From Pachyseris speciosa (taxonomy: Eukaryota; Cnidaria; Anthozoa; Scleractinia; Pachyseridae), in contig JAEMWC010000213.1 in NCBI GenBank assembly GCA_016490735.1, forward strand, positions 388,501 to 452,500: a DNA stretch of 64,000 nt, given 5' to 3'. Below the pieces are notes generated by a model that did no database searches, was not told the DNA's origin, and worked only from the letters and a program-made list of their open reading frames with translations. The position numbers were made by a program, and so were the translations under genes. Positions 1-64,000 of this stretch are shown piece by piece; positions within the stretch are counted from its first letter, which is position 1, and the number at the start of each line of letters is the position of its first letter.

Positions 1-134
1 TGGTAATAGGACTGAGTGGAGAACAATTCAAGGAGTAAGTGATTTCAAATTGGCCGAGCGCGTAGCGTGACAGTAATTTGAAATCACGAGAGAACGATCA
101 CCCCTAAGTTGTGCGACACGAACTCCGATTACCA
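1..134. mobile_element. Hairpin MITE, family A (copy 1)
   Basis: Near-palindromic element. It begins TGGTAATAGGACTGAGTGGAG and ends with the imperfect reverse complement (CGAACTCCGATTACCA). The same termini occur at 52081-52223. No coding capacity. The left end may extend past the window edge. Confidence 0.7.
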
Positions 135-398
135 AATAATCGTATCAATAACAAAATGCGAGAAACTCGGGAATTTAAGATTTGTTTCTGTAGTCGTTTG
201 TCTGAGGACAACTCAGCTGTCACGTGACACGTAAGGAATAAACCAAGTAGAAATAACTTTTTAATTTACACGTCCTGTGATTGTCTCCGAATTAGTGCGC
301 AAGTTCCTTCGTCAATTTGACTAACTTATAATTAAGTAAGTGAGTGAAAGTCATTGGATAATTGTGTCTAACAAAATGCTCAAATATGGTGCCCATAT

Positions 399-560
399 TA
401 GACTGCGAGTAGTCTCTAATTTCGGCGATGGATTGTGGTGCGAGCGAAAGACACGCGCGCGCCAAGTTGCGAGGAGACGCGTCTACTCGCAACTTCGCGC
501 GCGCGTGTCTTTCGCCCACCCCACAGTCCATCGCCGAAATTAGAGACTACTCGCAGTCTA
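399..560. mobile_element. Hairpin MITE, family B (copy 1)
   Basis: Inverted repeat with ~60-bp arms. The ends read TAGACTGCGAGTAGTCTCTA and its complement, and the inner arm is GC-rich. Related copies lie at 39847-39964 and, truncated, at 29673-29742. It sits in a CABIN1 intron just upstream of the first exon seen. Confidence 0.85.
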
Positions 561-688
561 GTCTATATGAACGATGAGGACCAAACCTCTTTAAATACCG
601 ATGATCAGTCTTTGTAGAACCTCCCAGTGTATCCATGTACTCCTACCTCTCGCACTGTTGATTGAAAAAGTTTCTTCGATATTTTCAG

Positions 689-785
689 ACGCGGTTGGTG
701 TTGCAATAACGACGGAGCGTTTTTGTTGCTGAAAGTGGAGGTGTTAACAGAAGAGCTTGCAAAACCAGTCGTCACCGCCAGAGAG
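689..785 (+). CDS. CABIN1: CABIN1 exon ([11 protein letters not shown])
   Basis: Acceptor TTTTCAG, donor GTTTGT. The first base completes a codon from an upstream exon. It encodes [15 protein letters not shown]..., matching the RSWCCNSDGALL block of vertebrate CABIN1. Ends in phase 0. Confidence 0.88.
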
Positions 786-2064
786 GTTTGTTTTGGTTTA
801 ATTTGTAACACTACCCCCTTCCCTCTCCCCCCCTCCGTAATAATCGCTCGTACCTCTGTTTTATAATATTGAGTGGTAGCTTGTTCCAAATGTTCAGATA
901 CTGGGCAGCAGGGAAACCGGCGATTGAACGAAAAATATTGTGAATGAAAACAAACAACAACAACAAAAAAAAAACACGAGAAGAGACTGGAGAAAGGGAG
1001 CAATGCTAGGCTTTTGCACTTCATGCTAGCATTTTTGCGAGCATTTTAGTGAGGCAAAAGCATTAAGCGTTATTCGAGCATTTTAGTAGCATTTTCTTGG
1101 ACTTTTTTTAGAGAATATAAAAATAAAAATATTTTTTTACTTGAAAATTTCAAATGCCACCCTAAGACTGCCGAGTGGAGACTGAGGAGAAGTTAGCTGT
1201 GAGTCAAAGGCGGCCATGTAAACTATTAACTTATTTACGATGCTGTTATACCACTTATTCGTTAGGGTTAGCGTTAGTCTTAGCACCCCGTTAAAATGTT
1301 AAATTAATAAAATTAAAATCAAAAAAGCTTCTGTATAATGAGCATTAACTGAGCATTTTAGTGACTTTTTGGGAAGACACCGAGCCTTTTAGTGGGAAAA
1401 ACGGAGCATTAAGGTGGAGCATTTTTGTGGGAAGACAAAAGCATAATGTACAAAAGCCTATCGCGCGCCGTCCTTCGTTGCTTCTTGCTATATGAACGGC
1501 TAGCATAAGCAAAAGTACTTGTACGTGACGTCAAGAATCTCTTTATTAATAGTCAGTGATCGTTTAATTAAGAATGGAGGGGTTGTCAATTGAGCGTCAA
1601 TAGTAACTCGCGTTTGCCTTGGTTTTGGGTTGCTACATTCTGTGATTGGTTACCAAATCTTGCGCGACTTTCTTAACAGGTGAGAAGTACTACCTGAATT
1701 TTCCTCGAATTCTGATTGGCTCATCGCACAGTTTACAATTGTTGTGATTGGCCTGAGCAATTACGTTGGTTTTGGTTTGGCGAAACTCAATTGACAACCT
1801 TTCTATAAAAGCGTTTTCCGAGGGTTTAAAACTGAACTCTATAATACTGGTTCATGTTTTGTAGGAAATAGTTCGTGATCTTGAGCAGTGCTTCCTGTGT
1901 CTCTACGGACATCCCTCTAAAAAAGCCAAGGTGAGAACACAGTATTTAGTATCTTTATTTCCTTTCGCGTTCTTGTACATGTCTATTAGACAAACAGGCA
2001 GTAAGCGAATAGTTCAACTGTAAGTCAGGCGAAAGCTTCGGTGGTTAGGTGGTAGTTTGATGAG

Positions 2065-2135
<71 letters not shown>

Positions 2136-5100
2136 CGATTTATTAGTAGTACTTCCACAAGGTGGCTCTTCGCCTACTAATTACAAATCTCAGTGGGTCC
2201 CTGAGTCCGTCAGGTTAGATCAGCAAGGCAGGTGGGGATGCTGTCAGGGAGAGAGACAGTGCCAGTCATACAGTCAGTCAGTTAGTCGCTGGATTAGGCA
2301 AGCATTGAGAATGTCAGTCGGTCACCTGAGCCTACAGTCATAAAAAACAGTGACCTCGTGAAGAGGTTATGAATTTTGCGCATACGAAAACGGCTTCCTT
2401 AGTATGCGGTTGGGCTGCACCTCTTTAAAGCGTCTAATTTCATTGGATCTTTTGTAGGCTGCACCTCTGTTGCTTTAGGGCTCGGTTCTATTGTTTTTAT
2501 TGTTTGTTTATTTTTTTAACCAATCCTGTGAGGTCTTCCAAATGTTGCAAATCGCACCTTAGTATGGTTATGGCTTAGTATTCATTGGGCCCAAATGACA
2601 GTTCTTCGTAGTTACTTATCAACAACAATACAGCAGTACAGTTGTAGTCTTCTTAAACTTAACTGTAGGGCGTTTCTCTTTGTGACGATTGTTTTGGTTT
2701 GCTCTTCATTCTGTGTTGAATTATTTGTCTCACTGGCACCTTTTCTTTCACTCCAGGCACGTGGGCTCCAGGAACACAACTCATCACAGGTGAACAGACA
2801 CCTTAACACACCCTGTCATGGCCTTTGCCTTCTGAAATAGAAATGAAGTAGCACCGTCTATTCCGATGTAATCCAGCCTAACTTAACCGAATCTAATCTA
2901 AACAAGACTTGTCCAATTTAATCTGATATGATGCTATGTGTACATATACAGCTTATAGTGTGAATGTTAGAGTGATTAATAACTTGTTTCTTGTCCTCCC
3001 AGATCGCCTTGACCTGGACTAACTCTGTTGTAGTGTTTGATTACTTCAAGCCGCCTGAACCACCCACATTTGACAGCAAAGCGAACACCATCACTGCAGA
3101 GGTTAATGTCCAGTTTCCTCAGGCTCTTGATACTGTGCAAATCTCAAAACCATAAACACTTGAGTTGGCTTACATATGTTAACTGTGACGTGGCCAGTAA
3201 AACAGAAAATCAAATCGCGAAGGATCATTACCTGAACTTTCAGCTTAGGCCCAAATTTCTGGCCATATATGTCCACAGAATGTTATTCGTATTGAACAGG
3301 ACCCATAGGATTTGATAAAAGTTGTCGGGTACACTGTGGTTCAAAGTATGCACCTTAAACGACTCTACATAGTGGAAATATGGCGGGAAGATATTAAGAT
3401 ATTTACATTTCGTATCCACATCGTGTTGATTTTGGGCGTGAAAAATGTTGAATTTTGTGCTTTAAAGACTATCCTTTCCCTGAAATGTTGATCTTCAGCT
3501 CTCCAAATTACGTGTAAATTATTTTCAAGGTGGGTCGGTCCTTTAGTAAGATTTTTTGGCAGATAAAAAATGATAATATAGTTTGATTCATTACGCTTTA
3601 CTCTTCCATTCTCATTGTCAAACCGCCACTCTTGTAGCGTGGTTAACTATGTTTCAGCCCTGATATCCAACTAACTGCAAATTCCCATTACCGGATCCGT
3701 ACATCCCTTGTCTCATCATCAAGTCAATTTATCTGTGACAGTCATTTTCTTTATCATCGTCACCTCTTGTTTCTCATGTAGTAAAGAGAGATGAGATACC
3801 GATCTCTATCAGTGCTAAAAGTGTTAAAATAGTGTATTGATTCTCTAAAGTTAGATCTATTGGCTAATGACAGGTGCAGAATCTTCTCCGGAGAATAACA
3901 ATGGTGATTCCACCGCAAGAACTTGAAGGTACGCTATGAATAGAAATAGTAGCGATCTGCGCTAATCTGAAAAAAAAAAGCTCAGTGTTTTTGTTTCGAT
4001 ACAGTTCGCCGGCTTATTCAGACTGCTGCCAGAATATCCTAAAAGTAAATATTTTGCAAAAATGTGCTGGATGATATTCTCTACGTGTCTTGTATCTTCA
4101 TTTCTTTTTATTCAATACGTGAATTAGTGCTGATAAGTTTATTTTCAGGCGCCCCTGGGGCAAAACATTGCCATTCCATATTTGATTGGTTAATCCAAGG
4201 TCATGAAACCAAGCTTCTTTGCTAGATCGGTGATGGGATTCACTGTCAGTCGTGGATAATCTACGTAGTACAGAGAACTCTTTTAATTTGTCTCAACCAT
4301 TTCTTTCAACAGCAATCAGCTTTGAGAGTGTCCAGTCGTTTATTGAAGGTGGAGATGAGCCGGTCCCAAAGTTGCCTGGAAATTTTGCTGGCGTTAAAAG
4401 GTACTCTGGTAAATCTGTTTTGTCCATTTTCTTTGACTGAAGTAATGGTGGTTAACAACTGCGTTGCTAAGTGGAAGTGGTGTGTCTGTGGCACACGGGA
4501 GCTTAGTTGCAATTTTGTTTACCTCCACAGACCTGTGATAAGTGAAATATTCTACCTACTCGCTGACTTTTACTTCAAGAACAAAGAATTCAGGTATTAT
4601 TTCAACAATTTTTGGTTTCCCTTGCTGTATTTGTGCACCTGCATACTTGACTGTTTTCAAGCTTACTTATCATTAAGTTCTGTAAAGTACAGCAGTATTC
4701 AGCAAGGTGATTTAATCTCGTTGGGCGTTGCTTTACATGTTGGCTGCCACGGCCCTGCTGTGTGACACTCGGACTGAAAAGTTTTGTCTCCGTAAAATGA
4801 AAATGTGCCATTTTCGCTGCGATTGTTGAAATTGTCACAGATTGACCGATTATATTTGGATTATAAGTCAGTACTGTTGCCTTCGTCCTTGTTGATGTCC
4901 TTGGTGTCGTTGTTGTTGTGGTTCTTGTTGTTGTCATTTTTGAAGTCACTGTGGTGGTTGTTGATGTTGTCATTGCCCTTGTTATTATTATTATTATTGC
5001 CTTTGATGTTATTGCTCTCATCTTTTCCGTGACTTTCTGAGGATCCCAAAATTCGACTTTCAATGTCCTCATTTTTTGCATGGCTTTTCCGCAACAGTAT

Positions 5101-8100
5101 TTCAATAAATGTAACACGGAATTCTCTTGTTCTAATACCTTAAATAATGGGGTTAACTCACGAGTTTAGCGTCCGTGCAAATGGTATCAAAGTAAACTGT
5201 GTTAAATTCAAACAAATATGTTTGACTTCATAATTTCCGTTCAACTGCTTATTGAAGGTCGGAGACTGTTTTGTTAATTCAATAATAGCCTAGTAATTAT
5301 ATACCCAAAAAATCTTTGATATGTATATGATGGTTGAAGTGCAACATTACTTTCCGGAAAACAACTTAATTTACTTTTTCAGGCAGTGTTTTACCTTCTC
5401 GCAAAATAATTTGTAACGAACAGTAAAACATGTTTACCATCCGATTTCGTTAGGTATGAATCCTCTGAGGCCGCGTGGTGCGGAATGGCGTTGTTCTAAT
5501 TCAACAGATACATGGAATTGTTATTCACCAGTTGAACAGTTGATTTTTATTGATTTGCTATTATTTAAATACAGAATTACCTGACCCGCAGGTAGCAAAG
5601 CTAATCCAGGCGGGCCAGGAGATAAGGAAAGAAGAAAGACTGCTAAAAGGAATATGTTAATAAGAAAATAAAGTTGAAATTAAAACGAGAACAACGTTGA
5701 GAAGAAAAAAAGAAATAATAAAAAATCCAAATAAAGATCTGATTAAAGCAACAAACGAAGACGAAGGGACGCGCTGCCATCTTGTGGCATTATTGCGTTA
5801 CCATCCACAGGCATTGAAACAGCACGTTATAGATAAGAACCGTATTTGTTTACCTTGCATATGATTTCTTCTAGACGAGTCATCAGACTGTAAAATTTCA
5901 AATAACAATGCGCGAATTCTCTTTTTAAATTTATCTTTAGGCAAATTACGAATATTAGTTGGTATCGCATTCCACAATTTCGCACCAATTCTTGAGAACG
6001 CATATTTTTGAATCTCTAGATTTGATTTTTTTATATAAAAATTATGGGACGTTGAGGATCTAGTATTGTATGAATGAACACGAGAAGTGGGAAGAAACAA
6101 GTCTTGAATGTTTTGGGGTAAAAGATGCTTACTTATATCGTACATTGTTTCCGTAAGTAGTTGATAGTAAAGAAAGTTCAGTGGTAAAATCTTTGCATTG
6201 GTAAACAACGGAATTGCAATCGAATTGCATTGGTTGATTTTAACCGTTGATCAACGTTCTTCTGGATAGCCGTCGACAATCTTGTGAAATGTCTATATGA
6301 TAAGATGGTATCCGGGAATTCTTCCCGGTTAATCCAAGATGGCGCCGTAAAAAAGAGAGTAGCCAGAGAGAAATGGCCAGATATAAAATACAGCGGGACT
6401 GTTTGCAGTCTGGATCAAGGACAGTTTTCCAGCTCTATACTCAACGAATATAATTATCTTTTTAGGCTTAAAAAACTACTGAACGCGAACTGTGAAACTG
6501 GAAGAACATCTCATTTCAATTAGTAATTATCAGTACAAATGGTATCAAAGTAAAATAATGTTAAATTCAAACAAACATGTTTCACTTAATAGTTTCCGTT
6601 CAACAGCTTATTGAAGGTCAGAAAGGGTTTTGTTAATTCGATGAAAGCCTAGTAATTATGTACGCAAAAAGTCTTTGATATGTAGATCTTGGTTGAACAT
6701 TATTTTCCGGAAAACAAGTTAATTTCGTTTTCCAGGCATTGTTTTACTTTCTCGCTTTTTCGCCCCCATGTGACAAAAAGGCTGAGCAGTTTTCACGTGC
6801 CTAAAAAGGGAATACGCTCTTTCTGTCGCGAGAAGGAAGAAAATGCCTTCACCAACTGTAAAACAAATTAAAGGAAAGGATCATCCATTCTTACATCTGT
6901 CGGCACAATCTTTCAAGTGCACTTTCTTATTAAGCATTGTCGAAAATCTATTGAACAAATCGAATTTAACTATTTTTCGTTATTGGCGTAACAAAAACTA
7001 ACGAAAGCCATTTCTAGTTTATGACGTAAAACAAATCAAAGTGTCCCTTCACACCACAGAAAGCTTTGCTGAATACAGAGGTGTGTACTAGCCAAGGCGC
7101 TATGAATTCAAACGTAAATTCTCACAACGACACTACCCTCTCTGAATGTCGACTCTACATATTCTTAGGAGGAAAACATGATCAAACTGCCTCCGAGGCT
7201 ATTGCGGCTTTTGTGTTCATAATCGTGGTGAGCATTATCGCTTGTCCTTTGACGACTGTTTTGAACGTGTTGGTGATCATTTCTGTCAAGACGAAAGCAC
7301 GACTGCAAACCGTCTCCAACACAATAGTTGGCTGTTTGGCTGTGACGGATTCTCTGATGGGGATGATCGGTCTCCCGCTCTTTGCTGCTGGAGGAATATT
7401 TAACCTTAACTCAGAAACTCCCAGTGATTTTTGTGCGGTGAGGGATGGATTCCGTACCGTGATTAGGATCTTAGGTGGTGCAACAATATCCCATCTGGTT
7501 CTGATGAATACCGAGCGATACATAGCCATAAAACACCCGTTTGAACACATAACTGTTGTCACCAAACCGCGTGTAATCGGCTCGTCTGTCCTCGCTTGGA
7601 TCACAACACTGTCAATCACCTTACTTTTGGCCATCACAGACGATAGCATTTACATAACAGTAAGCAATATCGTCCTGTTACTTTCAGTGGCCATCGTTGT
7701 CTATTGTCAAGTTGTAGTTTATTACGAAACTCGTCGGCAGAACAAACGAATCGCTGCCCATCAAGTCTCTGTAGAAGCCAGGAAAACGTTCTTAAGGGAG
7801 AAGAAGACCTTTAAAATAACAACAACTGTTCTTGTCACACTTCTGATATCATATTTGCCCATACTTGTCGTCCGAATACTTCTGAAAAAGTCTGTGATGT
7901 CCAAAAATGTGGCGGCTGTTGTCACCTTCGCTTCAACCTTGGTACTGACGCTAAACTCGTTAGTTAACCCCATTATTTACTGTGTCAGAACAAGACAATT
8001 CCGTGTTGCATTTATTGAAATATTGCTGCGGAAAAGCCATGCAGAAAGTGAGAACTTTGAGATCCGAATTTGTGGATGTTCAATAATAACATCAACGGCA

Positions 8101-11100
8101 AGAATAAGAACAACACTAACAACAACAATAAAAGTACAACGCCAACAAATGAATGGCAACATCAACAACCACCACAGCGACTTCAATAATGATTACGACA
8201 ACAATAACAACAACAACAACAACAGCGATGATGGCAACAAGACAACGGTGCCACCAATGACAACGGCGATAACACGGACAGCAACAAGGACGAAGATAGC
8301 AGTAATGACTTACAATCAAAATATCATCATTCAATCTGTGACAACTTCAACAACGACTGCGATGATAGCAGTAGTAACGCAGAGGAAGAGAGCAGCTGTA
8401 AATAGTACGTGACTATAATGGATAGCTATTCAGAAAATAAAGAAAGTGGCGTCCTTTTTCCGGATTACCTAAGGAAACGCATTTTCGTACACTTCATTTT
8501 CCTTCTTGTCAGGCCAAGGCTGAGCAACGACATAACCGTTATAAACTATATTTGCTACATTGTCTTTAATGCTTTTCTATCTCTCCATTCACAAAGAATG
8601 TGAAACGAACAGTAAGACATGTTTACCGTCCGAGTTCGTTAGCAATAGATCCTCTGAGACCGCCTGTTGCGGAATGAAGTGGTTCTAATTCAACAGATAC
8701 ATGGAATTGTTACACACCAGACATTACCAATCGAATTTGTTGATTTTAACAATTGTTCAACGTTTTTCTGAATAGCCGTATAGAAAAAAAAAATTGATGA
8801 ACGTGAACTATGAAACTGGAAACCCATCTTATTTCTTATTAATCGTAAGTACAAATGCTATCAAAGTAAATGTTAAATTCAAACAAACATGTTTGACTTT
8901 ATAATTTCCGTTCAAGTGGTCACTGAACTGACGGTCGAAAGTGTTTTGTAGCCTCTTAATGCAATAAAAGCTTCATTATTGATTATGTACCCAAACAATC
9001 TTTGATATGTAGATGTTGGTTGAAGTGCAACATTATTTTCCGGAAAACAACTTAATTTACTTTTCCTGTCCATTGCTTTGCATTCTCGTATTTTCGACCT
9101 TCGAGCGACAAAAACACTGAGGAGTTTCCTTGAACCAAAAAGGTGAATTTCTTCTTCCTTCTGCAAGAAGAAGGAAAATGTTTTCACTAATTGAAAACAT
9201 GGTTCAACGAAACGATCGTCCAGGAGATATGTCCAGGTTTGCAAGCAGCTGAAAAAAGTGCGAAATTTGCGAAAAAATTGGAAAATTCGTCGAGTCAGTG
9301 AAAAGTAGTAGAAGAGGAGGTTGATAGGACCCCAACGAAACACTGCGAAATTTGCAAAAATTGCGAAAACGTGGGGAAAAGGGCCATATTTGGAAAATTG
9401 GAAAATTCTCCGAATCTGTGAAGTAGGAGAGGAGGTGGAGAGCGCCTGAACCAAAACTGCGATTTTTGCGACATTTGCGAAAAATCGGAAAATTCGCCGA
9501 GTCAGTGAAGAACAGTTCGTATTAGCAGCGATCGCTTGTACCCATCGCTTAAAGAACGAGGCGATTATATAGGTAGCTTTGTTAGCTTTGCATTTCTTAA
9601 AGGCGGTATGTTGCTTAACCCATTGGCACCCGTGCCGGCCAAAACCGGCCGTAGAAAACTCCCATGCTTCAAAACATTGCAACTTTCTCAATAGCACGAA
9701 TATTGCCTTAACTGTTAGTTGTGAGCACGAAATGGGATGTCCTTTAATTTTGGATATCCAATAAACGCAAGAAACGTAGCGATTTTTACCAAATATGGCC
9801 GTTTGAGTTTGGACAAGAACGAAACTGACCGTTTTTAATGTCAAAGAGAAACGACAAAAGTGCCCCTTTTTGCCTTCATGTTTCTTAAGGAAATCATCGT
9901 CGAAAAACCAAACTTCAATCATAACGAAATTCAGTCCTTGCTCTAGCTTAGAAATCACTTTTTTTGTTCATATTCTTCTCCCGAGCGTAGATACAGCCTT
10001 TTGTTCCAGTGCATTCGGGCCTTCCCGACATTTTCAACATCTCGAGCGCGTTGCATTCTGGGAAATAACGAGAATTTTTGACAGCGCCCGTTCCTTCCCC
10101 CAAGTCTAATGCCACTCCGACCTACCGCCAAAATTTCCTGCTTGTGGTCATCTTCAGTGCTCACAAATTCCAAAATATGCGGCGGTAGGTCGAGAAATTC
10201 ATCAGTAGTCGAGTCCCAAAGGTACTAAGTGTCCGACCGGCCAAATTCCCAGTTCGTCGAGTAACAAGCCAAATTCGACAACAAAGTACATCACCTTGCT
10301 CGATTCTTTGAGAAAGTGGACTCTTAGCTACCGTCACGCTTAATGATGCTCATCAGGCAGCCGCTAAAGATGAAAAATGGCTGTAAACTTAGTAAAAATC
10401 TCAAGCAAACCGAACTTGGGCCATTGTTGTTGCTTCACGGATAAAAAATAGCGAGGTCAAAATGACGTTTTCAGAAACCTTGAGCCTCCAGTGCCTTAGG
10501 ACAGCACCACTTTTCCCTGATAGTTTCAAATAAAGAGTCACAAATTGCTACACTATTCATCGTTATAGGTGGAAAATCACTCCGAAAACGTAAAAACAGC
10601 TGGTAGTCAATGGGTTAATGAGATTAACGCGACAAATCATTTACTTTGCACTTTTCGCAAATTTTGCAGCTCCATGCAAACCTGAACATAAGTGTTTTCT
10701 GTCATCGATCGGAACAATATTTCAACTGAATTTGCCTTCTAAGCATCGTCGAAAATCTATTGAAAAAAATTGAATTGAATTTTAAGAGTTTATGTTTGGT
10801 TGACTCAAAAGCAGTTTTCGTTATTGTTATTCGTTGTTCGCCTAAAAAAATTGAAGTAAGTCATTTGTAGCTTATAAAGGAAAACAAATTGAAGGGCCCC
10901 TTCATACTGCAGAAAGCTTTGCTGAGTACAGACGTGTGTGCTAGCCAAGGCGCTATGAATTCAAATGTAACTTCCCACAACGGGACTACGCTCTCTGAAT
11001 GTCAACTCTACACTTTCCTGGGGGGAAAACGTGATCAAACTGCCTCCGAGGCTATTGCGGCTTTTGTGTTCATAATCGTGGTGAGCATTATCGCTTGTCC

Positions 11101-14100
11101 TTTGACGACTGTTTTGAATGTGTTGGTGATCATTTCTGTCAAGACGAAAGCACGACTGCAAACCGTCTCCAACACAATAGTCGGCTGTTTGGCTGTGACT
11201 GATTGGTTGATGGGAATGATCGGTCTGCCGCTGTTTGCTGCTGGAGGAATATTAAACCTTTACTTAGAAACACCCAGTGATTTTTGTGCGGTGAGGGATG
11301 GATTCCGTATCGTGATTAGGATCTTAGGTGGTGCAACAATATCCCATTTGGTTCTGATGAATAGCGAGCGATACATAGCCATAAAGCACCCGTTTGAACA
11401 CATAACTGTTGTCACCAAACCGCGTGTAATCGGCTCGTCTGTCCTCGCTTGGATCACAACACTGTCAATCACCTTACTTTTGGCCATCACAGACGATAGC
11501 ATTTACATAACAGTAAGCAATATCGTCCTGTTACTTTCAATAGCCAACGTTATCTATTGCCAAGTTGTACTTTATTACGAAGCTCGTCGGCAGAACAAAC
11601 GAATCGCTGCCCATCAAGTCTCTGTAGAAGCCAGGGAGAAGGGAGAAGAAGGCCTTTAAAATAACAATTCTTGTCACACTTCTGATATCATATTTGCCCA
11701 TATTTGTCGTCCGAATACTTCTGAAAAAGTCTGTGATGTCAAAAAATGTGGCGGCTGTTGTCACCTTCGCTTCAACCTTGGTAGTGACGCTAAACTCTTT
11801 ACTTAACCCCATTATTTACTGTGTCAGAACAAGACAATTCCGTGTTGCATTTATTGAAATATTGCTGCGGAAAAGCCAAGCAGAAAGTGAGAACTTTGAG
11901 ATCCGAATTTGTGGATGTTCAAAAAGTGACAACAAAGATGAGAGCAACATCAACGGCACGAATAAGAACAACACTAAAAACAACAATAAAAGTACAACGA
12001 CAACAAGATGAATGGCAACGTCAACAACCACCACAGCGACTTCAGTAATGATTACAACGACAACAACAACAGCGTTGATGGCAACAAGAACAACGGTGCC
12101 ACCAATGACTGGGATGGATTCCGTATCGTGATTAGGATCTTAGGTGGTGCAACAATATCCCATTTGGTTCTGATGAATGGCGAGCGATACTTAGCCATAA
12201 AGCACCCGTTTGAACACATAACTGTTGTCACCAAACCGCGTGTAATCGGCTCGTCTGTCCTCGCTTGGATCACAACACTGTCAATCACCTTACTTTTGGC
12301 CATCACAGACGATAGCATTTACATAACAGTAAGCAATATCTTCATGTTACTTGCAGTTGCCATCGTTACCTATTGTCAAGTTGTAGTTTATTACGAAACT
12401 CGTCGGCAGAACAAGCAAATCGCTGCCCATCAAGTCTCTGTAGAAGCCAGAAAAAAGTTCTTAAGGGAGAAGAAGGCTTTTAAAATTACAACAACTGTTT
12501 CTTGTCACACTTCTGATATCTTATTTGCCCATATTTGGCGTCCGAATACTTCTGGAAAAGTCTGTGATGTCCAAAATGGCGGCTGTTGTCACCTTCGCTT
12601 CAACCTTGGTAGTGACGCTAAACTCGTTACTTAACCCCATTATTACTGTGTCAGAACAAGACAATTCCGTATTTGCATTTATTGAAATATTGCTGCGGAA
12701 AAGCCAAGCAGAAAGTGAGAACTTTGAGATCCGAATTTGTGGATGTTCAAAAAGTGACAACAAAGATGAGAGCAACAACAACGGCACGAATAAGAACAAC
12801 ACTAAAAACAACAATAAAAGTACAACGACAACAAGATGAATGGCAACGTCAACAACCACCACAGCGACTTCAGTAATAATGATTACAACGACAACAACAA
12901 CAGCGTTGATGGCAACAAGAACAACGGTGCCACCAATGACAACGGACATAACACGGACAGAAACATGGTCGAAGACAACAGTAATGACTTACAATCAAAA
13001 TATCACCAGTCAATCTGTGATAAACTTCAACAACGACTGCGATCACAGAAGTAGTTGCGTAGAGGTAGAGAGCAGCTGTAAAATAGTAGGTAGCTATAAT
13101 GGATAGCTATTCAGAGAATAAAGAAAGTGGCGTCCTTTTTTCCGGATTACCTAAGGAAACGCATTTTCGTACACTCCATTTTCCTTGTCAGGGCGAGGCA
13201 GAGCAACGAGATAACCGTTAAAAACTATATTTGGTACATTGTCTTTAATTCTTTTCCATCTCTCCATTCACAATGAAGAATGTGAAACGAACAGCAAAAC
13301 ATCTTTAACCATCGGAGTTCGTTAGCAATAGATCCTCTGAGACCGCCTGTTGCGGAATGAAGTGGTTCTAATTCAACAGATATACATGGAATTGGTACTC
13401 ACCAGACATTACTAATCGGATTTGTTGATTTTAATAATCTATCAACGTTCTTCTGTAGAGCCTTATAGTAAAAAATAACTGCTGAACGTAAACTATGAAA
13501 CTGGAAAACCATCTTATTTCTTATTAATTATAAGTACAAATGCTATCAAAGTAAATGTTAAATTCAAACAAACATGTTTGACTTTATAATTTCCGTTCAA
13601 GTGGTCATTGAACTGATGGTCGGAAAGTGTTTTGTAACCTCTTAATGCAATGAAAACTTCATTATTGATTATGTACCCAAAAAATCTTTGATATGTAGAT
13701 GTTGGTTGAAGTGCAACATTATTTTCCGGAAAACAACTTAATTTACTTTTCCTGTCCATTGCTTTGCATTCTCGCATTTTCGACCTTCGAGCGGCAAAAA
13801 CACTAAGAAGTTTCTTTGAGCCAAACAGGTGAATTTCTTCTTCCTTCTGCAAGAAGAAGGAAAATGTTTTCACTAATTGAAAACGTGGTTCAATGAAACG
13901 ATCGTCCTTTCTGGGATATATGTCCAGGTTTGCACGCAGCTGCAAAAATTGCGAAAATTTGGAAAATTTGTCGGGTCAGTGAAAAGCAGTAGAAGAGGAG
14001 GTTGAGAGGGCCCCAACGAAAAACTGCGAAATTTGCAAAAATTGCGAAAACTTGGGAAAAAGGGCCAAATTTAAAAAATTGGAAAATTCGTCGACTCTGT

Positions 14101-17100
14101 GAAGTAGAGGAGGAGGTGGAGAGGGCCTGAACCAAAACTGCAATTTTTGCGAAATTTCCGAAAAATCGGAAAATTCGCCGAGTCAGTGAAGAGCAGTTCG
14201 TATTAGCAGCGATCGTTTGTACCCTGTCGCTTAAAGAACGAGGCGAGTATATAGGTAGCTTTGTTAGCTTTGCATTTCTTAAAGGCGGTATGTTGCTTAA
14301 TGAGAGTAACGCGACACATCATTTACTTTGCACTTTTCGCAAATTTTGCAGCTGCGTGCAAACCTGGACATAAGTGTTTTCTGTCATCGAACGGAACAAT
14401 ATTTCAACTGAATTTGCCTTCTAAGCATCGTCGAAAATCTATTGAAAGAATTGAATTGAATTTTAAGAGTTTATGTTTGGTTGACTCAAAAGCATTTTTC
14501 GTTATTGTTATTCGTTGTTCGCCTAAAAAAATTGAAGTAAGTCATTTGTAGCTTATTAAGGAAAACAAATTGAAGGGCCCCTTCATACTACAGAAAGCTT
14601 TGCTGAGTACAGAGGTGTGTGCTAGACAAGGCGCTATGAATTCAAACGTAACTTCCCACAACGGGACTACGCTCTCTGAATGTCAACTCTACACTTTCCT
14701 GGGGGGAAAACTTGATCAAACTGCCTCCGAGGCTATTGCGGCTTTTGTGTTCATAATCGTGGTGAGCATTATCGCTTGTCCTTTGACGACTGTTTTGAAT
14801 GTGTTGGTGATCATTTCTGTCAAGACGAAAGCACGACTGCAAACCGTCTCCAACACTATAGTCGGCTGTTTGGCTGTGACTGATTGGTTGATGGGGATGA
14901 TCGGTCTGCCGCTGTTTGCTGCTGGAGGAATATTAAACCTTAACTCAGAAACTCCCAGTGATTTTTGTGCGGTGAAGGATGGATCCCGTACCGTGATTAG
15001 GATCTTAGGTGGTGCAACAATATCCCATTTGGTTCTGATGAATGGCGAGCGATACTTAGCCATAAAGCACCCGTTTGAACACATAACTGTTGTCACCAAA
15101 CCGCGTGTAATCGGCTCGTCTGTCCTCGCTTGGATCACAACACTGTCAATCACCTTACTTTTGGCCATCACAGACGATAGCATTTACATAACAGTAAGCA
15201 ATATCTTCATGTTACTTGCAGTTGCCATCGTTACCTATTGTCAAGTTGTAGTTTATTACGAAACTCGTCGGCAGAACAAGCAAATCGCTGCCCATCAAGT
15301 CTCTGTAGAAGCCAGAAAAAAGTTCTTAAGGGAGAAGAAGGCTTTTAAAATTACAACAACTGTTCTTGTCACACTTCTGATATCTTATTTGCCCATATTT
15401 GGCGTCCGAATACTTCTGGAAAAGTCTGTGATGTCCAAAAATGTGGCGGCTGTTGTCACCTTCGCTTCAACCTTGGTAGTGACGCTAAACTCGTTACTTA
15501 ACCCCATTATCTACTGTGTCAGAACAAGACAATTCCGTATTGCATTTATTGAAATATTAATGCGGAAAAGCCATGCAGAAAGTGAGAACTTTGAGATCCG
15601 AATTTGTGGATGTTCAAAAAGTGACAACAAAGATGAGAGCAACATCAACGGCACGAATAAGAACAACACTAAAAACAACAATAAAAGTACAACGACAACA
15701 AGATGAATGGCAACATCAACAACCACCACAGCGACTTCTATAATGATTACGACAACAACAACAACAACAACAACAGCGTTGATGGCAACAAGAACAACGG
15801 TGCCACCAATGACAACGGACATAACACGGACAGAAACATGGTCGAAGACAACAGTAATGACTTACAATCAAAATATCATCAGTCAATCTGTGACAACTTC
15901 AACAACGACTGCGATCACAGAAGTAGTTGCGTAGAGGTAGAGAGCAGCTGTAAATAGTAGGTAGCTATAATGGATAGCTATTCAGAGAATAAAGAAAGTG
16001 GCGTCCTTTTTTCCGGATTACCTAAGGAAACCCATTTTCGTACACTCCATTTTCCTTGTCAGGGCGAGGCAGAGCAACGAGATAACCGTTAAAAACTATA
16101 TTTGGTACATTGTCTTTAATTCTTTTCCATCTCTCCATTCACAATGAAGAATGTGAAACGAACAGCAAAACACGTTTACCATCGGAGTTCGTTAGCAATA
16201 GATCCTCTGAGACCGCCTGTTGCGGAATGAAGTGGTTCTAATTCAACAGATATACATGGAATTGGTACTCACCATTCAATACTAATCGGATTTGTTGATT
16301 TTAATAATCTATCAACGTTCTTCTGGAGAGCCTTATAGAAAAAAATAACTGCTGAACGTAAACTATGAAACTGGAAAACCATCTTATTTCTTATTAATTA
16401 TAAGTACAAATGCTATCAAAGTAAATGTTAAATTCAAACAAACATGTTTGACTTTATAATTTCCGTTCAAGTGGTCATTGAACTGATGGTCGGAAAGTGT
16501 TTTGTAACCTCTTAATGCAATGAAAGCTTCATTATTGATTATGTACCCAAAAAATCTTTGATATGTAGATGTTGGTTGAAGTGCAACATTATTTTCCGGA
16601 AAACAACTTAATTTACTTTTCCTGTCCATTGCTTTGCATTCTCGTATTTTCGACCTTCGAGCGGCAAAAACACTAAGAAGTTTCTTTGAGCCAAACAGAT
16701 GAATTTCTTCTTCCTTCTGCAAGAAGAAGGAAAATGTTTTCACTAATTGAAAACATGGTTCAATGAAACGATCGTCCTTTCTGGGATATATGTCCAGGTT
16801 TGCACGCAGCTGCAAAAATTGCGAAAATTTGGAAAATTTGTCGGGTCAGTGAAAAGCAGTAGAAGAGGAGGTTGAGAGGGCCCCAACGAAAAACTGCGAA
16901 ATTTGCAAAAATTGCAAAAACTTGGGAAAAAGGGCCAAATTTAAAAAAATTAGAAAATTTGTCGACTCTGTGAAGTAGAGGAGGAGGTGGAGAGGGCCTG
17001 AACCAAAACTGCGATTTTTGCGAAATTTCCGAAAAATCGGAAAATTCGCCGAGTCAGTGAAGAGCAGTTCGTATTAGCAGCGATCGTTTGTACCCTGTCG

Positions 17101-20100
17101 CTTAAAGAACGAGGCGAGTATATAGGTAGCTTTGTTAGTTTTGCATTTCTTAAAGGCGGTATGTTGCTTAATGAGAGTAACGCGACACATCATTTACTTT
17201 GCACTTTTCGCAAATTTTGCAGCTGCGTGCAAACCTGGACATAAGTGTTTTCTGTCATCGATCGGAACAATATTTCAACTGAATTTGCCTTCTAAGCATC
17301 GTCGAAAATCTATTGAAAGAATTGAATTGAATTTTAAGAGTTTATGTTTGGTTGACTCAAAAGCAGTTTTCGTTATTGTTATTCGTTGTTCGCCTAAAAG
17401 AATTGAAGTCATTTGAAGTCATTTGTAGCTTATAAAGGAAAACAAATTGAAGGGCCCCTTCATACTACAGAAAGCTTTGCTGAGTACAGAGGTGTGTGCT
17501 AGCCAAGGCGCTATGAATTCAAACGTAACTTCCCACAACGGGACTACGCTCTCTGAATGTCAACTCTACACTTTTCTAGGGGGAAAACTTGATCAAACTG
17601 CCTCCGAGGCTATTGCGACTTTTGTGTTCATAATCGTGGTGAGCATTATCGCTTGTCCTTTGACGACTGTTTTGAATGTGTTGGTGATCATTTCTGTCAA
17701 GACGAAAGCACGACTGCAAACCGTCTCCAACACTGTAGTCGGCTGTTTGGCTGTGACTGATTGGTTGATGGGAATGATCGGTCTGCCGCTGTTTGCTGCT
17801 GGAGGTATATTAAGCCTTTACTTAGAAACACCCAGTGATTTATGTGCGGTTAGGGATGGATTCCGTACCGTGATTAGGATCTTAGGTGGTGCAACAATAT
17901 CCCATTTGGTTCTGATGAATGGCGAGCGATACATAGCCATAAAACACCCGTTTGAACACATAACGTTTGTCACCAAACCGCGTGCAATCGGCTCGTCTGT
18001 CCTCGCTTGGATCACAATACTGTCAATCACCTTACCTTCGGCCATCACAGATGATAGCATTTACATAACAGTAAGCAATATCTTCATGTTACTTGCAGTT
18101 GCCATCGTTACCTATTGTCAAATTGTAGTTTATTACGAAACTCGTCGGCAGAACAAGCAAATCGCTGCCCATCAAGTCTCTGTAGAAGCCAGAAAAAAGT
18201 TCTTAAGGGAGAAGAAGGCCTTTAAAATAACAACAACTGTTCTTGTCACACTTCTGATATCTTATTTGCCCATATTTGTCGTCCGAATACTTCTGGAAAA
18301 GTCTGTGATGTCCAAAACTGTGGCGGCTGTTGTCACCTTCGCTTCAACCTTGGTAGTGACGCTAAACTCGTTAGTTAACCCCATTATTTACTGTGTCAGA
18401 ACAAGACAATTCCGTGTTGCATTTATTGAAATATTGTTGCGGAAAAGCCATGCAGAAAGTGAGAACTTTGAGATCCGAATTTGTGGATGTTCAAAAAGTG
18501 ACAACAAAGATGAGAGCAACATCAACGGCACGAATAAGAACAACACTAAAAACAACAATAAAAGTACAACGACAACAAGATGAATGGCAACATCAACAAC
18601 CACCACAGCGACTTCTATAATGATTACGACAACAATAACAGCGTTGATGGCAACAAGAACAACGGTGCCACCAATGACAACGGACATAACACGGACAGAA
18701 ACATGGTCGAAGACAACAGTAATGACTTACAATCAAAATATCATCAGTCAATCTGTGACAACTTCAACAACGACTGCGATCATAGAAGTAGTTGCGTAGA
18801 GGTAGAGAGCAGCTGTAAATAGTAGGTAGCTATAATGGATAGCTATTCAGAGAATAAAGAAAGTGGCGTCCTTTTTCCGGATTACCTAAGGAAACCCATT
18901 TTCGTACACTCCATTTTCCTTGTCAGGGCGAGGCTGAGCCACGAGATAACCGTCAAAAACTATATTTGGTTCATTGTCTTTAATTCTTTTCTATCTCTCC
19001 ATTCGCAATGAAGTATGTGAAACGAACAGTAAAACATGTTTACCGTCCGAGTTCGTTAGCAATAGATCCTCAGAGGCCGCCTGTTGCGGAATGAAGTGGT
19101 TCTAATTCAACAGATATACATGGAATTGTTACACACCAGAGATTACCAATCGAATTTGTTGATTTTAACATTTGATCAACGTTTTTCTGGATAGCCGTTG
19201 AGAAAAAAAATAACTGCTGAACGTGAACTATGAAACTAGAAAACCATCTTATTTCTTATTAATTATAAGTACAAATGCTATCAAAGTAAATGTTAAATTC
19301 AAACAAACATGTTTGACTTTATAATTTCCGTTCAAGTGGTCATTGAACTGATGGTCGGAAGTGTTTTGTAGCCTATTAATGCAATAAAAGCTTCATTATT
19401 GATTATGTACCCAAACAATCTTTGATATGTAGATGTTGGTTGAAGTGCAACATTATTTTCCGGAAAACAACTTAATTTACTTTTCCTGTCCATTGTTTTG
19501 CATTCTCGCATTTTCAACCTTCGAGCGACAAAAAGACTGAGAAGTTTCCTTTAGCCAAAAAGGTGAAATTCGTCGAGTCTGTGAAGTAGAAGAGGAGGTG
19601 GAGAGGGCCTCAACCAAACTTGCGATTTTTGCGAAAATTGCAAAAATTGCGAAATTTGCGAAAAATCGGAAAATTCGCCGAGTCAGTAAAAAGCAGTTTT
19701 TATTAGCAGCGATTATTTGTACCCTGTCGCTTAAAGAACGAGGCTAGTATATAGGTAGCTTTGTTAGGTTTGCATTTGTTAAACGTGGTATGTTGCTTAA
19801 TGAGATTAATGCAAAAAATCATTTACTTTGCACTTTTGGCGACTTTTCTCTTCAACGTGAAAAATCGCAAATTTTGCAGCTGCGTGCAAACCTGGACATA
19901 AGTTATTTCTGTCATCGATCGGAGCAATGATTCAACTGAATGTGCCTTCTCAGCATCGTTGAAAATCTGTTGAAAGGATTGAATAGAATTTTAAGAATTT
20001 ATGTTTGCTTGACTCAAAAGCAGTTTTCGTTATTGTTACCTGTTGTTCGCATAAAAAAAATTGACGAAAGTCATTTGTAGCTTATAAAGGAAAACAAATT

Positions 20101-23100
20101 CGAGTGTCCCTCCACACTACAGAAAGCTTTGTTGAGTACAGAGGTGTGTGCTAGCCACGGCGCTATGAATTCAAACGTAACTTCCCACAACAGGTCTACG
20201 CTCTCTGAATGTCAACTCTACACTTTCCTGGGAGGAAAACTTGATCAAACTGCCTCCGAGTTTATTGCCGTTTTTGTGTTCATAATCGTGGTGTGTATTA
20301 TCGCTTGTCCTTTGACAACTGTTTTGAACGAGTTAGTGATCATTTCTGTCAAGACGAAAGCACGACTGCAAACCGTCTCCAACACTATAGTCGGCTGTTT
20401 GGCTGTGACTGATTCTCTGATGGGGATGATCGGGCTGCCGCTTCTTATTACGGGAGGAATATTAACCCTTTACTCTGAAACATCCAGTGATTATTGCGCG
20501 GTGCATGATCTCACCTTAGTTGTGACTAGAGTATTAGGAGTCGCAACAATGTTTCACCTGGTTCTGCTGAACTTGGAGCGATACGTAGCCATAAAACACC
20601 CGTTTGAACACATAACTGTTATCACCAAATCCCGTGTAATACGCTCGTCTGCCCTCACTTGGATGTTATCCATCACCTTTCCACTGGCCATTACGAACGG
20701 TTACATTTATGCAACCGTTGTCAATATCATCTTGTTATTTTCCATGGCCGTCTTTATCTACTGTCAAGTTGTAGTTTTTAACGCTACTCGTCTGCAAGAA
20801 AAGCAAATTGCTGCCCATGAAGTCTCTGTGGAAGCCAGGCAAAAGTTTTTAAGGAGAAAAAAGCTTTTAAAGTGGCAACAACTGTGCTTGTCAGTCTTCT
20901 AATTTGTTATATGCCTTTATTTGTGGTCCGAATACTTCTGAAAATGTTAGTTATGTCTAAACACTTGTCAGCTGTTGCTTCCTTTACTGCAATGTTCGTA
21001 ACAAATCTCGAGTCCTTGATGAATCCTGTTATTTACTGCGTAAGAACCAGACAATTTCGTGTGGCGTTTATTGAAATACTGTTGCGGAAAAGACATGCAG
21101 AAAGTGAGGACTTTGAAATTCGAATTTTTGGATCAAGGAACAGTGCTAACAGTAATGGTAGCAGTGGTCTTGTCGGCAACAATAACAACAACGTCAGAAG
21201 CATTTATAGGGACAGTCACAACAGTGGAAACACCAACAACTGTGACAAGGAAAGGAACATCAGCAACCACCATAGCAACAGTGACTTCAGCAGTGACAAC
21301 AAAAAGAATGAGAGCAACAGCGACAGCAACAATGACGACAATGTAGGGACAGTCACAACAGTGGAAACACCAACAACTGTGACAAGGAAAGGAACATCAG
21401 CAACCACCATAGCAACAGTGACTTCAGCAGTGACAACAAAAAGAATGAGAGCAACAGCGACAGCAACAATGACGACAATGTCAACAACAACAGCGACAGC
21501 AACAATGACGACAATGTCAACAACAACAGCAACAATGTCAACATCGTCAACAACAATAACAAGAACAGCAACAATGACAACAACGACAGCAACATTGAAA
21601 GCAATGTCAACAGCGACAGCAACATTGACAGCAATGTTAACAGCGACAGCAACAATGACGACAATGTCAATAACAACAGCAACAATGACAACGACAGTAA
21701 CATTGACAGCAATGACAGCAACAACAACATTGACAGCAATGACAACAGCGACAGCAACAATGACGACACTGTCAACAACAACAGTAACAATGACCAGAAC
21801 GACAGCAACAATGTCATCAACGACAGCAACATTGACAGCAATGACAACAACAGCAACATTGACAGCAATGACAACAGCGATAGCAACAATGACGACAATG
21901 CCAACAACAATAATAACAATGTCATCAACAAAGACAACATTGTCAGTAACAAAATGCAACAGTGAGAACATTGTCAAAAACAACAACAACAATGGCAATA
22001 TCAACAAGAACATGTAACAATTTGAACATTGTCAACAACGACGGCAACAATGGCAACACTGTCAACAACGATAACCACAACGACAACAATGACAACATTG
22101 TCAACAACAACAACAACAGCAATGATGACTATAATAACAAGGGAAAGTGTGCCAACAATAACCACAATGTGAACAATTACATCAATAATGACAAAACAAG
22201 GACATCGACAACAACCTGATAGCGGCAGCAAAGAGAATAATAAAAACAATGAAAACAACGTTGAAAGCAACGAGAACAACAACAACAGAAAAAGAGTACA
22301 GCAACGAGAGCCTCAGCGTCAATACGAACAATAGCAAGACTGGGACAGGACAACAACAACAACTGCGATTGAAACTGACATTCATGGCGACAGCAACTAC
22401 ATGTACATCAGCAGTGAGAACAGCATAAAGAACAGCTACGCCCTAAATAAGCAGTACTGGAAATTAAACACGAAAATGATCCAGGTTGTCTCTTGTCAGA
22501 TGCTGGGCGACCAGTCTCAAAACTCTTTTCAACGAGTTTTGATATAGAAACCTTTGAGAGAACATGGGTTCCTGAATGACAATGTTTTGGCGAGTAATGG
22601 CCCGAAAAAGTGTTTAAATGGAGGAAGTACTAACTCAATGAAATTTATAAAACTTTCTCAATTGTCTGGATAAAAACAGACAAATCAGAATACGTAAAAA
22701 AATTGGCAACTCTTTTAAGTTTGCAAATGAAGACATGTTTTGCTCGACCATCGATCATCATTAGTTGCAAGTGTTCGTTACAATGCGAGCTTGAATTACA
22801 TTTAAATGTTACAATGACATTTAAATGTTACAATGACGTTCCAAAAGGACTTGATAAAAGCAGACAAGATATTTTTAAAAAGTGGACAACCACGTTGAGT
22901 TTATAACTAGACATGTTTCGATCGTTCAACGATCGTCATCAGTTGTGAATTAGTTACAGTAAATTTCATCGTTATAGTTCGGATGATAGGTAAGCACACG
23001 CGCGCGCAACATGAACGAAAACGAATAAATGAAACTAAGATTAAAGCTAAGGAAAAAATAATTAACACAAAAATAGTAAATAAATAAAAATAAAACATAA

Positions 23101-26100
23101 GTCTCATTTCAGTGTGTTTCAACTACTTATTTAAACAAGGATTTTCCCAGCGGATATGAGCAGCTTCTTTTAATAACAACTGATAGCGATTGGCTGCCGT
23201 ATCCAACACTGAGAAGCAGAGTTACGGAAGAATGTCTACGGCATTCCTCCGAATGGCTCAAATGCTGGAAGACATGAGAGGTCCTATCCCTTTCCAAATG
23301 CTCGCGAACGCGTACTGAGAGATGTGGGGATGTTTGGCTGTTGTAACAGGCATTACAACCTGCACATGTCAATTTATACACAACACGAGAACGGAGATCA
23401 ACAGGAATAGGATCCTTAACACTAAACAAGTTACGGATCTTAAATGAAGTGAAAACAAACCTAATTTCTAGATCTTTGTAGAAATGTTTACTGACTATAG
23501 TTTACGCATAAACCTACGTAAAGTAACTTGAAGTACTGTAGCAAAACAGAAGATTTCCGTGTGCTTGTGAGGCATTGTGGGTTCTGGTGGTATATTGATT
23601 AATTACCTTCTCAATTAAATTTAAGGGGAAAATATTTTTCTGCAAAATGAGGGTAAGGTTCATCATTATGAAAACCCAACCAGGTATTGTTGATTTTAAA
23701 TGCTTTATCAACAAGCTTTCTCTAATTCTCTCTTTTCCCATCTTTTCGTTTCCCTCTCTTTTCGCACTTCCTTCCTCCCTCTCTAGTCTCAGCCGTTCTT
23801 TGTCTCGTCACGCAACGCTCCTCCCCAGGAGCGTTGCGTGACGAGACAAAGACTACTCCCTCTCCGAATACAGCCATTATTATCAAACCACAACGCTCAC
23901 CCCACACTCCACCCCTCTGTGAAACAGGTGTAACTTTCATCGAGAGAGATTACTTGCGTGACGGTCCTTCTTAGTATATTTTTGTATTAATGTTTTCAGC
24001 AAAGCCCTGAAGTTCTACATGCATGATGTGACCGTTCAACCAGAAAGAGCTGACACCTGGGCGGCTATGGCTCTGGCGCGTAAAAGTAGACTGGAAAACA
24101 AGTTAAACGCGGTAACTTTGTTGGTCGTGGTTTTTTTTAGCAGCGTAGTACTCAGTTACTCCCAATATAACACCAAACTTGTTGACAACATTTAGAGCAG
24201 TTTTCAATTGAGTGTCGTGAAACCAAACCCAAAGCAACGACTTCAGCCAATCACAACAGAGGCACACGGCGCAATGAGCCAATCAGAATTCAAAGCAATT
24301 ACACGTAACTGCTGCAAAGCGCGGGAAAATGCGCGCGTATGAGTCGCTGTTGGTTTTGGTTCTGCCTCTCATTGGTTAAAAAAGTGGCGCGAGTTTTGCT
24401 GACCAATCACAGAGCGAAGTAATGCAAAACCAAAGCAAACGCAATTCACTTGCGATGCTTAATTGGAAACCGCTCTTTCAAGAAGCGAATAGAACTGCTA
24501 ATACTTACAAACTACTAGCTTTCATTTGTCTGGTTTTTTCATTGAGTGTCGCAAAACTAAAACCAAACCAATTATTCCAGCCAATCACAACTGACCGAAA
24601 CAGTGCAATGAGCCAATCAAAATTCGAAGTAATTACATGTAACGAGCGTAAAGCGCGGGAAAATGCCCGCGTGCATGTTGCGATTGGTTTTGGTTTTCCT
24701 TCTCATTGGTTGGCACGGTTTGCCAACCAATCACAGAACGAAGCAATGCAAAACTAAAAGCAAACGAGAATTACTTTCGATGCTGAATTGAAATCGAACA
24801 CCGCTCTAAACAAATGGGAGAGTGAAACTGCATAATTGCGGCACCTCACGAAAGACCACTTCAGTAGCTTTCACTTGACTGATCACACTTAAGAATTTCA
24901 TCGACAGGCTCAAATGTAATAAACAGCACCACAGAAAAGCACTGCTCAGTAGCTTTCAGTTGCATGGTCATGACATACTTTGAGATTTTCATCCACACAA
25001 TCAAAAGTTAGAATCAAGTTGTACAGGATAGTAATCAGCACCACAAGAAAGTACTGCTCAGGGGCTTTCAATTGAATGGTCGCACCGTACAACTTGATCC
25101 ACAGAATCAAGAGTTAGAATCATCTTGTACAACAGCACCACTAGAAAGGACCTCTGGGCAGCTTTCATTCGAATTATCGCAAGCGATAATACAGAAAAAG
25201 AGGTATTTTGTCTTCTTTTGGTAACCCCTCGTTATCTTCATTGAAATTAGTTTTGTTGTGTCCTTTTTTCCAGTGTGAACCCAAAAGCGAAGGACCTATT
25301 CAAAAGCTTGCTGTGTCAGCTCTAAGGTAAGTCCGAAACACAGATTCCTCCTTACCTATTTCGAAGTATTGGTTCCATGCAGCAGTTTAGAAAGTTAAGG
25401 TAGTTATGCAGATGTCTTTCCCTTTCAATATCTCCAGAAATCTCGGAAATAAGCGCCCAAATCCCAGTGGAAGTAATCTATCAGTTATGTACCCTCCACT
25501 ATATGCGTTCATAGGCTGTTTGGGCTAGTATTTTTCTTTCTAGCTTTGTGATTCACACGGTTTCTGTTGTCAAGTGTAAACCATTTTTTATTGCAAAATT
25601 TTTCCCAATAAAATCCCTCTCAGTAATGAAAACAATTGACCCATAAAATTTCCATTAAAGGAATTCAAGCTCAGGTTATTTGACTTTATGTCACCACACC
25701 TTTTTGGGATGTGGAATTAACTAGCAGTACTTCTCTCTTTCCAGATGTTTTAAAAGAGCGCTGGAAATTGACGGCTCAAACAGCAGCTTATGGGAAGAGG
25801 TATGTAAGCTAACTCCTGCTGGTGCTCGTAAGACGGACGTCTGACTAAAACGGGCGTGGGCATACGTCAGTTATGGGGCTGTTTAGCAAAGACAACGCGA
25901 CGACGGCGCGGCAAGATCTAAATTTCGACTTGACCAATGGCAGAACGGCAAATTGACCACCGGAAGTCGCGTTCAGTCCTTTCCCCGCCCTTTCGCGTTC
26001 TCATTTGACGTTGCGTTGTCTTTGCTAAATCTGCCTACTGAGCTCGCTATACCGGTATTTCCCGATGTTTGATTCATGCCGGTGTTATTAAGTAATCAGC

Positions 26101-29100
26101 TGTGATTTGTATTTTGAAGTTGTCGCTCAGGGTAGTGTCAAGGCTTCAAACGAACTGCTGGGCTACGGTGCCCCAAATGAAAAACATGAACACGGGAAAG
26201 TGATTTGTACACGAACATAGGAAAATACTTGGGATGACTAAAAGTTGGTCTAATTTGAAAACAAGATTGTCCTCAAACACAGACGCTTTTTGCATCAAAT
26301 AACCACGAGAAAAATATAAAGAAGTATCGAAATATGGAAACAAGTTTCGTAAACTATCGAAACAACCGATTTTTATTTTCGGATCTTTCCAAGAATACCC
26401 CTCTATCGAAGATACCCGGCTCACCTTTTGTTTCGAGTTTTGAACACAGAAACTTCCGTTTAAAGGTTTGATGATCATCTCCAACTCAATTTGATATTAA
26501 AATTAATTTGCTGTTTTCCTTTTGCAGTATGGGACACTTTGTTACGTGCTATACTCCCATGCATCCAGACAGCTGAACCAGGTGTGTGCTTTGTTCTTTT
26601 TCTAACACTACTAAAGTACATTGCAACAGAAAATTTAGGCGACTTTTTTACAAATTGCAAAAGCTTGATACCCCCCCAAATTTGATATGGTTGGAAGATG
26701 TGTGCTGCCAATTGTCCAAAGTCACAAAACTTATGTCGTGAAATATCCTTCTTCCAAACATCTCGGTGTTAAACCTTTGCGAACTTTTTCTGTAGTAGGT
26801 AAGGCATTTTTCAAGAAGTCAAACCACTAGATATGGTGTCTGAAAACTGAACGTAATTTCGCAGTATTGCCGTAGTGGTTTGCAAAGTTCTTTGTCTGGC
26901 TTTCTTCTACTTTTTCCTAGATACTTCATTGAGACAGGAGGACCTTTTTACAACACTTGACATTTCTAATAAGGATTAATAATAAACAACACTACACAAA
27001 ACACAAAGTCTGCAGTTAACAGAGTGAAAACCAAACGAAAATACAGGAGTTAGATGACACTGAAAACAATTCACGGAACATTGCTTGCATTTACAGCAAT
27101 CGAGTGGATATGAAATGCGTTAAAGAAAAAGGTTCATTGCGTTTCTTGATTTTGGATCCTGTCTAGACCATGTTGACGGATTCTGGCGAAATAATGAAAC
27201 TATCATTTAGCTTGAAAATTTGGTTTATCAACGGAATATATAAATCATAAATTGATCACCGTAAAGAGATTAAAAAAGCTGACGTTTCGACGTATGGCTA
27301 ACGCTCGAAACGTCAGCTTTTTCAAATCTCTTTACGGTGGTCAATTTACATTATCAACTCCGTTGATAAACCCGATGTTCGTGTTTCACTCTCCCCCCCC
27401 CCCCCCCCCCCCACCCACCCCCGACGCAGGACCAAAGTTTCTTTAGAAACTAACCCCCTTTTATCATTTAGCTTACTTGAGTAGATATAATACCTCATGA
27501 ATAGGAGGGTATAGGTGAATATTCTTACAGCTCACGCAAGATAGATACCTCCTACTAACCTTTTTTCCTCCGTCCGTACTGTAAGTTACGGACCGAGTTT
27601 TTTCCCGTTGATTTATGGCCCAAGCACGAAGCGCGCGGGCCACAAATTAATGGGAAAAAACGAGGATCCGTAACTTACAGTACGGACCGAGGAAACAAGG
27701 TTAGTAAGGTATTTATCAGTTATATCTCTGAGGTTAATCCGGCGCGCGGGAAAGAAAACTAGTTGAAGTCAAGCGGGACGTACTGTAGAATACGGCCAGC
27801 AATCTCGACCAATCACAGCGCGCGTACTAAGTGAGAGATATAATAAGGTCCCTCACCTCACCAACAATAAAACTGTTTTCTAAAATTTCATCTCTAACTC
27901 AGTTTGATAAAGATGAGATGGCGTCAGACAGTCGTCTGTCTTGGCTTCAGCGGCGTGATGAGATGCTGCTGTTATCTGAACGCTGCTTCACTTCCGCTCT
28001 GGGAATCGAAGACGGCGAAGCCTGGTTACATCACTACATGCTGGGAAAGATCTCAGAGAAACTGAAAAAACGTCCTGGAGTCTACCTGGAGCATTATCAG
28101 CAGGTGAGAATATTCATGGCAAATGTAAACTCCGATTGAACTAGAGAGTTTAAGAGATTTTAACGAGAGTGTGCTGGTGAAAGGTGGCGACTGAACTTCT
28201 TTCAACTATGCAATTGATGAAACTTCGACTTTTCAGAAGCGTCAGGTTAAAAGTCAGTGGGGGCGCTTTGAACTCGTAAAGCAGAAGTGTGATCGCTCAT
28301 CTATGCTGTTGTTCAAAGCGACGGAATTTAACAAAACCTTGAGAGAGAAGAGACCAATTGTCGAAGAGAACGCTAAAAACAAAGATTTGGAGTGAGTGGT
28401 GGTGGTGGTGGTGATGATGGTGGTGGCGATGATGGTGGTGGTGATGATTATGGTGGTGGTGGCGGTGATGATGATGATGTGGTGGTGGTGGTGGTGGTGG
28501 TGATGATGATGATGATGATGGCGGTGGTGAAGAACTAATGAAGGACAAAACTTAATGAATTTACTCTGGAAAATTTTACATGACAACTTCAAGGAGATTT
28601 TACCTTTTGAGAACGTGTCATGGTTACAAAAAAATTTATTAAAAAAGAGGTGTCCCATGAGAATTTTAAAGAACCACCGCTGATATGATGACATGTGCTG
28701 CCTCTGTTCATCTCTAGAGTGCAAAAAATTTGGACGATGACATCTCCAGCTACCCACGAAGAATTTCGTACTACAATCCACCTGAGCATACGCTTGAAGC
28801 ACTTGAGGTAACTTTTTGTCCCGTTCACACGCATATCTCTTTGTTCTTTCATATCCTAAAACAAGAACTTGTGACAAATAATCGCAGTATTGCCTATCCA
28901 CACGTATAAATTGTCAGCTGTGTTTGGGCTCGTCTTATCAAATTTCTGGGCCAAAATGGACATCCGAGGTGCAGTTGGAGTCCCTGAAAGTTCAACTATT
29001 CAATTTGTCCTCGCACCTTCCCGCCTTTGGGGAGGTTTTGGTATACTCCTGTCTTATCTGAAACTATGAACGCGAATTGCTTTTTTATTTCATTATTATT

Positions 29101-32100
29101 TTTTTTTTGTCATTTCCGCCACGTTAAAAGGGCACTAGCACACTATAATGAGTCATCGCTGCAATGGAAACCCAAAGATGATGGTGAAGCCTTTTTACCA
29201 AAGATTACGTTACTGCACTGAAACTATTTACTGTCGTCGGTTGCTACGGATGGCAAGGATGAAACGAGTTTCAAGAAATCGCGAAAAATTAAATGTGGCC
29301 TACCCTCCGCAAACGTTCATTCCTCTTAATTTGCAAAAGCATTCTGTGCATTATTCGAATTGCTGAGTGGTTGTTTCAAGACATTTTTTAACAAAACAAA
29401 AACCGGTGAAATTCTAAAACCGAGCTCTTCAAGCTTTCTTCACCTTTACCTAGATTTATTTCCGGATCCACGTGTCAGTTCTGAAGCTTCTTTTTGACAA
29501 GTACCCGGATGTGGATGTAAGTGTTCTGGAAGAGCATCTTCAGCGAGCCTCTCAAGGGCCCTTTTATCACCCCGAGTTTGACACTGATGCAGGACAAGGA
29601 ACAGTGTACAGGACCGAGTCAACTACATCTGGTATGTATTGTGATAAATGAACTAAATTGCTACTTCTGTTTTAGACTGCGAGAAGTCTCTAATTTCGCG
29701 ATGGGTTGTGGGGCGCGTCGCGTCTCCTCGACATTATAGTCAGATTAAGTCCTAAACCTGTCAACCACAATTTGTAAAGCTGACCAAGACTCTTTCAAAC
29801 TTAACATGCCAATTCTAAGCACTACCATATTTTATTCTAACACTAACATATTCTATATGAGAACGTTATTCTCAAGCTCAATGACAGTGCCTACTTGATT
29901 GCTTGGAACAGTGACTGAGCAGTGCTTTCAATAAGATTTGAAGCACGTGGCTAGATAATGTTAGCACCTGGCGGAGGTTGTGAAGGGGGCCGACGGCCCT
30001 TTCCCCTTGGGGGTTCTGGGGGCATGCTCCCTCAGAAAATATTTGAAATCGGGAAACTTGCAAACAACATTTCCAGTGATTTGAGAGAGAATATTAACAC
30101 CCAAACATTCACTACTTTTTTGTTAGATCCTGGTAGCACAATGTTTGCAATTACTTGGCTATTACAATCTGTCACAAATTTTTCTTATTTTGGAAAAGCT
30201 GTAAAAGATACGATAAGAAGTAGGATGCCTTACTTTCCAAGAGTAACCGAATACAAAACGAGAGGAAAATGAGCTAAATACTGATCTCAATCCAATTATA
30301 TTCATGACTCAAAACTTACCCGATTGCTGTCGTCAGCTTTTCGTAGCTGCAGGAGCTAGAAACAACAGCCCAGAACACTGCCGCTTCATATTTCGATGCT
30401 CCCACAGCTTATTCCCACCATGTAATATGTGCTGGAGTGTGATCATTACTGATGATGATGTTCGCGACAACGTTATGTGAAAATACGCAAAATGGAAAAT
30501 GACTGCGGATAGCATGTACTGCGATAAGATCTAAGGGGGAGTGTATAAATCAAACATTAGTTGTGTTTTTTGTTTCTTAAAATTAGTTTTCCAATAACAA
30601 TTTCGACTAACCAATTGATTGAAGTGAGGTTTTAGTTCCTTTACTTCGGTTTTAATTGTTCACAAGAAACAGCCGGCGATTAACAAGTTAGCACCCGCCG
30701 GAGCTCAGGCGGGAGCCTGGTCTTATTGAAAGCATTGCAGTGATTGGCCCATTAAAAGGGTATCGTAAGTTCTCCCTTGCACAGCACTGATTGGATGTTC
30801 AACTATCGTTTGAACATAATTGATTATTAATGATTTTCTCGTAGATACTTTGTCAAGCAGCGTTTTTGAAGACCCTAAACACGAGGAACCAAAACCAGCT
30901 GAGCCAAATGTTGGTACGAATGCTGTGAGTATGTCTGAAGCTCCACAGGAAGAAGAGCTGAACACTTCACAACCGAAAGTCGATGGTTTAGAGGACAAAA
31001 AAGACAATGCTATGGAAGTATCTTCTGTGGAAGGTACGGAGGACTTCACAAACAAGGAATGTAGTTCGCAAAGTCAAGAATCGCTGGCTCCAGTTCCAAT
31101 GGAAGTGGACCTGTCTATTCCGTCCAGCGGTGCGTCTTCATCAGAGCAGAAACCAAACAACTCCCAGCCTCCAACAGCAATACTCCCCTCTAATGAGCGG
31201 GAAGAACTGGAAACGAAACCAATCATCTCAGAAAACTCGGAGAACGAAAAATGTGAAAGTGCCGGTGAAGAAGCCAAAGAAAAAGAAGTGGAAAGTTCTG
31301 AGCAAGATGAAACTTCCATGTTAAATGTACATTCGGATCCTGCCACTGAACCTTGCACAAAGGATAAGGTTTTGAATGAAACGTCTGCGAATGTGGTTAA
31401 ATTAACAGAAGAGGAAAAAATGATGCATGCAGAAACAGCACCAAAAGATGAAGAAAAATCGAAGACTTCCGAACCTGTGAAAAGCGCTGTCGAAGAGAGC
31501 TCACTAGAAGAAACCAAGGTTTTGGCGGATGCCAAAGAAGCCGAAATTACAATGGAAGAAAAAGATTCTAAGGATGAAAAAGCCGACGTGGAGGCTGAAC
31601 CGGAGAAAATGGAGGTTGATGCGGTTCCCACTGATGATGCAGTAGCTGTTAAAATGGACGAAACTACTGATGTTGATTCAACAACACTAACGAGTGAAAC
31701 GGTGGCTTCAACCGCTGACACAGTGGCAGTGTCGGCTCAGAGCCCTCCAGCAGTGAAGACCAAGCGGCCTCCTTTGACAGAAGAACAGAATGCGAAAAAG
31801 ACGGAACTCATGGACCGCTGTATTCATGCGCTGGAGTATTGTTTACGGAGGTTCCCTCAACACCACAAGTCACGATATCGTCTGGCGTACGTGTTTTATT
31901 ACTCACCTGAGCACAAGGTAACGCAGCACTTCTTTCAACAAGATACGTTAATTTTCTGGTGACTTCAAAACAAAATCTTCTAGAGCTGTCGAAGAGTTAA
32001 AATTTGTCAGCCTTTTGAAAGGCAAAGAACGACTCACCGGAAGTAACGGTCTTAAAAAGTAACGCAAATTCGTTACCAATCAGTACGAAAGAGAAAATTA

Positions 32101-35100
32101 AATAGTAGTGTTATGAACTACTCTGTAGTTAGTGTCACATGTTTAAGCTATTTCGAAAGAGCGATCAACCGATAGTTGATAGCGACTCCAATCGATAGCC
32201 AGACGGGTTGTTAATATGGGAACTTTGCAGTTCCCCTTCATGCTTGCAACTTGTGAAATATATGTGTTCTGGCCGATATTAATAGTCTTGGATTTCACTT
32301 GACTGTTTGAGGAAAGAATAAACGGTTTGTGATGGCAGAGCTTGTTTTAAAAACGCTTAAAAGGAATATACCTTTTTAGCTTGTAGATGTTGTTTTCCCA
32401 ATGTAGACCATGTGATCCTCCGAAGGGGATTTGCCTTTTGTCTTTTCGTAAATTATGCGTACGTTCAAAGGCGAAAGTTCAAAAGAAACATTTCTCTAGG
32501 GTAACATCACATGACCTACTTTGGGATAACAAAACATACAAGCTTAAAAGGTATATTAACGTCAGAATTACTCGACGGTGTCGTGGTTAAAACCATTAAC
32601 TGAGAGTGAGATTTCCTCTTGTCCTTATCCATTTCAGGAGACAAGTGCCTGCCGTGACTTGCTGTTTGGTAGTAACACCAGGCAGGTCAAGACATTTCCT
32701 TTTCCACATCAAGGAGTTTTCAATGAAAAGAGCAAGACGAACTTGTTCTCGGTAAGGATAACTTACTACTGTATATAACATTGATTTCCTAATTATGAGG
32801 CCCAATAGAACTGTTTTCAATTGAGCATTGAAAGTAAACTGTGTTTGCTTTGGTTTTGCATTGCTTCGCTCTGTGATTGGTCAGCAAAACGCGCGCCACT
32901 TTCTCAACCAATGAGAAGCAAAACCAAAACCAATCGTGACTTGCACGCCGCGCGCATTTTCCCGCGCTTCAGGCCGATTACGTGTAATTGCTTCGAATTC
33001 TGATTGGCTCACTGTACTGTTTCGGGCTTTTGTGATTGGCTTGAGTAATTACTTTTCCTTCATTTGTATCAGTGTAACTGAAGCCTCAGAATAGGCACAA
33101 AGAAAACAACTTGAGGCCCGTGCTAACGCTCCAAATTGTCGAGTCCAACATGCTGGGTGCATGCGTTTGAGCAGTGTGTTAGGTGTTGTCAGCAGTTAGG
33201 CCTCACCTGTAGTTCTTATGAACTGATTTTTGTTACACCTCCCATTGGTTGGTTCTTGTTTGGATAGTTTTCATATGAATGTACTGATACAGCACAATCC
33301 GAATTTTGATTCTCTTCGTTGTGTCCCAATTTCATTTTACTGGAGTTTAAAGACGATGGATACTAAAAATTGTTTAAACGGACTGTCCTAATAAACCTAA
33401 GTTATGTGATACATATTTGTTTATCCCTTCTCAATTATTTCCATAACAGGCGTTCTGGAGAATCCCTGAAGAGGATATTGATAGGTAACTGATCTGGTCT
33501 TTATTCAACAACAAAAGAGCAACAGACGTGCTCGATTTACAGTATAAACAAAGAAATCAAACTGCAATATTAAAAAGACACCTATTGATAAAAACTGATT
33601 TAAAACGCTCGGTATTTATTCTAGGCAAGATGTAATTTTGAGCCCTTTTACATAGTTGTCTAGTCCTTCAGGTGGTAAAAGGTCTGTTAGCAGTTTCTAT
33701 GGTAGTGATTCTACACCACAATTCTAAATCTGTCAAAGGAGCTAGTCACGATTTGTTTCCCAAATTATTCTCACTTCTCACCATCCAGACATTCTCAGTA
33801 TCAGAACATTCTGCTGTTTGAGAAAAACGAGCGACTTAGTAGTGAACTTTACTCGACTTATAAAGGCTGTTTTTGACCCTGGCAGACGTTCTTCTTGTTT
33901 GTTTGTTTGTCTATTTTGTTTTGTTTTGTGTTGTGTTCTTGTTTGTTTGGGTCGTTTTCATCCCCTAATGACATGAATCACGTTTCTCTGTTTCAGGCCT
34001 GGTAGTTTCTGTACTCACACCTACAAATCAGTGGCGCTGCTGCTAGACGTTCTTAGCGAGTTAAAGGAGTGGGACACCTTGTTGCTTATCCAGAACCTTC
34101 TTTACAGAACACCAGAGCAGGGGAAGTAAGTTAATTACCATATCGTTGTCGCAAAAGGTCCTCTTATTTTGCTGTTTTTAAAAGTCAAATGCTTTATTAT
34201 AGCTGGTCAAGTTGAAATCTGCTAACTTGTTCAAGATAGAATTCCTTGTTAATTATGTCGAATCCAAATCGTCCGTTTTTCTAGTTTATCTTAAACGATT
34301 TCCCTTGATTCTCCTTCGATTTATCTGAAATTCGGTTTGACGAAAATTAGTTAACATGTTATGACTTAGCGAGGGGAACGAAGCACTTGTTGGTTATATA
34401 GACCCTTTTCATAAAGGCGCCCGACAAATTATTCTTTTATTTTTATGATAATGAGCCCTACTAGCCTCGTCAGCATGTGCAAAATTCAATAGAATTTTTT
34501 CATTAAAGTGAGGTTAGTAGGGCTAATTAACACATATACAAAAGAATAATTAAAATCGTCCGCCATTATGAAAAAGGTCTATTATTTAAAGTAATGTTTA
34601 ATAAATGAAGAGGAGTGTTTTATCAAGTTTAAAACACGAGGCGCAGCCGAGTGTTTTAGGACTTGATAAAACACGAATTGCGAATTTATTGAACGGCTTA
34701 AAAATCTTTACTGTAATTCTATCCATTCTTACACTAAAATTTAGAATATGGGTTATTTTGGCCTAGAAAATCGGATGTAAAATTTAGCCGTGTCTTAATC
34801 AGATATAAAGACACTCATTAAAAATTAATTTCTTTTGTATTTCCTTCATGAATTATTAATGTGTTTTTTCAGGAAGGAGAAAGCATCCCTCTGGGTTGGG
34901 TTTTTCCTCCTGTGGTCTCTCTTTCGTACTGACCAACCACGAAAGCGGTAAACGATGCGCTTCTTAAGAGATCCTGAGGAACCCTGAGTGTCTTACACTG
35001 ACCATTTTGCTTGCGGCCAAAAGGTCTTTGTGATGTCATTCGTGTATAATGTTCAAGCGTGAAACATGGCTGAGAAGGCGAAAAAGCTTAAACCTGGAAC

Positions 35101-38100
35101 GTTTTGCGCAGCTGATGGCCCCGGTAGTGAATCTTCGTAGTTCTCAGACATTTTTATTCCACGGAGCTCACAAAAACAGAGTGACGCACTCGACTGAGTA
35201 CACACGAATACGTCACGACTTTTCATCAGACCCCAGGTTTTTGTCTAGAATTTTAGTGGGAAAGGCACAACTTTCGCCGCGAGACAAGACAAGACGAAGA
35301 CAAGACAACTTTATTATATTCAGTTTCCAAAGAATACATTGAGAAGACTAAGTGAAATCTGGTAGGCTCAATTCAAGAGAAAAAGAGATGTATTACAGAA
35401 GAAGCTAAAGTTTGATAATAAGTTCCTGCCCCTTTAATTTTAGTAAATTATTTTCCCCTCAAAATGTTTCTTAAAGCACCAATTTTCATATTGGAGAAAA
35501 AAAAACTGGCTTTGAATTTTCGATTCATGTGCACTTTAACATTGGGAGCAATCGATTTTGATTGGTTCGTGGCTTCGCGTGTTTCTCAGAACTTTTAGCG
35601 CTCTTTTCTGTTAAGTACAGCTGCCGACGAAAGCATTTAATACAGTTGTAGCTGTACGGTTGATTGCACACAGTTCTGTGATGCTGGATGCTTTAGAAAC
35701 TATGATTGACTGATAATAAACAGTTTTTGTTCGACAAACGTTATACTTTATGGTCATTTCAGTATTAGAAAATCGAGAGTTAAAAGTTAGATAAAACTAG
35801 GAATATGTATGAACATCTGCTAGGAAATAATAAAAAAACTGCGAGCAACTTTCGTGCACTATTTTTAAATTTCAAGCACTTTTTACAAAAATCGAGCACT
35901 ATTTGAGCACTTTTTTGCCATTTTTGAGCACTTTTTGGCGATTTTTCCAGCGCAATCGGGACAGGCCTAATCGTAATCCGCGCGCGCAGTTCTTAGTGGC
36001 GGAAAATTCGACACGAAAACGGGAAAACGATGGGCCTCTTAAGAAAATCTGACGAAAGCTGGGTCCTTACGTTGACCAATCAGGGGTTCGTAATCCGCGC
36101 GCATAGGAGCCCATGGTAATGGCTCGTGGCGCGCACAGTCTTTGGTGGCTTTTTAAATTGTGCAAGGATTTCAAAGAACCGAACTGGATGGCCTTACTTG
36201 GTTTACGTTTTAATTTGAATCGCCATAAGTAGAATCTCTTCTCTCTTTTTTTTTCCCAGAAAATACCTGAGAGACAACGAGAGACATTACTTAGCCAAGA
36301 AGGTGAGAGAAAACATTAAGTTGTCTGTCATTGAACAACTGTTCTTAAACAAATCCAGGGTCCCTCATATCCTTCGTACGACCTTTGTATATTGACAGCC
36401 TTCTTACTGTACATTCTTCAACCTTGTTTTCCTTTGAATCTCGTTGCAGGCTTTTGAGTATTCACTGGAAATCATCAAAGCACGAGTTTCCAATCAGGAT
36501 CCCAAGGTGAGGATTATGCAGCAAACCGATGAAATGCGGGACAAGTCTCGCACTGAGAACAATTTTCACTGACCACGCCCGGGTCCGTTAAGTTTGCCTT
36601 CCTGGACATGGTTTTGTTTCTACGTCAGAAAGAAGCTATTGTTGTTGTTATTGTTGTTGTATGTTCATGTTTAAGTGCACATAAACCCCCAAATTTTTTT
36701 TCACTAAAATAAATCTTTGCACCTGTTTGAAACGCATTGCGTCTTTTTTAGCAAATCTTGACTAGTTATTTTGAATTTTCTAGGGTGTTAAAGTTGCAAA
36801 ATCTGGCCATTGTCTGCCCCACGACCGAGTCAGAAGGGGCTTGGGTCTATTCTCGATTTGACGTCACAAACTGATTTACATCGCATTAAGTCTTTGTTAA
36901 CATGCATGCAGAGCAGTTTGTGACGTCAGATCGGGAATAAACCCAAGCCCCTTCTGACTCGGTCGTGAGGCCAGATTTTGCAACTTTAACATCCTAGAAA
37001 ACTCAAAATAACTAGTCAAGATTTGCTAAGAAAGGCGCAATGCGTTTCAAACAAATGCAAAGATTTATTTGAGCAAAAAAAACTTTTTGGGTTTAGGTGC
37101 ACTTTAACTTTGATGTTTTGGGGCACGAAGCAGTAACCCGAAAGTGAGAAACAGGTGTAAACGAAGATCTAGAGATTCACACTGCAGGTATAGAAGTTGC
37201 TTCTCAAGTCAAGACATTCGTATAAATCACTTTCCACATATTTACAGAGGCTTTAAGCCAATCATTGTGTCGTATTTGTTTTAAGGTGGAACCATCTGCT
37301 CTTTCTCAACTTGTTTTGGACGTGTACGAGTGCTGCAAAACTGGACAAAAATACGAGCCGTCTGTAAAGGTACAACGTAATACTTGTAACTAGTAACTGG
37401 TAATCATTTAGCCCAGGTGGGGTTCTCCCAGAAAAATTGGGTTGGGGTGTGCGGCCAGCGTCCTGAAACCCTTACCCTATTTTTGACCAAAATTTTCGAT
37501 TTTCCCTACCCTATTCCAGACCTGATTAATAATTCAATACCCTATTTCAGACCTATTTTACGGACACGGTTGGCGTAAACATAACTTGAGAAGGGCGTTT
37601 GTTAATGGTCTTGTCGCCTAATGATGAAAAAGTAGCTTCTTCTTTAAAAAAAACCAATTCAAGTCTAGAGTGCTCAAACCATACCCCATTTCAGACCAAT
37701 ATGGTCAAAATCGATATCCTATTTCAGACCAAAACGGCTAAGAAACCATACCCTTTCTGGCCGCACATACCCATATCAGCCTATATAAGGGAGTACCCCC
37801 CCCCCCCCCGGGTTCATTTAGGTCTTCAGAACTGAGAGGTCAACTCCCTTTTGGGCAACCTTTTGATCTAAAGGACGTGCATTGACTGGACGCAAAGAAT
37901 TCACTCCAGGATATTGGGAAAATATTTTATTTTAGTATATACTACGTAACTAGTAATCATTTAGGTCTTCAGAACTGAGATGTCAACTCCCTTTTGGGCA
38001 ACCTTTTTATCTAAAGGATGTGCATTGACTGGACGCAAAGAATTCACTCCAGGATATTGGGAAAATATTTTATTTTAGTTTATACCACACAAGTGAATAG

Positions 38101-39827
38101 TGTTTTTCGCGCGCTCTGATTGGTTAACTCGGTGGTGATTAGCAAAGCACTATTCACTACCGAGCAGCCAGCGCGCGAGATTTTAAAATTTCCGACCGCT
38201 TGCAGTGTGTTCATTAGGCATCGGAGATCGGAGAATTCTCCGGCTACTATGCAGAATATTCCTGCTAAATTCCGCTTGCTCCCTGAAAGAGCTTTGCCCT
38301 TTCATAATAATCTTTCATGGTAATTCTCCTGCGTTTGTCGGTATATTGTCACGCATAAAGCTCATCTTGTTATCAAATTGTTATCTGTAACACAGGAAAA
38401 GGCTGTTGAATAAAAGTGTGAAGAATACTGAACCCACCTAGTATTTACCATCAATCGATGGGACACGAAAGAACGTTACACAAAAGAGTCCTTTGCTTGT
38501 CACGCAATCTTCCTTTTGAAAGAGTCGTAAAAAAGTGTAAGACCCCTGTTACGCAAAGCACGTTACTCATCGCACCTCAGCTTATCTTCCTTTACTTTAT
38601 TTTAGGTGACCGAAAGTTTGTTAACACAGACCTTCGAGATGTTGCTGGCTTCTAAAGTAAGTGAATTCTATGTTTGAACTGTCGCCATAATTGTCCCCGC
38701 GTGGTCACGCAAGGTAAATGTTTATCATGTTATCAAAAGTTTTTTCTCTTCTCTGTTTTCTTTCCAGTCCGCTTCGGGAGAGTCGCTCGAGTCAATGCCT
38801 GAAACGTCAGACTCATCTTCAGTCTTGGAACAAGCTTTGAAATACTGTCAGCAATATGTCAAACCTCAGGTATCACTCATAACCTCTACATACTGCATGA
38901 CTGAGCCTGTGGGATTCCCTTTTCTAACCGGCACACTTGAAGGTTTTATACTGGCGGTGTACAGGGCTTGTCACCTACAAGTGTACCAGTAAGACTAGTA
39001 AACTGACTGAGCTCACTGCCTTTCTATTTGTAGCTGAATGTGAAAGGACCATCCGACCCTATTTGCTCCTCTTCCGGCTTTAGTTGTTTTGGTATTCCAG
39101 ATCGAGAACAGCTTATAGGGGTTGAAAGTACACCCAAACTTGCATGAACGGGGAAAGAGCGATCGTTTGTTCTTTTAATATTTGGAATTTTAAATACAAT
39201 ACCAGTGGAATACCAACAAAGATAATCGTCAGCTTTCTTACGCTGTCTAAAAGGGAATGTGACTTGTAACACAATTTTTTTTTCCAGGGCTGTTCGTCCA
39301 GTACTACAATTTCGCATCAACCGAAAGGATCATCAGGGACCGACACCGGTACCGATCTAACTTCGGGCTCTGATACCGAAGCTGTCCCGGCAGCATTAGA
39401 GCAAACCTTCTCACCTCCAATGCCGAGTAAACCAGAGAACAATACAAGCGCTTCGGTAACCGATGTCCAAACGAATACAATCGAATATTCTCTTCCTAAA
39501 ACACAGGCAACTGCGGACGAAATAACAACTCCCACCGATGATGTCCCGAAGGCAGTCGAAGTGTCATCTCCGGGAGAGACTCGGGTGTCGGAAAAAATGA
39601 CACTCGACTCTTCTAGTGTGCTTCACGAGGGTGCAAATACAAAACCTGTTGAAAAGGAAATGAAGCCAGAACCCATTGAGGGCAGAGCCCCTGACGAGAC
39701 TGACGTTGAAATATCAAGTTCATCTGGCGCTGTTGGTGTCACGGCAGATGTTAAAGAGCTAACAGCTTCTGCTAATCCGGGGGGTGCAGTTTCTGGTGAA
39801 GACACTGGACTTTCTGCTAGCGCTTAA
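689..39827 (+). CDS. CABIN1: Calcineurin-binding protein cabin-1-like gene (3' part, 24 exons)
   Basis: Span entry; the exons are listed separately. CABIN1 is a large TPR protein of the nucleus. In vertebrates it binds calcineurin and represses MEF2, and it is the Hir3-like scaffold of the HIRA/UBN/ASF1 histone H3.3 chaperone complex. Seen here: exons bounded by GT-AG sites whose phases all match, joining to 3466 nt, i.e. one leading base, 1154 codons and a stop. Blocks recalled from vertebrate CABIN1 recur in order: [103 protein letters not shown] and KYLRD. The stop is followed by a hairpin MITE. Intron 4594-23999 carries a GPCR array. The C-terminal third is poorly conserved and acidic. 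The 5' exons lie left of the window. Confidence 0.93.
1020..1440. repeat. Dispersed GCATTTTAGTG motif stretch
   Basis: Non-coding intronic stretch in which GAGCATTTTAGTG-like strings recur about eight times in an AT-rich context. No ORF or known family recognised. Confidence 0.4.
1581..1799. mobile_element. CCAAT-rich MITE, family C (copy 1)
   Basis: A 219-bp element with perfect 14-bp terminal inverted repeats (GGTTGTCAATTGAG / CTCAATTGACAACC). The interior has several GATTGG/CCAAT boxes. Related elements lie at 24193-24811, 32811-33065, 43785-44170 and 52860-53060. Confidence 0.75.
1865..1930 (+). CDS. CABIN1: CABIN1 exon ([15 protein letters not shown])
   Basis: 66 bp, phase 0 at both ends, donor GTGAGA. 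Encodes [17 protein letters not shown], close to the vertebrate LEQCFYCLYSFPSKKSK block. Confidence 0.93.
2065..2134. repeat. (AAT)n microsatellite
   Basis: About 70 bp of uninterrupted AAT repeats in a CABIN1 intron. The next ~250 bp resemble the 3' tail of a non-LTR element, but too little remains to name it. Confidence 0.9.
2757..2789 (+). CDS. CABIN1: CABIN1 micro-exon
   Basis: 33-bp, phase-0 exon between CTCCAG and GTGAAC. Encodes [11 protein letters not shown], matching ARYLEEHSAQQ of vertebrate CABIN1. Confidence 0.88.
3003..3101 (+). CDS. CABIN1: CABIN1 exon (FDYFKP)
   Basis: 99 bp, phase 0. Encodes [20 protein letters not shown], matching EDALFMFEYFKP...EFDS. The donor GTTAAT is weak. 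Confidence 0.92.
3880..3928 (+). CDS. CABIN1: CABIN1 exon ([14 protein letters not shown])
   Basis: 49 bp, starts in phase 0 and ends with one extra base before GTACGC. Encodes [16 protein letters not shown], matching NLLKRIATIVP. Confidence 0.9.
4313..4400 (+). CDS. CABIN1: CABIN1 exon ([11 protein letters not shown])
   Basis: 88 bp between TTTCAACAG and GTACTC. Encodes [20 protein letters not shown], matching LSLDKVSAYIEG...EVPCLP. Ends with two bases of a codon. Confidence 0.92.
4531..4593 (+). CDS. CABIN1: CABIN1 exon ([12 protein letters not shown]), last before the GPCR array
   Basis: 63 bp between CTCCACAG and GTATTA. Encodes [19 protein letters not shown]. It ends in the same phase (two bases, AG) that the exon at 24000 needs, so the 19.4-kb GPCR-bearing segment is its intron. 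Confidence 0.93.
4840..5180 (-). pseudogene. Inverted GPCR remnant (TM7 and C-tail only)
   Basis: Read on the minus strand, it gives the end of the array's GPCR: TLNS, stop, VNPII, stop, [20 protein letters not shown], then an Asn-rich tail with NNHHSDF as in the intact copies. The two stops in the NPxxY region and the loss of TM1-6 show it is dead. Orientation is opposite to the array and to CABIN1. Confidence 0.85.
5181..5540 (+). repeat. Array spacer debris, out of order
   Basis: Positions 5190-5390 match the spacer part at 8845-9075 (CAAACATGTTTGAC..., TTTGATATGTAGATG-like text). Positions 5405-5540 match the earlier spacer part at 8590-8720, so the order is swapped. Non-coding. Confidence 0.7.
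5541..6215 (-). mobile_element. LINE (non-LTR retrotransposon) 3' fragment
   Basis: The minus-strand frame 6208-5798 encodes HSYNTRSS..., [27 protein letters not shown] and [15 protein letters not shown]. This is the typical C-terminal end of reverse transcriptase polyproteins of CR1/L2-like non-LTR elements. About 220 bp of 3' UTR-like sequence follows. It interrupts an old GPCR spacer, since spacer homology resumes after about 6215. 5'-truncated and not autonomous. Confidence 0.75.
6216..7101 (+). repeat. GPCR array spacer upstream of copy 1
   Basis: Contains spacer-homologous blocks (GAACGCGAACTGTGAAACTGG, CAAACATGTTTCACTT, ATTTTCCGGAAAACAAG). Positions ~6280-6465 are not shared with the other units. 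Only short ORFs; probable promoter/5' UTR near the 3' end. Confidence 0.5.
7102..8412 (+). CDS. Class A (rhodopsin-family) orphan GPCR, array copy 1
   Basis: Seven-helix plasma-membrane receptor; ligand unknown. Start chosen at ATG 7102 ([12 protein letters not shown]): the open frame upstream has no ATG. The protein is 436 aa. N-terminal N-glycosylation sites are followed by TM1 (...[17 protein letters not shown]), TM2 with LAVTDSLMG, a Cys at the top of TM3 (DFCAV), TER-Y in place of DRY ([11 protein letters not shown]), a short second extracellular loop without Cys, TM6 with SYLP instead of CWxP, and TM7 NPIIYC. The Cys-less loop resembles melanocortin/cannabinoid/adenosine-type receptors, but this is only a family hint. 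Intronless. Relative to copies 3 and 4 a small deletion near 8085 moves the tail into another frame, giving a longer Thr/Asn-rich tail that ends RAAVNST. AATAAA at 8436. Confidence 0.9.
   Translation: MNSNVNSHNDTTLSECRLYIFLGGKHDQTASEAIAAFVFIIVVSIIACPLTTVLNVLVIISVKTKARLQTVSNTIVGCLAVTDSLMGMIGLPLFAAGGIFNLNSETPSDFCAVRDGFRTVIRILGGATISHLVLMNTERYIAIKHPFEHITVVTKPRVIGSSVLAWITTLSITLLLAITDDSIYITVSNIVLLLSVAIVVYCQVVVYYETRRQNKRIAAHQVSVEARKTFLREKKTFKITTTVLVTLLISYLPILVVRILLKKSVMSKNVAAVVTFASTLVLTLNSLVNPIIYCVRTRQFRVAFIEILLRKSHAESENFEIRICGCSIITSTARIRTTLTTTIKVQRQQMNGNINNHHSDFNNDYDNNNNNNNNSDDGNKTTVPPMTTAITRTATRTKIAVMTYNQNIIIQSVTTSTTTAMIAVVTQRKRAAVNST
8436..8441 (+). terminator. Poly(A) signal of GPCR copy 1
   Basis: AATAAA 24 nt after the stop, in a block (TAGCTATTCAGA.AATAAAGAAAGTGGCGTCC) conserved after copies 2b, 3 and 4. 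Confidence 0.6.
8442..9614 (+). repeat. GPCR array spacer 1
   Basis: Non-coding unit spacer, homologous to 13123-14300, 15994-17170 and 18859-19800. Contains a minisatellite-like block near its end (9240-9515). The long minus-strand frame through it is a shadow carried along by duplication. Confidence 0.75.
9240..9515 (+). repeat. Degenerate ~90-110-bp tandem repeat upstream of GPCR copy 2
   Basis: Repeats of TTGCGAAA(A), GGAAAATTCGTCGAGTCAGTGAA and GAAGAGGAGGT(T/G)GA blocks, about three units. Equivalent blocks stand before copies 3, 4 and (shorter) 5. Confidence 0.65.
9615..10618 (-). mobile_element. piggyBac-like non-autonomous element (copy 1) with TTAA duplication
   Basis: A 996-bp element (9619-10614) bounded by TTAA at 9615-9618 and 10615-10618. 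Ends are CCCATTGGCACC... and ...GTCAATGGG. A CCC-start end with TTAA target duplication is the signature of piggyBac-superfamily elements. The paralogous units at 14297 and 17168 read TTGCTTAATGAGAGTAACGCG with no insert, giving a precise empty site. A second copy, inverted, is at 50787-51795. No transposase recognised in its frames. Confidence 0.88.
10955..12110 (+). pseudogene. GPCR array copy 2, frameshifted
   Basis: Same family as copy 1, ATG 10955. TM1-TM5 read through to about 11635 ([10 protein letters not shown] present). An 8-nt deletion in the third intracellular loop then shifts frame and gives TAA at 11657-11659. TM6-TM7 continue in another frame (11694-12011, ending KSTTTTR) and also miss 6 nt. 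Probably a pseudogene; an assembly error is possible but less likely, given the further damage downstream. Confidence 0.85.
12111..13080 (+). pseudogene. GPCR half-copy 2b (TM3 to tail), chimeric
   Basis: Immediately after the tail of copy 2 (GCCACCAATGAC) the sequence jumps to the TM3 region (GGGATGGATTCCG). It then repeats TM3-TM7 and tail, more like copy 3 ([20 protein letters not shown]) than copy 2. Single-base indels near 12500, 12640 and 12670 and a 3-nt deletion near 12575 break it. It lacks TM1-TM2 and any start. AATAAA at 13117. Confidence 0.87.
13123..14635 (+). repeat. GPCR array spacer 2 with upstream tandem repeat
   Basis: Homologue of spacer 1 without the piggyBac-like insert. 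The degenerate tandem repeat lies at 13925-14195. The probable promoter/5' UTR of copy 3 is the last ~300 bp. No gene of its own. Confidence 0.7.
14636..15706 (+). CDS. Class A orphan GPCR, array copy 3
   Basis: 356 aa from ATG 14636; upstream codons in frame include no ATG. All seven helices are intact: N-glycosylation NVTS/NGTT, TM1 [17 protein letters not shown]2 [11 protein letters not shown]3 Cys in [15 protein letters not shown] for the DRY box, TM5 [20 protein letters not shown]6 [13 protein letters not shown]7 [14 protein letters not shown], then helix-8-like [10 protein letters not shown]. The tail ends [22 protein letters not shown]. Stop TGA overlaps the ATG of a second frame (ATGA). 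Almost identical to copy 4, so a young duplicate. Intronless, inside a CABIN1 intron on the same strand. AATAAA at 15988. Confidence 0.92.
   Translation: MNSNVTSHNGTTLSECQLYTFLGGKLDQTASEAIAAFVFIIVVSIIACPLTTVLNVLVIISVKTKARLQTVSNTIVGCLAVTDWLMGMIGLPLFAAGGILNLNSETPSDFCAVKDGSRTVIRILGGATISHLVLMNGERYLAIKHPFEHITVVTKPRVIGSSVLAWITTLSITLLLAITDDSIYITVSNIFMLLAVAIVTYCQVVVYYETRRQNKQIAAHQVSVEARKKFLREKKAFKITTTVLVTLLISYLPIFGVRILLEKSVMSKNVAAVVTFASTLVVTLNSLLNPIIYCVRTRQFRIAFIEILMRKSHAESENFEIRICGCSKSDNKDESNINGTNKNNTKNNNKSTTTTR
15703..15957 (+). other. Overlapping Asn-rich downstream frame (likely old GPCR tail)
   Basis: 84-codon frame whose ATG overlaps the GPCR stop as ATGA. It encodes NNHHSDF, Asn runs and a non-repetitive end ([15 protein letters not shown]). 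The NNHHSDF stretch is in the receptor frame in copy 1 and, diverged, in copy 5. The simplest reading is a former C-tail cut off by an indel in the AAC repeat. Confidence 0.5.
15994..17512 (+). repeat. GPCR array spacer 3 with upstream tandem repeat
   Basis: Nearly identical to spacer 2; tandem-repeat block at 16800-17065. No gene seen; probable promoter of copy 4 at the right end. Confidence 0.7.
17513..18583 (+). CDS. Class A orphan GPCR, array copy 4
   Basis: 356 aa from ATG 17513, same length and architecture as copy 3. Differences include DLCAV at the TM3 Cys, [22 protein letters not shown] in loop 2, and a proline in TM4 ([12 protein letters not shown]). TM6 [10 protein letters not shown] and TM7 LVNPIIYC are intact. 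Same ATGA overlap with an 80-codon Asn-rich frame (18580-18822). AATAAA at 18853. Probably functional. Confidence 0.92.
   Translation: MNSNVTSHNGTTLSECQLYTFLGGKLDQTASEAIATFVFIIVVSIIACPLTTVLNVLVIISVKTKARLQTVSNTVVGCLAVTDWLMGMIGLPLFAAGGILSLYLETPSDLCAVRDGFRTVIRILGGATISHLVLMNGERYIAIKHPFEHITFVTKPRAIGSSVLAWITILSITLPSAITDDSIYITVSNIFMLLAVAIVTYCQIVVYYETRRQNKQIAAHQVSVEARKKFLREKKAFKITTTVLVTLLISYLPIFVVRILLEKSVMSKTVAAVVTFASTLVVTLNSLVNPIIYCVRTRQFRVAFIEILLRKSHAESENFEIRICGCSKSDNKDESNINGTNKNNTKNNNKSTTTTR
18859..20164 (+). repeat. GPCR array spacer 4 (shortened)
   Basis: Spacer homologue lacking part of the tandem repeat (only ~19565-19690 remains). More diverged near copy 5, in line with copy 5 being older. 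Confidence 0.65.
20165..22017 (+). pseudogene. Class A GPCR, array copy 5, diverged, one frameshift
   Basis: ATG 20165 ([12 protein letters not shown]). Most diverged copy: [29 protein letters not shown]1-TM5 are open to 20902. One base is missing at about 20851-20860 (AAGGAG where others have AAGGGAG), so TM6-TM7 ([23 protein letters not shown]) follow in the next frame, which runs to 22017. The long tail is Asn/Ser-rich, then Thr-rich, built on AAC/ACA repeats. With the missing base ignored all receptor motifs are present, so a sequencing error or a recent pseudogene are both possible. Confidence 0.8.
21209..21482 (+). repeat. Exact 137-bp tandem duplication in the copy 5 tail
   Basis: The segment starting GGGACAGTCACAACAGTGG at 21209 recurs unchanged from 21346. 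137 is not a multiple of three, so the same DNA is read first as Asn/Ser-rich ([17 protein letters not shown]) and then as Thr-rich ([20 protein letters not shown]). Confidence 0.9.
21480..22380 (+). repeat. AAC/ACA low-complexity tract
   Basis: About 900 bp of interrupted AAC, ACA and GACAGC repeats forming and following the tail of copy 5. The antisense Leu/Val-rich frames are artefacts. Confidence 0.85.
22690..23430 (-). mobile_element. Penelope-like retroelement 3' fragment
   Basis: Minus-strand frame 23429-23127 encodes [34 protein letters not shown] and, in another frame, [13 protein letters not shown] before a stop. This layout is that of the C-terminal GIY-YIG endonuclease of Penelope-like elements, although the YIG part is degraded. 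Flanking text (ACATGTTTCGATCG...GATCGTCATCAGT at 22909-22943) fits the element's terminal repeat. 5'-truncated, inactive. Confidence 0.7.
23514..23741 (-). mobile_element. Possible second Penelope-like fragment
   Basis: Minus-strand frame with [15 protein letters not shown], resembling the end of the GIY-YIG domain region in such elements. Short and weak. Confidence 0.35.
23798..23851. mobile_element. Perfect hairpin, MITE remnant
   Basis: 25-bp perfectly complementary arms (CTTTGTCTCGTCACGCAACG...) with a four-base CCCC loop, 149 bp upstream of the next CABIN1 exon. Confidence 0.75.
24000..24111 (+). CDS. CABIN1: CABIN1 exon (KALKFYMHD), first after the GPCR array
   Basis: 112 bp between TGTTTTCAG and GTAACT. 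The first base completes AG|C (Ser). Encodes [20 protein letters not shown]...[15 protein letters not shown], matching KAIKFYMHDI...MALARASRIQDKLN in vertebrates. Confidence 0.95.
24193..24811. mobile_element. Two CCAAT-rich MITEs in tandem (family C)
   Basis: Two related elements (about 24193-24481 and 24530-24811). Each has TTCA(A)TTGAGTGTCG near the left end and an AATTG..AA.CGCTCT-type right end, with many CCAAT/ATTGG boxes (AGCCAATCA, ACCAATCACAG). Not coding. Confidence 0.7.
24836..25190. repeat. Coral-type ~105-120-bp satellite, 3-4 units
   Basis: Units contain ACAGCACCAC.AGAAAG.ACTGCTCAG.AGCTTTCA(G/A)TTG and GAATCAAG-type blocks. The same family occurs, often in reverse orientation, at 42050-42645, 48190-48275 and 49620-50170. 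Confidence 0.7.
25274..25326 (+). CDS. CABIN1: CABIN1 exon ([17 protein letters not shown])
   Basis: 53 bp, TTTTTTCCAG to GTAAGT. Matches NELKSDGPIWKHATPVLN. Ends with two bases of Arg. Confidence 0.9.
25745..25799 (+). CDS. CABIN1: CABIN1 exon ([16 protein letters not shown])
   Basis: 55 bp. Encodes [19 protein letters not shown], matching CFRRALEIDSSNLSLWIE, part of a TPR. Donor GTATGT, ends in phase 0. Confidence 0.95.
25882..26029. mobile_element. MITE with TTTAGCAAAGACAACGCGAC termini
   Basis: 148-bp element with imperfect terminal inverted repeats (TTTAGCAAAGACAACGC... / ...GCGTTGTCTTTGCTAAA), in a CABIN1 intron. Confidence 0.75.
26528..26581 (+). CDS. CABIN1: CABIN1 exon ([16 protein letters not shown])
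   Basis: 54 bp, phase 0 both ends. Matches YGTMSYALHSFASRQLKQ. Confidence 0.95.
27226..27372. mobile_element. Inverted repeat, probable Penelope-like terminal repeat
   Basis: Palindrome built on TTGATCACCGTAAAGAGAT and AGCTGACGTTTCGA plus their complements, with GCTAACGCTCGAAACG in the centre. TTTCGAGCGTTAGCC-type text is common in terminal repeats of cnidarian Penelope-like elements (family knowledge, not checked). Followed by a 20-base C tract at 27393-27412. Confidence 0.55.
27545..27714. mobile_element. Hairpin MITE, family D
   Basis: Arms of ~70 bp around CCGTACTGTAAGTTACGGACCGAG and its complement, ends ATACCT..TACTAACC / GGTTAGTAAGGTAT, GC-rich centre. Confidence 0.75.
27903..28103 (+). 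CDS. CABIN1: CABIN1 exon (CFTSAL..HYMLGKI)
   Basis: 201 bp, phase 0. Encodes [17 protein letters not shown]...[27 protein letters not shown], matching RRDSMLETAKHCFTSA...WLIHYMLGKVAEK...VYLLHYRQ. Confidence 0.95.
28237..28391 (+). CDS. CABIN1: Candidate CABIN1 cassette exon
   Basis: 155 bp open in the CABIN1 frame, with a good acceptor (CGACTTTTCAG) and consensus donor GTGAGT. It begins [18 protein letters not shown] and ends KNKDLE. It has no counterpart in the vertebrate protein as I recall it. It ends with two bases, so it can only be joined to the next exon through the second AG of that exon's AGAG acceptor. Skipping it uses the first AG. May be a lineage-specific alternative exon or chance. 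Confidence 0.45.
28396..28529. repeat. GGT/GAT trinucleotide microsatellite
   Basis: About 130 bp of GTG/GAT repeats starting 5 bp after the donor of the candidate cassette exon. The His-rich antisense frames are artefacts. Confidence 0.9.
28718..28807 (+). CDS. CABIN1: CABIN1 exon ([16 protein letters not shown])
   Basis: 90 bp in phase 0 from acceptor CTCTAG. Encodes [20 protein letters not shown] then [10 protein letters not shown], matching YPKKIHYHNPPELAMEALE with the same spacing from the previous block. Alternative acceptor two bases later (start 28720). Donor GTAACT. Confidence 0.92.
29454..29631 (+). CDS. CABIN1: CABIN1 exon ([12 protein letters not shown])
   Basis: 178 bp, CTTTACCTAG to GTATGT. 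Encodes [20 protein letters not shown] then [20 protein letters not shown]; matches YFRLHASILKLLGK and the following FMKEAAEGPFA region. Ends with one base. Confidence 0.93.
29632..30844. other. CABIN1 intron with MITE B remnant and repeat debris
   Basis: Holds a truncated family B MITE at 29673-29742 and a GGGGGTTCTGGGGGCATGC-type repeat at 29950-30070. Otherwise no gene seen. Confidence 0.5.
30845..31917 (+). CDS. CABIN1: CABIN1 large exon: acidic disordered linker plus conserved helix
   Basis: 1073 bp, GTAG acceptor, GTAACG donor. The first ~300 codons are Glu/Ser/Ala/Thr-rich and probably disordered, with repeated MEV(D/S) motifs (AMEVSS, PMEVDLS, KMEVDAV). The last ~50 codons return to conserved TPR-like sequence, [19 protein letters not shown], matching [20 protein letters not shown]. 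The vertebrate protein has a variable insert at the same place. Confidence 0.95.
31918..32637. other. CABIN1 intron, nothing recognised
   Basis: 720 bp AT-rich, no ORF or repeat family identified. Confidence 0.5.
32638..32751 (+). CDS. CABIN1: CABIN1 exon ([21 protein letters not shown])
   Basis: 114 bp, phase 0. Matches ARDVLLGSS...GLFCERNKTNFFN. Donor GTAAGG. Confidence 0.94.
32811..33065. mobile_element. CCAAT-rich MITE, family C
   Basis: GTTTTCAATTGAGCATTGAAAG at the left, GATTGGTCAGCAAAACGCGCG, CAACCAATGAGAAG and GATTGGCT boxes within; same family as 1581-1799. Confidence 0.7.
33450..33484 (+). CDS. CABIN1: CABIN1 exon ([10 protein letters not shown])
   Basis: 35 bp; [12 protein letters not shown], matching GIWRIPVDEIDR; ends with two bases. 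Confidence 0.93.
33997..34125 (+). CDS. CABIN1: CABIN1 exon ([14 protein letters not shown])
   Basis: 129 bp. [20 protein letters not shown] then [15 protein letters not shown], matching [20 protein letters not shown] and MLQRTPDQGK. Donor GTAAGT. Confidence 0.95.
34400..34580. mobile_element. MITE with AGACC(C/T)TTTTCATAA termini, family E
   Basis: Inverted repeat (AGACCCTTTTCATAA... / ...TTATGAAAAAGGTCT), inner arms around TTATTCTTTT and GCCCTACTAGCCTC / GGTTAGTAGGGCTAATTA. Related to 40618-40762. Confidence 0.7.
34581..36259. other. CABIN1 intron with unclassified repeats
   Basis: 1.7 kb. Contains (GACAA)-like tract 35283-35310, GAGCACTTTTT-type iterations 35835-35945 and a GC-rich CCGCGCGC block near 35975 and 36090. 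No gene seen. Confidence 0.45.
36260..36302 (+). CDS. CABIN1: CABIN1 exon ([14 protein letters not shown])
   Basis: 43 bp; matches KKYLRDADRQVLAQR. Poly-T acceptor, donor GTGAGA. Confidence 0.92.
36450..36506 (+). CDS. CABIN1: CABIN1 exon ([13 protein letters not shown])
   Basis: 57 bp, phase 0, CGTTGCAG to GTGAGG; matches AFILTVKVLEDTL by position. Confidence 0.88.
36670..37108. mobile_element. Large palindromic MITE with CRE-like centre, family F
   Basis: About 200-bp arms and ~35-bp loop. Outer ends GTTTAAGTGCACATAAACCC / GGGTTTAGGTGCACTTTAAC; inner arms contain TTTGACGTCACAAACTG and CAGTTTGTGACGTCAGAT, each with TGACGTCA. No coding capacity. Confidence 0.88.
37286..37369 (+). CDS. CABIN1: CABIN1 exon ([19 protein letters not shown])
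   Basis: 84 bp, phase 0, matches TLLLDAYRVWQQGQKGVAYD by position. Donor GTACAA. Confidence 0.88.
37404..37821. mobile_element. 402-bp hAT-like MITE with 8-bp target duplication
   Basis: Element 37412-37813 flanked by TCATTTAG at 37404-37411 and 37814-37821. Imperfect inverted ends CCCAGGTGGGGTTCTCCC / GGGAGTACCCC...CCGGG. The interior is made of repeats of ACCCTATTTCAGACC-like units. An 8-bp duplication fits the hAT superfamily; this interior is a very common cnidarian repeat. Confidence 0.8.
37815..38090. repeat. 143-bp tandem duplication
   Basis: CATTTAGGTCTTCAGAACTG... at 37815 recurs at 37958 with few differences through TATTTTATTTTAGT. Non-coding. Confidence 0.85.
38606..38656 (+). 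CDS. CABIN1: CABIN1 exon ([17 protein letters not shown])
   Basis: 51 bp, phase 0, TTTTAG to GTAAGT; aligns with the VERIMSETYMLIK region. Confidence 0.88.
38768..38869 (+). CDS. CABIN1: CABIN1 exon ([13 protein letters not shown])
   Basis: 102 bp, phase 0. [13 protein letters not shown] matches ALEQAVKFCQVHL. Donor GTATCA. Confidence 0.92.
39288..39827 (+). CDS. CABIN1: CABIN1 terminal exon
   Basis: Acceptor TTTTCCAG; 179 codons then TAA (39825-39827). Low-complexity Ser/Thr/Pro/Glu-rich tail (ends [10 protein letters not shown]). The MEF2-binding C-terminal motif of the vertebrate protein is not evident, so that activity should not be assumed. Confidence 0.9.
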   Translation, partial: GCSSSTTISHQPKGSSGTDTGTDLTSGSDTEAVPAALEQTFSPPMPSKPENNTSASVTDVQTNTIEYSLPKTQATADEITTPTDDVPKAVEVSSPGETRVSEKMTLDSSSVLHEGANTKPVEKEMKPEPIEGRAPDETDVEISSSSGAVGVTADVKELTASANPGGAVSGEDTGLSASA

Positions 39828-39846
39828 CGAACCTACTAAATGATGA

Positions 39847-39964
39847 TAGACTGCGAGTAGTTTCTAATTTCGGCGATGGATTGTGGGGCGGGCGATTCGC
39901 GCGCACGCGTGTCTTTCGCCCACCCCACAATCCATCGCCGAAATTAGAGACTACTCGCAGTCTA
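39847..39964. mobile_element. Hairpin MITE, family B (copy 2), in the CABIN1 3' UTR region
   Basis: Arms of ~50 bp (TAGACTGCGAGTAGTTTCTA... / ...TAGAGACTACTCGCAGTCTA), starting 20 bp after the CABIN1 stop, so probably transcribed as a long RNA hairpin. Confidence 0.88.
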
Positions 39965-40617
39965 GAATGATGACATCATGGTGTACGGCAACATCCTCTC
40001 ACAAAACCTGCGCTAAACGACTTAAGCTCCTTGCCTCCGAAACGCCGTCATTCACGTTTTAAAATTCACCATTGACTCCTAAGTAGTGAACAATGAAGCG
40101 CGGTCGGCTTAACACGACCGTGTCAATTCTAAGGTCTCATTCTGTTGGGGCCAGGTGTCTCGACGTCAGGCAGTTTTGTTTGATTCCACTGCTCCAAAGT
40201 TTCTTTAAGCATGTAGTTGGAATTATTGAACAATGTGTTGAACTTCCACCGAGTTCAGTGCCTTGAAAAAAGGTTGGTCGACCAAATCTACTGAACCAGC
40301 CGTTTTTCCCGGAAAGAACACGTAAAACCAGCCAACCGATAAAGGTAGATGTGAGTGCTTTAAGCCTCCATACAGATTTGGGGTATGGCACCAAGTGTGT
40401 CAAGTAACACCAATGAGCCTTATTGGTATTCTGGGGAAAGCTTGAAATAAGTCGAGCTTTAAAAGTCTGAATACTCGCGTTCGATTTGTTATTTTTTTCT
40501 TACATACTTTATTTAGTTTGTATCATTTCTACCACCATTCCAGCTTTATTATTTGCCTTCCATTTTCCACTTCCGCTTTTCTTAATGTGACAAATTTAAA
40601 GCCAAAAATGCCACTGT
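39965..40617. other. Probable CABIN1 3' UTR / convergent intergenic sequence
   Basis: No gene or repeat family recognised. Confidence 0.4.
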
Positions 40618-40762
40618 AAAAATGGCGGCCAATTTATTATTCTTTTGTTTGCATGTTAATTAGCCCTCTTTGCCTCGTCATCATGTACAAAATGCAAAAG
40701 AATTTTGAAGTGAAAATGAGGCAAAGAGGGCTAATTAATGCAAACAAATTGGCCGCCATTTT
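40618..40762. mobile_element. MITE with AAAATGGCGGCCAATTT ends, family E
   Basis: Inverted repeat with ends AAAATGGCGGCCAATTT / AAATTGGCCGCCATTTT and inner GTTAATTAGCCCTCTTTGCC / complement. Confidence 0.85.
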
Positions 40763-40764
40763 GG

Positions 40765-40770
40765 AATAAA
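40765..40770 (+). terminator. Possible CABIN1 poly(A) signal
   Basis: AATAAA 938 nt after the stop, the first plus-strand AATAAA seen there. Just outside the MITE end. Confidence 0.35.
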
Positions 40771-40981
40771 GTGAATTGTCCTTGGTGTCCAGATGTTTAA
40801 TATATAAGACAAAGGACAAGTGGAAACTGTTCTAATTTATTCTTCTTTGAGAATGTTCTTCAGTTAACAAATGCAGTCTTGGTGGTTTGAAAAAATATGC
40901 CACCCCTTTGAAATGCAACTATAATTTTATAAAAGACATCGCACTATAACAAACTAGAATAAACCTACCTAAATGTTGCCC

Positions 40982-41345
40982 CCGTCCACATGTATCCGGA
41001 TATTTTTGGAAACGGAGATTTTTTTCCCTCCGTTTTCGCCTTTCGTCCACACGTAAACGGCGTTTTCGGGAACGATTTCCAAAGTGGAGAATTTTGGAAA
41101 CCCCGATTTATCGTATTCGTGTGGACGGAAAAAAAGAGTCGTTTTCGAAAATACGATGATGTCATAAATCGAGTCCAGTCTGGGTCGCGCATGCTCTGTA
41201 AGGGAAGCTACCGTATTCCATCGTTTTTAGTTTTCACTTGTGGACGGGTGAAAACGATTCGAAATACTCTACGTGTGGCCGCGTAGTTTTTCAAAAACGG
41301 AGAAAAATATCTCCGTTTACAAAAATGTCCGGATACGGCGGACGG
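40982..41345. mobile_element. MITE with CCGTCCACATGTATCCGG ends, family G
   Basis: 364 bp with imperfect inverted ends (CCGTCCACATGTATCCGGAT... / ...ATCCGGATACGGCGGACGG region) and GGAAACGGAGAT arms; GTTTTCG iterations inside. Confidence 0.82.
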
Positions 41346-41824
41346 AGCCTACTATTCTTGCTTCTTAACAGCAAATACGTTTTGGTCTGCTCTATGTTTT
41401 ATGGTCAAGTACAAATTGAATGATTAAGCACGATTCTGTGTCAAAAAACAAGTACAATTGTCATGCCTGGATATGGAGAAAAACGAAACGAAAAGAACAA
41501 ACAGTCAATGGGTTTGGACTATGCAACGAAGACCAGTCTTCATTTTTTGATATTATATTCCAGTTACAGAATATGCCAGTTACTACGTATGAAAAAAGCA
41601 GAGAATTTCTTAACCTGTTGGATACTTAAATAGAAATAAAATACCCTAGCAATGTACCCTTATTTAAAGACAGTTTGAGTTGACCTAACAAGTATCACGA
41701 AAAAATAATGTCAAAGGAAAACCCAAACGCCTTTTGCACATTTAGTTATTCCAAAAGCACTGCATTATGGCAAACCTGGAAACTCAAGTTATTTCTGCCA
41801 GATACTAGTTCTGGCAATGCCTCA
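41346..41824. other. Intergenic, nothing recognised
   Basis: AT-rich stretch between the two convergent genes. Short frames only. Confidence 0.5.
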
Positions 41825-41830
41825 TTTATT
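41825..41830 (-). terminator. Poly(A) signal of the GH63-like gene
   Basis: AATAAA on the minus strand, 140 nt past the stop at 41970-41972. Confidence 0.5.
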
Positions 41831-41969
41831 GTTGTCCTAAACTGAAAGCAAGAGCTAGCGCGATATCCGCATTCTACTCCTAACGCACTACGTGTAGCAA
41901 AACTTTCGCTTGAACCGGCTCGGGTTCTGTCTGCCTGTACTACTTCCGGTAATGCTGCATTCATTGTTG

Positions 41970-42033
41970 TCAGCGGTTTTTAGCAAGCTTCTCCAGCAGT
42001 CGACATACGAGGGCGGTCCAACCTGTCTGGTGA
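41970..42033 (-). CDS. GH63-like terminal exon
   Basis: Acceptor CTCTTTTAAG; completes Ser, then [20 protein letters not shown] and TGA. The HQTGWT motif is the family's C-terminal signature. Confidence 0.92.
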
Positions 42034-45000
42034 CTTAAAAGAGAAAAGTTCAGAGTTATCTACTGAAGTTACTCTAAGTATGGAAGAAACCGGCACTAAA
42101 CTGTGACACTGAAATGAAAGCTACTGAACAGTACTTTTCTCAAAAAGGTGGTTTCCTGTTGCTGAAACCCTAAATGTATGAGTTTCCCTTGTCCAGCGAT
42201 CGGGAAAGAACTGATCCAGAAGTCCAAAAACATCTGGCTTTCGGTTGAACTGCACATGCTTAAGGTTCAGTGCCGTGTTGCACTTCTGTTTTTCTTCTCT
42301 TCATTTCTATTGTTTGAAAAAAATCAATCAGAAAAGTAAACCTATCGGATGTTCCGAGAGTCGCTCGTTTCTTCAAGCGTGCGCAGTAAGGAACAAAGAC
42401 TCGAAGTGCGAGATTGGTTACCATTCAAATAAAAGCTACTGGACAGTATTTCCCGTGGTACTGTTTCGTGTGCTCTTTACGTAGTGTTGGTGGTGAAGTT
42501 GTGTCCATTCAACCTGAACTAAGCTATAAAATATGTTTGCAGTACTTTCGTAATGCTGAAGAGGTGGCCCATTCCAAAATGTGGCCCTGCGAATAACACC
42601 CTAAAGTGTGACGACTAAGATTAAAGCTACTGAGCAGTATGTCCCTCCTGGGGCCAGTTGCTCAAAGCATGGTCAGCGCTAACCGGGGTTAAATACCATG
42701 GCGACCTATAGGTTATAATACATCGTAACCAATGGTTAACGCTAACTATGCTTCGAGCAACTCAGCCCAGATGTTTATCAGGACAAGCTGCCACATACGG
42801 GCCTGCAACGAGTTTACACATACTGTGTAAAGAAAATATACTAACGTATCAGGATGTCGATGTATACCAGACTGTGCAATGGCCCGTATACAACTGTTCC
42901 GTGAAGGTGAGACTCTTGACACAAGTGCATACGATGGTGATATTTTCCTTGCGTAGCCTGGCGCACAATGACGTTATAAAGGACCGTATACGTACCGACG
43001 TCGTATAACCAAAGCAACGAGCCATCTAGCGATTTTTTTGTGCCACGACATGCAGTTAAAATTAATTTGAAACATCTGTTTTCTATAAACAAAAAAGTTA
43101 CACTTTGGAGCCCTTTTTTAATATGCGCTCTGGCAGTTTTCGGTCATGACACTCTTACCTTGCACCACACCCACGACCCGTTTCTGGATGGAAGTACTCG
43201 TAAAATAACACAAGATCGTTCCAGTGCACATCGTGAGCGTATCTATCGTCACTTCCGTGACATGGTCTCCAACCCTCCTCATTGGCCAGAAAAACAGACA
43301 CGACGCGCCTGCTCAGTTCGAGGGCGACTTCGCGCAGGCGCATACGGTTCCCCGACCTGGTAGGACATTCTACCATATATGTCTCACCAAAGAAATAATC
43401 GTAGCGTTCCAGGGCTTCGATGAGAAGGTAGTTCACTGAAAACAAAAGAAAATATACTTACATTTTTAACCACCATCGTTAAGAGTGTTTCACGACCGTT
43501 TGAGTTGAGGAGACGAAATAACTTTTGTAAAATTGTCCTACAATTCACGGAGGATCGTCGACTTGTATTTTCCGCTGAGCAAACTACACGAAATGTCATC
43601 AATGACTGACATGACGTAAGCGTAATACTGGTGATAGAACGTTTCCAGTTGATAGTTGAGAGTCGAAAGTTATTCTAAGTTTCGGCTCGTGCACTATATA
43701 CCAACTTCACGGGTGACATCACAAAGCACACAACAAGGGGGAAACAATACACCAGAATGGGAGAAAACAATAGACTAACAATGGACTTGGTACATGGTGC
43801 ACCAGCTCAAGCTTGGTGATTGGTTCGAAACAAAACAGAACGCGCACCAAAGTCTCCAAGAAAACCAGAATGTTTTTTCCCGCGTTTGACGCAGTCACTC
43901 TATTTGCTTCGACTTGTGATTGGTTCATCGTGTTGACTACGTTTGTTGTGACTGGTTAGATGACGGCTTAGCATTGCTAAGCTATGTGAGTGGTTCGCAA
44001 AATTCGCGCCACTGGCTTAACCCATTGAGAAGCAAACCCAATCGTAACTTGCTCGCGTTTATTGTCTCCGCTTGGCACTGGCCACATTTATTCGCGTTGA
44101 ACTCCGGTTGGCTCATTGCGCTTTGTGCGCTTGTTGTCATTGGTGAGAGTAGTTACGATAACGACACTACAGTTAGAAACCTCTTTTTCCCGGCTACGAA
44201 TGCGGGATTAAAACCGGATAACAAAGCAGAATGGATCACGATGAAGTCACCCTCAGGCTGAGTTCACTAAAAAGTCACTGATTACTCACTGCAAACCCAG
44301 ATCGGTCCGCGCCAGTTGCTGTTCCCGCCAAACATGTACGTGTCCGATTCGCCCGGGACGTAATGAACGCTGTAACACTGGCCGTTCAGCTCTAACCTAA
44401 AAGGATTTTTCTCGTGATACTTGGACAAGGAGCGAATACCATAAGGGGAAAGGAATTCTTCTTCATCTAACATATAACTTAGCACACGACTGAGTTGAGC
44501 CTTGGTGGGAATGGCCAGCAAATGATGGTACTGACTCTCGCCACACTGTTCCATGTAGGACACCTGCAGAAAAGGCGGTAATATTCAGTTAGAAAACCCA
44601 CAAAAGGGTGGGGAAAATACACCATTTTCCTAATGATCAGTTCCTGGTGAATTGTGGGTAGATCCAGTCCTTTGTGGGGGCACACGGCCATTTCAGGACG
44701 TAATTTGAAATTGCAATTTTGACCGTTTGCCCCCCGAACAAGCGAAGCACACGGAAGAAATCTCAAGGCTGGACGCACGATTGAGTGCCTTGCGGGGATA
44801 CTAACCTGGGAAGCTAGGTCTTTCCGGTTTTTCATGAACCAGTCTAACCGCTTTTTAAATCCGGGAAGTTTGTTCATGTATTCGTCATCAAGGACAAGAC
44901 AGGCCATCAAGGGAACGAGGCCAACCATACTGCGCACGCGTAATGGAAAGGAGGACGAGTCTGTACTAAGATGATCGTAGTAGAAGCCATCCCTTTCATC

Positions 45001-48000
45001 CCACAAGCCTACTCCATCGGACATCTGATTAATAGCGTCTGAAATTTGAGTAAAGTGCTCGAAAAACTTGGAGGCCATGTCTTCGTATGTGTCGTCACTT
45101 ACGGCGAGGTCTAGAGCTATGTTGAGCATAATTACACAGTAGAAGGCCATCCATGCTGTACCATCAGCCTATAAGGAGAAAGTCACACAAAGAGTCATTC
45201 ACATTCCAACTAAAAATCCCGGACCAGTAGGAGACTATTGATGCGAACATCGGTAATGTTAGCTCTTCGCCAGGCAAAGGCGCTTTTCATTAACTCTTGG
45301 TGTCAAAAGGGAAGCCTTTTTTATCTGGCCGGAGAACCTTGTTTTCAGCTCCAAATTACAATCTCACTTAAACTAGCATGTCACTGTGATGGCGAAGGAC
45401 GACAACAAAACGAGATATTTTGAGACAATGAAACGGTAATTTCCGTTCCAACCGGATGGAACAGAAAATTAGTGAAGTACCCCCCACAGGTAGTCCCTTA
45501 GTTCTGGATAAGTTCCATTTGATCCGCGCGTTTCTAGCACACGAGTAGTCACTTCTTATTCTTAGGGATAGCCTTTAGATGTGACGTACGCCGCGCCTCG
45601 GCGCGGGAGCCAAATTTCGCTCACACCCGCGTGTTTCCCGGCTGTACAATCCCTAAGAAAACTACGGGACTACTCTTAGTCTAGACGATAGGGACAGTGA
45701 TAGTAATAATGATAGGGACAGTGACGGTGAGAGGAAGTAAAAGGACTAAAGGTCACACCTGCAAGAGACTGGCCTGGACTGGCAAATCCTTGGACCGATC
45801 AAAGATGCCTACAAACGATAAAAAAGACATAAGTATTCAGCTCACCGAGGTACTCTAGAGTAATCGGCAGAATACTGTACAGGAATTGCGAAGACCGTGC
45901 GACAAATGGTCCCAACGTAAGGAGATGGCAGATAAGCAATCCTTGATCCATCAAGCGGGGATTAATGCTACAGTTGGCGTTGCTTGGTGACATTCTGAGG
46001 AAAATGTTGTAGAAAACCGAATTACGGCTTCACCAAGACTTGACCGCGGAAATCTCGCAACTCGAGTCTCCGTCAGTTACTGCGCACGCTTGAAGAAACG
46101 AGGGACTCTCGAAAGGTCGGTTAGATTTACGATTATGATTGGCTTTGTCAGACAATAGAAATGACCGGAAATAAGATTAACTCCAACATGGAGAATTTTG
46201 GTATCTCCTCTACGTAATCTAGGTAATTGTTTGTTGCAAAGCGGTATTGGACAGAGATAGAAATGGCGCTATGGAAATAAAGCATTTTTTTCAGTCGAAA
46301 TAACATTCAGATAGTTAAGAGAAATATAGGGAATCTGTCCATTGAAAACACAAAAATATCCAGCGAGGAGAAAGGAAAAAAATGTTTCAACTAAAAGATT
46401 TCAAAAACTTCACTGAATGAAGCAAAATTGCTTACCAATGTTATCGAGTCCAAGAAAACCACCACCAAAGATGTTCTTTCCAGAAGGGTCCTTTCTGTTC
46501 ACCCACCTAATCACAAAACATAGGTGAAAAAATATAAAGTCGCACTTGGGCCAGGCTCGATTTTTGCCGCTCACTCGGGTCCGGAGTATCATCCCCGGCG
46601 GGGGGTGAGCGCGGGCTCATTTCCCGAAACAGCGGATGGCAATCGAGCCTACACTCGGGCCGCATGTTTCAAATGCGACTAGACCGTACACCATATTAAC
46701 CCCTCCCTACCCTGGACTGAATGCTAGGCGCGGCGATCCACTATTTTGTCGGTTGCATAACAGTTCGTTCGTTTGATAAGCAGCCGCGCAATTAATTTCA
46801 GTGTCCACCCTCCACAGCCTATAAAAACTACATGTACCAGATGCGAATCATCCACTTGAGTGTGTACTATTTTAGAAAATAAAGCAATTTTTGAATCGCT
46901 GGACATGCAGTATGAAGCAAGCAGTAAATAAATTCTCTTTTTAGCATAGGTTATATCTTTGATTTTAGCTAAGTTATCAATTTCCTGTCGTCTTCAGAAA
47001 TGAGAATATGGAGTAAATCTGCTATCCCCACACGCAAACTACTCAAAATGTGGACCTCCCCCCCCCCCCTCCCGTGGTCTGGCCTCTCATAAGCGACCAT
47101 CTCCAATGAGCGACCGTCAATACTTGACATTTTGGGTGGTAGCTTACGGGAGGTTCGACTGTATCCACATCTAACAAGCATTCGAGTGCTCTTTCAGTCA
47201 TTGATAAGTTCCTCAAGTCGTCATAGTTTCGTAACGGTGCGTTGAAGCGCAGTCAGTAAACAAGAGTTCTTTTCGGGATCATCCCTTGGTCAGTGTTAGC
47301 ACTTCACTGACCGCCATTGTCGGTTAACAAGCACTAAAATCCCCTCTTACCACGTGAAATTAATAAGCAATTTCTGGAAACAGCGCGCCAGAAATTCGTC
47401 GTCTCGTGATCCTTTGCGGCCTGTCATCTTGTACACCATCAAGCATGCAAGCGCATGAACAGGAGGGTTCACATCACCCAGGGCGAACTCATAAGCGGGA
47501 AGCTGACCATTGGGAGCCATGTACCACTCGCGAAGAAACAGCAACAGCTGGTCTTTGGCAAAATGAGGATCTACTTTGCTCATGGGGAGCATATGGAATG
47601 CTAAATCCCAAGTGGCGTACTGAAAAAAAGGAAACTTGAGATGATCAATCAATAAGAACAATATAAAGTGTTTTCACATGACGTCACGGTAGCCATGTTG
47701 GTGTCCTAAAACAAAGAAACGGCGGTCATGTTGAGGCCCCAAACTAAACCCCTGGGAATTCAACTCTATTTCTATGAAAGTACTTTGTTTTGTTTCAGTA
47801 AACCAATATGGCCGGTAGTAGAAAGACGTTTTCTGTAGTCCTAAGTCAGCCAGACTTCAAGTATGAAAGATCGCTCATTTAAACCTCAAAGTTTTAACCC
47901 TTAAAATAGTACCTAGTAAAGCCAATACACCATTTTGCTAATGATCAGTTCCTGGTGAATTGTGGGTAGATCCAGTCCTTTGTGGGGGCAAACGGCCATT

Positions 48001-51000
48001 TTAGGACGTAATTTGAAATTGTAATTCTGACCGTTTGCCCCCACAAAGGACTGGATCTACCCACAATTCACCAGGAACTGATCACTAGCAAAATGGTGTA
48101 TTTTACAAACCGCCGGCAACACAGACATTAAGAAAGAACACTCCACCACACACAAATAGAATGGCAAGCTGTGCTCGAATTATCAGCCCTTTTACTTTAT
48201 AAGATGTGGCCATTTAAATGAAATCTGCAGCGCAGTACGTAACCTTAGTGATACTTGTTCAACGTCATCTATGAAAGTGATCAGTGTTAGTTTCCTTGTG
48301 GAGAGAGAGAGGCAAGTGGTCGAGTTATATGTGGTAAGTACTGGCGCGGAACGTAGAGACGCCGATGGAGAGACACTGCCGATTATGTTATCAAAACGAA
48401 TAGAAGGAAAGTCGCTTTATAGACAACAAAAGTTAAGTGGACAAGCTCGAGATTTCTATCGCATGATAGCTGATGACGGCGCAACCCTCATCAGAACGAA
48501 TAATCTAACTGTTTTGGTATAAATCTATTAGTCGTTCAAAACTAAGCACGTAAATTATCTAAATCCTCCTCGCAGACACTTCCCACTATCTACAACAAAA
48601 TAGATAGCGGCGAGTACCGTATCCAATCAGAGAACGGCATTTGTGATAGAAATGTAGTATATTTATACTAATCTGTCATATTAAGTGTGAAAGAATAAAA
48701 ATCGACTGGAAACGATGGTGAATGGTGAATGCAACCTAATTTTGCAAAAGGAATTTCGAATAATTTTCTTGGGTTTATAATAGATGCTGTTGAGTGTGTT
48801 TGCCAATCCTTACCCAAGGGTACTCCCACTTGTCTGGCATGGATACAATGTCCCTGTTAAACAGCTGTCTCCACTCGGCTTCAGAGTTTCGTCCTTTGAG
48901 CCTCTCGTTGGGTGGAGTCGGCATCTCTGGGTCACCGATCAACCAGTCGTGAATGATGTAATGATAAAACTGTTTGCTCCACAGCAGACCGGCGTAGGAC
49001 TGGCGGGACACGTCGGTTTCTTCTGGGGTGAGACCAGCTGAAGCAAAAGCGAGAAAAATTATCAATTCATTTACTCAACAAACTAAACCCCGGATCACAA
49101 CATGTGGTTGTCACTTCTTTGAGCCTGGAGAGCTATATACTAGTTATGTAATGCTTTCGAGTGGTATACCATGGAATATACCACAAGTCACTTGTATTTT
49201 CTTGGTATACACACGAGCCTTTAGGCGAGTGTTTATGCAAAGAAAATACAAGTGACAAGTGGGATATTCCATAGGCATGGTATATCACGAGAAAGCATTG
49301 CATGACTGTTTTATACCCTGCCATAGAAAATACCTATCCCCATACAATCATTGCAGCGCACGATGGGAAGGTTGGGCTTTCCTGCATTCTGATTTGCTGC
49401 ATTTTCTGGGGCTATGTATTTTCTACGGAGTAGTATGAAATAATCATGTAACGTTTCCCACTTGTCACTTGTATTTGTACTCACTCGCCTGTATACCAAG
49501 TAAATACAAGCGACTGGTGAGATATTCCATGGTATACCACTCGAAAGCATTGCATAACCATAGTCTGTAAAAAGTGGTTCTAATTTTTGAGTCTTAGGAT
49601 AAATTCCTAAAATGTGAACATGCAAATGAAAGCTACCATTACTTTCCAGTGGGGCTGTTTAGTATTTTGTAAAAGACGCCAGGAGTGGAGTCCGTGAATG
49701 AAAATCCTACCACGTGATCAGACGAAAGCTACTGCGCAGTACGTGCCTAGGGTGCTGTTAATTGCGCTGCGCCAGTCGGTTCCGGCCTTTCAACTTGGGA
49801 TGAAATGCTTGATTTTCAGTGCGTGAATACTTGTCTGTATAGTGCTTCTTTATTAATTTAAACAAAATCATTCGGAATTTTCTGCTTGAGGGCGAGGTCG
49901 TACAACTAAACTTACTGGGGTAGTACTTTCCTTTGGTGCATTAAACGATACTTTTGAGTCTGTATCAGTAACACATGCTGAAGTGTGGCAATTCAAATGA
50001 AGGCTTTTGAGCAGTACTTTCATGTCGCGCTTTTCATGAATTTTTTTGACAGCTATACTGGACAGCACATTTATATTTACCAGTGTGTTTTCCATTTGGT
50101 GTAGGTGGAAATTAATCTTTTTGTCAAGTTTGATACAAGCCAAGTCTAAAGGCACATGGTTTTTGGCCACGAACAAAAGTTAAATGCGAGATAGACGTGT
50201 AGCCCTTGGCTAACACACAGCAGAGCTTAGAAACACACACCACAAGACTTTCATTACAAAACGTTCTATTTATTGACATCAACTATTTTGACCATTTAAT
50301 GATGATCATTTCTCTAATATCATCTACTAGGCAACCACTGAAATACTTCTTACAAACACAACTTATATACAAACTACAGTTCCCTAGTGTTCCTTTACTG
50401 AAAACACGCTTATGCTAAACTCTTGTTGGCTAAAACGAAACTTCAAATTTATTTCTGTTCCTTTTGGAATTTGCGTATCTCGCTTATTTTCAGCTATTCT
50501 ACAGCTTAAAATCAGCCGTAAATGAAAACCTACGTTTCCCCATTTCTCCAAGTTTAAACATCAATCACATGAAGCTAGTGATACAGCTAGGATACGTTTA
50601 CTTGAAACACACATATACAAATGTTAAGCGAATAGAATGGCCAGAAAATCTTCTGTTGTACCCATTGCCAAGCATAAAAAAACATTCCTAAGACCCAAAC
50701 AAGAAAGGCTAAAACTATCAAATGAATTCGTTGCAACATTTTTGGACGTGGAACTGAATGTATAAGATTTTGTTAGTCATCAAATATTAACCCATTGGCG
50801 CCCAGCCGTTTTTACGTTTTCGGAGTGATTTTCCACCCATAAACGATCCATAGCATTTCGTGACTCTATTTGAAACTACCATGGAAAAGTGGTGTTGTCC
50901 TAAGGCACTGGAGGCTCAAGGTTTCTGAAAACGTCATTCTGACGTAGCTATTTTTCATCCTTGGAGCTACAAGAACGGCTCAAGTTCGGTTTGCTTGCGA

Positions 51001-52175
51001 TTTTTGCTACGTTTACAACCATTTTTCATCTTAAGTGGCTGCCTGATGAGCATCATTAAGCGTGACGGTAGCTAAGAGTCCACTTTCTCAAAGAATCGAG
51101 CAAGGTGATGTACTTTGTTGTCGAATTTGGCTTGTTACTCGACGAACTGGGAATTTGGCTGGTCGGACACTTAGTACCTTTGGGACTCGACTATTGATGA
51201 ATTTCTCGACCTACCGCCGCATATTTTGGAATTTGTGAGCACTGAAGATGACCACAAGCACGAGTTTTTGGCGGTAGCTCGGAGTTTATATGTGAAAGAA
51301 TTTGGGGGAAGGAACGGGCGCTGTCAAAAATTCTCGTTATTTCCCAGCATGCAATGCGGTCGAGATGTTGAAAATGGCGGGAAGGCTCGAATGCACTGGA
51401 ATAAAAGGCTGTATCTACGCTCGGGAGAAGAATATGAACAAAAAAAGGTCATTTCTAAGCTAGAACAAGGACTGAATTTTGTTATAATGGTTGACGTTTG
51501 GTTTTTCGACGATGATTTCTTTAAAAAACATAAAGGCAAAAAGGGGCATTTTTGTCGCTTCTCTTTGACGTTAAAAACGGTCAGTTTCGTTCTTGTCCAA
51601 ACTCAAAAGGCCATATTTGGTAAAAAATCGCTACGTTTCTTGCGTTTATTGGATATCCAAATTTAAAGGACATTCCATTTCGTGCTCACAACTGACAGTT
51701 AAGGTAATATTCGTGCGATTGAGAAGGTTGCAATGTTTTGAAGCATGGGAGTCTTGCGCGGCCGGTTTTGGCCGGCACGGGCACCAATGGGTTAAAGAAA
51801 CAAACGCCAAAAATACGCGCTATTTTGTAACGACAGCAATTGGCCAACGATTATCAAATACCCACACTAGTTTCTCACCGACCCACATCTCGAGTAACAG
51901 TTATTACACATGTAGGGCGAGGTATTGGAAGTAGACCAAAATTCCGTCAGATTTTGTCGCATCACTATCATCCTCTTTTCTCGGCCAACGTATGGAAAGC
52001 CGTGTTATAAGCAACTAAAACCTTTTTTTTTCAGATTTCACTGATACTTATTTGAGAAATACATATCTCTCTATATGTAATGGTAATGGGCTTGAGTGGA
52101 GTCCAATTCGGTCTGTAATCATACGAGTGATAACAAAATCGGACGACCGCGCAGCGGGAGTCCGATTTGTTTATC

Positions 52176-52206
<31 letters not shown>

Positions 52207-55200
52207 ACGAAGTCTTATTACCAATTAATCATAAAAAATACAATTATGAGAAAAGAAGTGCCAAGTCATAAAAGGAAGGAAAATTTTGCATTAAAAGACT
52301 GGCAAAGGAAGCGTTAATTGTTTAATGTTGCTCTGAAATTGACTACAATCAAAATATATGGTGATTGAAACCAAGGTTGTGATTGACTAGTTGATTTAAA
52401 GTACAACTTTGAATGTGATTGGCTTATTGAACTGTCCGGTAACAAACTGTCCGATAACAACTTGGCAAGTGAATTAGTGGAAAATAGGAGTTTTTTAAAC
52501 CAATCACAATCGAGGAAATTGTAGTTTTTATGGTTAAGGAGGACATGATATAACTAAACGGATACACGTACCCACACACACAAAAGCCATATTATTTCTA
52601 TTTATCGCTAGCCTGTCTCAGGCATTTAGATTGTGGGGAGTGGCGAAAATCATCGCGTGTATGAAAGATGTTGCTCGCGAGTTTGAAAAAAGAGGAGAAA
52701 CTCACTCGCAACATCTTTCATTCTCGCGACGATTTTCGTCGCTCCCCACAATCTGAACGCCTTTCGAAATGTGTGGCTATGTACAGGGGTTAACCAAACA
52801 TACGAAATGTTTCGTCTGATGAGGACAGTGTACAACGTTAAGAGCATTCAATAACCTAGCAAGCTTGCAAGACCACAAATCAAAACTAACCCAAACTTGG
52901 CCTTGTTGTGCGCGTTTTCCCGCGCTTTGCACTCAGCACCCGTGGAATATTTTCCCGCGCTTGGCATCCAGTGAATGCTTTCCCGCCCTTGCAACCGGTT
53001 CCCGATTCTGCTTCGAATTCTGATTGGTCCTTTCAACTAATGATTATCTTTTGTTACGACCGGCAGTTGTAAGTACACTAAAATTCAGTAGACAAACGCC
53101 CTATATCATCTATTTAACTCAATCTGTTTTCAGTCTTTCATATTCTCCTTCAGCGGTAGGTAACACAGAACTGTATCTTCACCAATCTTCCTAACATTTT
53201 CCCACTCCCCCAAACAAACGGGATAAACCTCTCCTGGTAGGATTCTAATGCCACTGTCGACTGGAACTTTGTTGATGATACAATACACCCTTCCTTCTAT
53301 CTCCACCGCGCCAAGGTTGTTTGGGGGAATGTGGTTTTGCTCCACAGGAGTCCACTCTTCTTTCTGTTCATCATAAATTGCTACAACCGCAGGGTCACCT
53401 ACAGGGACCCCATTGCTGTCAACTGAGCAATGACCACCGGCAACGCTAAGTCGGTTGTTTACTACAAAAATGCAGGATCCATAATGACAACCTACCGATC
53501 CCAGTGATGCTTTTCGCTGCCACCGGTTCTGTTCCTCGTCAAAACAATACACGACAAATCGCCTGGTGTTGAGAGTAGTCGGTCCTTGTGAATGGCCAAA
53601 CCTATACTGGACTTTTGTATACCTACATTGATACACTACATATAGCTTTGAATTGACTACAACTGCTCCATTGTAGGAGCAACGATCCAATGAAAAATCA
53701 TCTGGACGATATCTTTCTAGTTCTATTCTTGCGATGCTTTGCCACTGACGTTTCGCGAAGCTATAGCGCTGCTGGATCTGCTTGTAATCAGAACTGATTG
53801 CATACATGTAATCACCCATGGCACACAAATTGTTAATGGGACCGCTGAGCAACGGCGGCAGCCTTTCCCACTTATTTTTGTCTACGTTATAACAAGAGAT
53901 GTAGCAACCCTTGGCGTCATTAGCAGCGGCATACAAGTTGTTACCAACAAGCTCTGTACAAATACACCAATCTGCACCAGGGATTACAGCCATGGATGGC
54001 AAAGGCGTCCAAAGCTTGGATTCAAAATCAAAAGACTGGGCCTGGGACCACTTGGGTTTGATGGCAACAAGGACCTAAAACAAAGTAACGTGACTAAATA
54101 AAATGAGTGCAACAATGCCCTGAACAATGCTGAAGACAGACAATTTGAAGAGAACGATTCCCAATTTCTTCAACAAGAGAAGCCCCAAGGACGACCTAAT
54201 GAAACCTAAAACCTGAAATTCAAACTTGAAACTGAAATCCAGTGACAACGGACACGTTCTTCCGCGCGTGGGATAATTGTGGGAGCAGTTCGAGCGCAGG
54301 CCTCGTACGCTTGAACTGATTATCGTTCTGTTGAGACATAAAAATCTGACTACAAAATAAGGTAAGGAAAGCAAAGAAGAAGACAGGCGAGCGGCGGAAA
54401 GGTGGGTCTAACCACAAACTGATTTACCTACCGGACTTGCGGCTCGTGGCTTTGTTTTCTCTGCAAACTTTGACACCTGAGATGGGGCATTAAAGTAAAT
54501 AGACGCATCAAATAGAATCTTCTGAATCTCCGGAACTCGCTGGATTTCCTCAGTGCTGAGTTCCTCAATCAAAGTCGAAATATCCACCAGCCCCAAACGA
54601 ACTGCATCGAGAACTTTAGCCGCCACTGGGATTCTATCTTCCTTCTTGGACTTTACCCAACGCATCACAGACTTGAAGACGAATGTCTCTGAAGGGGCGC
54701 TGAGGTCATCTCGCTTGAGAAGGCTCGCCAACTCATCTGCACCAATCTGGGACAGGAATTCTTCACTGTCGCAGATTTCCTTGTACATCAAGGCCATCTT
54801 GTGCTGTATGGCCTCTTGCAGATCTCGGAGACCAAGTCTGTCTGCAAATGCAGTAAGCTGGCAATACCTTTCGAGGTCAAAACGAACCTGAACAAATTCC
54901 CTTTTCAAGAACTCGCAACACTGATGGACAACATTTGTGATCTGAAAGTGGTTAGCGGTGGCCAAAACTTCAAACATGTTGTTCTCGTTGACGCGGAGTT
55001 CTTCACCGTACATGGAATCTAAAACAATCCTCAAGGCCTCTGCTGAAAAGCTTTCATCTTTCAATTCAATCATTTCCTGATTCGATTCCTTCATCCCATT
55101 CGTAAACATAGCGTGAAAGTAGTCGCTGTTCGCCGCGAGAACAATGCGATGAGCTGGGAACACTACGTCACGCACTTTTAAACGAACATCGATGAATTCT

Positions 55201-58200
55201 TCCTCTAGCCTGAACTTAGCGCATTTTGACACAAGACACTCAGCCATTTCTGCTTAATTGCGAAACAGAATTGCTCGCATTTGCAAGAATTACAGTCCCA
55301 GGATTACGGTAAACGTGAGCGTCCGGGCAAACACGAGACGAGCAGAAAATACTTTTGTACAAATATTCAAATCCCGCCCCCAATAAACCCATATGCTGAT
55401 TGAGAACTACTGAGTTGCTGAAAACCGGAAATTAAGTTAAAAAAGTAAGCAGTTATAGAAGAAATTAGTAGTCACCTGCCACACGAGTACTACGAGTAAC
55501 ATACGAGTAACATACAGGTAAATACAGATACAGATACGAGTAACATACGAATACATACGAAGTAACACACAGGTAACATACGGTCAAATATGGGTAATAC
55601 GCATGAAATCTACAAAGTAAAATACAAGAAATTGGATCTTCCTCCGAAATCTTCGATTCGTTTTTTACTGCTCGGTGTATTCATTAAATCAAGGGTGTAG
55701 TGCGGGGAAAAATTAGCATTTGAGGGAGTGTGTGTTTGCGTGTGTGATGGGGGGGGGAGACCTTCATTGGTGCTTCGTGTGAGCCTATTACTGCATAAAA
55801 TAGCTATAACATAAAAGTAACAATAAGAAACAAAGTGAAAAAAGAGATAGAAAATAATAATAAAATAGCACATAACTTGTTTCGCCCCAGAGGTCTTTCA
55901 CGGGTAGTTATTTCAAGTTGCCCAACCCCCCTACCCCCAGGACAAGAATACTTGAAACAGTTTCCACCCCAGGGTCACAAGGGCCGATCTTGCCCCGGGG
56001 ATTGCCCCGGGAAGGTGGTAACAGTAGGAAATCAGTGTTTAAGCCTACAGTTGAATGTAGAGGCCACCAGCTTAAGTGATTTTGGTGATCAGTCAGTTAT
56101 ATATTACCTGAGCGGTACCAGCTTGTAATAATAACGATAATAATAACAATGAATACACCGAGCAGTTAAAAAACAAATCGAAGATTTCGGAGAAAGATCC
56201 AATTTCTTGTATTTTGTAGATTTCATGCTTATTACCCACATATGACCGTATGTTACCTGTGTGTTACTCGTATGTATTCGTATGTTACTCGTATGTACTT
56301 GTATGTACTGGTATGTTACTCGTATGTTACTCGTAGTACTCGTGTGGTGTTTTAGTGCTTTTAGCCTGCACGCAGACGTCTCGTATTTTCTTTGTCAAAT
56401 ACATGTAGGAGACGTCTGCACAAAGGCTCCTATGGTTTGTGGGCTGTTTTACGTGGGAAAGTGCTTCAGTATTCAGTATTTGACCATTTCAGACTGAGAT
56501 CGGGCATCCATGGCCATCAAAACACGGAAAATTGTGGAAAATGTGTTCATGGTTGCATCACACACATTCACACAGATTGCTATAGTATTGCCTAATAGCG
56601 ATCGCAACGAGGGATATCATATAAAATGCGATCGGGTATCTTTATTTCCCGTGAAAAAAAAAAAGACTTACATGGTATGGCAACACGGTAGAATTCATTT
56701 GCTTCTCTCAGTCGTTTTTGAAATAAGGCTCCAAAATTCCGTTCAGCAAATGGCTCGGACACTTTCTCATCCTCGCCCATAAGTCGGCACCTTAAAACTC
56801 GTTCTTCACCGGCCGGAACTTCAAGCAGGTAGTGAGGTGCCATTTTGGTGCCTTTTTTCTTGGGGTTAATGGCATCTTTTTCACCATGGATAATAAATCG
56901 ATGAAACGCATCCTTTGTGAATGTTGTGTAGTTATCTGAACCAAAAAGATGCTGCAAATACAGAACAAAAGTGTGCTTTAATGACCAAGCTTCCACGGCC
57001 AGTCTCCCGTCAGGGGTACCCAACGAGCCAAATCAACTAAAAGCTGTAGAAAGGCATTTTGAAGTACCTTACGGTGTTTTAAGTCTGTTTAAAGTGATGT
57101 TTTCGTTATTTAGAAGAATTTGATCTGTTCGGATTCCTAAGCTAAAATTTTAATCGCCCGAAAATGTTAGGGAACAAATTCTTCCTTTGAGAAAATACTA
57201 GCTGAAATGAACTTTCCAAGACTGACTTTCGAGGGAACTGTTTTCTTTCCAAAAATGCTAGCTGACGTTTTTGACTGTTAAAACAGCAAGTACGACCTTT
57301 CCGAAAACTTCTGGGACTATAATTTCACCACTGTGAATCTTTTAGGCCACGTTTCAGTTACGAAAATCTGAGTGCAATTTTCAATCCACGCCGAAAGCCT
57401 AAGGCGAACTACCCTCCACTGAACAGATATCTACCAAAACTTATCGTTGGGTGCCACCGTCCTGTAGCTCAGTCGTAGAGAGCATCCGAACTGGTAATTG
57501 GAAGGTCACAGGTTCTACTCCTGTGCAGAGAACTCGGAATATTTTCCGAGTATGCATGCGACTTAAGCCTTTGGAGTTGCAGAAAAATGCCTAAACCTTT
57601 AGATCTTCCTATGGTGGCACCTTTTGGAACACTTTAGTAAAAACAAATTCAAACAAAAGGTCAAACTATGACCTCCTCCTCTCCGCAACCCTCAGGTGGA
57701 TGGGGTAAACCAATGGGTGTGGTTGATTTGCCTTAGAATTAATCCTGAGGGAAAAGAGAATGGAGTGGAAATAGAAGAGGGGAGAGAGCTTTAGTTTGAC
57801 CCAGTTCCACTCTTCTTGCCCAACGGACCCTGGCTCACAGGCTCAAGAGCTGTAATTGGAAAATAAGCTTGAAACAACCTACCACAGTGTTTGTTTCATT
57901 TTCAGTGAAGAGCAGCTCAGGTGTCTCATTTTCAGGTCCCACATCCACGGCAAAAGTGTACTTCCCTAAGGTTTCATGGTGACACTCCACTGTGTTTGGA
58001 CCCTTCTGAATGATGCTTGCTTTCCTAGTGCATCCTTCATGCTTACATCCCCATATCCAGGTATTTCGGTACCACAATGTTGGCAAAACATGAAGCCGAG
58101 CAGTGTCAGGACCATGGTTTACTACAGTTATCTGTATCAGGATATCATTGGGTGTATTCTTCGCATACTCAGCATAGACATCCCAGTAACGATTTTCATT

Positions 58201-61200
58201 AAATATGCCTGTAAGGGAAGCGATATTATTTTTTACACCAAGCCATAGAAACAACAGCCAATCAGAATGAAAGAAAGCCATTAAATATTTGTTGGTATTC
58301 CACCAAACCTAGCCTGCGTAGCAAGCATTTCCGTCAGGTTTCCTGGCACAGAAAGACTGAGCAAAGGGATTTTTCGATATTTTGGCTGCTCTCACCACAT
58401 TTTACGCAAGGCCAAAACATCAAAATTCCTGTTGCCCGGTCTTTCTTTGCTGGGAAACCCCATGGTAATGCTTGCTACACAGGCTACACCACCACTTCCT
58501 ATTGTGCACTGCATTGTTTGTATACAGCAATGTATTTTCTATGGCACAGCATAAAATAGTTAAGCAAAGCTTACATGTGATATACCATGGAATATCCCAC
58601 TAGAGACTTGTATTTTCTTTGCACAACGTACACACTCACCTAAAGTGACTCATGCACAGGATATTCCAAGGTGCACCACTCAAAAGCATTGTATTACTAG
58701 CATTATTATTTTGAAGCCCAATTCACCGATAGCACAACCAACTACTCTGCCCACTCTAACAGTCTTGATTTTTAGTTTAGTCTAAGGAGAGGTCAAGTCT
58801 GAAGCTAATGTGTACAACAGAGTTTAAATGAGCTGAGAATGCCTCATTAGGATTAGTCTGGCTAGCAAAATGATCTGTCTTTTCATAGAAAATGCTGACA
58901 TTGACAACACACCACCCAAACTATCTACCACTCTACCACCCCTCCCATCACCATGTTTTAAGACCATATTTAACATCACTGTTAGCCTCATCCTTGCCCT
59001 TCTCATCAACAACATCATCATCATACTGAAGAGTCACCACCCTCAGTCCTCCTCCTCCTCCTTGTAATCCTTCTCCCCCTCCTTCTCATCCTCCTAGTCC
59101 TTCTCCTTCTCCCCTCCTTCTCATCCTCCTTCCCCTCCTTCTCATCCTCTCCCCCTCCTTCTCATCCTCCTCCCCTCCTTCTTATCCTCTCCCCCTCCTT
59201 CTCATTCTCCTAGTCTTCTCCTTATCCCCCTCCTTCTCATCCTCTCCCCTCCTTCTCATCCTCCTCCCCTCCTTCTCATCCTCTCCCCCTCCTCCTCCTC
59301 CTTCTCATCCTCCTAGTTCTTCTCCTTCTTCCCCTCCTTCTCATCCTCCTCCCCCTCCTTCTCATCCTCCTAGTCCTTCTTCTTCCCCCTCCTTCTCATC
59401 CTCCTCCTCTTCAGCTTCCTCCTCCCCCTCCTCTTTCCTCCTCCTGCCCTCCTCCTCTGCATCGTCATCATTATCAGTACCCCTGATGGCTAATTTTTAT
59501 TTTGACAATACATTGTAGTTGTAGAGATAAAAACCAATTCTTGTTTCAATAACATCAAGTTTAAATCAAAGGCTCCTATGAGCCAACTCATTCATGCATA
59601 TAGCAAAATATACAGTGAAATCTCGCTGTAACAAAAGCTGTTACCCCGATAGAAACACAAGCACAATTTAGAAATGAAATAGTAAAACTTCTCCTGGATG
59701 TAGCTTGTAAAGCCTTTCGTTTAGGTTAAATGCTCAACAGAAATGACAACTGAATCATGTAATTAATTCAGTGTCTAACTTCAAAATGTAGAACAACTTT
59801 TACTACAATATACAGCCAGACTCCGTGACAAGATTGATATCAAAATGTCTCATAAAATCAAAAACTATTTCAGGGCTATTTATATTGTAGAACCCAGAAT
59901 GGGTTTACCTAAAACATGGAATCCGGAATCCAGAATACGAAATATGAAACCCGAAATATGGAATGGAAAAAAGTTTGGTAGTAAATTTTGACAAAGGTTG
60001 AAGTCGCTTGGGTAATAATATGGTCAACAAATTATATGATGACTGAGTTTTGCAGCAATCAAGCCCATGAAGTTTGTTCTAGGGCAGCATTTTAATACTT
60101 TGGTTTTGCTTTTAATAAGCTTCCTGATTCCTTTAAAGCACACAGCTTTCAATCACACCACAACGATACTAATCAATGTATTGTGCATTTTGAACATTTT
60201 AAAATCAAATCATTTTAATTAAAAGCACCTTCTCTTATTCTTTTTGTCGATGAAAAGTGTTAGGCCTGTCCACAAGTTGACGGCAACTTTTTGAAGAATT
60301 TCGATTTTCGATCAACCTTTTTTTGATTTCAAGCAACTTTTTTTCCGTTATTCATTTCAGCTTGATCTTTATAAAACAAGAGCTATTTTTTGCTTATTAT
60401 TTTGAACACTTCGTGACCAAAAAGCAGAGAAAAATCACTTTGCAGATCTTGACTTAATTGCGCGTGGGAACGCTTACGCCTGATTGGTCATTGTCTGTTG
60501 CTCCATGCTGGAATGTTTGGGAACTGTATCGGTGCATACATTTCAGGTTGTTGAGTGGCCATCGATAAAACGAGGAACATGGGACAAAAATCAATTTAAA
60601 AAAACTTTAAATATACAGAAAAAAAGAAACTAACACGAAATAAATATAATCCAAGAGATTAATTGGAGAAAAAAATTCCTACCAAAATATATGGCTGCCT
60701 TCTTGTCACGGAACACGAGACCATGAGACCCGATGGACAAAAACAGCCCCTGGAGGGGAGGGTTGGTATGTGGGCTCATTTTCGAAGAAAAAAGAAATAT
60801 ATAAATATAATTATATAGATATGTTTTGGACTAATTTTATTTCCTGAATAGCTAAATTTAAGAACAAAAATTCCCTTGCAGTGTTTTGCAATCATCCAAA
60901 AAGTGCTTTAATGAGGCTTGTTATATTGGCTATTCTTGGCTGGAAAACTACTTGATCAGCGGTTGCTCACATCCAACCAATTTGTTATGTCACTTCTGCT
61001 ATCGTCACATCCGTCTACGCAGATTTCTGCTAACACCTGCTAATGCCGTTTTCCCCTTCTCCACAAAAACTCATCCATTGCTTCGCAATGAATGAGTTAA
61101 AAGGAGAACTGTGTAAATTATAGCCTGTAACAGGCTCTTTATCAGGGTATTTGGTTCAACAGGCCCACACACCTTGGTGACCCAAACAAAGCCCAGTTCT

Positions 61201-63569
61201 GCACTCCCTCTCCCCAGGCCTCACTTGGCTTGCCGATGTTTCTAACCTTACCATTCGCTATCCAAGTTAACAGCCTGTTCACAGGTTGTATAATTTAAAG
61301 CCTTGTTGCTTCTTTTCCAACTGCCATTTTTGGTAACAATTTCTATTTTTATATGTACAGTTTATAAAAAAGCTTAAAACATAAAAACCATCACTGGCTG
61401 ACAGTCATCATTTATCACATTAATTTATGAAGTATCCTTGTCACTCCAGCCACATCCCACAAGCTTTACGTTTTCATTGCTTGTTTTATTGATATCTGGG
61501 TATGTACTTGAGCCTGAGCATTAGCTATGCCATGCTGATGAGGCCTAACAAGGCTGAAACAGCTGTGCATGGCTGCTAAATTGCTTGGGCTCAATCTTTG
61601 CTTTGGTAGATTTAAGGGGTAATGCCCGCTACCTTGTGGCCTTAGTGCCCTCAGAGTGGCTTCAGCTTACTTGATCACATTAATTTGTGATCACTCCAGC
61701 CACATCCCACAAGCTTTACGTTATCATTTATCATAACTGCACCATAAGTGTTTTTAACAACTACCATGTGTCTTTTATTTTTATTTTTGTTTTATTAGCT
61801 TTGCCAGAGACCTGGCAGGGACACTAAAACAGCGTGCGCCAATTACTGTAGGCCCGTAACTGCAAATCCCTCCCCGTAACCACATTCTAGTAGAGATAGA
61901 CCACCACACCAGGGACTACGTCCCCTACTCTTTTCGAACAGTGCGTGGGTTCTTTAACGTCGCACAGAATCAATTATGAAGAGTTGTGAGACAGGGCTTA
62001 TGGTTTATCGTCCTTATCCGACAAGACTAGAAAGTCTAACCATTTGCAGATATCATTACAAAGGCAGCACTTTCAGCACTCAATTATTTAAAGACCCTGA
62101 GTGTAATGGTCCGGTCGGGGTTTGAACGCGCGACCTCCCGCACGGTAGTCCAGTGCTCTACCACTGAGCTAACCGGTCGGCAGTTTTTATTTCCAGCACA
62201 CTAATTAAAAAGAGTAGGGAACATAGTTCCTGGTGCTGTGGTCTGCCCTCAAACACATCTCAGGGTTGGGTGGACGTTGGGTGATGGGCTGACCACCTGT
62301 CCCCAGAGCCTCTGTTGGTCACGGGAACTTCTCAGGAGGTCCTCCACTTGGCGTAGAGGAATAATGATGATAACGTGTCACTGTCAAATGTTAACTCACC
62401 TGTGTCTAGTAGTTCAAATTCAGGTTCTTCCCGCGATCTGTTTCGATTTTCCTTTACAAGCCAACCATAAGGATATTCATTCTGTGGGTATTTGTAAAGG
62501 GCCTTCATGTAAGAATGGGTTGGAGTGGAGTCCAAATAATAATAGCATTCCTTCACATCCTCGCCATGGTTACCTGCAAAAGTGATGAATCAACTTACTG
62601 TAGTGTAAGTTATCATAGATGTGTAGATGCCTCTGTTATATGAAAGACTTTAACATGGAAAACAATGCTAAGTTTATCTTTGCATAACTTATGAGGGATG
62701 TCAAAAGGGAAATTCAACACTTTTGAAACAGCAAGACCACCAATTTATTATTATTTATTTATTTATTTTTGAGGGGGCAAACCTGTGGCATTATTAGGGT
62801 AGTTGAGGAATCAAATCTATTCAATAAAGGTGAGAAAATCAAAAAAATACAACAGAAGTCTAGGGATAAACAAGGAAGGGATCCAAGATGGGCTCTACTT
62901 TGGTGTAACAACCTGTGAAACTCATGAATGACATACAACAAAGAAAACAAAACACTCTAAACAATAGCATACAGCAAAACAATAGCTCATAAACAAAGAA
63001 AACCTTGTCAGATTCTTACACCAAGGTAAAGCTCTGACATGGTCCCTTCAAATTTCAAAAAAAAACAAATTGCCTGACTGTGGGTAGGTGAAGAATAAAT
63101 TGCAAACTTGCAGGGGGAGGGGTGGGAAATGGAGGGCAAGGAACTGAAACCAAGCTGTGTTAGCAAAGCACATTGCAAATGAACCATGCTGAGTACAAGT
63201 CAGATTAAACTAGTGCCAGTCTGGTCTCCCTTCCCTTAAATAGTTGAATCTAGATATCAAGACATTGTGTCAGCTTTGCACAAGAATTTGAGTCTGCAAT
63301 ACCTGTGAAATTTGGCTTAAAGATTGTGGGACCCTTCTGCAAAGACCATTCACCACCTTGTGCACTACTTAAAGCTAAGTAGCTAACAAAAATTCTGACC
63401 TTCAGTTCCCGTCAGCCCAAACAGCCTTTCCTTCAGAATGGGGTCTTTTTCATTCCACAGAGCCAAACCAAAGCACAGCCGACACTCCCGGTCTGTGATT
63501 CCTAGCAAACCATCCTCTCCCCACCTGTATGCACGTGATCTAGCATGGTCGTGAGAAAAGTAGTCCCAG
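41970..63569 (-). CDS. GH63-like (MGH1-like, YMR196W-type) glycoside hydrolase, 12 exons, 5' end outside window
   Basis: Span entry; exons are listed separately. Predicted (alpha/alpha)6-barrel glycosidase of the GH63/mannosyl-oligosaccharide-glucosidase-like superfamily. Closest family I recall is the poorly characterised S. cerevisiae YMR196W group, widespread in fungi and bacteria. Seen: exon phases all agree, giving one leading base, 846 codons and stop. Motifs in order: [192 protein letters not shown] and [10 protein letters not shown]. No signal peptide can be judged. Substrate unknown. Its intron 49038-56671 hosts a Kelch gene. Confidence 0.92.
42050..42645. repeat. Coral-type satellite, scattered units
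   Basis: Units around 42110 (AAATGAAAGCTACTGAACAGTA), 42415 (CCATTCAAATAAAAGCTACTGG) and 42620 (TTAAAGCTACTGAGCAGTAT), in the last intron of the GH63-like gene. Confidence 0.6.
42649..42769. mobile_element. MITE with GGGGCCAGTTGCTC ends, family H
   Basis: Inverted repeat (GGGGCCAGTTGCTCAAAGCA / complement of GCTTCGAGCAACTCAGCCC) with GGTTAACGCTAAC inner arm. Confidence 0.85.
43159..43435 (-). CDS. GH63-like exon ([11 protein letters not shown])
   Basis: 277 bp. Encodes [39 protein letters not shown] and [19 protein letters not shown]. The Glu in LFYEYFH is a plausible catalytic residue by analogy with GH63 (inference). Confidence 0.95.
43785..44170. mobile_element. CCAAT-rich MITE remnants, family C
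   Basis: GATTGGTTC, GACTGGTTAG, CCCATTGAGAAGCAAA and GTTGGCTCATTG boxes. Degraded. Confidence 0.5.
44290..44563 (-). CDS. GH63-like exon ([26 protein letters not shown])
   Basis: 274 bp. The donor GTGAGT at 44289 is preferred over GTTTGC seven bases earlier, because only it keeps frame: A|TG joins as Met before NYLLIEA. Confidence 0.93.
44616..44735. mobile_element. Truncated MITE, family I
   Basis: Left two thirds of the hairpin seen complete at 47924-48102; the right arm is lost after GTTTGCCCCC. Confidence 0.85.
44806..45168 (-). CDS. GH63-like exon ([22 protein letters not shown])
   Basis: 363 bp, phase 0. Begins [11 protein letters not shown], includes [20 protein letters not shown] and [13 protein letters not shown], ends NRKDLASQ. 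Confidence 0.96.
45759..45808 (-). CDS. GH63-like exon ([17 protein letters not shown])
   Basis: 50 bp, links LDNIG to ADGTAW. Family sequences have GHLEQADGT here, so ASLLQADGT fits. Confidence 0.88.
46436..46506 (-). CDS. GH63-like exon ([20 protein letters not shown])
   Basis: 71 bp, acceptor GTGATTAG, donor [25 protein letters not shown] family motif. Confidence 0.94.
46507..47350. other. Intron, unclassified, with C tract
   Basis: GC-rich patch at 46590-46720, C/T-rich CCCCCCCCC run near 47058-47075. No gene seen. Confidence 0.45.
47351..47619 (-). CDS. GH63-like exon ([28 protein letters not shown])
   Basis: 269 bp, phase 0 start. Strong family motifs [40 protein letters not shown]. 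Confidence 0.96.
47924..48102. mobile_element. Complete hairpin MITE, family I
   Basis: Near-perfect palindrome; ends AATACACCATTTTGCTA / TAGCAAAATGGTGTATT, arms ~70 bp, ~35-bp centre. A second copy is truncated at 44616-44735. Confidence 0.92.
48814..49037 (-). CDS. GH63-like exon ([19 protein letters not shown])
   Basis: 224 bp. Begins [20 protein letters not shown]; includes [43 protein letters not shown]. Donor GTAAGG. Confidence 0.95.
49140..49570. mobile_element. Palindromic MITE cluster, family J
   Basis: Repeats of ATGCTTTCGAGTGGTATACC, CACTTGTATTTTC and their complements (49147-49308, then 49470-49560). A related copy is at 58570-58700. Confidence 0.65.
49571..50786. other. Intron with coral-type satellite units
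   Basis: Satellite units near 49625-49750 and 49975-50030 (GAAAGCTACTGCGCAGTACG, TTTTGAGCAGTACTTTCA). 50180-50780 shows no gene or known family. Confidence 0.5.
50787..51795 (+). mobile_element. piggyBac-like non-autonomous element (copy 2) with TTAA duplication
   Basis: Element 50791-51791 flanked by TTAA at 50787-50790 and 51792-51795; inverted relative to copy 1 at 9615-10618. Ends CCCATTGGCGCC / ..GGGCACCAATGGG. The 146-codon frame at 51226 has no transposase motif. Confidence 0.88.
52081..52223. mobile_element. Hairpin MITE, family A (copy 2)
   Basis: TGGTAATGGGCTTGAGTGGAG ... TATTACCA, with internal palindrome TCCAATTCGGTCTGTAATCA / complement. Confidence 0.85.
52619..52763. mobile_element. 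Hairpin MITE, family K
   Basis: Arms CAGGCATTTAGATTGTGGGG... / ...CCCCACAATCTGAACGCCT and GATGTTGCTCGCGAG / CTCGCAACATC. Confidence 0.82.
52860..53060. mobile_element. CCAAT-rich MITE remnant, family C
   Basis: CGCGTTTTCCCGCGCTTTGC, TCGAATTCTGATTGGTCC text shared with 32900-33010 and 1710-1730. Confidence 0.5.
53130..54074 (-). CDS. KLHL-type gene exon 2 (Kelch repeats)
   Basis: 945 bp including the stop; starts [20 protein letters not shown], ends LPLKENMKD. Confidence 0.92.
   Translation of the reverse strand, partial: VLVAIKPKWSQAQSFDFESKLWTPLPSMAVIPGADWCICTELVGNNLYAAANDAKGCYISCYNVDKNKWERLPPLLSGPINNLCAMGDYMYAISSDYKQIQQRYSFAKRQWQSIARIELERYRPDDFSLDRCSYNGAVVVNSKLYVVYQCRYTKVQYRFGHSQGPTTLNTRRFVVYCFDEEQNRWQRKASLGSVGCHYGSCIFVVNNRLSVAGGHCSVDSNGVPVGDPAVVAIYDEQKEEWTPVEQNHIPPNNLGAVEIEGRVYCIINKVPVDSGIRILPGEVYPVCLGEWENVRKIGEDTVLCYLPLKENMKD
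53130..55247 (-). CDS. BTB-BACK-Kelch (KLHL-type) protein, two exons, nested gene
   Basis: Complete 586-aa Kelch-like protein; such proteins are substrate adaptors of CUL3 ubiquitin ligases. Exon 1 55247-54432 (272 codons from [11 protein letters not shown]) carries the BTB domain (about residues 15-120; [20 protein letters not shown]), then BACK (about 125-230). Exon 2 54074-53130 carries a six-bladed Kelch propeller: W-containing blade ends at [48 protein letters not shown]. Donor GTAGGT, acceptor GTTTTAG, phase 0. Length is normal for the family. The gene lies wholly inside intron 49038-56671 of the GH63-like gene on the same strand. The exact KLHL orthologue is not identifiable by eye. 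Confidence 0.93.
54432..55247 (-). CDS. KLHL-type gene exon 1 (BTB, BACK)
   Basis: 816 bp, ATG at 55247, ends ...KPRAASP before GTAGGT. Confidence 0.93.
55479..56347. mobile_element. Foldback element with ~200-bp inverted arms
   Basis: Left arm 55479-55685 and right arm 56149-56347 are reverse complements: outer part of GAGTAACATAC-type iterations, inner part ATTGGATCTTCCTCCGAAAT...CTGCTCGGTGTATTCATT. The ~460-bp centre has no recognisable gene. Lies ~230 bp upstream of the Kelch start codon. Confidence 0.88.
56672..56951 (-). CDS. GH63-like exon ([15 protein letters not shown])
   Basis: 280 bp, phase 0 start ([11 protein letters not shown]), includes [37 protein letters not shown]. Donor GTAAGT. 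Confidence 0.95.
57450..57625 (+). mobile_element. tRNA-derived SINE
   Basis: tRNA-like head at ~57469-57540: TGTAGCTCAGTCGTAGAGAGC (A box) and GGTCACAGGTTCTACTCC (B box), then an unrelated tail. Bounded by GGTGCCACC and GGTGGCACC. No acceptor-stem pairing typical of a real tRNA. Confidence 0.65.
57883..58208 (-). CDS. GH63-like exon ([24 protein letters not shown])
   Basis: 326 bp, acceptor CTTACAG, donor [45 protein letters not shown]. Confidence 0.95.
58530..58700. mobile_element. MITE, family J copy
   Basis: ATATACCATGGAATATCCCACTAG...CTTGTATTTTC and AGGATATTCCAAGGTGCACC, as at 49160-49270. Confidence 0.6.
59035..59475. repeat. Polypyrimidine tract, (CCTCCTTCTCATCCTC)n
   Basis: About 440 bp almost free of purines on the plus strand, in an intron of the GH63-like gene; units of CCTTCTCATCCTCC and CCCCTCC. 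Confidence 0.95.
59476..61796. other. Intron, mostly unclassified
   Basis: Contains GGAATCCGGAATCC-like iterations near 59915-59975, and a direct repeat of TCACTCCAGCCACATCCCAC at 61441 and 61694. No gene seen. Confidence 0.5.
61797..62183 (-). mobile_element. Long tRNA-derived SINE with conserved body
   Basis: On the minus strand: CCGACCGGTTAGCTCAGTGG (A box), GCGCGTTCAAACCCCGACCG (B box), then ~300 bp including TGTGCGACGTTAAAGAACCC and GTAGGGGACGTAGTCCCTGG. The head mimics a tRNA but runs on into a SINE body, so it is not a tRNA gene. Confidence 0.8.
62400..62573 (-). CDS. GH63-like exon ([14 protein letters not shown])
   Basis: 174 bp, CTTTTGCAG to [26 protein letters not shown] then [13 protein letters not shown]. 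Confidence 0.95.
62574..63399. other. Intron, nothing recognised
   Basis: 826 bp with a short TTATTTATTT run near 62748. No gene or named repeat. Confidence 0.5.
63400..63569 (-). CDS. GH63-like exon ([15 protein letters not shown]), most 5' in window
   Basis: 170 bp, acceptor TTTTTTGCAG, donor [26 protein letters not shown] is the family's N-terminal signature. One leading base belongs to a codon begun in an exon beyond 64000. Confidence 0.94.
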
Positions 63570-64000
63570 CTGCAAAAAAATATTTTGGAAATTAAAAGAT
63601 AAAGATTTCCATACATTAATTTGGATGAGCTGATCTACTATTAATTTGTGCAGCCAGGGGAGGGGGAGGAGTGTAACCCCTGGGAATAACCAAACTCACC
63701 CCCCACCCCTACCCCCTATAGCCAAAGAACCACAAGTTTTGTTAAAGGACACTTAAGTATATTAGACTTTTTAAGAAAGTTTGTTAAGTACTTGAGAAAG
63801 GAGGGAAAAGACACAGCTTACTTCTATACCACGCTGAGTAAAAGTGACTTCCTCCACTACGTAAGAGACACGGGAACAGACAACTTGACAGATTCGATAT
63901 TTTGAAGAAACATGCACACTGTTGTACATACATGTAAATTTATATAAGTTAATCAAGAAATTAACGCTATTCAGAAACTAGTCATTAATATAAGCTGCTT
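63570..64000. other. Intron of the GH63-like gene at the window edge
   Basis: The expected upstream family motif (WG.V.EDYS) was not found here, so the next exon is outside the window. Confidence 0.5.

Follow-up and report, generated by a model that had tools for sequence, protein, structure and literature searches.

We analysed a window of 64,000 nucleotides from the coral Pachyseris speciosa (contig JAEMWC010000213.1, positions 388,501 to 452,500) and found on its + strand the 3' part of a CABIN1-like gene (1865..39827), modelled as 23 exons and ending with the stop codon TAA at 39825-39827. All 22 introns of the model are GT-AG, and the spliced exons form one open frame of 1,124 codons. 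The window starts inside the gene and the 5' portion lies upstream of it; an additional upstream exon, with unrefined edges, was detected by tblastn at 687..785 (+; 70% with Nematostella cabin-1 and 79% with Desmophyllum cabin-1). When these two proteins (P0122 and P0123, respectively) were used as tblastn queries against the window, ordered blocks were obtained on both sides of an array of receptor genes for 17 of the 23 exons (E1 and E3-E18), the block at E18 being weak (E 0.11), while neither query gave a block at E2 or E19-E23. In addition, a homologue search with the host protein returned 91 matches, many of them annotated as cabin-1. The first seven host exons, compared with PDB sequences, had designed TPR proteins as their top matches, which was uninformative. 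On sequence homology, the host is CABIN1.

The array occupies the intron between E6 (4531..4593, +) and E7 (24000..24111, +), both of which are flanked by AG and GT. This phase 2 intron (4594..23999, +) measures 19,406 bp, compared to a median of 709 bp over the 22 host introns, and DNA resembling the duplicated unit makes up 74% of it. The original prediction held that the two exons join in frame as consecutive CABIN1 blocks and that a 19.4-kb same-strand array sits in one intron between them. As expected, the E6-E7 join is phase 2 and in frame, the junction is gapless in the joined protein in 5/5 aligned relatives, the tblastn blocks follow in order, and the receptor copies lie on the + strand. 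A TTAA-flanked insertion is also present within the array. U1-like sites in the intron, counted as a possible hint of poly(A) suppression by a strict rule without a control, were too few for a judgement (0 on the + strand and 1 on the - strand). The receptor coding regions lie wholly inside one host intron, as is the case for nested genes, and the nesting of a receptor family inside this long CABIN1 intron looks real.

The array consists of a ~2.87-kb unit repeated head to tail, and every unit carries a one-exon class A GPCR gene. Unit 4 (16178..19042, +) is 2,865 bp long and shares 97.1% identity with the unit before it (13308-16178); by blastn, unit 4 matched units 1-3 at 90.6-97.1% over stretches of 1.0-2.9 kb and unit 5 at 81.2% over 1.6 kb. 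Judged from these alignments, the units repeat beyond chance likeness. Five full-length copies were found, and three of them are open: copy 1 (7102..8412, +; 436 aa), copy 3 (14636..15706, +; 356 aa) and copy 4 (17513..18583, +; 356 aa). The tail frame of copy 1 differs from those of copies 3 and 4, owing to a 19-bp deletion. The other two are frameshifted: copy 2 (10955..12010, +) has 8-bp and 6-bp deletions, and the divergent copy 5 (20165..21150, +) has a 1-bp frameshift deletion plus an in-frame 6-bp deletion. The claim of at least five copies thus stands for full-length homology but not for intactness. Beyond these, a truncated copy (12111..12840, +), which is fused to the copy 2 tail, is without the first ~113 codons and has several small indels, and an antisense remnant of the receptor 3' part lies at 4823..5173 (-; blastn 71%; tblastn 70% at 5172-5032 to receptor residues 283-329). 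Searching the window with copy 4 by tblastn gave + strand starts at 7102, 10955, 12113 (partial), 14636, 17513 and 20165, in agreement with the earlier observation that all but one remnant share the host orientation.

Pfam 7tm_1 was matched in 6 of the 7 open reading frames tested (E 1.2e-08 to 2.2e-24, 35.2-86.8 bits; curated cut-off 30.5 bits) and was not matched in the seventh, the 3' frame of copy 5. Copy 4 has the class A anchors N1.50, D2.50, R3.50, W4.50, P6.50 and NPxxY, numbered within the present analysis, and 52-54 of the 54 aligned rows have them too. Furthermore, the predicted receptor structure has seven helices (pLDDT 79.4, pTM 0.76); judging by their titles, the 50 PDB matches listed, at 17-26% identity, are class A receptors, and the best solved-structure matches include beta1-adrenergic, adenosine A2A and 5-HT2A receptors. 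All 54 rows have a Cys at 3.25, and none (0/54) has a partner Cys among residues 9-22 after W4.50, where the second outer loop was searched; the Cys pair between TM3 and this loop is common in class A but not defining. An N-terminal Cys (Cys16) is invariant in the receptor rows, in place of the usual loop Cys. Sequence and model together indicate that the receptors are class A (rhodopsin-like) GPCRs. An aminergic receptor was rejected, as position 3.32 is Arg and not Asp in copy 4 and in 32/54 rows, and Asp is outside the six commonest residues at this position, which cover 52/54 rows. When the copy 4 sequence was read by eye for the opsin hallmark, no Lys was seen in TM7. By analogy with the behaviour of the family in corals, one might guess at a chemosensory or a symbiont- or immune-related role.

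A TATA box and an Initiator precede copy 4 (17431..17462, +), with the Initiator A 31 bp past the TATA T and the pair starting 82 bp before the ATG. Matching pairs start at 10873 (copy 2) and 20083 (copy 5), both on the + strand and each 82 bp ahead of the ATG, while the TATA is degenerate in copies 1 and 3. Across the array intron, TATAWA plus Initiator pairs occur three times on the + strand, all at these positions, and 0 times on the - strand; 200 first-order resamples contained 0.445 such pairs on average. The three pairs are paralogous and so represent one retained arrangement, not three independent finds. At the 3' end, an AATAAA lies in a conserved block at 18853..18858 (+) and likewise at 8436, 13117 and 15988, so that an AATAAAG block is found 3' of four copies. 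The proposal that the receptors have promoters and poly(A) sites of their own is therefore backed by signals within the units, but it is weakened in that only one perfect promoter pair, that of copy 4, belongs to an open copy; the other two stand at the frameshifted copies 2 and 5.

Between copies 1 and 3 the dN/dS ratio was 0.38 (Fisher p 8e-4), between copies 1 and 4 it was 0.42 (p 0.002), and between copies 3 and 4 it was 0.48 (p 0.06). The frameshifted copy 2 gave similar values against the other close copies (0.34-0.47), and part of the constraint is therefore older than the duplications. For the truncated copy against close copies, the ratios were 0.47-1.26, none of them significant. Copies 3 and 4 diverge more in the coding region (33/1071) than in the flanks (19/1328; p 0.007). 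In addition, the upstream and 5' coding part of copy 5 resembles unit 4 far more closely than the remainder does. Such mosaics suggest that tracts were probably exchanged between copies, and exchange tracts would blur the selection estimates. Our reading differs from that of a coral study, according to which gene conversion is apparently uncommon in corals (PMC10236652).

Close GPCR relatives and CABIN1 exon E14 were found on public contigs of identical size (758,490 and 609,049 bases). The long exon E14 was used as the query since it can be caught by open-frame prediction in unannotated genomes; with full CABIN1 proteins, no contig match to the list of GPCR relatives was found for the 12 of 91 cabin-1 matches compared. 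The co-occurrence on equal-sized contigs argues that the receptor-CABIN1 linkage is probably older than Pachyseris speciosa. The arrangement seems to extend to another coral, at least in the form of linkage. A bolder version has the array in place before at least two coral lineages separated, with an expansion of its own in each of them. CABIN1 would then be a conserved nursery for a coral-specific receptor family, and a dedicated mechanism would either couple the expression of this family to host transcription or shield it from the host. This version is speculative and appears rather doubtful to us.

We favour, with a probability of about 0.73, the reading that the locus consists of independent nested genes. 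The founder would have been one intronless, coral-expanded class A receptor gene in sense orientation in a CABIN1 intron. Unequal crossing-over between ~2.87-kb units would have copied the gene together with its promoter and poly(A) block and enlarged the host intron to 19.4 kb; some copies would then have decayed, and tracts were probably swapped between copies. The units, the mosaics and the broken copies are directly visible in the sequence. Each open copy would use a promoter of its own, with transcription beginning ~50 nt ahead of the ATG, and its transcript would terminate at the AATAAAG site of the same copy. CABIN1 RNA would read through the array and remove it all as one intron, and the receptor poly(A) sites would be ignored while intronic.

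It is unlikely, in our view, that the array is real but merely a set of decaying duplicates, with no copy expressed and CABIN1 splicing out a repeat. The two frameshifted full-length copies, the truncated copy, the antisense remnant, the TTAA-flanked insertion and the perfect promoter pairs at broken copies would all fit such decay, but three copies are open across 356-436 codons, copy 4 retains the class A anchor residues tested, dN/dS stays under 1 in the comparisons of copy 1 with copies 3 and 4, and promoter and poly(A) blocks are retained. Copies 1-4 are 90-97% alike, a type of repeat prone to misassembly, and the copy number could be wrong. Nevertheless, an assembly artefact, whether a receptor cluster from elsewhere placed in the CABIN1 intron or a wrong expansion or collapse of copies, is very improbable: the window is without any N (0 letters), the host frame is intact on both sides of the array, and the receptor relatives and the CABIN1 exon recur on the equal-sized public contigs. 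We give just as little credence to host-coupled expression, in which the nesting would serve a function, the receptors being made only from the CABIN1 pre-mRNA or under its promoter, and host transcription would select or silence them by interference. Every copy but the remnant is in sense orientation, linkage possibly exists in another coral, and transcriptional interference by nested genes is documented for human cells (PMC3192792). However, duplication of one unit head to tail is enough to explain why the copies share an orientation, and the units bear promoter-like signals of their own.

Several known systems come close to this locus. In Drosophila, poly(A) signals of intron-nested genes are ignored by host transcription (PMC3890989), and the read-through problem raised by the original prediction is not new. 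The genes in that paper and in PMC3192792 lie wholly within a host intron as here. According to PMC3192792, single-exon genes make up ~41% of human nested genes (citing Yu et al.), ~63% are on the strand opposite the host, and on the three chromosomes searched 51/74 hosts have one nested gene and 23/74 have two or three; in contrast, one intron here accommodates five full-length members of a single family, all on the host strand and three with an open frame. For corals, PMC10236652 reports amplified class A receptors, names tandem duplication as an important mechanism, and gives rhodopsin-like GPCR as the commonest domain (34/192 coral-amplified orthogroups); the present array is likewise class A and amplified by tandem duplication. 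The term 'nested' is absent from the main text of PMC10236652. Its annotation split and realigned alignments at introns >5 kb and kept the split if it scored better, a step that could hide such nesting.

Vertebrates offer a similar arrangement, in which the TAS2R taste-receptor cluster of one-exon genes overlaps introns of PRH1/PRR4. There too a one-exon receptor cluster lies within another transcription unit, but the receptor family is unrelated and the host is of another kind. Our literature search found no paper combining CABIN1, coral and GPCR, nor one combining nested genes, intron, cnidaria and GPCR. Tandem amplification of GPCR genes in corals has been described before, as has the reading of a host through nested poly(A) sites; what is new here is the probable linkage of close receptor relatives to a CABIN1 exon in public contigs. 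The locus offers a clean natural case in which to ask how several same-strand genes, each with poly(A) signals, could share one intron and leave the host transcript whole, and such arrays might escape annotation pipelines that break genes up at long introns. The array also shows the physical site of part of the reported tandem GPCR growth in corals, and if the linkage elsewhere is nesting, CABIN1 would provide a fixed address for dating the birth and death of these receptors.

The host gene was modeled as 23 exons of a CABIN1-like gene (1865 to 39827), in which all 22 introns are GT-AG and the coding sequence stays in one open frame for 1,124 codons, up to a TAA stop. The exons that the original prediction had placed on either side of the receptors, 4531-4593 and 24000-24111, were borne out exactly, with AG and GT at their borders and a phase 2 join. 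A search with the host protein, scoring only the 7,988 candidates that shared most words with it, gave 91 hits; those named cabin-1 include Nematostella (51% identity), Desmophyllum (77% over 39% of the query), a jellyfish, hydroids, arthropods and vertebrates. The 4593/24000 junction is crossed without a gap in all five aligned relatives, one of which, the Desmophyllum cabin-1 (P0123), carries a 16-column insert ending about 21 residues before it. Blocks matched by the Nematostella and Desmophyllum cabin-1 proteins in tblastn run in order through 17 of the 23 exons, lie to either side of the array and also mark a further upstream exon near 687-785. Neither protein gave a block at exon 2 or at exons 19-23, and exon 18 had one only at E 0.11, so frame and splice sites are what support the last exons. 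The intron holding the array (4594-23999) spans 19,406 bp, compared with a median of 709 bp for the 22 host introns and 2,134 bp for the next longest. Elsewhere in the window, a palindromic MITE-like element lies at 399-560, with TAGACTGCGAGTAGTCTCTAATTTCGGCGATGG-like ends and arms 93% complementary; similar ends were read at 39848-39967 and at about 29676, where the element looks partial. A diverged inverted-repeat family occupies 1577-1805 and 24193-24641 (74-76% complementary to each other), and 32817-33060 looks similar by reading. Downstream of CABIN1, on the opposite strand, BTB-BACK and Kelch ORFs mark a KLHL-like gene (53130-55253).

The array intron contains five full-length receptor copies and one 5'-truncated copy on the + strand, and one 3' remnant on the - strand, detected by tblastn with copy 4 and by blastn with its unit. 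Pfam 7tm_1 matched six of the seven ORFs tested. Copies 1, 3 and 4 (from 7102, 14636 and 17513) are open, at 436, 356 and 356 aa; the tail of copy 1 is longer because a 19-bp deletion shifts its frame. Copy 2 (from 10955) has lost 8 and 6 bp in two deletions, and copy 5 (from 20165) has lost 1 bp and, in frame, a further 6 bp; the truncated copy (12111-12840) begins near codon 114 and contains several small indels. The predicted 'at least five copies' therefore holds as homology but not as intact genes, since a full receptor is possible from only three copies as assembled. A 115-aa ORF on the - strand at 5798-6145, with no Pfam match, presumably resembles the C terminus of non-LTR retrotransposon polymerases.

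What is repeated head to tail is a receptor gene together with its flanks, a unit of about 2,865 bp, and unit-like DNA makes up 74% of the array intron. Units 3 and 4 (13308-16178 and 16178-19042) share 97.1% identity across 2,878 columns. Copies 1 and 2 lie farther apart because of a 996-bp insert (9619-10614) that breaks the duplication unit, with TTAA on both sides and short inverted ends (CCCATTG / CAATGGG); we take it to be a piggyBac-like non-autonomous element. The divergence of copy 5 from copy 4 is 3-14% per 150-bp step in the upstream region, where three steps are half gaps, and over the first ~300 bases of coding sequence, and rises to 18-29% beyond. Between units 3 and 4 (13308-19042), coding differences (33/1071) exceeded those in intergenic DNA plus 5' flank (19/1328, Fisher p 0.007) and in all non-coding DNA (30/1787, p 0.017). 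Exchange between copies is the simplest reading of the mosaics visible among them, although diversifying selection may also be at work; against exchange, one coral study considers gene conversion apparently uncommon in corals (PMC10236652). Nei-Gojobori dN/dS (up to 331 codons; Fisher tests on rounded counts) was 0.38 for copies 1/3 (p 8e-4), 0.42 for copies 1/4 (p 0.002), 0.48 for copies 3/4 (p 0.06) and 0.31-0.35 for copy 5 against the others. The truncated copy gave 0.47-1.26 against the four close copies, none significant. Compared with the other close copies, the frameshifted copy 2 also gave 0.34-0.47, which places part of the constraint before the duplications. Copy 5 continues into roughly 1 kb of imperfect repeats rich in ACAACA (21150-22200), perhaps an expanded form of the other copies' Asn-rich tails.

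A block upstream of the ATG is common to all five full-length copies. Scanning the array intron for TATAWA followed 28-33 bp on by the Initiator YYANWYY gave three pairs on the + strand, each with 31-bp spacing, and none on the - strand; 200 first-order resamples gave a mean of 0.445 pairs. All three lie 82 bp upstream of the ATG, in copies 2, 4 and 5, and because the copies are paralogs they represent one inherited arrangement rather than independent finds. Two of these three copies are frameshifted, and the TATA is degenerate in copies 1 and 3, which leaves copy 4 as the only open copy with a perfect pair. AATAAA occurs 22 times on the + and 15 times on the - strand of the intron, so it is uninformative by itself and its conserved setting is what informs: AATAAAGAAAGTGGCG occurs at 8436, 13117, 15988 and 18853, downstream of copy 1, the truncated copy, copy 3 and copy 4, and 24, 282 and 270 bp from the stops of copies 1, 3 and 4.

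The receptors have 363 database relatives. Those named among the 120 listed are from Oculina, Montipora and Porites, which we take to be stony corals, and automatic labels there include adenosine, melanocyte-stimulating hormone, sphingosine 1-phosphate and histamine H2 receptor-like. Class A anchors are kept in 52-54 rows of a 54-row alignment, to which the window contributed 3 rows and the listed relatives 51. Cys3.25 and the N-terminal Cys16 (residues 111 and 16 of copy 4) are invariant in all 54, and no row has a Cys in the stretch tested for the second outer loop (residues 9-22 after W4.50); an unusual disulfide from N-terminus to TM3 is thus possible in this family. The best PDB matches by sequence were beta2-adrenergic and 5-HT2A receptors. 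For the structure predicted from the 54 rows (pLDDT 79.4), the 50 matches listed include beta1-adrenergic, A2A, 5-HT2A and further class A structures, with identities of 17-26%, which points to class A and nothing finer.

Searching with the long CABIN1 exon 14 gave 57 hits, including P0215 and P0216 on contigs of 758,490 and 609,049 bases. These were the only sizes common to the exon 14 and receptor lists (15 and 45 distinct sizes, contigs of at least 100 kb), and contigs of these two sizes hold five and four of the 120 listed receptor relatives. Since chance would hardly produce two exact coincidences of six digits, CABIN1 and receptors very probably lie together on both. For the synteny comparison that the original prediction had proposed, this probably means linkage elsewhere; size matches do not establish the same intron. 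The other 13 large exon 14 contigs had no match among the 120 listed of 363 relatives, nor had receptor-rich contigs (such as 5,418,195 or Oculina 23,458,249) in the exon 14 list, which counts against a wider linkage rule. In a tree of 46 rows (5 from the window, two as 5' parts, plus 41 of the 120), four window copies group (100/98), with copy 5 and the database protein P0003 next (99/96). Receptors of the 758,490 and 609,049 contigs belong to the neighbouring clade (97/89), whose 18 rows also include members from the 5,418,195, 670,107, 46,308 and 665,734 contigs. The tree and contig matches together suggest that another lineage carries closely related receptors on a contig with CABIN1, and that the two lineages expanded theirs separately.

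The nested array is real and well anchored; nesting, duplication, open and broken copies and conserved signals are directly observed, and each part is of a known kind. We consider it probable (about 0.73) that the receptors are independent nested genes multiplied by unit duplication: they would be transcribed independently of CABIN1, whose transcription would read through the array and then splice it out. What tempers this explanation is that, of the three perfect promoter pairs, two sit in broken copies. A Drosophila study describes intronic poly(A) signals, including those of nested genes, as ignored and as restored on 5' splice site removal (PMC3890989), so that nested poly(A) sites under host read-through are no paradox. 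Intron retention, exonization and upstream cryptic polyadenylation, which nested genes can cause in human cells according to another report (PMC3192792), are the kind of cost to look for at the CABIN1 array. In corals, a study of family growth names tandem duplication as an important mechanism, with the rhodopsin-like GPCR the commonest domain in amplified groups (34/192; PMC10236652), and a study of cnidarian opsins takes the intronless state of some as a sign of retrotransposition (PMC10512536). Within open-licence PMC literature, we found no report combining CABIN1, coral and GPCR, or nested genes, intron, cnidaria and GPCR. What is noteworthy is the multi-copy nesting on the host's own strand and the possibility that another lineage shares the same address.
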